A stretch of 64,000 bases of DNA, from contig JBBELK010000313.1 in the NCBI GenBank assembly GCA_037783545.1, forward strand, positions 1 through 64,000. Reading direction: 5' to 3'. The stretch's first letter is position 1. Each line of letters opens with the position of its first letter. The notes under the pieces are model-generated. The model had not been told where the DNA came from. It did not search any database and saw only the letters and a program-made list of their open reading frames with translations. The translations under genes were made by a program, and so were the position numbers. The stretch is from Henricia sp. BOLD:AAB3569. Taxonomy: Eukaryota; Echinodermata; Asteroidea; Spinulosida; Echinasteridae. Below, one piece after another: positions 1 to 64,000 of this stretch.

Positions 1-3000
1 GGGCATGCAAAATTTGAAGTTCGTCGGAACATTTTTCGACCTCCAAATTTGCCGACGTTTGGACCACACTTTGACCAAATTGCCGAGCCAAACTGCGGTG
101 CGTTAACGACAGTCCCGAATGACTGAGCATGCGCACAACTCAGGAGTACCCAAAGAGGTGTGTACAGACAGCCACGGTTTGCGTGAGAGCAGTCAGGAAG
201 CCTCAACCCAGTTTTTTCTAAACTTTGAAATTTCTCTGCCATTTCCCGGCGAAAGTCTGTCAATTTTTTATGACAAGTGCGCAATATAGAGAGTTTAGGG
301 CATGCAAAATTTGAAGTTCGTCGGAACATTTTTCGACATCCAAATTTGCCGACGTTTGGACCACACTTTGACCAAATTGCCGAGCCAAACTGCGGTGCGT
401 TAACGACAGTCCGAATGACTGAGCATGCGCACAACTCAGGAGTACCCCCAAAGAGGTGTGTACAGACAGCCACGGTATGCGTGAGAGCAGTCAGGAAGCC
501 TCAACCCAGTTTTTTCTAAACTTTGAAATTTCTCTGCCATTTCCCGGCGAAAGTCTGTCAATTTTTTATGACAAGTGCGCAATATACAGAGTTTAGGGCA
601 TGCAAAATTTGAAGTTCGTCGGAACATTTTTCGACCTCCAATTTGCCGACGTTTGGACCACACTTTGACCAAATTGCCGAGCCAAACTGCGGTGCGTTAA
701 CGACAGTCCGAATGACTGAGCATGCGCACAACTCAGGAGTACCCCAAAGAGGTGTGTACAGACAGCCACGGTTTGCGTGAGAGCAGTCAGGAAGCCTCAA
801 CCCAGTTTTTTCTAAACTTTGAAATTTCTCTGCCATTTCCCGGCGAAAGTCTGTCAATTTTTTATGACAAGTGCGCAATATAGAGAGTTTAGGGCATGCA
901 AAATTTGAAGTTCGTCGGAACATTTTTCGACCTCCAAATTTGCCGACGTTTGGACCACACTTTGACCAAATTGCCGAGCCAAACTGCGGTGCGTTAACGA
1001 CAGTCCGAATGACTGAGCATGCGCACAACTCAGGAGTACCCCCAAAGAGGTGTGTACAGACAGCCACGGTTTGCGTGAGAGCAGTCAGGAAGCCTCAACC
1101 CAGTTTTTTCTAAACTTTGAAATTTCTCTGCCATTTCCGGCGAAAGTCTGTCAATTTTTTATGACAAGTGCGCAATATAGAGAGTTTAGGGCATGCAAAA
1201 TTTGAAGTTCGTCGGAACATTTTTCGACCTCCAAATTTGCCGACGTTTGGACCACACTTTGACCAAATTGCCGAGCCAAACTGCGGTGCGTTAACGACAG
1301 TCCGAATGACTGAGCATGCGCACAACTCAGGAGTACCCCAAAGAGGTGTGTACAGACAGCCACGGTTTGCGTGAGAGCAGTCAGGAAGCCTCAACCCAGT
1401 TTTTTCTAAACTTTGAAATTTCTCTGCCATTTCCCGGCGAAAGTCTGTCAATTTTTTATGACAAGTGCGCAATATAGAGAGTTTAGGGCATGCAAAATTT
1501 GAAGTTCGTCGGAACATTTTTCGACATCCAAATTTGCCGACGTTTGGACCACACTTTGACCAAATTGCCGAGCCAAACTGCGGTGCGTTAACGACAGTCC
1601 GAATGACTGAGCATGCGCACAACTCAGGAGTACCCCCAAAGAGGTGTGTACAGACAGCCACGGTTTGCGTGAGAGCAGTCAGGAAGCCTCAACCCAGTTT
1701 TTTCTAAACTTTGAAATTTCTCTGCCATTTCCCGGCGAAAGTCTGTCAATTTTTTATGACAAGTGCGCAATATAGAGAGTTTAGGGCATGCAAAATTTGA
1801 AGTTCGTCGGAACATTTTTCGACCTCCAAATTTGCCGACGTTTGGACCACACTTTGACCAAATTGCCGAGCCAAACTGCGGTGCGTTAACGACAGTCCGA
1901 ATGACTGAGCATGCGCACAACTCAGGAGTACCCCAAAGAGGTGTGTACAGACAGCCACGGTTTGCGTGAGAGCAGTCAGGAAGCCTCAACCCAGTTTTTT
2001 CTAAACTTTGAAATTTCTCTGCCATTTCCCGGCGAAAGTCTGTCAATTTTTTATGACAAGTGCGCAATATAGAGAGTTTAGGGCATGCAAAATTTGAAGT
2101 TCGTCGGAACATTTTTCGACCTCCAAATTTGCCGACGTTTGGACCACACTTTGACCAAATTGCCGAGCCAAACTGCGGTGCGTTAACGACAGTCCGAATG
2201 ACTGAGCATGCGCACAACTCAGGAGTACCCCAAAGAGGTGTGTACAGACAGCCACGGTTTGCGTGAGAGCAGTCAGGAAGCCTCAACCCAGTTTTTTCTA
2301 AACTTTGAAATTTCTCTGCCATTTCCCGGCGAAAGTCTGTCAATTTTGTATGACAAGTGCGCAATATAGAGAGTTTAGGGCATGCAAAATTTGAAGTTCG
2401 TCGGAACATTTTTCGACCTCCAAATTTGCCGACGTTTGGACCACACTTTGACCAAATTGCCGAGCCAAACTGCGGTGCGTTAACGACAGTCCGAATGACT
2501 GAGCATGCGCACAACTCAGGAGTACCCCAAAGAGGTGTGTACAGACAGCCACGGTTTGCGTGAGAGCAGTCAGGAAGCCTCAACCCAGTTTTTTCTAAAC
2601 TTTGAAATTTCTCTGCCATTTCCCGGCGAAAGTCTGTCAATTTTGTATGACAAGTGCGCAATATAGAGAGTTTAGGGCATGCAAAATTTGAAGTTCGTCG
2701 GAACATTTTTCGACCTCCAAATTTGCCGACGTTTGGACCACACTTTGACCAAATTGCCGAGCCAAACTGCGGTGCGTTAACGACAGTCCGAATGACTGAG
2801 CATGCGCACAACTCAGGAGTACCCCAAAGAGGTGTGTACAGACAGCCACGGTTTGCGTGAGAGCAGTCAGGAAGCCTCAACCCAGTTTTTTTCTAAACTT
2901 TGAAATTTCTCTGCCATTTCCCGGCGAAAGTCTGTCAATTTTTTATGACAAGTGCGCAATATAGAGAGTTTAGGGCATGCAAAATTTGAAGTTCGTCGGA

Positions 3001-4151
3001 ACATTTTTTTGACCTCCAAATTTGGACCACACTTTGACCAAATTGCCGAGCCAAACTGCGGTGCGTTAACGACAGTCCGAATGACTGAGCATGCGCACAA
3101 CTCAGGAGTACCCCAAAGAGGTGTGTACAGACAGCCACGGTTTGCGTGAGAGCAGTCAGGAAGCCTCAACCCAGTTTTTTCTAAACTTTGAAATTTCTCT
3201 GCCATTTCCCGGCGAAAGTCTGTCAATTTTTTATGACAAGTGCGCAATATAGAGAGTTTAGGGCATGCAAAATTTGAAGTTCGTCGGAACATTTTTCGAC
3301 CTCCAAATTTGCCGACGTTTGGACCACACTTTGACAAAATTGCCGAGCCAAACTGCGGTGCGTTAACGACAGTCCGAATGACTGAGCATGCGCACAACTC
3401 AGGAGTACCCCAAAGAGGTGTGTACAGACAGCCACGGTTTGCGTGAGAGCAGTCAGGAAGCCTCAACCCAGTTTTTTCTAAACTTTGAAATTTCTCTGCC
3501 ATTTCCCGGCGAAAGTCTGTCAATTTTTTATGACAAGTGCGCAATATAGAGAGTTTAGGGCATGCAAAATTTGAAGTTCGTCGGAACATTTTTCGACCTC
3601 CAAATTTGCCGACGTTTGGACCACACTTTGACCAAATTGCCGAGCCAAACTGCGGTGCGTTAACGACAGTCCGAATGACTGAGCATGCGCACAACTCAGG
3701 AGTACCCCAAAGAGGTGTGTACAGACAGCCACGGTTTGCGTGAGAGCAGTCAGGAAGCCTCAACCCAGTTTTTTCTAAACTTTGAAATTTCTCTGCCATT
3801 TCCCGGCGAAAGTCTGTCAATTTTTTATGACAAGTGCGCAATATAGAGAGTTTAGGGCATGCAAAATTTGAAGTTCGTCCGAACATTTTTCGACCTCCAA
3901 ATTTGCCGACGTTTGGACCACACTTTGACCAAATTGCCGAGCCAAACTGCGGTGCGTTAACGACAGTCCGAATGACTGAGCATGCGCACAACTCAGGAGT
4001 ACCCCAAAGAGGTGTGTACAGACAGCCACGGTTTGCGTGAGAGCAGTCAGGAAGCCTCAACCCAGTTTTTTCTAAACTTTGAAATTTCTCTGCCATTTCC
4101 CGGCGAAAGTCTGTCAATTTTTTATGACAAGTGCGCAATATAGAGAGTTTA

Positions 4152-4158
4152 GGGCGAA
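4152..4158. other. 22-bp deletion scar in one monomer
   Basis: The monomer here reads AGGGCGAACA where all others have GGGC, then 22 more bases, then GAAC. The removed part holds the ATGCAAAATTTG segment and the left arm CGTCGG of the inverted pair. It occurs once in the window, so it has not been amplified. Confidence 0.85.
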
Positions 4159-4679
4159 CATTTTTCGACCTCCAAATTTGCCGACGTTTGGACCACACTT
4201 TGACCAAATTGCCGAGCCAAACTGCGGTGCGTTAACGACAGTCCGAATGACTGAGCATGCGCACAACTCAGGAGTACCCCAAAGAGGTGTGTACAGACAG
4301 CCACGGTTTGCGTGAGAGCAGTCAGGAAGCCTCAACCCAGTTTTTTCTAAACTTTGAAATTTCTCTGCCATTTCCCGCGAAAGTCTGTCAATTTTGTATG
4401 ACAAGTGCGCAATATAGAGAGTTTAGGGCATGCCAAAATTTGAAGTTCGTCGGAACATTTTTCGACCTCCAAATTTGCCGACGTTTGGACCACACTTTGA
4501 CCAATTGCCGAGCCAAACTGCGGTGCGTTAACGACAGTCCGAATGACTGAGCATGCGCACAACTCAGGAGTACCCCAAAGAGGTGTGTACAGACAGCCAC
4601 GGTTTGCGTGAGAGCAGTCAGGAAGCCTCAACCCAGTTTTTTTCTAAAACTTTGAAATTTCTCTGCCATTTCCCGACGA

Positions 4680-7600
4680 AAGTCTGTCAATTTTGTATGA
4701 CAAGTGCGCAATATAGAGAGTTTAGGGCATGCAAAATTTGAAGTTCGTCGGAACATTTTTCGACCTCCAAATTTGCCGACGTTTGGACCACACTTTGACC
4801 AAATTGCCGAGCCAAACTGCGGTGCGTTAACGACAGTCCGAATGACTGAGCATGCGCACAACTCAGGAGTACCCCAAAGAGGTGTGTACAGACAACCACG
4901 GTTTGCGTGAGAGCAGTCAGGAAGCCTCAACCCAGTTTTTTTCTAAACTTTGAAATTTCTCTGCCATTTCCCGGCGAAAGTCTGTCAATTTTTTATGACA
5001 AGTGCGCAATATAGAGAGTTTAGGGCATGCAAAATTTGAAGTTCGTCGGAACATTTTTTTGACCTCCAAATTGGTGGACCACACTTTGACCAAATTGCCG
5101 AGCCAAACTGCGGTGCGTTAACGACAGTCCGAATGACTGAGCATGCGCACAACTCAGGAGTACCCCAAAGAGGTGTGTACAGACAGCCACGGTTTGCGTG
5201 AGAGCAGTCAGGAAGCCTCAACCCAGTTTTTTCTAAACTTTGAAATTTCTCTGCCATTTCCCGGCGAAAGTCTGTCAATTTTTTATGACAAGTGCGCAAT
5301 ATAGAGAGTTTAGGGCATGCAAAATTTGAAGTTCGTCGGAACATTTTTTCGACCTCCAAATTTGCCGACGTTTGGACCACACTTTGACAAAATTGCCGAG
5401 CCAAACTGCGGTGCGTTAACGACAGTCCGAATGACTGAGCATGCGCACAACTCAGGAGTACCCCAAAGAGGTGTGTACAGACAGCCACGGTTTGCGTGAG
5501 AGCAGTCAGGAAGCCTCAACCCAGTTTTTTCTAAACTTTGAAATTTCTCTGCCATTTCCCGGCGAAAGTCTGTCAATTTTTTATGACAAGTGCGCAATAT
5601 AGAGAGTTTAGGGCATGCAAAATTTGAAGTTCGTCGGAACATTTTTCGACCTCCAAATTTGCCGACGTTTGGACCACACTTTGACCAAATTGCCGAGCCA
5701 AACTGCGGTGCGTTAACGACAGTCCGAATGACTGAGCATGCGCACAACTCAGGAGTACCCCAAAGAGGTGTGTACAGACAGCCACGGTTTGCGTGAGAGC
5801 AGTCAGGAAGCCTCAACCCAGTTTTTTCTAAACTTTGAAATTTCTCTGCCATTTCCCGGCGAAAGTCTGTCAATTTTTTATGACAAGTGCGCAATATAGA
5901 GAGTTTAGGGCATGCAAAATTTGAAGTTCGTCCGGAACATTTTTCGACCTCCAAATTTGCCGACGTTTGGACCACACTTTGACCAAATTGCCGAGCCAAA
6001 CTGCGGTGCGTTAACGACAGTCCGAAAGACTGAGCATGCGCACAACTCAGGAGTACCCCAAAGAGGAGTGTACAGACAGCCACAGTTTGCGTGAGAGCAG
6101 TCAGGAAGCCTCAACCCAGTTTTTTCTAAACTTTGAAATTTCTCTGCCATTTCCCGGCGAAAGTCTGTCAATTTTTTATGACAAGTGCGCAATATAGAGA
6201 GTTTAGGGCATGCAAAATTTGAAGTTCGTCGGAACATTTTTCGACCTCCAAATTTGCCGACGTTTGGACCACACTTTGACAAAATTGCCGAGCCAAACTG
6301 CGGTGCGTTAACGACAGTCCGAATGACTGAGCATGCGCACAACTCAGGAGTACCCCAAAGAGGTGTGTACAGACAGCCACGGTTTGCGTGAGAGCAGTCA
6401 GGAAGCCTCAACCCAGTTTTTTCTAAACTTTGAAATTTCTCTGCCATTTCCCGGCGAAAGTCTGTCAATTTTTTATGACAAGTGCGCAATATAGAGAGTT
6501 TAGGGCATGCAAAATTTGAAGTTCGTCGGAACATTTTTCGACCTCCAAATTTGCCGACGTTTGGACCACACTTTGACCAAATTGCCGAGCCAAACTGCGG
6601 TGCGTTAACGACAGTCCGAATGACTGAGCATGCGCACAACTCAGGAGTACCCCAAAGAGGTGTGTACAGACAGCCACGGTTTGCGTGAGAGCAGTCAGGA
6701 AGCCTCAACCCAGTTTTTTCTAAACTTTGAAATTTCTCTGCCATTTCCCGGCGAAAGTCTGTCAATTTTGTATGACAAGTGCGCAATATAGAGAGTTTAG
6801 GGCATGCAAAATTTGAAGTTCGTCGGAACATTTTTCGACCTCCAAATTTGCCGACGTTTGGACCACACTTTGACCAAATTGCCGAGCCAAACTGCGGTGC
6901 GTTAACGACAGTCCGAATGACTGAGCATGCGCACAACTCAGGAGTACCCCAAAGAGGTGTGTACAGACAGCCACGGTTTGCGTGAGAGCAGTCAGGAAGC
7001 CTCAACCCAGTTTTTTCTAAACTTTGAAATTTCTCTGCCATTTCCCGGCGAAAGTCTGTCAATTTTGTATGACAAGTGCGCAATATAGAGAGTTTAGGGC
7101 ATGCAAAATTTGAAGTTCGTCGGAACATTTTTCGACCTCCAAATTTGCCGACGTTTGGACCACACTTTGACCAAATTGCCGAGCCAAACTGCGGTGCGTT
7201 AACGACAGTCCGAATGACTGAGCATGCGCACAACTCAGGAGTACCCCAAAGAGGTGTGTACAGACAAGCCACGGTTTGCGTGAGAGCAGTCAGGAAGCCT
7301 CAACCCAGTTTTTTCTAAACTTTGAAATTTCTCTGCCATTTCCCGGCGAAAGTCTGTCAATTTTTTATGACAAGTGCGCAATATAGAGAGTTTAGGGCAT
7401 GCAAAATTTGAAGTTCGTCGGAACATTTTTTTGACCTCCAAATTTGGGGACCACACTTTGACCAAATTGCCGAGCCAAACTGCGGTGCGTTAACGACAGT
7501 CCGAATGACTGAGCATGCGCACAACTCAGGAGTACCCCAAAGAGGTGTGTACAGACAGCCACGGTTTGCGTGAGAGCAGTCAGGAAGCCTCAACCCAGTT

Positions 7601-8360
7601 TTTTCTAAACTTTGAAATTTCTCTGCCATTTCCCGGCGAAAGTCTGTCAATTTTGTATGACAAGTGCGCAATATAGAGAGTTTAGGGCATGCAAAATTTG
7701 AAGTTCGTCGGAACATTTTTCGACCTCCAAATTTGCCGACGTTTGGACCACACTTTGACCAAATTGCCGAGCCAAACTGCGGTGCGTTAACGACAGTCCG
7801 AATGACTGAGCATGCGCACAACTCAGGAGTACCCCAAAGAGGTGTGTACAGACAACCACGGTTTGCGTGAGAGCAGTCAGGAAGCCTCAACCCAGTTTTT
7901 TTCTAAACTTTGAAATTTCTCTGCCATTTCCCGGCGAAAGTCTGTCAATTTTTTATGACAAGTGCGCAATATAGAGAGTTTAGGGCATGCAAAATTTGAA
8001 GTTCGTCGGAACATTTTTTTTGACCTCCAAATTTGGACCACACTTTGACCAAATTGCCGAGCCAAACTGCGGTGCGTTAACGACAGTCCGAATGACTGAG
8101 CATGCGCACAACTCAGGAGTACCCCAAAGAGGTGTGTACAGACAGCCACGGTTTGCGTGAGAGCAGTCAGGAAGCCTCAACCCAGTTTTTTCTAAACTTT
8201 GAAATTTCTCTGCCATTTCCCGGCGAAAGTCTGTCAATTTTTATGACAAGTGCGCAATATAGAGAGTTTAGGGCATGCAAAATTTGAAGTTCGTCGGAAC
8301 ATTTTTCGACCTCCAAATTTGCCGACGTTTGGACCACACTTTGACAAAATTGCCGAGCCA
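4680..8360. repeat. duplicated multi-monomer block, period about 2960 bp
   Basis: A run of rare variants recurs at a spacing of about 2960 bp: TTTTGTATG (near 4694 and 7654), GACAACCACG in place of GACAGCCACG (4891 and 7851), an extended T-run before CTAAAC, then a monomer with a long T-run before GACC and a shortened CCAAATTTGGACC segment (near 5055 and 8015), then TTTGACAAAATTG. This fits an older duplication of about ten monomers that has since gained small indels, so the match is imperfect. Confidence 0.6.
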
Positions 8361-11300
8361 AACTGCGGTGCGTTAACGACAGTCCGAATGACTGAGCATG
8401 CGCACAACTCAGGAGTACCCCAAAGAGGTGTGTACAGACAGCCACGGTTTGCGTGAGAGCAGTCAGGAAGCCTCAACCCAGTTTTTTCTAAACTTTGAAA
8501 TTTCTCTGCCATTTCCCGGCGAAAGTCTGTCAATTTTTTATGACAAGTGCGCAATATAGAGAGTTTAGGGCATGCAAAATTTGAAGTTCGTCGGAACATT
8601 TTTTCGACCTCCAAATTTGCCGACGTTTGGACCACACTTTGACCAAATTGCCGAGCCAAACTGCGGTGCGTTAACGACAGTCCGAATGACTGAGCATGCG
8701 CACAACTCAGGAGTACCCCAAAGAGGTGTGTACAGACAGCCACGGTTTTGCGAGAGCAGTCAGGAAGCCTCAACCCAGTTTTTTCTAAACTTTGAAATTT
8801 CTCTGCCATTTCCCGGCGAAAGTCTGTCAATTTTTTATGACAAGTGCGCAATATAGAGAGTTTAGGGCATGCAAAATTTGAAGTTCGTCGGAACATTTTT
8901 CGACCTCCAAATTTGCCGACGTTTGGACCACACTTTGACAAAATTGCCGAGCCAAACTGCGGTGCGTTAACGACAGTCCGAATGACTGAGCATGCGCACA
9001 ACTCAGGAGTACCCCAAAGAGGTGTGTACAGACAGCCACGGTTTGCGTGAGAGCAGTCAGGAAGCCTCAACCCAGTTTTTTCTAAACTTTGAAATTTCTC
9101 TGCCATTTCCCGGCGAAAGTCTGTCAATTTTTTATGACAAGTGCGCAATATAGAGAGTTTAGGGCATGCAAAATTTGAAGTTCGTCGGAACATTTTTCGA
9201 CCTCCAAATTTGCCGACGTTTGGACCACACTTTGACCAAATTGCCGAGCCAAACTGCGGTGCGTTAACGACAGTCCGAATGACTGAGCATGCGCACAACT
9301 CAGGAGTACCCCAAAGAGGTGTGTACAGACAGCCACGGTTTGCGTGAGAGCAGTCAGGAAGCCTCAACCCAGTTTTTTCTAAACTTTGAAATTTCTCTGC
9401 CATTTCCCGGCGAAAGTCTGTCAATTTTTTATGACAAGTGCGCAATATAGAGAGTTTAGGGCATGCAAAATTTGAAGTTCGTCCGGAACATTTTTCGACC
9501 TCCAAATTTGCCGACGTTTGGACCACACTTTGACCAAATTGCCGAGCCAAACTGCGGTGCGTTAACGACAGACCGAATGACTGAGCATGCGCACAACTCA
9601 GGAGTACCCCAAAGAGGTGTGTACAGACAGCCACGGTTTGCGTGAGAGCAGTCAGGAAGCCTCAACCCAGTTTTTTCTAAACTTTGAAATTTCTCTGCCA
9701 TTTCCCGGCGAAAGTCTGTCAATTTTTTATGACAAGTGCGCAATATAGAGAGTTTAGGGCATGCAAAATTTGAAGTTCGTCGGAACATTTTTCGACCTCC
9801 AAATTTGCCGACGTTTGGACCACACTTTGACCAAATTGCCGAGCCAAACTGCGGTGCGTTAACGACAGTCCGAATGACTGAGCATGCGCACAACTCAGGA
9901 GTACCCCAAAGAGGTGTGTACAGACAGCCACGGTTTGCGTGAGAGCAGTCAGGAAGCCTCAACCCAGTTTTTTCTAAACTTTGAAATTTCTCTGCCATTT
10001 CCCGGCGAAAGTCTGTCAATTTTTTATGACAAGTGCGCAATATAGAGAGTTTAGGGCATGCAAAATTTGAAGTTCGTCGGAACATTTTTCGACCTCCAAA
10101 TTTGCCGACGTTTGGACCACACTTTGACCAAATTGCCGAGCCAAACTGCGGTGCGTTAACGACAGTCCGAAAGACTGAGCATGCGCACAACTCAGGAGTA
10201 CCCCAAAGAGGTGTGTACAGACAGCCACAGGTTTGCGATGAGAGCAGTCAGGAAGCCTCAACCCAGTTTTTTCTAAACTTTGAAATTTCTCTGCCATTTC
10301 CCGGCGAAAGTCTGTCAATTTTTTATGACAAGTGCGCAATATAGAGAGTTTAGGGCATGCAAACATTTGAAGTTCGTCGGAACATTTTTTCGACCTCCAA
10401 ATTTGCCGACGTTTGGACCACACTTTGACCAAATTGCCGAGCCAAACTGCGGTGCGTTAACGACAGTCCGAATGACTGAGCATGCGCACAACTCAGGAGT
10501 ACCCCAAAGAGGTGTGTACAGACAGCCACGGTTTGCGTGAGAGCAGTCAGGAAGCCTCAACCCAGTTTTTTCCTAAACTTTGAAATTTCTCTGCCATTTC
10601 CCGGCGAAAGTCTGTCAATTTTTTATGACAAGTGCGCAATATAGAGAGTTTAGGGCATGCAAAATTTGAAGTTCGTCGGAACATTTTTCGACCTCCAAAT
10701 TTGCCGACGTTTGGACCACACTTTGACCAAATTGCCGAGCCAAACTGCGGTGCGTTAACGACAGTCCGAATGACTGAGCATGCGCACAACTCAGGAGTAC
10801 CCCAAAGAGGTGTGTACAGACAGCCACGGTTTGCGTGAGAGCAGTCAGGAAGCCTCAACCCAGTTTTTTCTAAACTTTGAAATTTCTCTGCCATTTCCCG
10901 GCGAAAGTCTGTCAATTTTTTATGACAAGTGCGCAATATAGAGAGTTTAGGGCATGCAAAATTTGAAAGTTCGTCGGAACATTTTTCGACCTCCAAATTT
11001 GCCGACGTTTGGACCACACTTTGACCAAATTGCCGAGCCAAACTGCGGTGCGTTAACGACAGACCGAATGACTGAGCATGCGCACAACTCAGGAGTACCC
11101 CAAAGAGGTGTGTACAGACAGCCACGGTTTGCGTGAGAGCAGTCAGGAAGCCTCAACCCAGTTTTTTCTAAACTTTGAAATTTCTCTGCCATTTCCCGGC
11201 GAAAGTCTGTCAATTTTTTATGACAAGTGCGCAATATAGAGAGTTTAGGGCATGCAAAATTTGAAGTTCGTCGGAACATTTTTCGACCTCCAAATTTGCC

Positions 11301-14300
11301 GACGTTTGGACCACACTTTGACCAAATTGCCGAGCCAAACTGCGGTGCGTTAACGACAGTCCGAATGACTGAGCATGCGCACAACTCAGGGAGTACCCCA
11401 AAGAGGTGTGTACAGACAGCCACGGTTTGCGTGAGAGCAGTCAGGAAGCCTCAACCCAGTTTTTTCCTAAACTTTGAAATTTCTCTGCCATTTCCCGGCG
11501 AAAGTCTGTCAATTTTTTATGACAAGTGCGCAATATAGAGAGTTTAGGGCATGCAAAATTTGAAGTTCGTCGGAACATTTTTCGACCTCCAAATTTGCCG
11601 ACGTTTGGACCACACTTTGACCAAATTGCCGAGCCAAACTGCGGTGCGTTAACGACAGTCCGAATGACTGAGCATGCGCACAACTCAGGAGTACCCCAAA
11701 GAGGTGTGTACAGACAGCCACGGTTTGCGTGAGAGCAGTCAGGAAGCCTCAACCCAGTTTTTTCTAAACTTTGAAATTTCTCTGCCATTTCCCGGCGAAA
11801 GTCTGTCAATTTTTTATGACAAGTGCGCAATATAGAGAGTTTAGGGCATGCAAAATTTGAAGTTCGTCGGAACATTTTTCGACCTCCAAATTTGCCGACG
11901 TTTGGACCACACTTTGACCAAATTGCCGAGCCAAACTGCGGTGCGTTAACGACAGTCCGAATGACTGAGCATGCGCACAACTCAGGAGTACCCCAAAGAG
12001 GTGTGTACAGACAGCCACGGTTTGCGTGAGAGCAGTCAGGAAGCCTCAACCCAGTTTTTTTCTAAACTTTGAAATTTCTCTGCCATTTCCCGGCGAAAGT
12101 CTGTCAATTTTTTATGACAAGTGCGCAATATAGAGAGTTTAGGGCATGCAAAATTTGAAGTTCGTCGGAACATTTTTCGACCTCCAAATTTGCCGACGTT
12201 TGGACCACACTTTGACCAAATTGCCGAGCCAAACTGCGGTGCGTTAACGACAGTCCGAATGACTGAGCATGCGCACAACTCAGGAGTACCCCAAAGAGGT
12301 GTGTACAGACAGCCACGGTTTGCGTGAGAGCAGTCAGGAAGCCTCAACCCAGTTTTTTCTAAACTTTGAAATTTCTCTGCCATTTCCCGGCGAAAGTCTG
12401 TCAATTTTTTATGACAAGTGCGCAATATAGAGAGTTTAGGGCATGCAAAATTTGAAGTTCGTCGGAACATTTTTCGACCTCCAAATTTGCCGACGTTTGG
12501 ACCACACTTTGACCAAATTGCCGAGCCAAACTGCGGTGCGTCAACGACAGTGCGAAAGACTGAGCATGCGCACAACTCAGGAGTACCCCAAAGAGGTGTG
12601 TACAGACAGCCACAGGTTTGCGTGAGAGCAGTCAGGAAGCCTCAACCCAGTTTTTTCTAAACTTTGAAATTTCTCTGCCATTTCCCGGCGAAAGTCTGTC
12701 AATTTTTTATGACAAGTGCGCAATATAGAGAGTTTAGGGCATGCAAAATTTGAAGTTCGTCGGAACATTTTTCGACCTCCAAATTTGCCGACGTTTGGAC
12801 CACACTTTGACCAAATTGCCGAGCCAAACTGCGGTGCGTTAACGACAGTCCGAATGACTGAGCATGCGCACAACTCAGGAGTACCCCAAAGAGGTGTGTA
12901 CAGACAGCCACGGTTTGCGTGAGAGCAGTCAGGAAGCCTCAACCCAGTTTTTTCTAAACTTTGAAATTTCTCTGCCATTTCCCGGCGAAAGTCTGTCAAT
13001 TTTTTATGACAAGTGCGCAATATAGAGAGTTTAGGGCATGCAAAATTTGAAGTTCGTCGGAACATTTTTCGACCTCAAATTTGCCGACGTTTGGACCACA
13101 CTTTGACCAAATTGCCGAGCCAAACTGCGGTGCGTTAACGACAGTCCGAATGACTGAGCATGCGCACAACTCAGGAGTACCCCAAAGAGGTGTGTACAGA
13201 CAGCCACGGTTTGCGTGAGAGCAGTCAGGAAGCCTCAACCCAGTTTTTTCTAAACTTTGAAATTCTCTGCCATTTCCCGGCGAAAGTCTGTCAATTTTTT
13301 ATGACAAGTGCGCAATATAGAGAGTTTAGGGCATGCAAAATTTGAAGTTCGTCCGAACATTTTTCGACCTCCAAATTTGCCGACGTTTGGACCACACTTT
13401 GACCAAATTGCCGAGCCAAACTGCGGTGCGTTAACGACAGTCCGAATGACTGAGCATGCGCACAACTCAGGAGTACCCCAAAGAGGTGTGTACAGACAGC
13501 CACGGTTTGCGTGAGAGCAGTCAGGAAGCCTCAACCCAGTTTTTTCTAAACTTTGAAATTTCTCTGCCATTTCCCGGCGAAAGTCTGTCAATTTTTTATG
13601 ACAAGTGCGCAATATAGAGAGTTTAGGGCATGCAAAATTTGAAGTTCGTCGGAACATTTTTCGACCTCCAAATTTGCCGACGTTTGGACCACACTTTGAC
13701 CAGAATTGCCGAGCCAAACTGCGGGTGCGTTAACGACAGTCCGAATGACTGAGCATGCGCACAACTCAGGAGTACCCCAAAGAGGTGTGTACAGACAGCC
13801 ACAGTTTGCGTGAGAGCAGTCAGGAAGCCTCAACCCAGTTTTTTCTAAACTTTGAAATTTCTCTGCCATTTCCCGGCGAAAGTCTGTTAATTTTTTATGA
13901 CAAGTGCGCAATATAGAGAGTTTAGGGCATGCAAAATTTGAAGTTCGTCGGAACATTTTTCGACCTCCAAATTTGCCGACGTTTGGACCACACTTTGACC
14001 AAATTGCCGAGCCAAACTGCGGTGCGTTAACGACAGTCCGAAAGACCGAGCATGCGCACAACTCAGGAGTACCCCAAAGAGGTGTGTACAGACAGCCACA
14101 GTTTGCGTGAGAGCAGTCAGGAAGCCTCAACCCAGTTTTTTCTAAACTTTGAAATTTCTCTGCCATTTCCCGGCGAAAGTCTGTCAATTTTTTATGACAA
14201 GTGCGCAATATAGAGAGTTTAGGGCATGCAAAATTTGAAGTTCGTCGGAACATTTTTTCGACCTCCAAATTTGCCGACGTTTGGACCACACTTTGACCAA

Positions 14301-14439
14301 ATTGCCGAGCCAAACTGCGGTGCGTTAACGACAGTCCGAATGACTGAGCATGCGCACAACTCAGGAGTACCCCAAAGAGGTGTGTACAGACAGCCACGGT
14401 TTGCGTGAGAGCAGTCAGGAAGCCTCAACCCAGTTTTTT

Positions 14440-17400
14440 CCAAACTTTGAAATTTCTCTGCCATTTCCCGGCGAAAGTCTGTCAATTTTTTATGACAAGT
14501 GCGCAATATAGAGAGTTTAGGGCATGCAAAATTTGAAGTTCGTCGGAACATTTTTCGACCTCCAAATTTGCCGACGTTTGGACCACACTTTGACCAAATT
14601 GCCGAGCCAAACTGCGGTGCGTTAACGACAGTCCGAATGACTGAGCATGCGCACAACTCAGGAGTACCCCAAAGAGGTGTGTACAGACAGCCACGGTTTG
14701 CGTGAGAGCAGTCAGGAAGCCTCAACCCAGTTTTTTTCTAAACTTTGAAATTTCTCTGCCATTTCCCGGCGAAAGTCTGTAAATTTTGTATGACAAGTGC
14801 GCAATATAGAGAGTTTAGGGCATGCAAAATTTGAAGTTCGTCTGAACATTTTTCGACCTCCAAATTTGCCGACGTTTGGACCACACTTTGACCAAATTGC
14901 CGAGCCAAACTGCGGTGCGTTAACGACAGTCCGAATGACTGAGCATGCGCACAACTCAGGAGTACCCCAAAGAGGTGTGTACAGACAGCCACGGTTTGCG
15001 TGAGAGCAGTCAGGAAGCCTCAACCCAGTTTTTTCTAAACTTTGAAATTTCTCTGCCATTTCCCGGCGAAAGTCTGTCATTTTTTTATGACAAGTGCGCA
15101 ATATAGAGAGTTTAGGGCATGCAAAATTTGAAGTTCGTCGGAACATTTTTCGACCTCCAAATTTGCCGACGTTTGGACCACACTTTGACCAAATTGCCGA
15201 GCCAAACTGCGGTGCGTTAACGACAGTCCGAATGACTGAGCATGCGCACAACTCAGGAGTACCCCAAAGAGGGTGTGTACAGACAGCCACGGTTTGCGTG
15301 AGAGCAGTCAGGAAGCCTCAACCCAGTTTTTTCTAAACTTTGAAATTTCTCTGCCATTTCCCGGCGAAAGTCTGTAAATTTTTTATGACAAGTGCGCAAT
15401 ATAGAGAGTTTAGGGCATGCAAAATTTGAAGTTCTTCGGAACATTTTTCGACCTCCAAATTTGCCGACGTTTGGACCACACTTTGACCAAATTGCCGAGC
15501 CAAACTGCGGTGCGTTAACGACAGTCCGAATGACTGAGCATGCGCACAACTCAGGAGTACCCCAAAGAGGTGTGTACAGACAGCCACGGTTTGCGTGAGA
15601 GCAGTCAGGAAGCCTCAACCCAGTTTTTTCTAAACTTTGAAATTTCTCTGCCATTTCCCGGCGAAAGTCTGTCAATTTTTTATGACAAGTGCGCAATATA
15701 GAGAGTTTAAGGCATGCAAAATTTGAAGTTCGTCGGAACATTTTTCGACCTCCAAATTTGCCGACGTTTGGACCACACTTTGACCAAATTGCCGAGCCAA
15801 ACTGCGGTGCGTTAACGACAGACCGAATGACTGAGCATGCGCACAACTCAGGAGTACCCCAAAGAGGTGTGTACAGACAGCCACGGTTTGCGTGAGAGCA
15901 GTCAGGAAGCCTCAACCCAGTTTTTTCTAAACTTTGAAATTTCTCTGCCATTTCCCGGCGAAAGTCTGTCAATTTTTTATGACAAGTGCGCAATATAGAG
16001 AGTTTAGGGCATGCAAAATTTGAAGTTCGTCGGAACATTTTTCGACCTCCAAATTTGCCGACGTTTGGACCACACTTTGACCAAATTGCCGAGCCAAACT
16101 GCGGTGCGTTAACGACAGTCCGAATGACTGAGCATGCGCACAACTCAGGAGTACCCCAAAGAGGTGTGTACAGACAGCCACGGTTTGCGTGAGAGCAGTC
16201 AGGAAGCCTCAACCCAGTTTTTTCCAAACTTTGAAATTTCTCTGCCATTTCCCGGCGAAAGTCTGTCAATTTTTTATGACAAGTGCGCAATATAGAGAGT
16301 TTAGGGCATGCAAAATTTGAAGTTCGTCGGAACATTTTTCGACCTCCAAATTTGCCGACGTTTGGACCACACTTTGACCAAATTGCCGAGCCAAACTGCG
16401 GTGCGTTAACGACAGTCCGAATGACTGAGCATGCGCACAACTCAGGAGTACCCCAAAGAGGTGTGTACAGACAGCCACGGTTTGCGTGAGAGCAGTCAGG
16501 AAGCCTCAACCCAGTTTTTTTCTAAACTTTGAAATTTCTCTGCCATATCCCGGCGAAAGTCTGTAAATTTTGTATGACAAGTGCGCAATATAGAGAGTTT
16601 AGGGCATGCAAAATTTGAAGTTCGTCTGAACATTTTTCGACCTCCAAATTTGCCGACGTTTGGACCACACTTTGACCAAATTGCCGAGCCAAACTGCGGT
16701 GCGTTAACGACAGTCCGAATGACTGAGCATGCGCACAACTCAGGAGTACCCCAAAGAGGTGTGTACAGACAGCCACGGTTTGCGTGAGAGCAGTCAGGAA
16801 GCCTCAACCCAGTTTTTTCTAAACTTTGAAATTTCTCTGCCATTTCCCGGCGAAAGTCTGTCATTTTTTTATGACAAGTGCGCAATATAGAGAGTTTAGG
16901 GCATGCAAAATTTGAAGTTCGTCGGAACATTTTTCGACCTCCAAATTTGCCGACGTTTGGACCACACTTTGACCAAATTGCCGAGCCAAACTGCGGTGCG
17001 TTAACGACAGTCCGAATGACTGAGCATGCGCACAACTCAGGAGTACCCCAAAGAGGTGTGTACAGACAGCCACGGTTTGCGTGAGAGCAGTCAGGAAGCC
17101 TCAACCCAGTTTTTTCTAAACTTTGAAATTTCTCTGCCATTTCCCGGCGAAAGTCTGTAAATTTTTTATGACAAGTGCGCAATATAGAGAGTTTAGGGCA
17201 TGCAAAATTTGAAGTTCGTCGGAACATTTTTCGACCTCCAAATTTGCCGACGTTTGGACCACACTTTGACCAAATTGCCGAGCCAAACTGCGGTGCGTTA
17301 ACGACAGACCGAATGACTGAGCATGCGCACAACTCACGAGTACCCCAAAGAGGTGTGTACAGACAGCCACGGTTTGCGTGAGAGCAGTCAGGAAGCCTCA

Positions 17401-17711
17401 ACCCAGTTTTTTTCTAAACTTTGAAATTTCTCTGCCATTTCCCGGCGAAAGTCTGTCAATTTTTTATGACAAGTGCGCAATATAGAGAGTTTAGGGCATG
17501 CAAAATTTGAAGTTCGTCGGAACATTTTTCGACCTCCAAATTTGCCGACGTTTGGACCACACTTTGACCAAATTGCCGAGCCAAACTGCGGTGCGTTAAC
17601 GACAGTCCGAATGACTGAGCATGCGCACAACTCAGGAGTACCCCAAATAGGTGTGTACAGACAGCCACGGTTTGCGTGAGAGCAGTCAGGAAGCCTCAAC
17701 CCAGTTTTTTC
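14440..17711. repeat. higher-order repeat, six monomers (about 1784 bp) then five
   Basis: The marker TTTTTTCCAAAC (normally TTTTTTCTAAAC) occurs at 14440, 16224 and 17711, giving spacings of 1784 and 1487 bp, or six and five monomers. CTGTAAATTTTGTATG at about 14781 and 16565 (1784 bp apart), GTCATTTTTTTATG and CAGACCGAATG follow the same spacing. The second unit has lost one monomer, as expected from out-of-register exchange. Confidence 0.8.
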
Positions 17712-20569
17712 CAAACTTTGAAATTTCTCTGCCATTTCCCGGCGAAAGTCTGTCAATTTTTTATGACAAGTGCGCAATATAGAGAGTTTAGGGCATGCAA
17801 AATTTGAAGTTCGTCGGAACATTTTTCGACCTCCAAATTTGCCGACGTTTGGACCACACTTTGACCAAATTGCCGAGCCAAACTGCGGTGCGTTAACGAC
17901 AGTCCGAATGACTGAGCATGCGCACAACTCAGGAGTACCCCAAAGAGGTGTGTACAGACAGCCACGGTTTGCGTGAGAGCAGTCAGGAAGCCTCAACCCA
18001 GTTTTTTCTAAACTTTGAAATTTCTCTGCCATTTCCCGGCGAAAGTCTGTCAATTTTTTTATGACAAGTGCGCAATATAGAGAGTTTAGGGCATGCAAAA
18101 TTTAAAGTTCGTCTGAACATTTTTCGACCTCCAAATTTGCCGACGTTTGGACCACACTTTGACCAAATTGCCGAGCCAAACTGCGGTGCGTTAACGACAG
18201 TCCGAATGACTGAGCATGCGCACAACTCAGGAGTACCCCAAAGAGGTGTGTACAGACAGCCACGGTTTGCGTGAGAGCAGTCAGGAAGCCTCAACCCAGT
18301 TTTTTCTAAACTTTGAAATTTCTCTGCCATTTCCTGGCGAAAGTCTGTCAATTTTGTATGACAAGTGCGCAATATAGAGAGTTTAGGGCATGCAAAATTT
18401 GAAGTTCGTCGGAACATTTTTCGACCTCCAAATTTGCGACGTTTGGACCACACTTTGACCAAATTGCCGAGCCAAACTGCGGTGCGTTAACGACAGTCCG
18501 AATGACTGAGCATGCGCACAACTCAGGAGTACCCCAAAGAGGTGTGTACAGACAGCCACGGTTTGCGTGAGAGCAGTCAGGAAGCCTCAACCCAGTTTTT
18601 TCTAAACTTTGAAATTTCTCTGCCATTTCCCGGCGAAAGTCTGTCAATTTTGTATGACAAGTGCGCAATATAGAGAGTTTAGGGCATGCAAAATTTGAAG
18701 TTCGTCGGAACATTTTTCGACATCCAAATTTGCCGACGTTTGGACCACACTTTGACCAAATTGCCGAGCCAAACTGCAGTGCGTTAACGACAGTCCGAAT
18801 GACTGAGCATGCGCACAACTCAGGAGTACCCCCAAAGAGGTGTGTACAGACAGCCACGGTTTGCGTGAGAGCAGTCAGGAAGCCTCAACCCAGTTTTTTC
18901 TAAACTTTGAAATTTCTCTGCCATTTCCCGGCGAAAGTCTGTCAATTTTTTTATGACAAGTGCGCAATATAGAGAGTTTAGGGCATGCAAAATTTGAAGT
19001 TCGTCGGAACATTTTTCGACCTCCAAATTTGCCGACGTTTGGACCACACTTTGACCAAATTGCCGAGCCAAACTGCGGTGCGTTTACGACAGTCCGAATG
19101 ACTGAGCATGCGCACAACTCAGGAGTACCCCAAAGAGGTGTGTACAGACAGCCACGGTTTGCGTGAGAGCAGTCAGGAAGCCTCAACCCAGTTTTTTCTA
19201 AACTTTGAAATTTCTCTGCCATTTCCCGGCGAAAGTCTGTCAATTTTTTATGACAAGTGCGCAATATAGAGAGTTTAGGGCATGCAAAATTTGAAGTTCG
19301 TCGGAACATTTTTCGACCTCCAAATTTGCCGACGTTTGGACCACACTTTGACCAAATTGCCGAGCCAAACTGCGGTGCGTTAACGACAGTCCGAATGACT
19401 GAGCATGCGCACAACTCAGGAGTACCCCAAAGAGGTGTGTACAGACAGCCACGGTTTGCGTGAGAGCAGTCAGGAAGCCTCAACCCAGTTTTTTCTAAAC
19501 TTTGAAATTTCTCTGCCATTTCCCGGCGAAAGTCTGTCAATTTTTTTATGACAAGTGCGCAATATAGAGAGTTTAGGGCATGCAAAATTTGAAGTTCGTC
19601 GGAACATTTTTCGACATCCAAATTTGCCGACGTTTGGACCACACTTTGACCAAATTGCCGAGCCAAACTGCGGTGCGTTAACGACAGTCCGAATGACTGA
19701 GCATGCGCACAACTCAGGAGTACCCCAAAGAGGTGTGTACAGACAGCCACGGTTTGCGTGAGAGCAGTCAGGAAGCCTCAACCCAGTTTTTTCTAAACTT
19801 TGAAATTTCTCTGCCATTTCCCGGCGAAAGTCTGTCAATTTGTATGACAAGTGCGCAATATAGAGAGTTTAGGACATGCAAAATTTGAAGTTCGTCGGAA
19901 CATTTTTCGACCTCCAAATTTGCCGACGTTTGGACCACACTTTGACCAAATTGCCGAGCCAAACTGCGGTGCGTTAACGACAGTCCGAATGACTGAGCAT
20001 GCGCACAACTCAGGAGTACCCCAAAGAGGTGTGTACAGACAGCCACGGTTTGCGTGAGAGCAGTCAGGAAGCCTCAACCCAGTTTTTTCTAAACTTTGAA
20101 ATTTCTCTGCCATTTCCCGGCGAAAGTCTGTCAATTTTTTATGACAAGTGCGCAATATAGAGAGTTTAGGGCATGCAAAATTTGAAGTTCGTCGGAACAT
20201 TTTTCGACCTCCAAATTTGCCGACGTTTGGATCACACTTTGACCAAATTGCCGAGCCAAACTGCAGTGCGTTAACGACAGTCCGAATGACTGAGCATGCG
20301 CACAACTCAGGAGTACCCCAAAGAGGTGTGTACAGACAGCCACGGTTTGCGTGAGAGCAGTCAGGAAGCCTCAACCCAGTTTTTTCTAAACTTTGAAATT
20401 TCTCTGCCATTTCCCGGCGAAAGTCTGTCAATTTTTTATGACAAGTGCGCAATATAGAGAGTTTAGGGCATGCAAAATTTGAAGTTCGTCGGAACATTTT
20501 TCGACCTCCAAATTTGCCGACGTTTGGACCACACTTTGACCAAATTGCAGAGCCAAACTGCGGTGCGTT

Positions 20570-23500
20570 ATCGACAGTCCGAATGACTGAGCATGCGCAC
20601 AACTCAGGAGTACCCCAAAGAGGTGTGTACAGACAGCCACGGTTTGCGTGAGAGCAGTCAGGAAGCCTCAACCAAGTTTTTTCTAAACTTTGAAATTTCT
20701 CTGCCATTTCCCGGCGAAAGTCTGTCAATTTTTTATGACAAGTGCGCAATATAGAGAGTTTAGGGCATGCAAAATTTGAAGTTCTTCGGAACATTTTTCG
20801 ACCTCCAAATTTGCCGACGTTTGGACCACACTTTGACCAAATTGCCGATCCAAACTGCGGTGCGTTAACGACAGTCCGAATGACTGAGCATGCGCACAAC
20901 TCAGGAGTACCCCAAAGAGGTGTGTACAGACAGCCACGGTTTGCGTGAGAGCAGTCAGGAAGCCTCAACCCAGTTTTTTCTAAACTTTGAAATTTCTCTG
21001 CCATTTCCCGGCGAAAGTCTGTCAATTTTTTATGACAAGTGCGCAATATAGAGAGTTTAGGGCATGCAAAATTTGAAGTTCTTCGGAACATTTTTCGACC
21101 TCCAAATTTGCCGACGTTTGGACCACACTTTGACCAAATTGCCGAGCCAAACTGCGGTGCGTTAACGACAGTCCGAATGACTGAGCATGCGCACAACTCA
21201 GGAGTATCCCAAAGAGGTGTGTACAGACAGCCACGGTTTGCGTGAGAGCAGTCAGGAAGCCTCAACCCAGTTTTTTCTAAACTTTGAAATTTCTCTGCCA
21301 TTTCCCGGCGAAAGTCTGTCAATTTTTTATGACAAGTGCGCAATATAGAGAGTTTAGGGCATGCAAAATTTGAAGTTCGTCTGAACATTTTTCGACCTCC
21401 AAATTTGCCGACGTTTGGACCACACTTTGACCAAATTGCCGAGCCAAACTGCGGTGCGTTAACGACAGTCCGAATGACTGAGCATGCGCACAACTCAGGA
21501 GTACCCCAAAGAGGTGTGTACAGACAGCCACGGTTTGCGTGAGAGCAGTCAGGAAGCCTCAACCCAGTTTTTTCTAAACTTTGAAATTTCTCTGCCATTT
21601 CCCGGCGAAAGTCTGTCAATTTTTTATGACAAGTGCGCAATATAGAGAGTTTAGGGCATGCAAAATTTGAAGTTCGTCGGAACATTTTTCGACATCCAAA
21701 TTTGCCGACGTTTGGACCACACTTTGACCAAATTGCCGAGCCAAACTGCGGTGCGTTAACGACAGTCCGAATGACTGAGCATGCGCACAACTCAGGAGTA
21801 CCCCCAAAGAGGTGTGTACAGACAGCCACGGTTTGCGTGAGAGCAGTCAGGAAGCCTCAACCCAGTTTTTTCTAAACTTTGAAATTTCTCTGCCATTTCC
21901 CGGCGAAAGTCTGTCAATTTTTTATGACAAGTGCGCAATATAGAGAGTTTAGGGCATGCAAAATTTGAAGTTCGTCGGAACATTTTTCGACCTCCAAATT
22001 TGCCGACGTTTGGACCACACTTTGACCAAATTGCCGAGCCAAACTGCGGTGCGTTAACGACAGTCCGAATGACTGAGCATGCGCACAACTCAGGAGTACC
22101 CCAAAGAGGTGTGTACAGACAGCCACGGTTTGCGTGAGAGCAGTCAGGAAGCCTCAACCCAGTTTTTTCTAAACTTTGAAATTTCTCTGCCATTTCCCGG
22201 CGAAAGTCTGTCAATTTTTTTATGACAAGTGCGCAATATAGAGAGTTTAGGGCATGCAAAATTTGAAGTTCGTCGGAACATTTTTCGACCTCCAAATTTG
22301 CCGACGTTTGGACCACACTTTGACCAAATTGCCGAGCCAAACTGCGGTGCGTTATCGACAGTCCGAATTACTGAGCATGCGCACAACTCAGGAGTACCCC
22401 AAAGAGGTGTGTACAGACAGCCACGGTTTGCGTGAGAGCAGTCAGGAAGCCTCAACCCAGTTTTTTCTAAACTTTGAAATTTCTCTGCCATTTCCCGGCG
22501 AAAGTCTGTCAATTTTTTATGACAAGTGCGCAATATAGAGAGTTTAGGGCATGCAAAATTTGAAGTTCTTCGGAACATTTTTCGACCTCCAAATTTGCCG
22601 ACGTTTGGACCACACTTTGACTAAATTGCCGAGCCAAACTGCGGTGCGTTAACGACAGTCCGAATGACTGAGCATGCGCACAACTCAGGAGTACCCCAAA
22701 GAGGTGTGTACAGACAGCCACGGTTTGCGTGAGAGCAGTCAGGAAGCCTCAACCCAGTTTTTTCTAAACTTTGAAATTTCTCTGCCATTTCCCGGCGAAA
22801 GTCTGTCAATTTTTATGACAAGTGCGCAATATAGAGAGTTTAGGACATGCAAAATTTGAAGTTCGTCGGAACATTTTTCGACCTCCAAATTTTCCGACGT
22901 TTGGACCACACTTTGACCAAATTGCCGAGCCAAACTGCGGTGCGTTAACGACAGTCCGAATGACTGAGCATGCGCACAACTCAGGAGTACCCCAAAGAGG
23001 TGTGTACAGACAGCCACGGTTTGCGTGAGAGCAGTCAGGAAGCCTCAACCCAGTTTTTTCTAAACTTTGAAATTTCTCTGCCATTTCCCGGCGAAAGTCT
23101 GTCAATTTTTTATGACAAGTGCGCAATATAGAGAGTTTAGGGCATGCAAAATTTGAAGTTCGTCGGAACATTTTTCGACCTCCAAATTTGCCGACGTTTG
23201 GACCACACTTTGACCAAATTGCCGAGCCAAACTGCGGTGCGTTAACGACAGTCCGAATGACTGAGCATGCGCACAACTCAGGAGTACCCCAAAGAGGTGT
23301 GTACAGACAGCCACGGTTTGCGTGAGAGCAGTCAGGAAGCCTCAACCCAGTTTTTTCTAAACTTTGAAATTTCTCTGCCATTTCCCGGCGAAAGTCTGTC
23401 AATTTTTTATGACAAGTGCGCAATATAGAGAGTTTAGGGCATGCAAAATTTGAAGTTCGTCGGAACATTTTTCGACCTCCAAATTTGCCGACGTTCGGAC

Positions 23501-24000
23501 CACACTTTGACCAAATTGCCGAGCCAAACTGCGGTGCGTTAACGACAGTCCGAATGACTGAGCATGCGCACAACTCAGGAGTACCCCAAAGAGGTGTGTA
23601 CAGACAGCCACGGTTTGCGTGAGAGCAGTCAGGAAGCCTCAACCCAGTTTTTTCTAAACTTTGAAATTTCTCTGCCATTTCCCGGCGAAAGTCTGTCAAT
23701 TTTTTATGACAAGTGCGCAATATAGAGAGTTTAGGGCATGCAAAATTTGAAGTTCGTCGGAACATTTTTCGACCTCCAAATTTGCCGACGTTTGGACCAC
23801 ACTTTGACCAAATTGCCGAGCCAAACTGCGGTGCGTTATCGACAGTCCGAATGACTGAGCATGCGCACAACTCAGGAGTACCCCAAAGAGGTGTGTACAG
23901 ACAGCCACGGTTTGCGTGAGAGCAGTCAGGAAGCCTCAACCCAGTTTTTTCTAAACTTTGAAATTTCTCTGCCATTTCCCGGCGAAAGTCTGTCAATTTT
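20570..24000. repeat. older six-monomer higher-order units marked by GTTATCGAC
   Basis: The variant GTTATCGAC occurs at about 20570, 22354 and 23838, spacings of 1784 and 1484 bp (six and five monomers). At the first two sites it is followed one monomer later by GTTCTTCGG. The same pair of markers is found in the regular units at 26.4-30.3 kb, so these appear to be less regular members of the same family of units. Confidence 0.7.
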
Positions 24001-26368
24001 TCATGACAAGTGCGCAATATAGAGAGTTTAGGGCATGCAAAATTTGAAGTTCGTCGGAACATTTTTCGACATCCAAATTTGCCGACGTTTGGACCACACT
24101 TTGACCAAATTGCCGAGCCAAACTGCGGTGCGTTAACGACAGTCCGAATGACTGAGCATGCGCACAACTCAGGAGTACCCCCAAAGAGGTGTGTACAGAC
24201 AGCCACGGTTTGCGTGAGAGCAGTCAGGAAGCCTCAACCCAGTTTTTTCTAAACTTTGAAATTTCTCTGCCATTTCCCGGCGAAAGTCTGTCAATTTTTT
24301 ATGACAAGTGCGCAATATAGAGAGTTTAGGGCATGCAAAATTTGAAGTTCGTCGGAACATTTTTCGACCTCCAAATTTGCCGACGATTGGACCACACTTT
24401 GACCAAATTGCCGAGCCAAACTGCGGTGCGTTAACGACAGTCCGAATGACTGAGCATGCGCACAACTCAGGAGTACCCCAAAGAGGTGTGTACAGACAGC
24501 CACGGTTTGCGTGAGAGCAGTCAGGAAGCCTCAACCCAGTTTTTTCTAAACTTTGAAATTTCTCTGCCATTTCCCGGCGAAAGTCTGTCAATTTTTATGA
24601 CAAGTGCGCAATATAGAGAGTTTAGGACATGCAAAATTTTAAGTTCGTCGGAACATTTTTCGACCTCCAAATTTGCCGACGTTTGGACCACACTTTGACC
24701 AAATTGCCGAGCCAAACTGCGGTGCGTTAACGACAGTCCAAATGACTGAGCATGCGCACAACTCAGGAGTACCCCAAAGAGGTGTGTACAGACAGCCACG
24801 GTTTGCGTGAGAGCAGTCAGGAAGCCTCAACCCAGTTTTTTCTAAACTTTGAAATTTCTCTGCCATTTCCCGGCGAAAGTCTGTCAATTTTTTATGACAA
24901 GTGCGCAATATAGAGAGTTTAGGGCATGCAAAATTTGAAGTTCGTCGGAACATTTTTCGACCTCCAAATTTGCCGACGTTTGGACCACACTTTGACCAAA
25001 TTGCCGAGCCAAACTGCGGTGCGTTAACGACAGTCCGAATGACTGAGCATGCGCACAACTCAGGAGTACCCCAAAGAGGTGTGTACAGACAGCCACGGTT
25101 TGCGTGAGAGCAGTCAGGAAGCCTCAACCCAGTTTTTTCTAAACTTTGAAATTTCTCTGCCATTTCCCGGCGAAAGTCTGTCAATTTTTCATGACAAGTG
25201 CGCAATATAGAGAGTTTAGGGCATGCAAAATTTGAAGTTCGTCGGAACATTTTTCGACATCCAAATTTGCCGACGTTTGGACCACACTTTGACCAAATTG
25301 CCGAGCCAAACTGCGGTGCGTTAACGACAGTCCGAATGACTGAGCATGCGCACAACTCAGGAGTACCCCCAAAGAGGTGTGTACAGACAGCCACGGTTTG
25401 CGTGAGAGCAGTCAGGAAGCCTCAACCCAGTTTTTTCTAAACTTTGAAATTTCTCTGCCATTTCCCGGCGAAAGTCTGTCAATTTTTTATGACAAGTGCG
25501 CAATATAGAGAGTTTAGGGCATGCAAAATTTGAAGTTCGTCGGAACATTTTTCGACCTCCAAATTTGCCGACGATTGGACCACACTTTGACCAAATTGCC
25601 GAGCCAAACTGCGGTGCGTTAACGACAGTCCGAATGACTGAGCATGCGCACAACTCAGGAGTACCCCAAAGAGGTGTGTACAGACAGCCACGGTTTGCGT
25701 GAGAGCAGTCAGGAAGCCTCAACCCAGTTTTTTCTAAACTTTGAAATTTCTCTGCCATTTCCCGGCGAAAGTCTGTCAATTTTTATGACAAGTGCGCAAT
25801 ATAGAGAGTTTAGGACATGCAAAATTTTAAGTTCGTCGGAACATTTTTCGACCTCCAAATTTGCCGACGTTTGGACCACACTTTGACCAAATTGCCGAGC
25901 CAAACTGCGGTGCGTTAACGACAGTCCAAATGACTGAGCATGCGCACAACTCAGGAGTACCCCAAAGAGGTGTGTACAGACAGCCACGGTTTGCGTGAGA
26001 GCAGTCAGGAAGCCTCAACCCAGTTTTTTCTAAACTTTGAAATTTCTCTGCCATTTCCCGGCGAAAGTCTGTCAATTTTTTATGACAAGTGCGCAATATA
26101 GAGAGTTTAGGGCATGCAAAATTTGAAGTTCGTCGGAACATTTTTCGACCTCCAAATTTGCCGACGTTTGGACCACACTTTGACCAAATTGCCGAGCCAA
26201 ACTGCGGTGCGTTAACGACAGTCCGAATGACTGAGCATGCGCACAACTCAGGAGTACCCCAAAGAGGTGTGTACAGACAGCCACGGTTTGCGTGAGAGCA
26301 GTCAGGAAGCCTCAACCCAGTTTTTTCTAAACTTTGAAATTTCTCTGCCATTTCCCGGCGAAAGTCTG
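24001..26368. repeat. four-monomer higher-order repeat, 1188 bp, two units
   Basis: Two adjacent units share an ordered set of variants exactly 1188 bp apart: TTTTTCATGAC (24001 and 25189), GACATCC, CCCCCAAAG, CGACGATTGG (24381 and 25569), TTAGGACATGC with AATTTTAAG, and CAGTCCAAATG (24731 and 25919). I saw no difference between the two units at the markers checked, which points to a recent duplication. Confidence 0.88.
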
Positions 26369-29300
26369 TCAATTTGTTATGACAAGTGCGCAATATAGAG
26401 AGTTTAGGGCATGCAAAATTTGAAGTTCGTCGGAACATTTTTCGACCTCCAAATTTGCCGACGTTTGGACCACACTTTGACCAAATTGCCGAGCCAAACT
26501 GCGGTGCGTTATCGACAGTCCGAATGACTGAGCATGCGCACAACTCAGGAGTACCCCAAAGAGGTGTGTACAGACAGCCACGGTTTGCGTGAGAGCAGTC
26601 AGGAAGCCTCAACCCAGTTTTTTCTAAACTTTGAAATTTCTCTGCCATTTCCCGGCGAAAGTCTGTCAATTTTTTATGACAAGTGCGCAATATAGAGAGT
26701 TTAGGGCATGCAAAATTTGAAGTTCTTCGGAACATTTTTCGACCTCCAAATTTGCCGACGTTTGGACCACACTTTGACTAAATTGCCGAGCCAAACTGCG
26801 GTGCGTTAACGACAGTCCGAATGACTGAGCATGCGCACAACTCAGGAGTACCCCCAAAGAGGTGTGTACAGACAGCCACGGTTTGCGTGAGAGCAGTCAG
26901 GAAGCCTCAACCCAGTTTTTTCTAAACTTTATAATTTCTCTGCCATTTCCCGGCGAAAGTCTGTCAATTTTTTATGACAAGTGCGCAATATAGAGAGTTT
27001 AGGGCATGCAAAATTTGAAGTTCGTCGGAACATTTTTCGACCTCCAAATTTGCCGACGTTTGGACCACACTTTGACCAAATTGCCGAGCCAAACTGCGGT
27101 GCGTTAACGACAGTCCGAATGACTGAGCATGCGCACAACTCAGGAGTACCCCAAAGAGGTGTGTACAGACAGCCACGGTTTGCGTGAGAGCAGTCAGGAA
27201 GCCTCAACCCAGTTTTTTCTAAACTTTGAAATTTCTCTGCCATTTCCCGGCGAAAGTCTGTCAATTTTTATGACAAGTGCGCAATATAGAGAGTTTAGGA
27301 CATGCAAAATTTGAAGTTCGTCGGAACATTTTTCGACCTCCAAATTTGCCGACGATTGGACCACACTTTGACCAAATTGCCGAGCCAAACTGCGGTGCGT
27401 TAACGACAGTCCGAATGACTGAGCATGCGCACAACTCAGGAGTACCCCAAAGAGGTGTGTACAGACAGCCACGGTTTGCGTGAGAGCAGTCAGGAAGCCT
27501 CAACCCAGTTTTTTCTAAACTTTGAAATTTCTCTGCCATTTCCCGGCGAAAGTCTGTCAATTTTTATGACAAGTGCGCAATATAGAGAGTTTAGGACATG
27601 CAAAATTTGAAGTTCGTCGGAACATTTTTCGACCTCCAAATTTGCCGACGTTTGGACCACACTTTGACCAAATTGCCGAGCCAAACTGCGGTGCGTTAAC
27701 GACAGTCCAAATGACTGAGCATGCGCACAACTCAGGAGTACCCCAAAGAGGTGTGTACAGACAGCCACGGTTTGCGTGAGAGCAGTCAGGAAGCCTCAAC
27801 CCAGTTTTTTCTAAACTTTGAAATTTCTCTGCCATTTCCCGGCGAAAGTCTGTCAATTTTTTATGACAAGTGCGCAATATAGAGAGTTTAGGGCATGCAA
27901 AATTTGAAGTTCGTCGGAACATTTTTCGACCTCCAAATTTGCCGACGTTTGGACCACACTTTGACCAAATTGCCGAGCCAAACTGCGGTGCGTTAACGAC
28001 AGTCCGAATGACTGAGCATGCGCACAACTCAGGAGTACCCCAAAGAGGTGTGTACAGACAGCCACGGTTTGCGTGAGAGCAGTCAGGAAGCCTCAACCCA
28101 GTTTTTTCTAAACTTTGAAATTTCTCTGCCATTTCCCGGCGAAAGTGTGTCAATTTTTTATGACAAGTGCGCAATATAGAGAGTTTAGGGCATGCAAAAT
28201 TTGAAGTTCGTCGGAACATTTTTCGACCTCCAAATTTGCCGACGTTTGGACCACACTTTGACCAAATTGCCGAGCCAAACTGCGGTGCGTTATCGACAGT
28301 CCGAATGACTGAGCATGCGCACAACTCAGGAGTACCCCAAAGAGGTGTGTACAGACAGCCACGGTTTGCGTGAGAGCAGTCAGGAAGCCTCAACCCAGTT
28401 TTTTCTAAACTTTGAAATTTCTCTGCCATTTCCCGGCGAAAGTCTGTCAATTTTTTATGACAAGTGCGCAATATAGAGAGTTTAGGGCATGCAAAATTTG
28501 AAGTTCTTCGGAACATTTTTCGACCTCCAAATTTGCCGACGTTTGGACCACACTTTGACTAAATTGCCGAGCCAAACTGCGGTGCGTTAACGACAGTCCG
28601 AATGACTGAGCATGCGCACAACTCAGGAGTACCCCCAAAGAGGTGTGTACAGACAGCCACGGTTTGCGTGAGAGCAGTCAGGAAGCCTCAACCCAGTTTT
28701 TTCTAAACTTTGAAATTTCTCTGCCATTTCCCGGCGAAAGTCTGTCAATTTTTTATGACAAGTGCGCAATATAGAGAGTTTAGGGCATGCAAAATTTGAA
28801 GTTCGTCGGAACATTTTTCGACCTCCAAATTTGCCGACGTTTGGACCACACTTTGACCAAATTGCCGAGCCAAACTGCGGTGCGTTAACGACAGTCCGAA
28901 TGACTGAGCATGCGCACAACTCAGGAGTACCCCAAAGAGGTGTGTACAGACAGCCACGGTTTGCGTGAGAGCAGTCAGGAAGCCTCAACCCAGTTTTTTC
29001 TAAACTTTGAAATTTCTCTGCCATTTCCCGGCGAAAGTCTGTCAATTTTTATGACAAGTGCGCAATATAGAGAGTTTAGGACATGCAAAATTTGAAGTTC
29101 GTCGGAACATTTTTCGACCTCCAAATTTGCCGACGTTTGGACCACACTTTGACCAAATTGCCGAGCCAAACTGCGGTGCGTTAACGACAGTCCGAATGAC
29201 TGAGCATGCGCACAACTCAGGAGTACCCCAAAGAGGTGTGTACAGACAGCCACGGTTTGCGTGAGAGCAGTCAGGAAGCCTCAACCCAGTTTTTTCTAAA

Positions 29301-30262
29301 CTTTGAAATTTCTCTGCCATTTCCCGGCGAAAGTCTGTCAATTTTTTATGACAAGTGCGCAATATAGAGAGTTTAGGGCATGCAAAATTTGAAGTTCGTC
29401 GGAACATTTTTCGACCTCCAAATTTGCCGACGTTTGGACCACACTTTGACCAAATTGCCGAGCCAAACTGCGGTGCGTTAACGACAGTCCGAATGACTGA
29501 GCATGCGCACAACTCAGGAGTACCCCAAAGAGGTGTGTACAGACAGCCACGGTTTGCGTGAGAGCAGTCAGGAAGCCTCAACCCAGTTTTTTCTAAACTT
29601 TGAAATTTCTCTGCCATTTCCCGGCGAAAGTCTGTCAATTTTTTATGACAAGTGCGCAATATAGAGAGTTTAGGGCATGCAAAATTTGAAGTTCGTCGGA
29701 ACATTTTTCGACCTCCAAATTTGCCGACGTTTGGACCACACTTTGACCAATTTGCCGAGCCAAACTGCGGTGCGTTAACGACAGTCCGAATGACTGAGCA
29801 TGCGCACAACTCAGGAGTACCCCAAAGAGGTGTGTACAGACAGCCACGGTTTGCGTGAGAGCAGTCAGGAAGCCTCAACCCAGTTTTTTCTAAACTTTGA
29901 AATTTCTCTGCCATTTCCCGGCGAAAGTCTGTCAATTTTTTATGACAAGTGCGCAATATAGAGAGTTTAGGGCATGCAAAATTTGAAGTTCGTCGGAACA
30001 TTTTTCGACCTCCAAATTTGCCGACGTTTGGACCACACTTTGACCAAATTGCCGAGCCAAACTGCGGTGCGTTATCGACAGTCCGAATGACTGAGCATGC
30101 GCACAACTCAGGAGTACCCCAAAGAGGTGTGTACAGACAGCCACGGTTTGCGTGAGAGCAGTCAGGAAGCCTCAACCCAGTTTTTTCTAAACTTTGAAAT
30201 TTCTCTGCCATTTCCCGGCGAAAGTCTGTCAATTTTTTATGTCAAGTGCGCAATATAGAGAG
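26369..30262. repeat. six-monomer higher-order repeat, 1781/1782 bp
   Basis: GTTATCGAC recurs at 26511, 28292 and 30074 (1781 and 1782 bp). GTTCTTCGG with GACTAAATT and CCCCCAAAG follows in the next monomer of the first two units. Monomers with TTAGGACATGC and a shortened T-run fill the middle. The third unit is cut off at 30262 by SINE copy 1, at the place where the GTTCTTCGG monomer would be expected. The monomers on both sides of SINE copy 1 carry GTTATCGAC, so the SINE segment was placed into this family of units. Confidence 0.85.
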
Positions 30263-30541
30263 TTGTTGGTGTTGTTGTATATTTTATGGCATCTTCGGCA
30301 ACTAAAGCCCTTTATGCCATCAACTATACGGTTTTAGCTAACTATACTATATTATCAACTTGAGATGACGAAGAAGGAGTTACAGTTTTAGAAGTGGGAG
30401 GAAAACCCCCAGAGAAATGCCCCAGGGGAAAACCCACGCGGTCAAGTAGGGACTGCAAACCCAATCCACATACACGCCCCGGATTCGAACCCGGGACCCC
30501 AGAGGTGAAAGGCGAGGAAAGAACCCGTACGCCAACCCGAC
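30263..30541 (-). mobile_element. tRNA-derived SINE, copy 1 (5'-truncated by recombination)
   Basis: Minus-strand SINE: 5' head at the right, TTG-repeat tail at the left. The B box (GGTTCGAATCC on the minus strand) is intact at 30481-30491. The head stops at the shared CCGAC (30537-30541) and runs straight into satellite GTTTGG. Its left junction is GAGAG directly followed by TTG, as in copy 11 and unlike copies 2-10, which carry an extra GAG. The tail has one T-to-G change (TTGTTGGTGTTG). The left flanking monomer has ATGTCAAG, as in copies 2-10. It therefore looks intermediate between copy 11 and the other nine. Confidence 0.87.
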
Positions 30542-31377
30542 GTTTGGACCACACTTTGACCAAATTGCCGAGCCAAACTGCGGTGCGTTATCGACAGTCC
30601 GAATGACTGAGCATGCGCACAACTCAGGAGTACCCCAAAGAGGTGTGTACAGACAGCCACGGTTTGCGTGAGAGCAGTCAGGAAGCCTCAACCTAGTTTT
30701 TTCTAAACTTTGAAATTTCTCTGCCATTTCCCGGCGAAAGTCTGTCAATTTTTTATGACAAGTGCGCAATATAGAGAGTTTAGGGCATGCAAAATTTGAA
30801 GTTCGTCGGAACATTTTTCGACCTCCAAATTTGCCGACGTTTGGACCACACTTTGACCAAATTGCCGAGCCAAACTGCGGTGCGTTAACAACAGTCCGAA
30901 TGACTGAGCATGCGCACAACTCAGGAGTACCCCAAAGAGGTGTGTACAGACAGCCACGGTTTGCGTGAGAGCAGTCAGGAAGCCTCAACCCAGTTTTTTC
31001 TAAACTTTGAAATTTCTCTGCCATTTCCCGGCGAAAGTCTGTCAATTTTTTTTATGACAAGTGCGCAATATAGAGAGTTTAGGGCATGCAAAATTTGAAG
31101 TTCGTCGGAACATTTTTCGACCTCCAAATTTGCCGACGTTTGGACCACACTTTGACCAAATTGCCGAGCCAAACTGCGGTGCGTTAACGACAGTCCGAAT
31201 GACTGAGCATGCGCACAACTCAGGAGTACCCCAAAGAGGTGTGTACAGACAGCCACGGTTTGCGTGAGAGCAGTCAGGAAGCCTCAACCCAGTTTTTTCT
31301 AAACTTTGAAATTTCTCTGCCATTTCCCGGCGAAAGTCTGTCAATTTTTTATGTCAAGTGCGCAATATAGAGAGGAG

Positions 31378-31653
31378 TTGTTGTTGTTGTATATTTTATG
31401 GCATCTTCGGCAACTAAAGCCCTTTATGCCATCAACTATACGGTTTTAGCTAACTATACTATATTATCAACTTGAGATGACGAAGAAGGAGTTACAGTTT
31501 TAGAAGTGGGAGGAAAACCCCCAGAGAAATGCCCCAGGGGAAAACCCACGCGGTCAAGTAGGGACTGCAAACCCAATCCACATACACGCCCCAGATTCGA
31601 ACCCGGGACCCCAGAGGTGAAAGGCGAGGAAAGAACCCGTACGCCAACCCGAC
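31378..31653 (-). mobile_element. tRNA-derived SINE, copy 2
   Basis: Same truncated form as copy 1, with an extra GAG between the satellite GAGAG and the TTG tail (31375-31377). A G-to-A change at 31593 alters the last base of the B box on the minus strand (GGTTCGAATCT), so this copy would be expected to be a weaker pol III template. First SINE of the first 2220-bp composite unit. Confidence 0.87.
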
Positions 31654-32190
31654 GTTTGGACCACACTTTGACCAAATTGCCGAGCCAAACTGCGGTGCGT
31701 TAACGACAGTCCGAATGACTGAGCATGCGCACAACTCAGGAGTACCCCAAAGAGGTGTGTACAGACAGCCACGGTTTGCGTGAGAGCAGTCAGGAAGCCT
31801 CAACCCATTTTTTTCCAAACTTTACAATTTCTCTGCCATTTCCCGGCGAAAGTCTGTCAATTTTTTATGACAAGTGCGCAATATAGAGAGTTTTGGGCAT
31901 GCAAAATTTGAAGTTCGTCGGAACATTTTTCGACCTCCAAATTTGCCGACGTTTGGACCACACTTTGACCAAATTGCCGAGCCAAACTGCGGTGCGTTAA
32001 CGACAGTCCGAATGACTGAGCATGCGCACAACTCAGGAGTACCCCAAAGAGGTGTGTACAGACAGCCACGGTTTGCGTGAGAGCAGTCAGGAAGCCTCAA
32101 CCCAGTTTTTTCTAAACTTTGAAATTTCTCTGCCATTTCCCGGCGAAAGTCTGTCAATTTTTTATGTCAAGTGCGCAATATAGAGAGGAG

Positions 32191-32466
32191 TTGTTGTTGT
32201 TGTATATTTTATGGCATCTTCGGCAACTAAAGCCCTTTATGCCATCAACTATACGGTTTTAGCTAACTATACTATATTATCAACTTGAGATGACGAAGAA
32301 GGAGTTACAGTTTTAGAAGTGGGAGGAAAACCCCCAGAGAAATGCCCCAGGGGAAAACACACGCGGTCAAGTAGGGACTGCAAACCCAATCCACATACAC
32401 GCCCCGGATTCGAACCCGGGACCCCAGAGGTGAAATGCGAGGAAAGAACCCGTACGCCAACCCGAC
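32191..32466 (-). mobile_element. tRNA-derived SINE, copy 3
   Basis: Truncated form ending at CCGAC. Private changes are AAAACACACG for AAAACCCACG near 32357 and GTGAAATGCGAG for GTGAAAGGCGAG near 32436. The B box is intact at 32406-32416. Second SINE of the first composite unit. Confidence 0.87.
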
Positions 32467-33597
32467 GTTTGGACCACACTTTGACCAAATTGCCGAGCCA
32501 AACTGCGGTGCGTTAACGACAGTCCGAATGACTGAGCATGCGCACAACTCAGGAGTACCCCAAAGAGGTGTGTACAGACAGCCACGGTTTGCGTGAGAGC
32601 AGTCAGGAAGCCTCAACCCATTTTTTTCCAAACTTTGAAATTTCTCTGCCATTTCCAGGCGAAAGTCTGTCAATTTTTTATGACAAGTGCGCAATATAGA
32701 GAGTTTAGGGCATGCAAAATTTGAAGTTCGTCGGAACATTTTTCGACCTCCAAATTTGCCGACGTTTGGACCACACTTTGACCAAATTGCCGAGCCAAAC
32801 TGCGGTGCGTTAACGACAGTCCTAATGACTGAGCATGCGCACAACTCAGGAGTACCCCAAAGAGGTGTGTACAGACAGCCACGGTTTGCGTGAGAGCAGT
32901 CAGGAAGCCTTAACCCAGTTTTTTCTAAACTTAGACATTTCTCTGCCATTTCCCGGCGAAAGTCTGTCAATTTTTTATGACAAGTGCGCAATATAGAGAG
33001 TTTAGGGCATGCAAAATTTGAAGTTCGTCGGAACATTTTTCGACCTCCAAATTTGCCGACGTTTGGACCACACTTTGACCAAATTGCCGAGCCAAACTGC
33101 GGTGCGTTAACGACAGTCCGAATGACTGAGCATGCGCACAACTCAGGAGTACCCCAAAGAGGTGTGTACAGACAGCCACGGTTTGCGTGAGAGCAGTCAG
33201 GAAGCCTCAACCCAGTTTTTTCTAAACTTTGAAATTTCTCTGCCATTTCCCGGCGAAAGTCTGTCAATTTTTTATGACAAGTGCGCAATATAGAGAGTTT
33301 AGGGCATGCAAAATTTGAAGTTCGTCGGAACATTTTTCGACCTCCAAATTTGCCGACGTTTGGACCACACTTTGACCAAATTGCCGAGCCAAACTGCGGT
33401 GCGTTAACGACAGTCCGAATGACTGAGCATGCGCACAACTCAGGAGTATCCCAAAGAGGTGTGTACAGACAGCCACGGTTTGCGTGAGAGCAGTCAGGAA
33501 GCCTCAACCCAGTTTTTTCTAAACTTTGAAATTTCTCTGCCATTTCCCGGCGAAAGTCTGTCAATTTTTTATGTCAAGTGCGCAATATAGAGAGGAG

Positions 33598-33873
33598 TTG
33601 TTGTTGTTGTATATTTTATGGCATCTTCGGCAACTAAAGCCCTTTATGCCATCAACTATACGGTTTTAGCTAACTATACTATATTATCAACTTGAGATGA
33701 CGAAGAAGGAGTTACAGTTTTAGAAGTGGGAGGAAAACCCCCAGAGAAATGCCCCAGGGGAAAACCCACGCGGTCAAGTAGGGACTGCAAACCCAATCCA
33801 CATACACGCCCCGGATTCGAACCCGGGACCCCAGAGGTGAAAGGCGAGGAAAGAACCCGTACGCCAACCCGAC
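33598..33873 (-). mobile_element. tRNA-derived SINE, copy 4
   Basis: Matches the consensus of the truncated copies throughout. B box intact at 33813-33823. First SINE of the second 2220-bp composite unit. Confidence 0.87.
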
Positions 33874-34410
33874 GTTTGGACCACACTTTGACCAAATTGC
33901 CGAGCCAAACTGCGGTGCGTTAACGACAGTCCGAATGACTGAGCATGCGCACAACTCAGGAGTACCCCAAAGAGGTGTGTACAGACAGCCACGGTTTGCG
34001 TGAGAGCAGTCAGGAAGCCTCAACCCATTTTTTTCCAAACTTTACAATTTCTCTGCCATTTCCCGGCGAAAGTCTGTCAATTTTTTATGACAAGTGCGCA
34101 ATATAGAGAGTTTAGGGCATGCAAAATTTGAAGTTCGTCGGAACATTTTTCGACCTCCAAATTTGCCGACGTTTGGACCACACTTTGACCAAATTGCCGA
34201 GCCAAACTGCGGTGCGTTAACGACAGTCCGAATGACTGAGCATGCGCACAACTCAGGAGTACCCCAAAGAGGTGTGTACAGACAGCCACGGTTTGCGTGA
34301 GAGCAGTCAGGAAGCCTCAACCCAGTTTTTTCTAAACTTTGAAATTTCTCTGCCATTTCCCGGCGAAAGTCTGTCAATTTTTTATGTCAAGTGCGCAATA
34401 TAGAGAGGAG

Positions 34411-34686
34411 TTGTTGTTGTTGTATATTTTATGGCATCTTCGGCAACTAAAGCCCTTTATGCCATCAACTATACGGTTTTAGCTAACTATACTATATTAT
34501 CAACTTGAGATGACGAAGAAGGAGTTACAGTTTTAGAAGTGGGAGGAAAACCCCCAGAGAAATGCCCCAGGGGAAAACCCACGCGGTCAAGTAGGGACTG
34601 CAAACCCAATCCACATACACGCCCCGGATTCGAACCCGGGACCCCAGAGGTGAAAGGCGAGGAAAGAACCCGTACGCCAACCCGAC
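34411..34686 (-). mobile_element. tRNA-derived SINE, copy 5
   Basis: Consensus truncated form with intact B box at 34626-34636. Second SINE of the second composite unit, 813 bp from copy 4, as copy 3 is from copy 2. Confidence 0.87.
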
Positions 34687-35817
34687 GTTTGGACCACACT
34701 TTGACCAAATTGCCGAGCCAAACTGCGGTGCGTTAACGACAGTCCGAATGACTGAGCATGCGCACAACTCAGGAGTACCCCAAAGAGGTGTGTACAGACA
34801 GCCACGGTTTGCGTGAGAGCAGTCAGGAAGCCTCAACCCATTTTTTTCCAAACTTTGAAATTTCTCTGCCATTTCCCGGCGAAAGTCTGTCAATTTTTTA
34901 TGACAAGTGCGCAATATAGAGAGTTTAGGGCATGCACAATTTGAAGTTCGTCGGAACATTTTTCGACCTCCAAATTTGCCGACGTTTGGACCACACTTTG
35001 ACCAAATTGCCGAGCCAAACTGCGGTGCGTTAACGACAGTCCGAATGACTGAGCATGCGCACAACTCAGGAGTACCCCAAAGAGGTGTGTACAGACAGCC
35101 ACGGTTTGCGTGAGAGCAGTCAGGAAGCCTCAACCCAGTTTTTTCTAAACTTTGACATTTCTCTGCCATTTCCCCGCGAAAGTCTGTCAATTTTTTATGA
35201 CAAGTGCGCAATATAGAGAGTTTAGGGCATGCAAAATTTGAAGTTCGTCGGAACATTTTTCGACCTCCAAATTTGCCGACGTTTGGACCACACTTTGACC
35301 AAATTGCCGAGCCAAACTGCGGTGCGTTAACGACAGTCCGAATGACTGAGCATGCGCACAACTCAGGAGTACCCCAAAGAGGTGTGTACAGACAGCCACG
35401 GTTTGCGTGAGAGCAGTCAGGAAGCCTCAACCCAGTTTTTTCTAAACTTTGAAATTTCTCTGCCATTTCCCGGCGAAAGTCTGTCAATTTTTTATGACAA
35501 GTGCGCAATATAGAGAGTTTAGGGCATGCAAAATTTGAAGTTCGTCGGAACATTTTTCGACCTCCAAATTTGCCGACGTTTGGACCACACTTTGACCAAA
35601 TTGCCGAGCCAAACTGCGGTGCGTTAACGACAGTCCGAATGACTGAGCATGCGCACAACTCAGGAGTACCCCAAAGAGGTGTGTACAGACAGCCACGGTT
35701 TGCATGAGAGCAGTCAGGAAGCCTCAACCCAGTTTTTTCTAAACTTTGAAATTTCTCTGCCATTTCCCGGCGAAAGTCTGTCAATTTGTTATGTCAAGTG
35801 CGCAATATAGAGAGGAG

Positions 35818-36093
35818 TTGTTGTTGTTGTATATTTTATGGCATCTTCGGCAACTAAAGCCCTTTATGCCATCAACTATACGGTTTTAGCTAACTATACT
35901 ATATTATCAACTTGAGATGACGAAGAAGGAGTTACAGTTTTAGAAGTGGGAGGAAAACCCCCAGAGAAATGCCCCAGGGGAAAACCCACGCGGTCAAGTA
36001 GGGACTGCAAACCCAATCCACATACACGCCCCGGATTCGAACCCGGGACCCCAGAGGTGAAAGGCGAGGAAAGAACCCGTACGCCAACCCGAC
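35818..36093 (-). mobile_element. tRNA-derived SINE, copy 6
   Basis: Consensus truncated form with intact B box at 36033-36043. The flanking monomer on the left has a private CAATTTGTTATGTC change. First SINE of the third composite unit. Confidence 0.87.
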
Positions 36094-36630
36094 GTTTGGA
36101 CCACACTTTGACCAAATTGCCGAGCCAAACTGCGGTGCGTTAACGACAGTCCGAATGACTGAGCATGCGCACAACTCAGGAGTACCCCAAAGAGGTGTGT
36201 ACAGACAGCCACGGTTTGCGTGAGAGCAGTCAGGAAGCCTCAACCCATTTTTTTCCAAACTTTACAATTTCTCTGCCATTTCCCGGCGAAAGTCTGTCAA
36301 TTTTTTATGACAAGTGCGCAATATAGAGAGTTTAGGGCATGCAAAATTTGAAGTTCGTCGGAACATTTTTCGACCTCCAAATTTGCCGACGTTTGGACCA
36401 CACTTTGACCAAATTGCCGAGCCAATCTGCGGTGCGTTAACGACAGTCCGAATGACTGAGCATGCGCACAACTCAGGAGTACCCCAAAGAGGTGTGTACA
36501 GACAGCCACGGTTTGCGTGAGAGCAGTCAGGAAGCCTCAACCCAGTTTTTTCTAAACTTTGAAATTTCTCTGCCATTTCCCGGCGAAAGTCTGTCAATTG
36601 TTTATGTCAAGTGCGCAATATAGAGAGGAG

Positions 36631-36906
36631 TTGTTGTTGTTGTATATTTTATGGCATCTTCGGCAACTAAAGCCCTTTATGCCATCAACTATACGGTTTT
36701 AGCTAACTATACTATATTATCAACTTGAGATGACGAAGAAGGAGTTACAGTTTTAGAAGTGGGAGGAAAACCCCCAGAGAAATGCCCCAGGGGAAAACCC
36801 ACGCGGTCAAGTAGGGACTGCAAACCCAATCCACATACACGCCCCGGATTCGAACCCGGGACCCCAGAGGTGAAAAGCGAGGAAAGAACCCGTACGCCAA
36901 CCCGAC
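36631..36906 (-). mobile_element. tRNA-derived SINE, copy 7
   Basis: Truncated form with one private change, GTGAAAAGCGAG, near 36876. The left flank has CAATTGTTTATG. Second SINE of the third composite unit. The following gap is 298 bp longer than in the first two units, so one monomer was gained. Confidence 0.87.
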
Positions 36907-38335
36907 GTTTGGACCACACTTTGACCAAATTGCCGAGCCAAACTGCGGTGCGTTAACGACAGTCCGAATGACTGAGCATGCGCACAACTCAGGAGTACCC
37001 CAAAGAGGTGTGTACAGACAGCCACGGTTTGCGTGAGAGCAGTCAGGAAGCCTCAACCCATTTTTTTCCAAACTTTGAAATTTCTCTGCCATTTCCCGGC
37101 GAAAGTCTGTCAATTTTTTATGACAAGTGCGCAATATAGAGAGTTTAGGGCATGCAAAATTTGAAGTTCGTCGGAACATTTTTCGACCTCCAAATTTGCC
37201 GACGTTTGGACCACACTTTGACCAAATTGCCGAGCCAAACTGCGGTGCGTTAACGACAGTCCGAATGACTGAGCATGCGCACAACTCAGGAGTACCCCAA
37301 AGAGGTGTGTACAGACAGCCACGGTTTGCGTGAGAGCAGTCAGGAAGCCTCAACCCAGTTTTTTCTAAACTTTGACATTTCTCTGCCATTTCCCGGCGAA
37401 AGTCTGTCAATTTTTTTATGACAAGTGCGCAATATAGAGAGTTTAGGGCATGCAAAATTTGAAGTTCGTCGGAACATTTTTCGACCTCCAAATTTGCCGA
37501 CGTTTGGACCACACTTTGACCAAATTGCCGAGCCAAACTGCGGTGCGTTAACGACAGTCCGAATGACTGAGCATGCGCACAACTCAGGAGTACCCCAAAG
37601 AGGTGTGTACAGACAGCCACGGTTTGCGTGAGAGCAGTCAGGAAGCCTCAACCCAGTTTTTTCTAAACTTTGAAATTTCTCTGCCATTTCCCGGCGAAAG
37701 TCTGTCAATTTTTTATGACAAGTGCGCAATATAGAGAGTTTAGGGCATGCAAAATTTGAAGTTCGTCGGAACATTTTTCGACCTCCAAATTTGCCGACGT
37801 TTGGACCACACTTTGACCAAATTGCCGAGCCAAACTGCGGTGCGTTAACGACAGTCCGAATGACTGAGCATGCGCACAACTCAGGAGTACCCCAAAGAGG
37901 TGTGTACAGACAGCCACGGTTTGCGTGAGAGCAGTCAGGAAGCCTCAACCCAGTTTTTTCTAAACTTTGAAATTTCTCTGCCATTTCCCGGCGAAAGTCT
38001 GTCAATTTTTTATGACAAGTGCGCAATATAGAGAGTTTAGGGCATGCAAAATTTGAAGTTCGTCGGAACATTTTTCGACCTCCAAATTTGCCGACGTTTG
38101 GACCACACTTTGACCAAATTGCCGAGCCAAACTGCGGTGCGTTAACGACAGTCCGAATGACTGAGCATGCGCACAACTCAGGAGTACCCCAAAGAGGTGT
38201 GTACAGACAGCCACGGTTTGCGTGAGAGCAGTCAGGAAGCCTCAACCCAGTTTTTTCTAAACTTTGAAATTTCTCTGCCATTTCCCGGCGAAAGTCTGTC
38301 AATTTTTTATGTCAAGTGCGCAATATAGAGAGGAG

Positions 38336-38611
38336 TTGTTGTTGTTGTATATTTTATGGCATCTTCGGCAACTAAAGCCCTTTATGCCATCAACTATACG
38401 GTTTTAGCTAACTATACTATATTATCAACTTGAGATGACGAAGAAGGAGTTACAGTTTTAGAAGTGGGAGGAAAACCCCCAGAGAAATGCCCCAGGGGAA
38501 AACCCACGCGGTCAAGTAGGGACTGCAAACCCAATCCACATACACGCCCCGGATTCGAACCCGGGACCCCAGAGGTGAAAGGCGAGGAAAGAACCCGTAC
38601 GCCAACCCGAC
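38336..38611 (-). mobile_element. tRNA-derived SINE, copy 8
   Basis: Consensus truncated form with B box at 38551-38561. Only 28 bp of satellite (GTTTGG to ATTGCC) separate it from the foreign insert that begins at 38640. Confidence 0.87.
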
Positions 38612-38650
38612 GTTTGGACCACACTTTGACCAAATTGCCTTTTTCTAAAA

Positions 38651-38674
38651 TGTTTTATTCGTCCGAATAAAACA
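38651..38674. repeat. 24-bp palindrome (11-bp arms, 2-bp centre)
   Basis: TGTTTTATTCG and CGAATAAAACA are exact reverse complements separated by TC. The right arm contains AATAAA. It lies near the left edge of the foreign insert and recurs at 40425-40448 in the second copy. It could be a hairpin in a transcript or part of an element terminus; nothing decides between these. Confidence 0.85.
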
Positions 38675-38723
38675 CGCTAACCAGTCCAACGTTGTTACCG
38701 ATAGAACCAGTGCTTCAGCCGTT

Positions 38724-38996
38724 GTCGTTGCCAGTCCAGGTCATTTATCCACTAAGCGTTCGCCGTTATTGCCAAATTTCCTCATTCGTAGTCGTTGCCA
38801 GTCCAGGTCATTTATCCACTAAGCGTTCGCCGTTATTGCCAAATTTCCTCATTCGTAGTCGTTGCCAGTCCAGGTCATTTATCCACCAATTGTTCGCCGT
38901 TATTGCCAAATTTCCTCATTCGTTGTCGTTGCCAGTCCAGGTCATTTATCCACCAAATTTCCTCATTCGTTGTCGTTGCCAATCCAGGTCATTATC
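38724..38996. repeat. 67-bp minisatellite inside foreign insert A
   Basis: Three full units start with GTCGTTGCCAGTCCAGGTCA at 38724, 38791 and 38858. A fourth, at 38925, is shortened to 47 bp by loss of 20 bp in its middle. A fifth, at 38972, is partial and diverged. Units one and two are identical. Unit three differs in the middle (CCACCAATTG for CCACTAAGCG) and at its last base. Confidence 0.92.
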
Positions 38997-39308
38997 CGGC
39001 GAGTATTCTCCATCACAATCATCACCAATCGTGTCCGAGTATCAGGTCATATCCTTCGAGAAGCACCACAGGTACATCCTCATAAAACCACAATCGTCAC
39101 CAGTCCAGGTCTGGAAGAATCAAGACCGCAGACTCGGATCCAATCGTGTTCCAAAATTGTATCGGCGTTCCCCGTGACGTACGTACTGGTCACTCCGTCA
39201 TTGAGCAACGTTCCAGGACATCACGGGATTCCGCGAAAAACTCCTCCAAACTACCTATGTGCAAGGGTAGTCCTTTGGAAAGAACCCGTACGCCAACCCG
39301 ACCGCCCC

Positions 39309-40109
39309 AAACTGCGGTGCGTTAACGACAGTCCGAATGACTGAGCATGCGCACAACTCAGGAGTACCCCAAAGAGGTGTGTACAGACAGCCACGGTTTG
39401 CGTGAGAGCAGTCAGGAAGCCTCAACCCATTTTTTTCCAAACTTTACAATTTCTCTGCCATTTCCCGGCGAAAGTCTGTCAATTTTTTATGACAAGTGCG
39501 CAATATAGAGAGTTTAGGGCATGCAAAATTTGAAGTTCGTCGGAACATTTTTCGACCTCCAAATTTGCCGACGTTTGGACCACACTTTGACCAAATTGCC
39601 GAGCCAAACTGCGGTGCGTTAACGACAGTCCGAATGACTGAGCATGCGCACAACTCAGGAGTACCCCAAAGAGGTGTGTACAGACAGCCACGGTTTGCGT
39701 GAGAGCAGTCAGGAAGCCTCAACCCAGTTTTTTCTAAACTTTGAAATTTCTCTGCCATTTCCCGGCGAAAGTCTGTCAATTTTTTATGACAAGTGCGCAA
39801 TATAGAGAGTTTAGGGCATGCAAAATTTGAAGTTCGTCGGAACATTTTTCGACCTCCAAATTTGCCGACGTTTGGACCACACTTTGACCAAATTGCCGAG
39901 CCAAACTGCGGTGCGTTAACGACAGTCCGAATGACTGAGCATGCGCACAACTCAGGAGTACCCCAAAGAGGTGTGTACAGACAGCCACGGTTTGCGTGAG
40001 AGCAGTCAGGAAGCCTCAACCCAGTTTTTTCTAAACTTTGAAATTTCTCTGCCATTTCCCGGCGAAAGTCTGTCAATTTTTTATGTCAAGTGCGCAATAT
40101 AGAGAGGAG
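39309..40109. repeat. satellite segment after insert A
   Basis: A partial monomer starting at AAACTGCGG and carrying CCATTTTTTTCCAAAC/TTTACAATT, followed by two full 297-bp monomers and the stub leading into SINE copy 9. The segment after insert B has one monomer fewer, which explains the different spacing of SINE copies 9 and 10. Confidence 0.9.
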
Positions 40110-40385
40110 TTGTTGTTGTTGTATATTTTATGGCATCTTCGGCAACTAAAGCCCTTTATGCCATCAACTATACGGTTTTAGCTAACTATACTATATTATC
40201 AACTTGAGATGACGAAGAAGGAGTTACAGTTTTAGAAGTGGGAGGAAAACCCCCAGAGAAATGCCCCAGGGGAAAACCCACGCGGTCAAGTAGGGACTGC
40301 AAACCCAATCCACATACACGCCCCGGATTCGAACCCGGGACCCCAGAGGTGAAAGGCGAGGAAAGAACCCGTACGCCAACCCGAC
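40110..40385 (-). mobile_element. tRNA-derived SINE, copy 9
   Basis: Consensus truncated form with B box at 40325-40335. It lies 1774 bp from copy 8 in an otherwise matching context, so it is the second half of a tandem duplication that includes the foreign insert. Confidence 0.87.
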
Positions 40386-40413
40386 GTTTGGACCACACTT
40401 TGACCAAATTGCC

Positions 40414-41082
40414 TTTTTCTAAAATGTTTTATTCGTCCGAATAAAACACGCTAACCAGTCCAACGTTGTTACCGATAGAACCAGTGCTTCAGCCGTTGTC
40501 GTTGCCAGTCCAGGTCATTTATCCACTAAGCGTTCGCCGTTATTGCCAAATTTCCTCATTCGTAGTCGTTGCCAGTCCAGGTCATTTATCCACTAAGCGT
40601 TCGCCGTTATTGCCAAATTTCCTCATTCGTAGTCGTTGCCAGTCCAGGTCATTTATCCACCAATTGTTCGCCGTTATTGCCAAATTTCCTCATTCGTTGT
40701 CGTTGCCAGTCCAGGTCATTTATCCACCAAATTTCCTCATTCGTTGTCGTTGCCAATCCAGGTCATTATCCGGCGAGTATTCTCCATCACAATCATCACC
40801 AATCGTGTCCGAGTATCAGGTCATATCCTTCGAGAAGCACCACAGGTACATCCTCATAAAACCACAATCGTCACCAGTCCAGGTCTGGAAGAATCAAGAC
40901 CGCAGACTCGGATCCAATCGTGTTCCAAAATTGTATCGGCGTTCCCCGTGACGTACGTACTGGTCACTCCATCATTGAGCAACGTTCCAGGACATCACGG
41001 GATTCCGCGAAAAACTCCTCCAAACTACCTATGTGCAAGGGTAGTCCTTTGGAAAGAACCCGTACGCCAACCCGACCGCCCC
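40414..41082 (-). mobile_element. 669-bp foreign insert ending in a SINE head, copy B
   Basis: Same length, junctions and internal order as the insert at 38640. The only difference I found is A at 40971 where copy A has G at 39197. The 32-nt SINE head is at 41051-41082. Such near-identity shows a very recent segmental duplication, not two insertions. Confidence 0.65.
40498..40770. repeat. 67-bp minisatellite inside foreign insert B
   Basis: The same units as in copy A, shifted by 1774 bp, including the same 20-bp loss in the fourth unit. Repeat number has not changed since the duplication. Confidence 0.92.
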
Positions 41083-41586
41083 AAACTGCGGTGCGTTAAC
41101 GACAGTCCGAATGACTGAGCATGCGCACAACTCAGGAGTACCCCAAAGAGGTGTGTACAGACAGCCACGGTTTGCGTGAGAGCAGTCAGGAAGCCTCAAC
41201 CCATTTTTTTCCAAACTTTACAATTTCTCTGCCATTTCCCGGCGAAAGTCTGTCAATTTTTTATGACAAGTGCGCAATATAGAGAGTTTAGGGCATGCAA
41301 AATTTGAAGTTCGTCGGAACATTTTTCGACCTCCAAATTTGCCGACGTTTGGACCACACTTTGACCAAATTGCCGAGCCAAACTGCGGTGCGTTAACGAC
41401 AGTCCGAATGACTGAGCATGCGCACAACTCAGGAGTACCCCAAAGAGGTGTGTACAGACAGCCACGGTTTGCGTGAGAGCAGTCAGGAAGCCTCAACCCA
41501 GTTTTTTCTAAACTTTGAAATTTCTCTGCCATTTCCCGGCGAAAGTCTGTCAATTTTTTATGTCAAGTGCGCAATATAGAGAGGAG

Positions 41587-41862
41587 TTGTTGTTGTTGTA
41601 TATTTTATGGCATCTTCGGCAACTAAAGCCCTTTATGCCATCAACTATACGGTTTTAGCTAACTATACTATATTATCAACTTGAGATGACGAAGAAGGAG
41701 TTACAGTTTTAGAAGTGGGAGGAAAACCCCCAGAGAAATGCCCCAGGGGAAAACCCACGCGGTCAAGTAGGGACTGCAAACCCAATCCACATACACGCCC
41801 CGGATTCGAACCCGGGACCCCAGAGGTGAAAGGCGAGGAAAGAACCCGTACGCCAACCCGAC
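41587..41862 (-). mobile_element. tRNA-derived SINE, copy 10
   Basis: Consensus truncated form with B box at 41802-41812, extra GAG before the tail and ATGTCAAG in the left flank. The monomer to its right is of the ordinary type (CCCAGTTTTTTCTAAAC), unlike those beside copies 2-7, which marks the right edge of the amplified composite. Confidence 0.87.
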
Positions 41863-42086
41863 GTTTGGACCACACTTTGACCAAATTGCCGAGCCAAACT
41901 GCGATGCGTTAACGACAGTCCGAATGACTGAGCATGCGCACAACTCAGGAGTACCCCAAAGAGGTGTGTACAGACAGCCACGGTTTGCGTGAGAGCAGTC
42001 AGGAAGCCTCAACCCAGTTTTTTCTAAACTTTGAAATTTCTCTGCCATTTCCCGGCGAAAGTCTGTCAATTTTTTATGACAAGTGC

Positions 42087-42099
42087 GCAATATAGAGAG
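42087..42099. repeat. target-site duplication of SINE copy 11, left
   Basis: GCAATATAGAGAG, identical to 42385-42397. It can be extended by TT into the TTG tail, so the true length is 13 to 15 bp, typical for LINE-driven retroposition. The sequence is the normal end of a satellite monomer. Confidence 0.9.
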
Positions 42100-42122
42100 T
42101 TGTTGTTGTTGTTGTATATTTT

Positions 42123-42157
42123 ATGGCATCTTCGGCAACTAAGGCCCTTTATGCCAT
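42123..42157 (-). other. 3'-terminal hairpin of the SINE
   Basis: ATGGCAT (42123-42129) and ATGCCAT (42151-42157) pair perfectly, with a possible inner GGC/GCC pairing. It is placed just before the repeat tail, where some SINEs share a stem-loop with their partner LINE. Recognition by a LINE reverse transcriptase is inference. The arms are retained in all eleven copies. Confidence 0.6.
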
Positions 42158-42317
42158 CAACTATACGGTTTTAGCTAACTATACTATATTATCAACTTGA
42201 GATGACGAAGAAGGAGTTACAGTTTTAGAAGTGGGAGGAAAACCCCCAGAGAAATGCCCCAGGGGAAAACCCACGCGGTCAAGTAGGGACTGCAAACCCA
42301 ATCCACATACACGCCCC

Positions 42318-42371
42318 GGATTCGAACCCGGGACCCCAGAGGTGAAAGGCGAGGAAAGAACCCGTACGCCA
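42318..42371 (-). promoter_or_regulatory. internal pol III promoter of SINE copy 11 (A and B boxes)
   Basis: On the minus strand, TGGCGTACGGG (42371 down to 42361) fits the general A-box pattern TRGYNNANNNG, and GGTTCGAATCC (42328 down to 42318) is a perfect B box GGTTCGANNCC. The 32-nt spacing between them is within the usual range for tRNA genes and SINEs. Whether it is active cannot be told from sequence. Confidence 0.75.
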
Positions 42372-42384
42372 ACCCGACCGCCCC

Positions 42385-42397
42385 GCAATATAGAGAG
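42385..42397. repeat. target-site duplication of SINE copy 11, right
   Basis: The second GCAATATAGAGAG, directly after the CCCC that ends the SINE head and directly before TTTAGGGCATGC of the resumed monomer. It is absent to the right of copies 1-10. Confidence 0.9.
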
Positions 42398-42660
42398 TTT
42401 AGGGCATGCAAAATTTGAAGTTCGTCGGAACATTTTTCGACCTCCAAATTTGCCGACGTTTGGACCACACTTTGACCAAATTGCCGAGCCAAACTGCGGT
42501 GCGTTAACGACAGTCCGAATGACTGAGCATGCGCACAACTCAGGAGTACCCCAAAGAGGTGTGTACAGACAGCCACGGTTTGCGTGAGAGAAGTCAGGAA
42601 GCCTCAACCCAGTTTTTTCTAAACTTTGAAATTTCTCTGCCATTTCCCGGCGAAAGTCTG

Positions 42661-43850
42661 TCAATTTTTTATGACAAGTGCGCAATATAGAGAGTTTAGG
42701 GCATGCAAAATTTGAAGTTCGTCGGAACATTTTTCGACCTCCAAATTTGCCGACGTTTGGACCACACTTTGACCAAATTGTCGAGCCAAACTGCGGTGCG
42801 TTAACGACAGTCCGAATGACTGAGCATGCGCACAACTCAGGAGTACCCCAAAGAGGTGTGTACAGACAGCCACGGTTTGCGTGAGAGCAGTCAGGAAGCC
42901 TCAACCCAGTTTTTTCTAAACTTTTGAAATTTCTCTGCCGTTTCCCGGCGAAAGTCTGTCAATTTTTTATGACAAGTGCGCAATATAGAGAGTTTAGGGC
43001 ATGCAAAATTTGAAGTTCGTCGGAAAATTTTTCGACCTCCAAATTTGCCGACGTTTGGACCACACTTTGACCAAATTGCCGAGCAAAAATTCGGTGCGTT
43101 AACGACAGTCCGAATGACTGAGCATGCGCACAACTCAGGAGTACCCCAAAGAGGTGTGTACAGACAGCCACGGTTTGCGTGAGAGCAGTCAGGAAGCCTC
43201 AACCCAGTTTTTTCTAAACTTTGAAATTTCTCTGCCATTTCCCGGCGAAAGTCTGTCAATTTTTTATGACAAGTGCGCAATATAGAGAGTTTAGGGCATG
43301 CAAAATTTGAAGTTCGTCGGAACATTTTTCGACCTCCAAATTTGCCGACGTTTGGACCACACTTTGACCAAATTGTCGAGCCAAACTGCGGTGCGTTAAC
43401 GACAGTCCGAATGACTGAGCATGCGCACAACTCAGGAGTACCCCAAAGAGGTGTGTACAGACAGCCACGGTTTGCGTGAGAGCAGTCAGGAAGCCTCAAC
43501 CCAGTTTTTTCTAAACTTTTGAAATTTCTCTGCCGTTTCCCGGCGAAAGTCTGTCAATTTTTTATGACAAGTGCGCAATATAGAGAGTTTAGGGCATGCA
43601 AAATTTGAAGTTCGTCGGAAAATTTTTCGACCTCCAAATTTGCCGACGTTTGGACCACACTTTGACCAAATTGCCGAGCAAAAATTCGGTGCGTTAACGA
43701 CAGTCCGAATGACTGAGCATGCGCACAACTCAGGAGTACCCCAGAGAGGTGTGTACGGACAGCCACGGTTTGCGTGAGAGCAGTCAGGAAGACTCAACCC
43801 AGTTTTTTCTAAACTTTGAAATTTCTCTGCCATTTCCCGGCGAAAGTCTG
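42661..43850. repeat. two-monomer higher-order repeat, 595 bp, two units
   Basis: AATTGTCGAGCC (42781 and 43376), CTTTTGAAATTT with CTGCCGTTTCC, CGGAAAATTTTT and GAGCAAAAATTCGG all recur at 595 bp. The second unit has private changes at its end (CCCAGAGAGG, GTACGGACAG, AAGACTCAACC). Confidence 0.88.
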
Positions 43851-45039
43851 TCAATTTTTTAATACAAGTGCGCAATATAGAGAGTTTAGGGCATGCAAAA
43901 TTTGAAGTTCGTCGGAACATTTTTCGACCTCCAAATTTGCCGACGTTTGGACCACACTTTGACCAAATTGCCGAGCCAAACTGCGGTGCGTTAACGACAG
44001 TCCGAATGACTGAGCATGCGAACAACTCAGGAGTACCCCAAAGAGGTGTGTACAGACAGCCACGGTTTGCGTGAGAGCAGTCAGGAAGCCTCAACCCAGT
44101 TTTTTCTAAACTTTGAAATTTCTCTGCCATTTCCCGGCGAAAGTCTGTCAATTTTTTTATGACAAGTGCGCAATATAGAGAGTTTAGGGCATGCAAAATT
44201 TGAAGTTCGTCGGAACATTTTTCGACCTCCAAATTTGCCGACGTTTGGACCACACTTTGACCAAATTGCCGAGCCAAACTGCGGTGCGTTAACGACAGTC
44301 CGAATGACTGAGCATGCGCTCAACTCAGGAGTACCCCAAAGAGGTGTGTACAGACAGCCACGGTTTGCGTGAGAGCAGTCAGGAAGCCTCAACCCAGTTT
44401 TTTCTAAACTTTGAAATTTCTCTGCCATTTCCCGGCGAAAGTCTGTCAATTTTTTATGACAAGTGCGCAATATAGAGAGTTTAGGGCATGCAAAATTTGA
44501 AGTTCGTCGGAACATTTTTCGACCTCCAAATTTGCCGACGTTTGGACCACACTTTGACCAAATTGCCGAGCCAAACTGCGGTGCGTTAACGACAGTCCGA
44601 ATGACTGAGCATGCGAACAACTCAGTAGTACCCCAAAGAGGTGTGTACAGACAGCCACGGTTTGCGTGAGAGCAGTCAGGAAGCCTCAACCCAGTTTTTT
44701 CTAAACTTTGAAATTTCTCTGCCATTTCCCGGCGAAAGTCTGTCAATTTTTTAATACAAGTGCGCAATATAGAGAGTTTAGGGCATGCAAAATTTGAAGT
44801 TCGTCGGAACATTTTTCGACCTCCAAATTTGCCGACGTTTGGACCACACTTTGACCAAATTGCCGAGCCAAACTGCGGTGCGTTAACGACAGTCCGAATG
44901 ACTGAGCATGCGAACAACTCAGGAGTACCCCAAAGAGGTGTGTACAGACAGCCACGGTTTGCGTGAGAGCAGTCAGGAAGCCTCAACCCAGTTTTTTCTA
45001 AACTTTGAAATTTCTCTGCCATTTCCCGGCGAAAGTCTG

Positions 45040-47416
45040 TCAATTTTTTAATACAAGTGCGCAATATAGAGAGTTTAGGGCATGCAAAATTTGAAGTTCG
45101 TCGGAACATTTTTCGACCTCCAAATTTGCCGACGTTTGGACCACACTTTGACCAAATTGCCGAGCCAAACTGCGGTGCGTTAACGACAGTCCGAATGACT
45201 GAGCATGCGCACAACTCAGGAGTACCCCAAAGAGGTGTGTACAGACAGCCACGGTTTGCGTGAGAGCAGTCAGGAAGCCTCAACCCAGTTTTTTCTAAAC
45301 TTTGAAATTTCTCTGCCATTTCCCGGCGAAAGTCTGTCAATTTTTTATGACAAGTGCTCAATATAGAGAGTTTAGGGCATGCAAAATTTGAAGTTCGTCG
45401 GAACATTTTTCGACCTCCAAATTTGCCGACGTTTGGACCACACTTTGACCAAATTGCCGAGCCAAACTGCGGTGCGTTAACGACAGTCCGAATGACTGAG
45501 CATGCGCACAACTCAGGAGTACCCCAAAGAGGTGTGTACAGACAGCCACGGTTTGCGTGAGAGCAGTCAGGAAGCCTCAACCCAGTTTTTTCTAAACTTT
45601 GAAATTTCTCTGCCATTTCCCGGCGAAAGTCTGTCAATTTTTTATGACAAGTGCGCAATATAGAGAGTTTAGGGCATGCAAAATTTGAAGTTCGTCGGAA
45701 CATTTTTCGACCTCCAAATTTGCCGACGTTTGGACCACACTTTGACCAAATTGCCGAGCCAAACTGCGGTGCGTTAACGACAGTCCGAATGACTGAGCAT
45801 GCGCACAACTCAGGAGTACCCCAAAGAGGTGTGTACAGACAGCCACGGTTTGCGTGAGAGCAGTCAGGAAGCCTCAACCCAGTTTTTTCTAAACTTTGAA
45901 ATTTCTCTGCCATTTCCCGGCGAAAGTCTGTCAATTTTTTATGACAAGTGCGCAATATAGAGAGTTTAGGGCATGCAAAATTTGAAGTTCGTCGGAACAT
46001 TTTTCGACCTCCAAATTTGCCGACGTTTGGACCACACTTTGACCAAATTGCCGAGCCAAACTGCGGTGCGTTAACGACAGTCCGAATGACTGAGCATGCG
46101 CACAACTCAGGAGTACCCCAAAGAGGTGTGTACAGACAGCCACGGTTTGCGTGAGCGCAGTCAGGAAGCCTCAACCCAGTTTTTTTCTAAACTTTGAAAT
46201 TTCTCTGCCATTTCCCGGCGAAAGTCTGTCAATTTTTTATGACAAGTGCGCAATATAGAGAGTTTAGGGCATGCAAAATTTGAAGTTCGTCGGAACATTT
46301 TTCGACCTCCAAATTTGCCGACGTTTGGACCACACTTTGACCAAATTGCCGAGCCAAACTGCGGTGCGTTAACGACAGTCCGAATGACTGAGCATGCGCA
46401 CAACTCAGGAGTACCCCAAAGAGGTGTGTACAGACAGCCACGGTTTGCGTGAGAGCAGTCAGGAAGCCTCAACCCAGTTTTTTCTAAACTTTGAAATTTC
46501 TCTGCCATTTCCCGGCGAAAGTCTGTCAATTTTTTATGACAAGTGCTCAATATAGAGAGTTTAGGGCATGCAAAATTTGAAGTTCGTCGGAACATTTTTC
46601 GACCTCCAAATTTGCCGACGTTTGGACCACACTTTGACCAAATTGCCGAGCCAAACTGCGGTGCGTTAACGACAGTCCGAATGACTGAGCATGCGCACAA
46701 CTCAGGAGTACCCCAAAGAGGTGTGTACAGACAGCCACGGTTTGCGTGAGAGCAGTCAGGAAGCCTCAACCCAGTTTTTTCTAAACTTTGAAATTTCTCT
46801 GCCATTTCCCGGCGAAAGTCTGTCAATTTTTTATGACAAGTGCGCAATATAGAGAGTTTAGGGCATGCAAAATTTGAAGTTCGTCGGAACATTTTTCGAC
46901 CTCCAAATTTGCCGACGTTTGGACCACACTTTGACCAAATTGCCGAGCCAAACTGCGGTGCGTTAACGACAGTCCGAATGACTGAGCATGCGCACAACTC
47001 AGGAGTACCCCAAAGAGGTGTGTACAGACAGCCACGGTTTGCGTGAGAGCAGTCAGGAAGCCTCAACCCAGTTTTTTCTAAACTTTGAAATTTCTCTGCC
47101 ATTTCCCGGCGAAAGTCTGTCAATTTTTTATGACAAGTGCGCAATATAGAGAGTTTAGGGCATGCAAAATTTGAAGTTCGTCGGAACATTTTTCGACCTC
47201 CAAATTTGCCGACGTTTGGACCACACTTTGACCAAATTGCCGAGCCAAACTGCGGTGCGTTAACGACAGTCCGAATGACTGAGCATGCGCACAACTCAGG
47301 AGTACCCCAAAGAGGTGTGTACAGACAGCCACGGTTTGCGTGAGCGCAGTCAGGAAGCCTCAACCCAGTTTTTTCTAAACTTTGAAATTTCTCTGCCATT
47401 TCCCGGCGAAAGTCTG
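45040..47416. repeat. four-monomer higher-order repeat, 1188/1189 bp, two units plus part of a third
   Basis: GTGCTCAATA occurs at about 45354, 46543 and 47731, and GTGAGCGCAG at 46151 and 47340. Otherwise the monomers are nearly consensus. The extra base of the first unit comes from a longer T-run near 46181. Confidence 0.85.
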
Positions 47417-50095
47417 TCAATTTTTTATGACAAGTGCGCAATATAGAGAGTTTAGGGCATGCAAAATTTGAAGTTCGTCGGAACATTTTTCGACCTCCAA
47501 ATTTGCCGACGTTTGGACCACACTTTGACCAAATTGCCGAGCCAAACTGCGGTGCGTTAACGACAGTCCGAATGACTGAGCATGCGCACAACTCAGGAGT
47601 ACCCCAAAGAGGTGTGTACAGACAGCCACGGTTTGCGTGAGAGCAGTCAGGAAGCCTCAACCCAGTTTTTTCTAAACTTTGAAATTTCTCTGCCATTTCC
47701 CGGCGAAAGTCTGTCAATTTTTTATGACAAGTGCTCAATATAGAGAGTTTAGGGCATGCAAAATTTGAAGTTCGTCGGAACATTTTTCGACCTCCAAATT
47801 TGCCGACGTTTGGACCACACTTTGACCAAATTGCCGAGCCAAACTGCGGTGCGTTAACGACAGTCCGAATGACTGAGCATGCGAACAACTCAGGAGTACC
47901 CCAAAGAGGTGTGTACAGACAGCCACGGTTTGCGTGAGAGCAGTCAGGAAGCCTCAACCCAGTTTTTTCTAAACTTTGAAATTTCTCTGCCATTTCCCGG
48001 CGAAAGTCTGTCAATTTTTTTATGACAAGTGCGCAATATAGAGAGTTTAGGGCATGCACAATTTGAAGTTCGTCGGAACATTTTTCGACCTCCAAATTTG
48101 CCGACGTTTGGACCACACTTTGACCAAATTGCCGAGCCAAACTGCGGTGCGTTAACGACAGTCCGAATGACTGAGCATGCGCACAACTCAGGAGTACCCC
48201 AAAGAGGTGTGTACAGACAGCCACGGTTTGCGTGAGAGCAGTCAGGAAGCCTCAACCCAGTTTTTTCTAAACTTTGAAATTTCTCTGCCATTTCCCGGCG
48301 AAAGTCTGTCAATTTTTTATGACAAGTGCGCAATATAGAGAGTTTAGGGCATGCAAAATTTGAAGTTCGTCGGAACATTTTTCGACCTCCAAATTTGCCG
48401 ACGTTTGGACCACACTTTGACCAAATTGCCGAGCCAAACTGCGGTGCGTTAACGACAGTCCGAATGACTGAGCATGCGAACAACTCAGGAGTACCCCAAA
48501 GAGGTGTGTACAGACAGCCACGGTTTGCGTGAGAGCAGTCAGGAAGCCTCAACCCATTTTTTTCTAAACTTTGAAATTTCTCTGCCATTTCCCGGCGAAA
48601 GTCTGTCAATTTTTTTATGACAAGTGCGCAATATAGAGAGTTTAGGGCATGCAAAATTTGAAGTTCGTCGGAACATTTTTCGACCTCCAAATTTGCCGAC
48701 GTTTGGACCACACTTTGACCAAATTGCCGAGCCAAACTGCGGTGCGTTAACGACAGTCCGAATGACTGAGCATGCGCACAACTCAGGAGTACCCCAAAGA
48801 GGTGTGTACAGACAGCCACGGTTTGCGTGAGAGCAGTCAGAGAGCCTGAACCCAGTTTTTTTTCTAAACTTTGAAATTTCTCTGCCATTTCCCGGCGAAA
48901 GTCTGTCAATTTGTTATGACAAGTGCGCAATATAGAGAGTTTAGGGCATGCAAAATTTGAAGTTCGTCGGAACATTTTTCGACCTCCAAATTTGCCGACG
49001 TTTGGACCACACTTTGACCAAATTGCCGAGCCAAACTGCGGTGCGTTAACGACAGTCCGAATGACTGAGCATGCGCACAACTCAGGAGTACCCCAAAGAG
49101 CTGTGTACAGACAGCCACGGTTTGCGTGAGAGCAGTCAGGAAGCCTCAACCCAGTTTTTTCTAAACTTTGAAATTTCTCTGCCATTTCCCGGCGAAAGTC
49201 TGTCAATTTTTTTTATGACAAGTGCGCAATATAGAGAGTTTAGGGCATGCAAAATTTGAAGTTCGTCGGAACATTTTTCGACCTCCAAATTTGCCGACGT
49301 TTGGACCACACTTTGACCAAATTGCCGAGCCAAACTGCGGTGCGTTAACGACAGTCCGAATGACTGAGCATGCGCACAACTCAGGAGTACCCCAAAGAGG
49401 TGTGTACAGACAGCCACGGTTTGCGTGAGAGCAGTCAGGAAGCCTCAACCCATTTTTTTCTAAACTTTGAAATTTCTCTGCCATTTCCCGGCGAAAGTCT
49501 GTCAATTTTTTATGACAATTGCGCAATATAAAGAGTTTAGGGCATGCAAAATTTGAAGTTCGTCGGAACATTTTTCGACCTCCAAATTTGCCGACGTTTG
49601 GACCACACTTTGACCAAATTGCCGAGCCAAACTGCGGTGCGTTAACGACAGTCCGAATGACTGAGCATGCGCACAACTCAGGAGTACCCCAAAGAGGTGT
49701 GTACAGACAGCCACGGTTTGCGTGAGAGCAGTCAGGAAGCCTCAACCCAGTTTTTTCTAAACTTTGAAATTTCTCTGCCATTTCCCGGCGAAAGTCTGTC
49801 AATTTTTTATGACAAGTGCGCAATATAGAGAGTTTAGGGCATGCAACATTTGAAGTTCGTCGGAACATTTTTCGACCTCCAAATTTGCCGACGTTTGGAC
49901 CACACTTTGACCAAATTGCCGAGCCAAACTGCGGTGCGTTAACGACAGTCCGAATGACTGAGCATGCGCACAACTCAGGAGTACCCCAAAGAGGTGTGTA
50001 CAGACAGCCACGGTTTGCGTGAGAGCAGTCAGGAAGCCTCAACCCAGTTTTTTCTAAACTTTGAAATTTCTCTGCCATTTCCCGGCGAAAGTCTG

Positions 50096-51287
50096 TCAAT
50101 TTTTTATGACAAGTGCGCAATATAGAGAGTTTAGGGCATGCATAATTTGAAGTTCGTCGGAACATTTTTCGACCTCCAAATTTGCCGACGTTTGGACCAC
50201 ACTTTGACCAAATTGCCGAGCCAAACTGCGGTGCGTTAACGACAGTCCGAATGACTGAGCATGCGCACAACTCAGGAGTACCCCAAAGAGGTGTGTACAG
50301 ACAGTCACGGTTTGCGTGAGAGCAGTCAGGAAGCCTCAACCCAGTTTTTTCTAAACTTTGAAATTTCTCTGCCATTTCCCGGCGAAAGTCTGTCAATTTT
50401 TTTATGACAAGTGCGCAATATAGAGAGTTTAGGGCATGCAAAATTTGAAGTTCGTCGGAACATTTTTCGACCTCCAAATTTGCCGACGTTTGGACCACAC
50501 TTTGACCAAATTGCCGAGCCAAACTGCGGTGCGTTAACGACAGTCCGAATGACTGAGCATGCGCACAACTCAGGAGTACCCCAAAGAGGTGTGTACAGAC
50601 AGCCACGGTTTGCGTGAGAGCAGTCAGGAAGCCTCAACCCAGTTTTTTCTAAACTTTGAAATTTCTCTGCCATTTCCCGGCGAAAGTCTGTCAATTTTTT
50701 ATGACAAGTGCGCAATATAGAGAGTTTAGGGCATGCATAATTTGAAGTTCGTCGGAACATTTTTCGACTTCCAAATTTGCCGACGTTTGGACCACACTTT
50801 GACCAAATTGCCGAGCCAAACTGCGGTGCGTTAACGACAGTCCGAATGACTGAGCATGCGCACAACTCAGGAGTACCCCAAAGAGGTGTGTACAGACAGT
50901 CACGGTTTGCGTGAGAGCAGTCAGGAAGCCTCAACCCAGTTTTTTCTAAACTTTGAAATTTCTCTGCCATTTCCCGGCGAAAGTCTGTCAATTTTTTATG
51001 ACAAGTGCGCAATATAGAGAGTTTAGGGCATGCAAAATTTGAAGTTCGTCGGAACATTTTTCGACCTCCAAATTTGCCGACGTTTGGACCACACTTTGAC
51101 CAAATTGCCGAGCCAAACTGCGGTGCGTTAACGACAGTCCGAATGACTGAGCATGCGCACAACTCAGGAGTACCCCAAAGAGGTGTGTACAGACAGCCAC
51201 GGTTTGCGTGAGAGCAGTCAGGAAGCCTCAACCCAGTTTTTTCTAAACTTTGAAATTTCTCTGCCATTTCCCGGCGAAAGTCTGTCA
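50096..51287. repeat. two-monomer repeat, 595 bp, marked by GCATAATTT and CAGTCACGG
   Basis: Two monomers with both markers start 595 bp apart (50096 and 50691), with ordinary monomers between. Single monomers with the same markers lie near 52195 and 55153, so the variant was dispersed in the array by later exchanges. Confidence 0.65.
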
Positions 51288-53701
51288 ATTTTTTTATGAC
51301 AAGTGCGCAATATAGAGAGTTTAGGGCATGCAAAATTTGAAGTTCGTCGGAACATTTTTCGACCTCCAAATTTGCCGACGTTTGGACCACACTTTGACCA
51401 AATTGCCGAGCCAAACTGCGGTGCGTTAACGACAGTCCGAATGACTGAGCATGCGCACAACTCAGGAGTACCCCAAAGAGGTGTGTACAGACAGCCACGG
51501 TTTGCGTGAGAGCAGTCAGGAAGCCTCAACCCAGTTTTTTCTAAACTTTGAAATTTCTCTGCCATTTCCCGGCGAAAGTCTGTCAATTTTTTTTATGACA
51601 AGTGCGCAATATAGAGAGTTTAGGGCATGCACAATTTGAAGTTCGTCGGAACATTTTTCGACCTCCAAATTTGCCGACGTTTGGACCACACTTTGACCAA
51701 ATTGCCGAGCCAAACTGCGGTGCGTTAACGACAGTCCGAATGACTGAGCATGCGCACAACTCAGGAGTACCCCAAAGAGGTGTGTACAGACAGCCACGGT
51801 TTGCGTGAGAGCAGTCAGGAAGCCTCAACCCAGTTTTTTCTAAACTTTGAAATTTCTCTGCCATTTCCCGGCGAAAGTCTGTCAATTTTTTATGACAAGT
51901 GCGCAATATAGAGAGTTTAGGGCATGCAAAATTTGAAGTTCGTCGGAACATTTTTCGACCTCCAAATTTGCCGACGTTTGGACCACACTTTGACCAAATT
52001 GCCGAGCCAAACTGCGGTGCGTTAACGACAGTCCGAATGACTGAGCATGCGCACAACTCAGGAGTACCCCAAAGAGGTGTGTACAGACAGCCACGGTTTG
52101 CGTGAGAGCAGTCAGGAAGCCTCAACCCATTTTTTTCTAAACTTTGAAATTTCTCTGCCATTTCCCGGCGAAAGTCTGTCAATTTTTTTATGACAAGTGC
52201 GCAATATAGAGAGTTTAGGGCATGCATAATTTGAAGTTCGTCGGAACATTTTTCGACCTCCAAATTTGCCGACGTTTGGACCACACTTTGACCAAATTGC
52301 CGAGCCAAACTGCGGTGCGTTTACGACAGTCCGAATGACTGAGCATGCGCACAACTCAGGAGTACCCCAAAGAGGTGTGTACAGACAGTCACGGTTTGCG
52401 TGAGAGCAGTCAGGAAGCCTCAACCCAGTTTTTTCTAAACTTTGAAATTTCTCTGCCATTTCCCGGCGAAAGTCTGTCAATTTTTTTATGACAAGTGCAC
52501 AATATAGAGAGTTTAGGGCATGCAAAATTTGAAGTTCGTCGGAACATTTTTCGACCTCCAAATTTGCCGACGTTTGGACCACACTTTGACCAAATTGCCG
52601 AGCCAAACTGCGGTGCGTTAACGACAGTCCGAATGACTGAGCATGCGCACAACTCAGGAGTACCCCAAAGAGGTGTGTACAGACAGCCACGGTTTGCGTG
52701 AGAGCAGTCAGGAAGCCTCAACCCAGTTTGTTCTAAACTTTGAAATTTCTCTGCCATTTCCCGGCGATATTCTGTCAATTTTTTTATGACAAGTGCGCAA
52801 TATAGAGAGTTTAGGGCATGCAAAATTTGAAGTTCGTCGGAACATTTTTCGACCTCCAAATTTGCCGACGTTTGGACCACACTTTGACCAAATTGCCGAG
52901 CCAAACTGCGGTGCGTTAACGACAGTCCGAATGACTGAGCATGCGCACAACTCAGGAGTACCCCAAAGAGGTGTGTACAGACAGCCACGGTTTGCGTGAG
53001 AGCAGTCAGGAAGCCTCAACCCAGTTTTTTCTAAACTTTGAAATTTCTCTGCCATTTCCCGGCGAAAGTCTGTCAATTTTTTTATGACAAGTGCGCAATA
53101 TAGAGAGTTTAGGGCATGCAAAATTTGAAGTTCGTCGGAACATTTTTCGACCTCCAAATTTGCCGACGTTTGGACCACACTTTGACCAAATTGCCGAGCC
53201 AAACTGCGGTGCGTTAACGACAGTCCGAATGACTGAGCATGCGCACAACTCAGGAGTACCCCAAAGAGGTGTGTACAGACAGCCACGGTTTGCGTGAGAG
53301 CAGTCAGGAAGCCTCAACCCAGTTTTTTCTAAACTTTGAAATTTCTCTGCCATTTCCCGGCGAAAGTCTGTCAATTTTTTATGACAAGTGCGCAATATAG
53401 AGAGTTTAGGGCATGCAAAATTTGAAGTTCGTCGGAACATTTTTCGACCTCCAAATTTGCCGACGTTTGGACCACACTTTGACCAAATTGCCGAGCCAAA
53501 CTGCGGTGCGTTAACGACAGTCCGAATGACTGAGCATGCGCACAACTCAGGAGTACCCCAAAGAGGTGTGTACAGACAGCCACGGTTTGCGTGAGAGCAG
53601 TCAGGAAGCCTCAACCCAGTTTTTTCTAAACTTTGAAATTTCTCTGCCATTTCCCGGCGAAAGTCTGTCAATTTTTTATGACAAGTGCGCAATATAGAGA
53701 G

Positions 53702-53998
53702 TTTAGGGCATGCAAAATTTGAAGTTCGTCGGAACATTTTTCGACCTCCAAATTTGCCGACGTTTGGACCACACTTTGACCAAATTGCCGAGCCAAACTG
53801 CGGTGCGTTAACGACAGTCCGAATGACTGAGCATGCGCACAACTCAGGAGTACCCCAAAGAGGTGTGTACAGACAGCCACGGTTTGCGTGAGAGCAGTCA
53901 GGAAGCCTCAACCCAGTTTTTTCTAAACTTTGAAATTTCTCTGCCATTTCCCGGCGAAAGTCTGTCAATTTTTTATGACAAGTGCGCAATATAGAGAG
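53702..53998. repeat. reference satellite monomer (297 bp)
   Basis: A typical undamaged monomer, phased to begin at TTTAGGGCATGC and end at TATAGAGAG. Landmarks: a GCATGC palindrome at 53708-53713; an inverted pair CGTCGG (53727-53732) and CCGACG (53757-53762) around an A/T-rich spacer; a GTTAAC site; an NRF-1-like TGAGCATGCGCA at 53828-53839; a T-run of about six before CTAAAC and another before ATGACAAG. The last 13 bases, GCAATATAGAGAG, are the target of the SINE insertion seen near 42.1 kb. The length equals 99 codons exactly, so reading frames are kept from monomer to monomer. I do not recognise the family. Confidence 0.95.
53828..53839. promoter_or_regulatory. NRF-1-like motif in the satellite monomer (example)
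   Basis: TGAGCATGCGCA matches the NRF-1 palindromic consensus (YGCGCAYGCGCR) at all but one position. The motif is present in nearly every monomer, about 200 times in the window, and is rarely changed (for example GCGAAC near 44-48 kb). A match of this size can arise by chance in one monomer and then be copied. Confidence 0.35.
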
Positions 53999-55449
53999 TT
54001 TAGGGCATGCAAAATTTGAAGTTCGTCGGAACATTTTTCGACCTCCAAATTTGCCGACGTTTGGACCACACTTTGACCAAATTGCCGAGCCAAACTGCGG
54101 TGCGTTAACGACAGTCCGAATGACTGAGCATGCGCACAACTCAGGAGTACCCCAAAGAGGTGTGTACAGACAGCCACGGTTTGCGTGAGAGCAGTCAGGA
54201 AGCCTCAACCCAGTTTTTTCTAAACTTTGAAATTTCTCTGCCATTTCCCGGCGAAAGTCTGTCAATTTTTTATGACAAGTGCGCAATATAGAGAGTTTAG
54301 GGCATGCAAAATTTGAAGTTCGTCGGAACATTTTTCGACCTCCAAATTTGCCGACGTTTGGACCACACTTTGACCAAATTGCCGAGCCAAACTGCGGTGC
54401 GTTAACGACAGTCCGAATGACTGAGCATGCGCACAACTCAGGAGTACCCCAAAGAGGTGTGTACAGACAGCCACGGTTTGCGTGAGAGCAGTCAGGAAGC
54501 CTCAACCCAGTTTTTTCTAAACTTTGAAATTTCTCTGCCATTTCCCGGCGAAAGTCTGTCAATTTTTTATGACAATTGCGCAATATAAAGAGTTTAGGGC
54601 ATGCAAAATTTGAAGTTCGTCGGAACATTTTTCGACCTCCAAATTTGCCGACGTTTGGACCACACTTTGACCAAATTGCCGAGCCCAACTGCGGTGCGTT
54701 AACGACAGTCCGAATGACTGAGCATGCGCACAACTCAGGAGTACCCCAAAGAGGTGTGTACAGACAGCCACGGTTTGCGTGAGAGCAGTCAGGAAGCCTC
54801 AACCCAGTTTTTTCTAAACTTTGAAATTTCTCTGCCATTTCCCGGCGAAAGTCTGTCAATTTTTTATGACAAGTGCGCAATATAGAGAGTTTAGGGCATG
54901 CAAAATTTGAAGTTCGTCGGAACATTTTTCGACCTCCAAATTTGCCGACGTTTGGACCACACTTTGACCAAATTGCCGAGCCAAACTGCGGTGCGTTAAC
55001 GACAGTCCGAATGACTGAGCATGCGCACAACTCAGGAGTACCCCAAAGAGGTGTGTACAGACAGCCACGGTTTGCGTGAGAGCAGTCAGGAAGCCTCAAC
55101 CCAGTTTTTTCTAAACTTTGAAATTTCTCTGCCATTTCCCGGCGAAAGTCTGTCAATTTTTTATGACAAGTGCGCAATATAGAGAGTTTAGGGCATGCAT
55201 AATTTGAAGTTCGTCGGAACATTTTTCGACCTCCAAATTTGCCGACGTTTGGACCACACTTTGACCAAATTGCCGAGCCAAACTGCGGTGCGTTAACGAC
55301 AGTCCGAATGACTGAGCATGCGCACAACTCAGGAGTACCCCAAAGAGGTGTGTACAGACAGTCACGGTTTGCGTGAGAGCAGTCAGGAAGCCTCAACCCA
55401 GTTTTTTCTAAACTTTGAAATTTCTCTGCCATTTCCCGGCGAAAGTCTG

Positions 55450-56637
55450 TCAATTTTTTATGACAAGTGCGCAATATAGAGAGTTTAGGGCATGCAAAAT
55501 TTGAAGTTCGTCGGAACATTTTTCGACCTCCAAATTTGTCGACGTTTGGACCACACTTTGACCAAATTGCCGAGCCAAACTGCGGTGCGTTAACGACAGT
55601 CCGAATGACTGAGCATGCGCACAACTCAGGAGTACCCCAAAGAGGTGTGTACAGACAGCCACGGTTTGCGTGAGAGCAGTCAGGAAGCCTCAACCCAGTT
55701 TTTTCTAAACTTTGAAATTTCTCTGCCATTTCCCGGCGAAAGTCTGTCAATTTTTTATGACAAGTGCGCAATATAGAGAGTTTAGTGCATGCAAAATTTG
55801 AAGTTCGTCGGAACATTTTTCGACCTCCAAATTTGCCGACGTTTGGACCACACTTTGACCAAATTGCCGAGCCAAAATGCGGTGCGTTAACGACAGTCCG
55901 AATGACTGAGCATGCGCACAACTCAGGAGTACCCCAAAGAGGTGTGTACAGACAGTCACGGTTTGCGTGAGAGCAGTCAGGAAGCCTCAACCCAGTTTTT
56001 TCTAAACTTTGAAATTTCTCTGCCATTTCCCGGCGAAAGTCTGTCAATTTTTTATGACAAGTGCGCAATATAGAGAGTTTAGGGCATGCAAAATTTGAAG
56101 TTCGTCGGAACATTTTTCGACCTCCAAATTTGTCGACGTTTGGACCACACTTTGACCAAATTGCCGAGCCAAACTGCGGTGCGTTAACGACAGTCCGAAT
56201 GACTGAGCATGCGCACAACTCAGGAGTACCCCAAAGAGGTGTGTACAGACAGCCACGGTTTGCGTGAGAGCAGTCAGGAAGCCTCAACCCAGTTTTTTCT
56301 AAACTTTGAAATTTCTCTGCCATTTCCCGGCGAAAGTCTGTCAATTTTTTATGACAAGTGCGCAATATAGAGAGTTTAGTGCATGCAAAATTTGAAGTTC
56401 GTCGGAACATTTTTCGACCTCCAAATTTGCCGACGTTTGGACCACACTTTGACCAAATTGCCGAGCCAAACTGCGGTGCGTTAACGACAGTCCGAATGAC
56501 TGAGCATGCGCACAACTCAGGAGTACCCCAAAGAGGTGTGTACAGACAGCCACGGTTTGCGTGAGAGCAGTCAGGAAGCCTCAACCCAGTTTTTTCTAAA
56601 CTTTGAAATTTCTCTGCCATTTCCCGGCGAAAGTCTG
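55450..56637. repeat. two-monomer higher-order repeat, 594 bp, two units
   Basis: TTGTCGACG occurs at 55538 and 56132, and TTAGTGCATGC in the alternate monomers. The first unit's second monomer also has AAAATGCGG and CAGTCACGG, which the second unit lacks. Confidence 0.82.
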
Positions 56638-59600
56638 TCAATTTTTTATGACAAGTGCGCAATATAGAGAGTTTAGGGCATGCAAAATTTGAAGTTCGTC
56701 GGAACATTTTTCGACCTCCAAATTTGCCGACGTTTGGACCACACTTTGACCAAATTGCCGAGCCAAACTGCGGTGCGTTAACGACAGTCCGAATGACTGA
56801 GCATGCGCACAACTCAGGAGTACCCCAAAGAGGTGTGTACAGACAGCCACGGTTTGCGTGAGAGCAGTCAGGAAGCCTCAACCCAGTTTTTTCTAAACTT
56901 TGAAATTTCTCTGCCATTTCCCGGCGAAAGTCTGTCAATTTTTTATGACAAGTGCGCAATATAGAGAGTTTAGGGCATGCAAAATTTGAAGTTCGTCGGA
57001 ACATTTTTCGACCTCCAAATTTGCCGACGTTTGGACCACACTTTGACCAAATTGCCGAGCCAAACTGCGGTGCGTTAACAACAGTCCGAATGACTGAGCA
57101 TGCGCACAACTCAGGAGTACCCCAAAGAGGTGTGTACAGACAGCCACGGTTTGCGTGAGAGCAGTCAGGAAGCCTCAACCCAGTTTTTTCTAAACTTTGA
57201 AATTTCTCTGCCATTTCCCGGCGAAAGTCTGTCATTTTTTTATGACAAGTGCGCAATATAGAGAGTTTAGGGCATGCAAAATTTGAAGTTCGTCGGAACA
57301 TTTTTCGACCTCCAAATTTGCCGACGTTTGGACCACACTTTGACCAAATTGCCGAGCCAAACTGCGGTGCGTTAACGACAGTCCGAATGACTGAGCATGC
57401 GCACAACTCAGGAGTACCCCAAAGAGGTGTGTACAGACAGCCACGGTTTGCGTGAGAGCAGTCAGGAAGCCTCAACCCAGTTTTTTCTAAACTTTGAAAT
57501 TTCTCTGCCATTTCCCGGCGAAAGTCTGTCAATTTTTTATGACAAGTGCGCAATATAGAGAGTTTAGGGCATGCAAAATTTGAAGTTCGTCGGAACCTTT
57601 TTTTGACCTCCAAATTTGCCGACGTTTGGACCACACTTTGACCAAATTGCCGAGCCAAACTGCGGTGCGTTAACGACAGTCCGAATGACTGAGCATGCGC
57701 ACAACTCAGGAGTACCCCAAAGAGGTGTGTACAGACAGCCACGGTTTGCGTGAGAGCAGTCAGGAAGCCTCAACCCAGTTTTTTTCTAAACTTTGAAATT
57801 TCTCTGCCATTTCCCGGCGAAAGTCTGTCAATTTTTTATGACAAGTGCGCAATATAGAGAGTTTAGGGCATGCAAAATTTGAAGTTCGTCGGAACATTTT
57901 TCGACCTCCAAATTTGCCGACGTTTGGACCACACTTTGACCAAATTGCCGAGCCAAACTGCGGTGCGTTAACGACAGTCCGAATGACTGAGCATGCGCAC
58001 AACTCAGGAGTACCCCAAAGAGGTGTGTACAGACAGCCACGGTTTGCGTGAGAGCAGTCAGGAAGCCTCAACCCAGTTTTTTCTAAACTTTGAAATTTCT
58101 CTGCCATTTCCCGGCGAAAGTCTGTCAATTTTTTATGACAAGTGCGCAATATAGAGAGTTTAGGGCATGCAAAATTTGAAGTTCGTCGGAACATTTTTCG
58201 ACCTCCAAATTTGCCGACGTTTGGACCACACTTTGACCAAATTGCCGAGCCAAACTGCGGTGCGTTAACGACAGTCCGAATGACTGAGCATGCGCACAAC
58301 TCAGGAGTACCCCAAAGAGGTGTGTACAGACAGCCACGGTTTGCGTGAGAGCAGTCAGGAAGCCTCAACCCAGTTTTTTCTAAACTTTGAAATTTCTCTG
58401 CCATTTCCCGGCGAAAGTCTGTCAATTTTTTATGACAAGTGCGCAATATAGAGAGTTTAGGGCATGCAAAATTTGAAGTTCGTCGGAACATTTTTCGACC
58501 TCCAAATTTGCCGACGTTTGGACCACACTTTGACCAAATTGCCGAGCCAAACTGCGGTGCGTTAACGACAGTCCGAATGACTGAGCATGCGCACAACTCA
58601 GGAGTACCCCAAAGAGGTGTGTACAGACAGCCACGGTTTGCGTGAGAGCAGTCAGGAAGCCTCAACCCAGTTTTTTCTAAACTTTGAAATTTCTCTGCCA
58701 TTTCCCGGCGAAAGTCTGTCAATTTTTTTATGACAAGTGCGCAATATAGAGAGTTTAGGGCATGCATAATTTGAAGTTCGTCGGAACATTTTTCGACCTC
58801 CAAATTTGCCGACGTTTGGACCACACTTTGACCAAATTGCCGAGCCAAACTGCGGTGCGTTAACGACAGTCCGAATGACTGAGCATGCGCACAACTCAGG
58901 AGTACCCCAAAGAGGTGTGTACAGACAGCCACGGTTTGCGTGAAAGCAGTCAGGAAGCCTCAACCCAGTTTTTTCTAAACTTTGAAATTTCTCTGCCATT
59001 TCCCGGCGAAAGTCTGTCAATTTTTTATGACAAGTGCGCAATATAGAGAGTTTAGTGCATGCAAATATTGAAGTTCGTCGGAACATTTTTCGACCTCCAA
59101 ATTTGCCGACGTTTGGACCACACTTTGACCAAATTGCCGAGCCAAACTGCGGTGCGTTAACGACAGTCCGAATGACTTAGCATGCGCACAACTCAGGAGT
59201 ACCCAAAAGAGGTGTGTACAGACAGCCACGGTTTGCGTGAGAGCAGTCAGGAAGCCTCAACCCAGTTTTTTCTAAACTTTGAAATTTCTCTGCCATTTCC
59301 CGGCGAAAGTCTGTCAATTTGTTATGACAAGTGCGCAATATAGAGAGTTTAGGGCATGCAAAATTTGAAGTTCGTCGGAACATTTTTCGACCTCCAAATT
59401 TGCCGACGTTTGGACCACACTTTGACCAAATTGCCGAGCCAAACTGCGGTGCGTTAACGACAGTCCGAATGACTGAGCATGCGCACAACTCAGGAGTACC
59501 CCAAAGAGGTGTGTACAGACAGCCACGGTTTGCATGAGAGCAGTCAGGAAGCCTCAACCCAGTTTTTTCTAAACTTTGAAATTTCTCTGCCATTTCTCTG

Positions 59601-60740
59601 CGAAAGTCTGTCAATTTTTTATGACAAGTGCGCAATATAGAGAGTTTAGGGCATGCAAAATTTGAAGTTCGTCGGAACATTTTTCGACCTCCAAATTTGC
59701 CGACGTTTGGACCACACTTTGACCAAATTGCCGAGCCAAACTGCGGTGCGTTAACGACAGTCCGAATGACTGAGCATGCGCACAACTCAGGAGTACCCCA
59801 AAGAGGTGTGTACAGACAGCCACGGTTTGCGTGAGAGCAGTCAGGAAGCCTCAACCCAGTTTTTTCTAAACTTTGAAATTTCTCTGCCATTTCCCGGCGA
59901 AAGTCTGTCAATTTTTTATGACAAGTGCGCAATATAGAGAGTTTAGGGCATGCAAAATTTGAAGTTCGTCGGAACATTTTTCGACCTCCAAATTTGCCGA
60001 CGTTTGGACCACACTTTGACCAAATTGCCGAGCCAAACTGCGGTGCGTTAACGACAGTCCGAATGACTGAGCATGCGCACAACTCAGGAGTACCCCAAAG
60101 AGGTGTGTACAGACAGCCACGGTTTGCGTGAGAGCAGTCAGGAAGCCTCAACCCGGTTTTTTCTAAACTTTGAAATTTCTCTGCCATTTCCCGGCGAAAG
60201 TCTGTCAATTTTTTATGACAAGTGCGCAATATAGAGAGTTTAGGGCATGCAAAATTTGAAGTTCGTCGGAACATTTTTCGACCTCCAAATTTGCCGACGT
60301 TTGGACCACACTTTGACCAAATTGCCGAGCCAAACTGCGGTGCGTTAACGACAGTCCGAATGACTGAGCATGCGCACAACTCAGGAGTACCCCAAAGAGG
60401 TGTGTACAGACAGCCACGGTTTGCGTGAGAGCAGTCAGGAAGCCTCAACCCAGTTTTTTCTAAACTTTGAAATTTCTCTGCCATTTCCCGGCGAAAGTCT
60501 GTCAATTTTTTATGACAAGTGCGCAATATAGAGAGTTTAGGGCATGCAAAATTTGAAGTTCGTCGGAACATTTTTCGACCTCCAAATTTGCCGACGTTTG
60601 GACCACACTTTGACCAAATTGCCGAGCCAAACTGCGGTGCGTTAACGACAGTCCGAATGACTGAGCATGCGCACAACTCAGGAGTACCCCAAAGAGGTGT
60701 GTACAGACAGCCACGGTTTGCGTGAGAGCAGTCAGGAAGC

Positions 60741-63419
60741 CTGAACCCAGTTTTTTCTAAACTTTGCAATTTCTCTGCCATTTCCCGGCGAAAGTCTGTC
60801 AATTTTTTTATGACAAGTGCGCAATATAGAGAGTTTAGGGCATGCAAAATTTGAAGTTCGTCGGAACATTTTTCGACCTCCAAATTTGCCGACGTTTGGA
60901 CCACACTTTGACTAAATTGCCGAGCCAAACTGCGGTGCGTTAACGACAGTCCGAATGACTGAGCATGCGCACAACTCAGGAGTACCCCAAAGAGGTGTGT
61001 ACAGACAGCCACGGTTTGCGTGAGAGCAGTCAGGAAGCCTCAACCCAGTTTTTTTCTAAACTTTGAAATTTCTCTGCCATTTCCCGGCGAAAGTCTGTCA
61101 ATTTTTTATGACAAGTGCGCAAAATAGAGAGTTTAGGGCACGCAAAATTTGAAGTTCGTCGGAACATTTTTCGACCTCCAAATTTGCCGACGTTTGGACC
61201 ACACTTTGACCAAATTGCCGAGCCAAACTGCGGTGCGTTAACGACAGTCCGAATGACTGAGCATGCGCACAACTCAGGAGTACCCCAAAGAGGTGTGTAC
61301 AGACAGCCACGGTTTGCGTGAGAGCAGTCAGGAAGCCTCAACCCAGTTTTTTCTAAACTTTGAAATTTCTCTGCCATTTCCCGGCGAAAGTCTGTCAATT
61401 TTTTATGACAAGTGCGCAATATAGAGAGTTTAGTGCATGCAAATATTGAAGTTCGTCGGAACATTTTTCGACCTCCAAATTTGCCGACGTTTGGACCACA
61501 CTTTGACCAAATTGCCGAGCCAAACTGCGGTGCGTTAACGACAGTCCGAATGACTGAGCATGCGCACAACTCAGGAGTACCCCAAAGAGGTGTGTACAGA
61601 CAGCCACGGTTTGCGTGAGAGCAGTCAGGAAGCCTGAACCCAGTTTTTTCTAAACTTTGCAATTTCTCTGCCATTTCCCGGCGAAAGTCTGTCAATTTTT
61701 TTATGACAAGTGCGCAATATAGAGAGTTTAGGGCATGCAAAATTTGAAGTTCGTCGGAACATTTTTCGACCTCCAAATTTGCCGACGTTTGGACCACACT
61801 TTGACTAAATTGCCGAGCCAAACTGCGGTGCGTTAACGACAGTCCGAATGACTGAGCATGCGCACAACTCAGGAGTACCCCAAAGAGGTGTGTACAGACA
61901 GCCACGGTTTGCGTGAGAGCAGTCAGGAAGCCTCAACCCAGTTTTTTTCTAAACTTTGAAATTTCTCTGCCATTTCCCGGCGAAAGTCTGTCAATTTTTT
62001 ATGACAAGTGCGCAAAATAGAGAGTTTAGGGCACGCAAAATTTGAAGTTCGTCGGAACATTTTTCGACCTCCAAATTTGCCGACGTTTGGACCACACTTT
62101 GACCAAATTGCCGAGCCAAACTGCGGTGCGTTAACGACAGTCCGAATGACTGAGCATGCGCACAACTCAGGAGTACCCCAAAGAGGTGTGTACAGACAGC
62201 CACGGTTTGCGTGAGAGCAGTCAGGAAGCCTCAACCCAGTTTTTTCTAAACTTTGAAATTTCTCTGCCATTTCCCGGCGAAAGTCTGTCAATTTTTTATG
62301 ACAAGTGCGCAATATAGAGAGTTTAGTGCATGCAAATATTGAAGTTCGTCGGAACATTTTTCGACCTCCAAATTTGCCGACGTTTGGACCACACTTTGAC
62401 CAAATTGCCGAGCCAAACTGCGGTGCGTTAACGACAGTCCGAATGACTGAGCATGCGCACAACTCAGGAGTACCCCAAAGAGGTGTGTACAGACAGCCAC
62501 GGTTTGCGTGAGAGCAGTCAGGAAGCCTGAACCCAGTTTTTTCTAAACTTTGCAATTTCTCTGCCATTTCCCGGCGAAAGTCTGTCAATTTTTTTATGAC
62601 AAGTGCGCAATATAGAGAGTTTAGGGCATGCAAAATTTGAAGTTCGTCGGAACATTTTTCGACCTCCAAATTTGCCGACGTTTGGACCACACTTTGACTA
62701 AATTGCCGAGCCAAACTGCGGTGCGTTAACGACAGTCCGAATGACTGAGCATGCGCACAACTCAGGAGTACCCCAAAGAGGTGTGTACAGACAGCCACGG
62801 TTTGCGTGAGAGCAGTCAGGAAGCCTCAACCCAGTTTTTTTCTAAACTTTGAAATTTCTCTGCCATTTCCCGGCGAAAGTCTGTCATTTTTTTATGACAA
62901 GTGCGCAAAATAGAGAGTTTAGGGCACGCAAAATTTGAAGTTCGTCGGAACATTTTTCGACCTCCAAATTTGCCGACGTTTGGACCACACTTTGACCAAA
63001 TTGCCGAGCCAAACTGCGGTGCGTTAACGACAGTCCGAATGACTGAGCATGCGCACAACTCAGGAGTACCCCAAAGAGGTGTGTACAGACAGCCACGGTT
63101 TGCGTGAGAGCAGTCAGGAAGCCTCAACCCAGTTTTTTCTAAACTTTGAAATTTCTCTGCCATTTCCCGGCGAAAGTCTGTCAATTTTTTATGACAAGTG
63201 CGCAATATAGAGAGTTTAGTGCATGCAAATATTGAAGTTCGTCGGAACATTTTTCGACCTCCAAATTTGCCGACGTTTGGACCACACTTTGACCAAATTG
63301 CCGAGCCAAACTGCGGTGCGTTAACGACAGTCCGAATGACTGAGCATGCGCACAACTCAGGAGTACCCAAAAGAGGTGTGTACAGACAGCCACGGTTTGC
63401 GTGAGAGCAGTCAGGAAGC
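60741..63419. repeat. three-monomer higher-order repeat, 893 bp, three units
   Basis: CCTGAACCC with TTTGCAATTTC occurs at about 60741, 61634 and 62527. GACTAAATT, GCAAAATAGAGAG with GGGCACGCAAAA, and TTAGTGCATGC with AAATATTG follow in fixed order. The third unit differs by GTCATTTTTTTATG and ACCCAAAAGAGG. The last trait also occurs near 59210, so this unit borders an older copy. Confidence 0.88.
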
Positions 63420-64000
63420 CTCAACCCAGTTTTTTCTAAACTTTGAAATTTCTCTGCCATTTCCCGGCGAAAGTCTGTCAATTTTTTATGACAAGTGCGC
63501 AATATAGAGAGTTTAGGGCATGCAAAATTTGAAGTTCGTCGGAACATTTTTCGACCTCCAAATTTGCCGACGTTTGGACCACACTTTGACCAAATTGCCG
63601 AGCCAAACTGCGGTGCGTTAACGACAGTCCGAATGACTGAGCATGCGCACAACTCAGGAGTACCCCAAAGAGGTGTGTACAGACAGCCACGGTTTGCGTG
63701 AGAGCAGTCAGGAAGCCTCAACCCAGTTTTTTTCTAAACTTTGAAATTTCTCTGCCATTTCCCGGCGAAAGTCTGTCAATTTTTTATGACAAGTGCGCAA
63801 TATAGAGAGTTTAGGGCATGCAAAATTTGAAGTTCGTCGGAACATTTTTCGACCTCCAAATTTGCCGACGTTTGGACCACACTTTGACCAAATTGCCGAG
63901 CCAAACTGCGGTGCGTTAACGACAGTCCGAATGACTGAGCATGCGCACAACTCAGGAGTACCCCAAAGAGGTGTGTACAGACAGCCACGGTTTGCGTGAG

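Follow-up and report, generated by a model that had tools for sequence, protein, structure and literature searches.

The array analysed here carries eleven copies of a putative tRNA-derived SINE in a 297-bp satellite. The history that explains them best, and that we consider highly probable, is one insertion, one deletion in a descendant and the spread of both forms by satellite turnover, together with independent insertions at the same nucleotide elsewhere in the satellite. The only full-length copy in the window (the whole stretch of 64,000 bp that was analysed, positions 1 to 64,000 of contig C313 of Henricia sp.) is copy 11. This copy appears to be one surviving copy of the ancestral form and is not identifiably the founding locus. 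Thus, the founder and offspring seemingly caught side by side in the window would be a sample from a family that is spread over many arrays.

The whole window consists of the satellite, apart from the inserts listed in Table 1, and adjacent monomers in it show a median of 3 differences. The search covered the 740.7-Mb assembly (2,104 contigs), from which 296,124 bases only were fetched for comparison. The exact 35-bp empty site was found in at least 139,118 copies (71,711 plus 67,407), so that, at 297 bp each, they account for at least 5.6% (41 Mb) of the assembly. In the window, 161 empty sites with the flank ATGAC were matched.

Table 1. Features of the window (positions 1 to 64,000 of contig C313)
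Feature	Position	Strand	Remark
297-bp satellite array	1..64000	.	fills the window apart from the inserts below
Copy 1, truncated form	30263..30541	-	279 of 285 bp; junction CCGAC/GTTTGG
Copy 2, truncated form	31375..31653	-	tail begins GAG
Copy 3, truncated form	32188..32466	-	
Copy 4, truncated form	33595..33873	-	
Copy 5, truncated form	34408..34686	-	
Copy 6, truncated form	35815..36093	-	
Copy 7, truncated form	36628..36906	-	
Copy 8, truncated form	38333..38611	-	followed by chimeric insert
Chimeric insert downstream of copy 8	38640..39308		
Copy 9, truncated form	40107..40385	-	followed by chimeric insert
Chimeric insert downstream of copy 9	40414..41082		
Copy 10, truncated form	41584..41862	-	no empty monomer before the monomer of copy 11
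Target-site duplication, left copy	42087..42099	+	GCAATATAGAGAG
Copy 11, full-length SINE	42100..42384	-	285 bp
Target-site duplication, right copy	42385..42397	+	GCAATATAGAGAG

Copy 11 has its 3' (CAA)n tail at 42100 and its 5' end, GGGGCGG, at 42384, and an A/B-box-like pair spans 42318-42371. The original prediction had placed a complete element between two copies of a 13-15 bp duplication, and both its coordinates and the duplication, of 13 bp, were borne out; the duplication reaches 16 letters if those shared with the tail and with the SINE end are counted. Excision of copy 11 and one duplication also gave back a normal 297-bp monomer, as had been claimed, which is 2 positions off the next monomer. 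Compared with 170 window monomers, the rejoined monomer was at a minimum of 1 edit and a median of 2.5 edits. At body column 28, copy 11 has G, as is the state of the family, and its flank, ATGAC, is that of the window's matched empty sites. That copy 11 alone keeps a complete 5' end is true of the window, where the last 6 bp of this end were retained in 1 of 11 copies, but not of the genome, where its 13-bp right junction was matched 19 times in 13 contigs. Backwards control patterns for the junction searches gave 0 matches, so chance is excluded.

The element would be a tRNA-derived SINE, judging by its boxes at tRNA-like spacing, its duplications, its tail and its dispersed copies. Members of this class have an A/B-box-like pair, a short simple-repeat tail, target-site duplications and thousands of copies, and the window SINE matches all of these. 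The A and B boxes (TGGCGTACGGG, 32 nt, then GGTTCGAATCC) were present in 10 of the 11 window copies and in 0 shuffles; the pair resembles the consensus of the RNA polymerase III promoter boxes. ARAGORN did not detect a tRNA, an Rfam search of the element gave a chance bacterial match only (E 0.11), and neither Rfam nor the MetaSINE work yielded a family name. The 3' end is a short-repeat tail, (CAA)n, and the 5' end has 2,517 exact 21-mer copies genome-wide, satellite copies included. The fetched SINE copies occupy several unrelated loci with differing duplications. Duplications of 11-18 letters flank 20 of 21 selected copies, with L103_240 giving none, and an A/T-then-G step closes 19 of the 20 measured duplications, which are not all independent, once the letters shared with the tail (T, TT or TTG) are trimmed. 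A site-specific retroelement of the R2/TRAS type, whose insertion is confined to one target sequence, was ruled out because the copies are found at unrelated loci, where their duplications differ, and at more than one position of the satellite. Tandem SINE copies with a short duplication between them were seen at four loci (L074, L101, L102 and L103), and SINEs inserted into another SINE at two (L068 and L077). In these tandem and nested arrangements, the nick site was possibly reused outside the satellite too.

The ten truncated window copies all terminate at CCGAC/GTTTGG. Compared to copy 11 they lack 79 bp, which comprise 60 bp of satellite, the whole of the second duplication and the outermost 6 bp at the 5' end of the SINE, and CCGAC is found at both end points of this deletion. 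With up to 2 mismatches permitted, the truncated junction was found in 29 copies genome-wide. All 29 have 28G>A in the SINE body, the flank ATGTC and the same deletion, and the flank reads ATGTCAAGTG in 28 of them and ATGTCAAGTT in one. In the tree, these 29 copies fall on one side of a branch (support 96/90) that appeared in 97% of 200 bootstrap trees, in a bootstrap that had not settled; the midpoint root is set by copies 8 and 9, whose right flanks hold the chimeric insert. Since copy 11 keeps G28 and ATGAC, and every truncated copy shares the A, ATGTC, one deletion and one side of the branch, the full-length form is ancestral and the truncated form a derived lineage.

The two forms in the window could also be two separate insertions, the truncated copies descending from a SINE that arrived 5'-truncated and deleted part of its target. 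LINE-driven insertion is known to produce both kinds of loss, but both forms have in common a TT deletion, 110G>A and the position of the tail junction. The 32-mer with the TT deletion had 44 exact matches, 43 at this satellite site and 1 at the only other place in the genome, C228:199040-199326 (L008, L067), where the body is identical to copy 11 and the duplication is GAGGCCGAGTG. We consider two insertions extremely improbable, and the shared characters support the earlier claim that the eleven copies in the window all go back to a single SINE insertion. A left junction common to ten copies, claimed at the same time, holds in position and not letter for letter, because the first TTG of the tail reads GAG in copies 2-10 and copy 1 has another tail change. 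Eight of the 10 intervals between window copies are made up of complete monomers, although two of these eight include 1-2 additional bases; the remaining 2 follow copies 8 and 9, the bearers of the chimeric insert. The steps in copy spacing are 297n + 516 bp.

Next, copies of the window lineage were compared across the assembly. For the one-mismatch junction search, the best 100 of 111 matches were used. Rows that duplicate other loci were dropped (L001-L008, which duplicate later loci, and L071, which duplicates L048), as were 17 partial SINE hits and 8 loci with a one-mismatch junction match and no SINE hit (L052, L054, L055, L057, L058, L060, L061 and L063). The window haplotype, TT deletion plus 110G>A, was carried by 15 of the 19 full-length 13-bp junctions, in 10 contigs (one copy each in C313, C530, C792, C897, C969 and C1138, two each in C623, C1252 and C1438, and three in C1585). 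The truncated copies are distributed over C313 (10), C530 (6), C623 (3) and, with 2 each, C331, C661, C897, C969 and C1574. Together, the 15 full-length and 29 truncated copies compared make up a window lineage of 44 satellite copies over 13 contigs.

The original prediction that copy 11 is the founding insertion, with the ten neighbouring truncated copies as its local tandem derivatives, did not survive this comparison. Copy 11 does keep the ancestral structure and states, and it adjoins copy 10 directly. Both forms are present in five contigs, and in three of these (C313, C897 and C969) the row ends with the full-length copy among the matches listed. In the tree, copy 11 does not fall within copies 2-10, a placement that had been named in advance as contrary to a founder. 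Against a founder stands the number of full-length copies, 15 over 10 contigs, of which 7, including copy 11, have an identical SINE body. Full-length copies also lie among truncated ones: among the matches listed, the one in C530 separates two truncated copies from four more, and the order in C623 is truncated, full, truncated, truncated, full. Further, some of the window's truncated copies cluster with copies from other contigs: copy 1 pairs with one from C1574 (97/89), and copies 2, 4 and 6 join one from C969 (95/91); the branching of the other truncated window copies is not resolved, and copy 11 sits in a knot of full-length copies without resolved branching. A literal founder is contradicted by the assembly as it stands and is very unlikely, and it is these observations that suggest a sampled, ancestral-form copy in its place.

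The position at which copy 11 is inserted, site A, is filled in other satellite subfamilies as well. There are 81 full-length right junctions at site A, in forms that include GCAATATAG, CAATATAG, AATATAG and TCAATATAG. The near-full copies at this site number 120, including the 11 of the window; among the 109 others, 85 have both flanks and were compared to copy 11, and the 24 copies outside the window that lack a usable right flank were left out. Independence was assessed through a one-sided Fisher test on the differences from copy 11 in the flank and in the SINE, with p-values that are not independent, as the copies of one array are related. In the TAGG/TTTGGA background (14 copies), 2-5 SINE bases differed compared to 4.8-6.6% of the flank, and the test was significant for 14 of 14 (p 0.001-0.04). 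In the GAGTG background, all 6 copies were significant (p 3e-10 to 6e-7), with 1-5 SINE bases compared to 10.9-11.9% of the flank. None of the 8 copies in C1883, which has a mixed background, was significant (p 0.09-0.5). Among 57 window-type copies, one was significant, L027_2863 in C969 (p 0.01), which belongs to the lineage of copy 11 and has an identical SINE and 9 differences in 400 flank bases. The test raised 1 false alarm among 14 same-lineage controls, none of which exceeded 2.3% flank divergence.

Local flanks were compared in ten sources. In C1412, 23 empty sites have one form, which recurs on either side of all 5 filled sites; there, each copy of the duplication contains GAGTG. Filled sites also have the form of the empty ones in C1116 (1 filled), C1069 (5 filled, at two loci) and C1650 (1). 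At the C1883 locus, the 5 filled sites agree save one private change, and the single filled site in C766 has a private change on the right. Only the right side matched the search form in C1208 and only the left side in C278.

Because the flanks diverge while the SINE hardly differs, the simplest account of these sequences would be at least three insertions at the site A nucleotide, in the window, TAGG and GAGTG types. This would provide the second independent full-length insertion at the same position that was earlier named as contrary to a founder; it lies elsewhere in the satellite, outside the window. Within the window's own subfamily, the 12-bp, 11-bp and T-CAATATAG junctions and four copies that do not have the TT deletion are indistinguishable from later small changes of one insertion. 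Those four copies (two at L062, and L065 and L066), which have a 13-bp duplication, were considered as a second insertion and withdrawn, since the deletion could postdate the insertion if the C228 copy came from the satellite. They are therefore not decisive, and the claim of independence rests on the diverged subfamilies.

A single insertion carried to all subfamilies by gene conversion, with erosion of the junction giving the 13-, 12- and 11-bp variants, was weighed against repeated insertion. It would account for the tail-side position common to nearly all filled sites among the matches listed, and single-base deletions could convert one junction to another. L027_2863 also indicates that flanks can change faster than the SINE. 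However, conversion must be reconciled with SINEs 1-5 bases off copy 11 that lie in flanks diverged by 4.8-6.6% and 10.9-11.9%, and with subfamily variants that lie within the duplication or only 3 bp away from it and that agree with the empty sites of the same array, on either side where both are readable. Conversion tracts would need to stop at the SINE borders on both sides. We find this explanation unlikely and favor repeated insertion. A special hotspot at site A is not needed, as 77 of the 594 strand-positions of the monomer have the A/T-then-G step. With at least 139,118 empty copies and 2,517 exact SINE 5' ends, repeat hits are unsurprising.

The proposed history would begin with the entry of the tRNA-derived SINE into one 297-bp monomer by target-primed reverse transcription, presumably with LINE machinery, which would have left the 13-bp duplication. 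One descendant would then have lost 79 bp between the CCGAC ends, perhaps by microhomology-mediated repair or slippage. Ordinary satellite turnover, perhaps through unequal exchange or conversion, would then have amplified both forms in steps of 297n + 516 bp and carried them from array to array, and in other satellite subfamilies further SINE copies would have inserted at this nucleotide in separate events. The case is one of ordinary SINE-plus-satellite dynamics with unusually clear polarity, and the recurrent insertion at one nucleotide is its interesting remainder.

In a repeat that is poor in landmarks, every such insertion provides a polarised marker, and it traces the movement of monomers between arrays. 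Common descent is not proven by an insertion point that satellite copies share, and flanks and haplotype need to be checked; this caution applies to mobile-element tracing of any satellite or centromere history. In human alpha-satellite, one report states that mobile-element insertions are present in about 30% of arrays and that the insertions of the chromosome 2 array mostly fit duplications of the same element (PMC12350169). As here, many of the SINE and LINE insertions described in that report were duplicated with the array, and unique and duplicate insertions were told apart by flank alignment; in contrast to it, one lineage here has 44 copies in 13 contigs, several subfamilies are filled at the same nucleotide and the satellite is 297 bp. 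Mobile-element insertions in the higher-order arrays of the centromere cores of all human chromosomes are noted in a review (PMC6471113). Satellite repeats derived from transposable elements, as reviewed elsewhere (PMC9659126), are similar in that a mobile element joins a tandem repeat unit and is amplified, whereas here the SINE is a minor passenger, with 81 full-length junctions compared to at least 139,118 empty sites. Within a partial coverage of the literature, which makes this weak evidence, we found no report of a SINE with a satellite monomer or of independent same-site insertion in satellites.

Insertions at other satellite positions were also identified. A second and busier position, site B, upstream of ACTGAGCATGCGCA, has 241 full-length junctions, with at least 15 junction strings among the 100 matches listed. 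On the opposite strand near site A there are 20 junctions, spread over several satellite backgrounds, and TTTGAAG is the site of 14 of them; the insertions in this orientation were seen in C108, C385, C440, C748, C749, C932 and C1123 (TTTGAAG) and in C1166, C1356 and C1353. A third stretch has 2 plain insertions, 2 junctions of another form and 21 of a deletion form. In this second deletion form (C199, C278, C1076, C1095 and C1511), the full SINE 5' end is directly followed by TTTGCCGACG; 3 of its 21 copies were read (L009-L011). Some satellite positions are hit more than others, and the counts are inflated by amplification. The satellite could be a recurrent landing pad for a moderately choosy SINE machinery at site A, at site B and on the other strand, with the hits multiplied by array turnover, and satellite copies may themselves be SINE sources, with the C228 copy maybe an offspring. 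This broader reading is tentative, and we hold it to be somewhat less than an even chance.

Two hybrids, L043 and L048, have a left junction that belongs to site A and a right junction that belongs to the GAATGACTGAGCATG site, the outcome to be expected if SINEs at two positions of the satellite recombine. The inserts downstream of copies 8 and 9 consist of 637 bp of unrelated sequence with 67-bp internal repeats and end in 32 bp of the SINE 5' end, which looks like a template-switch chimera. Six relatives of this insert were read, in C30 (L093-L095) and C48 (L104, L105), and five of them have a 36-bp SINE piece.
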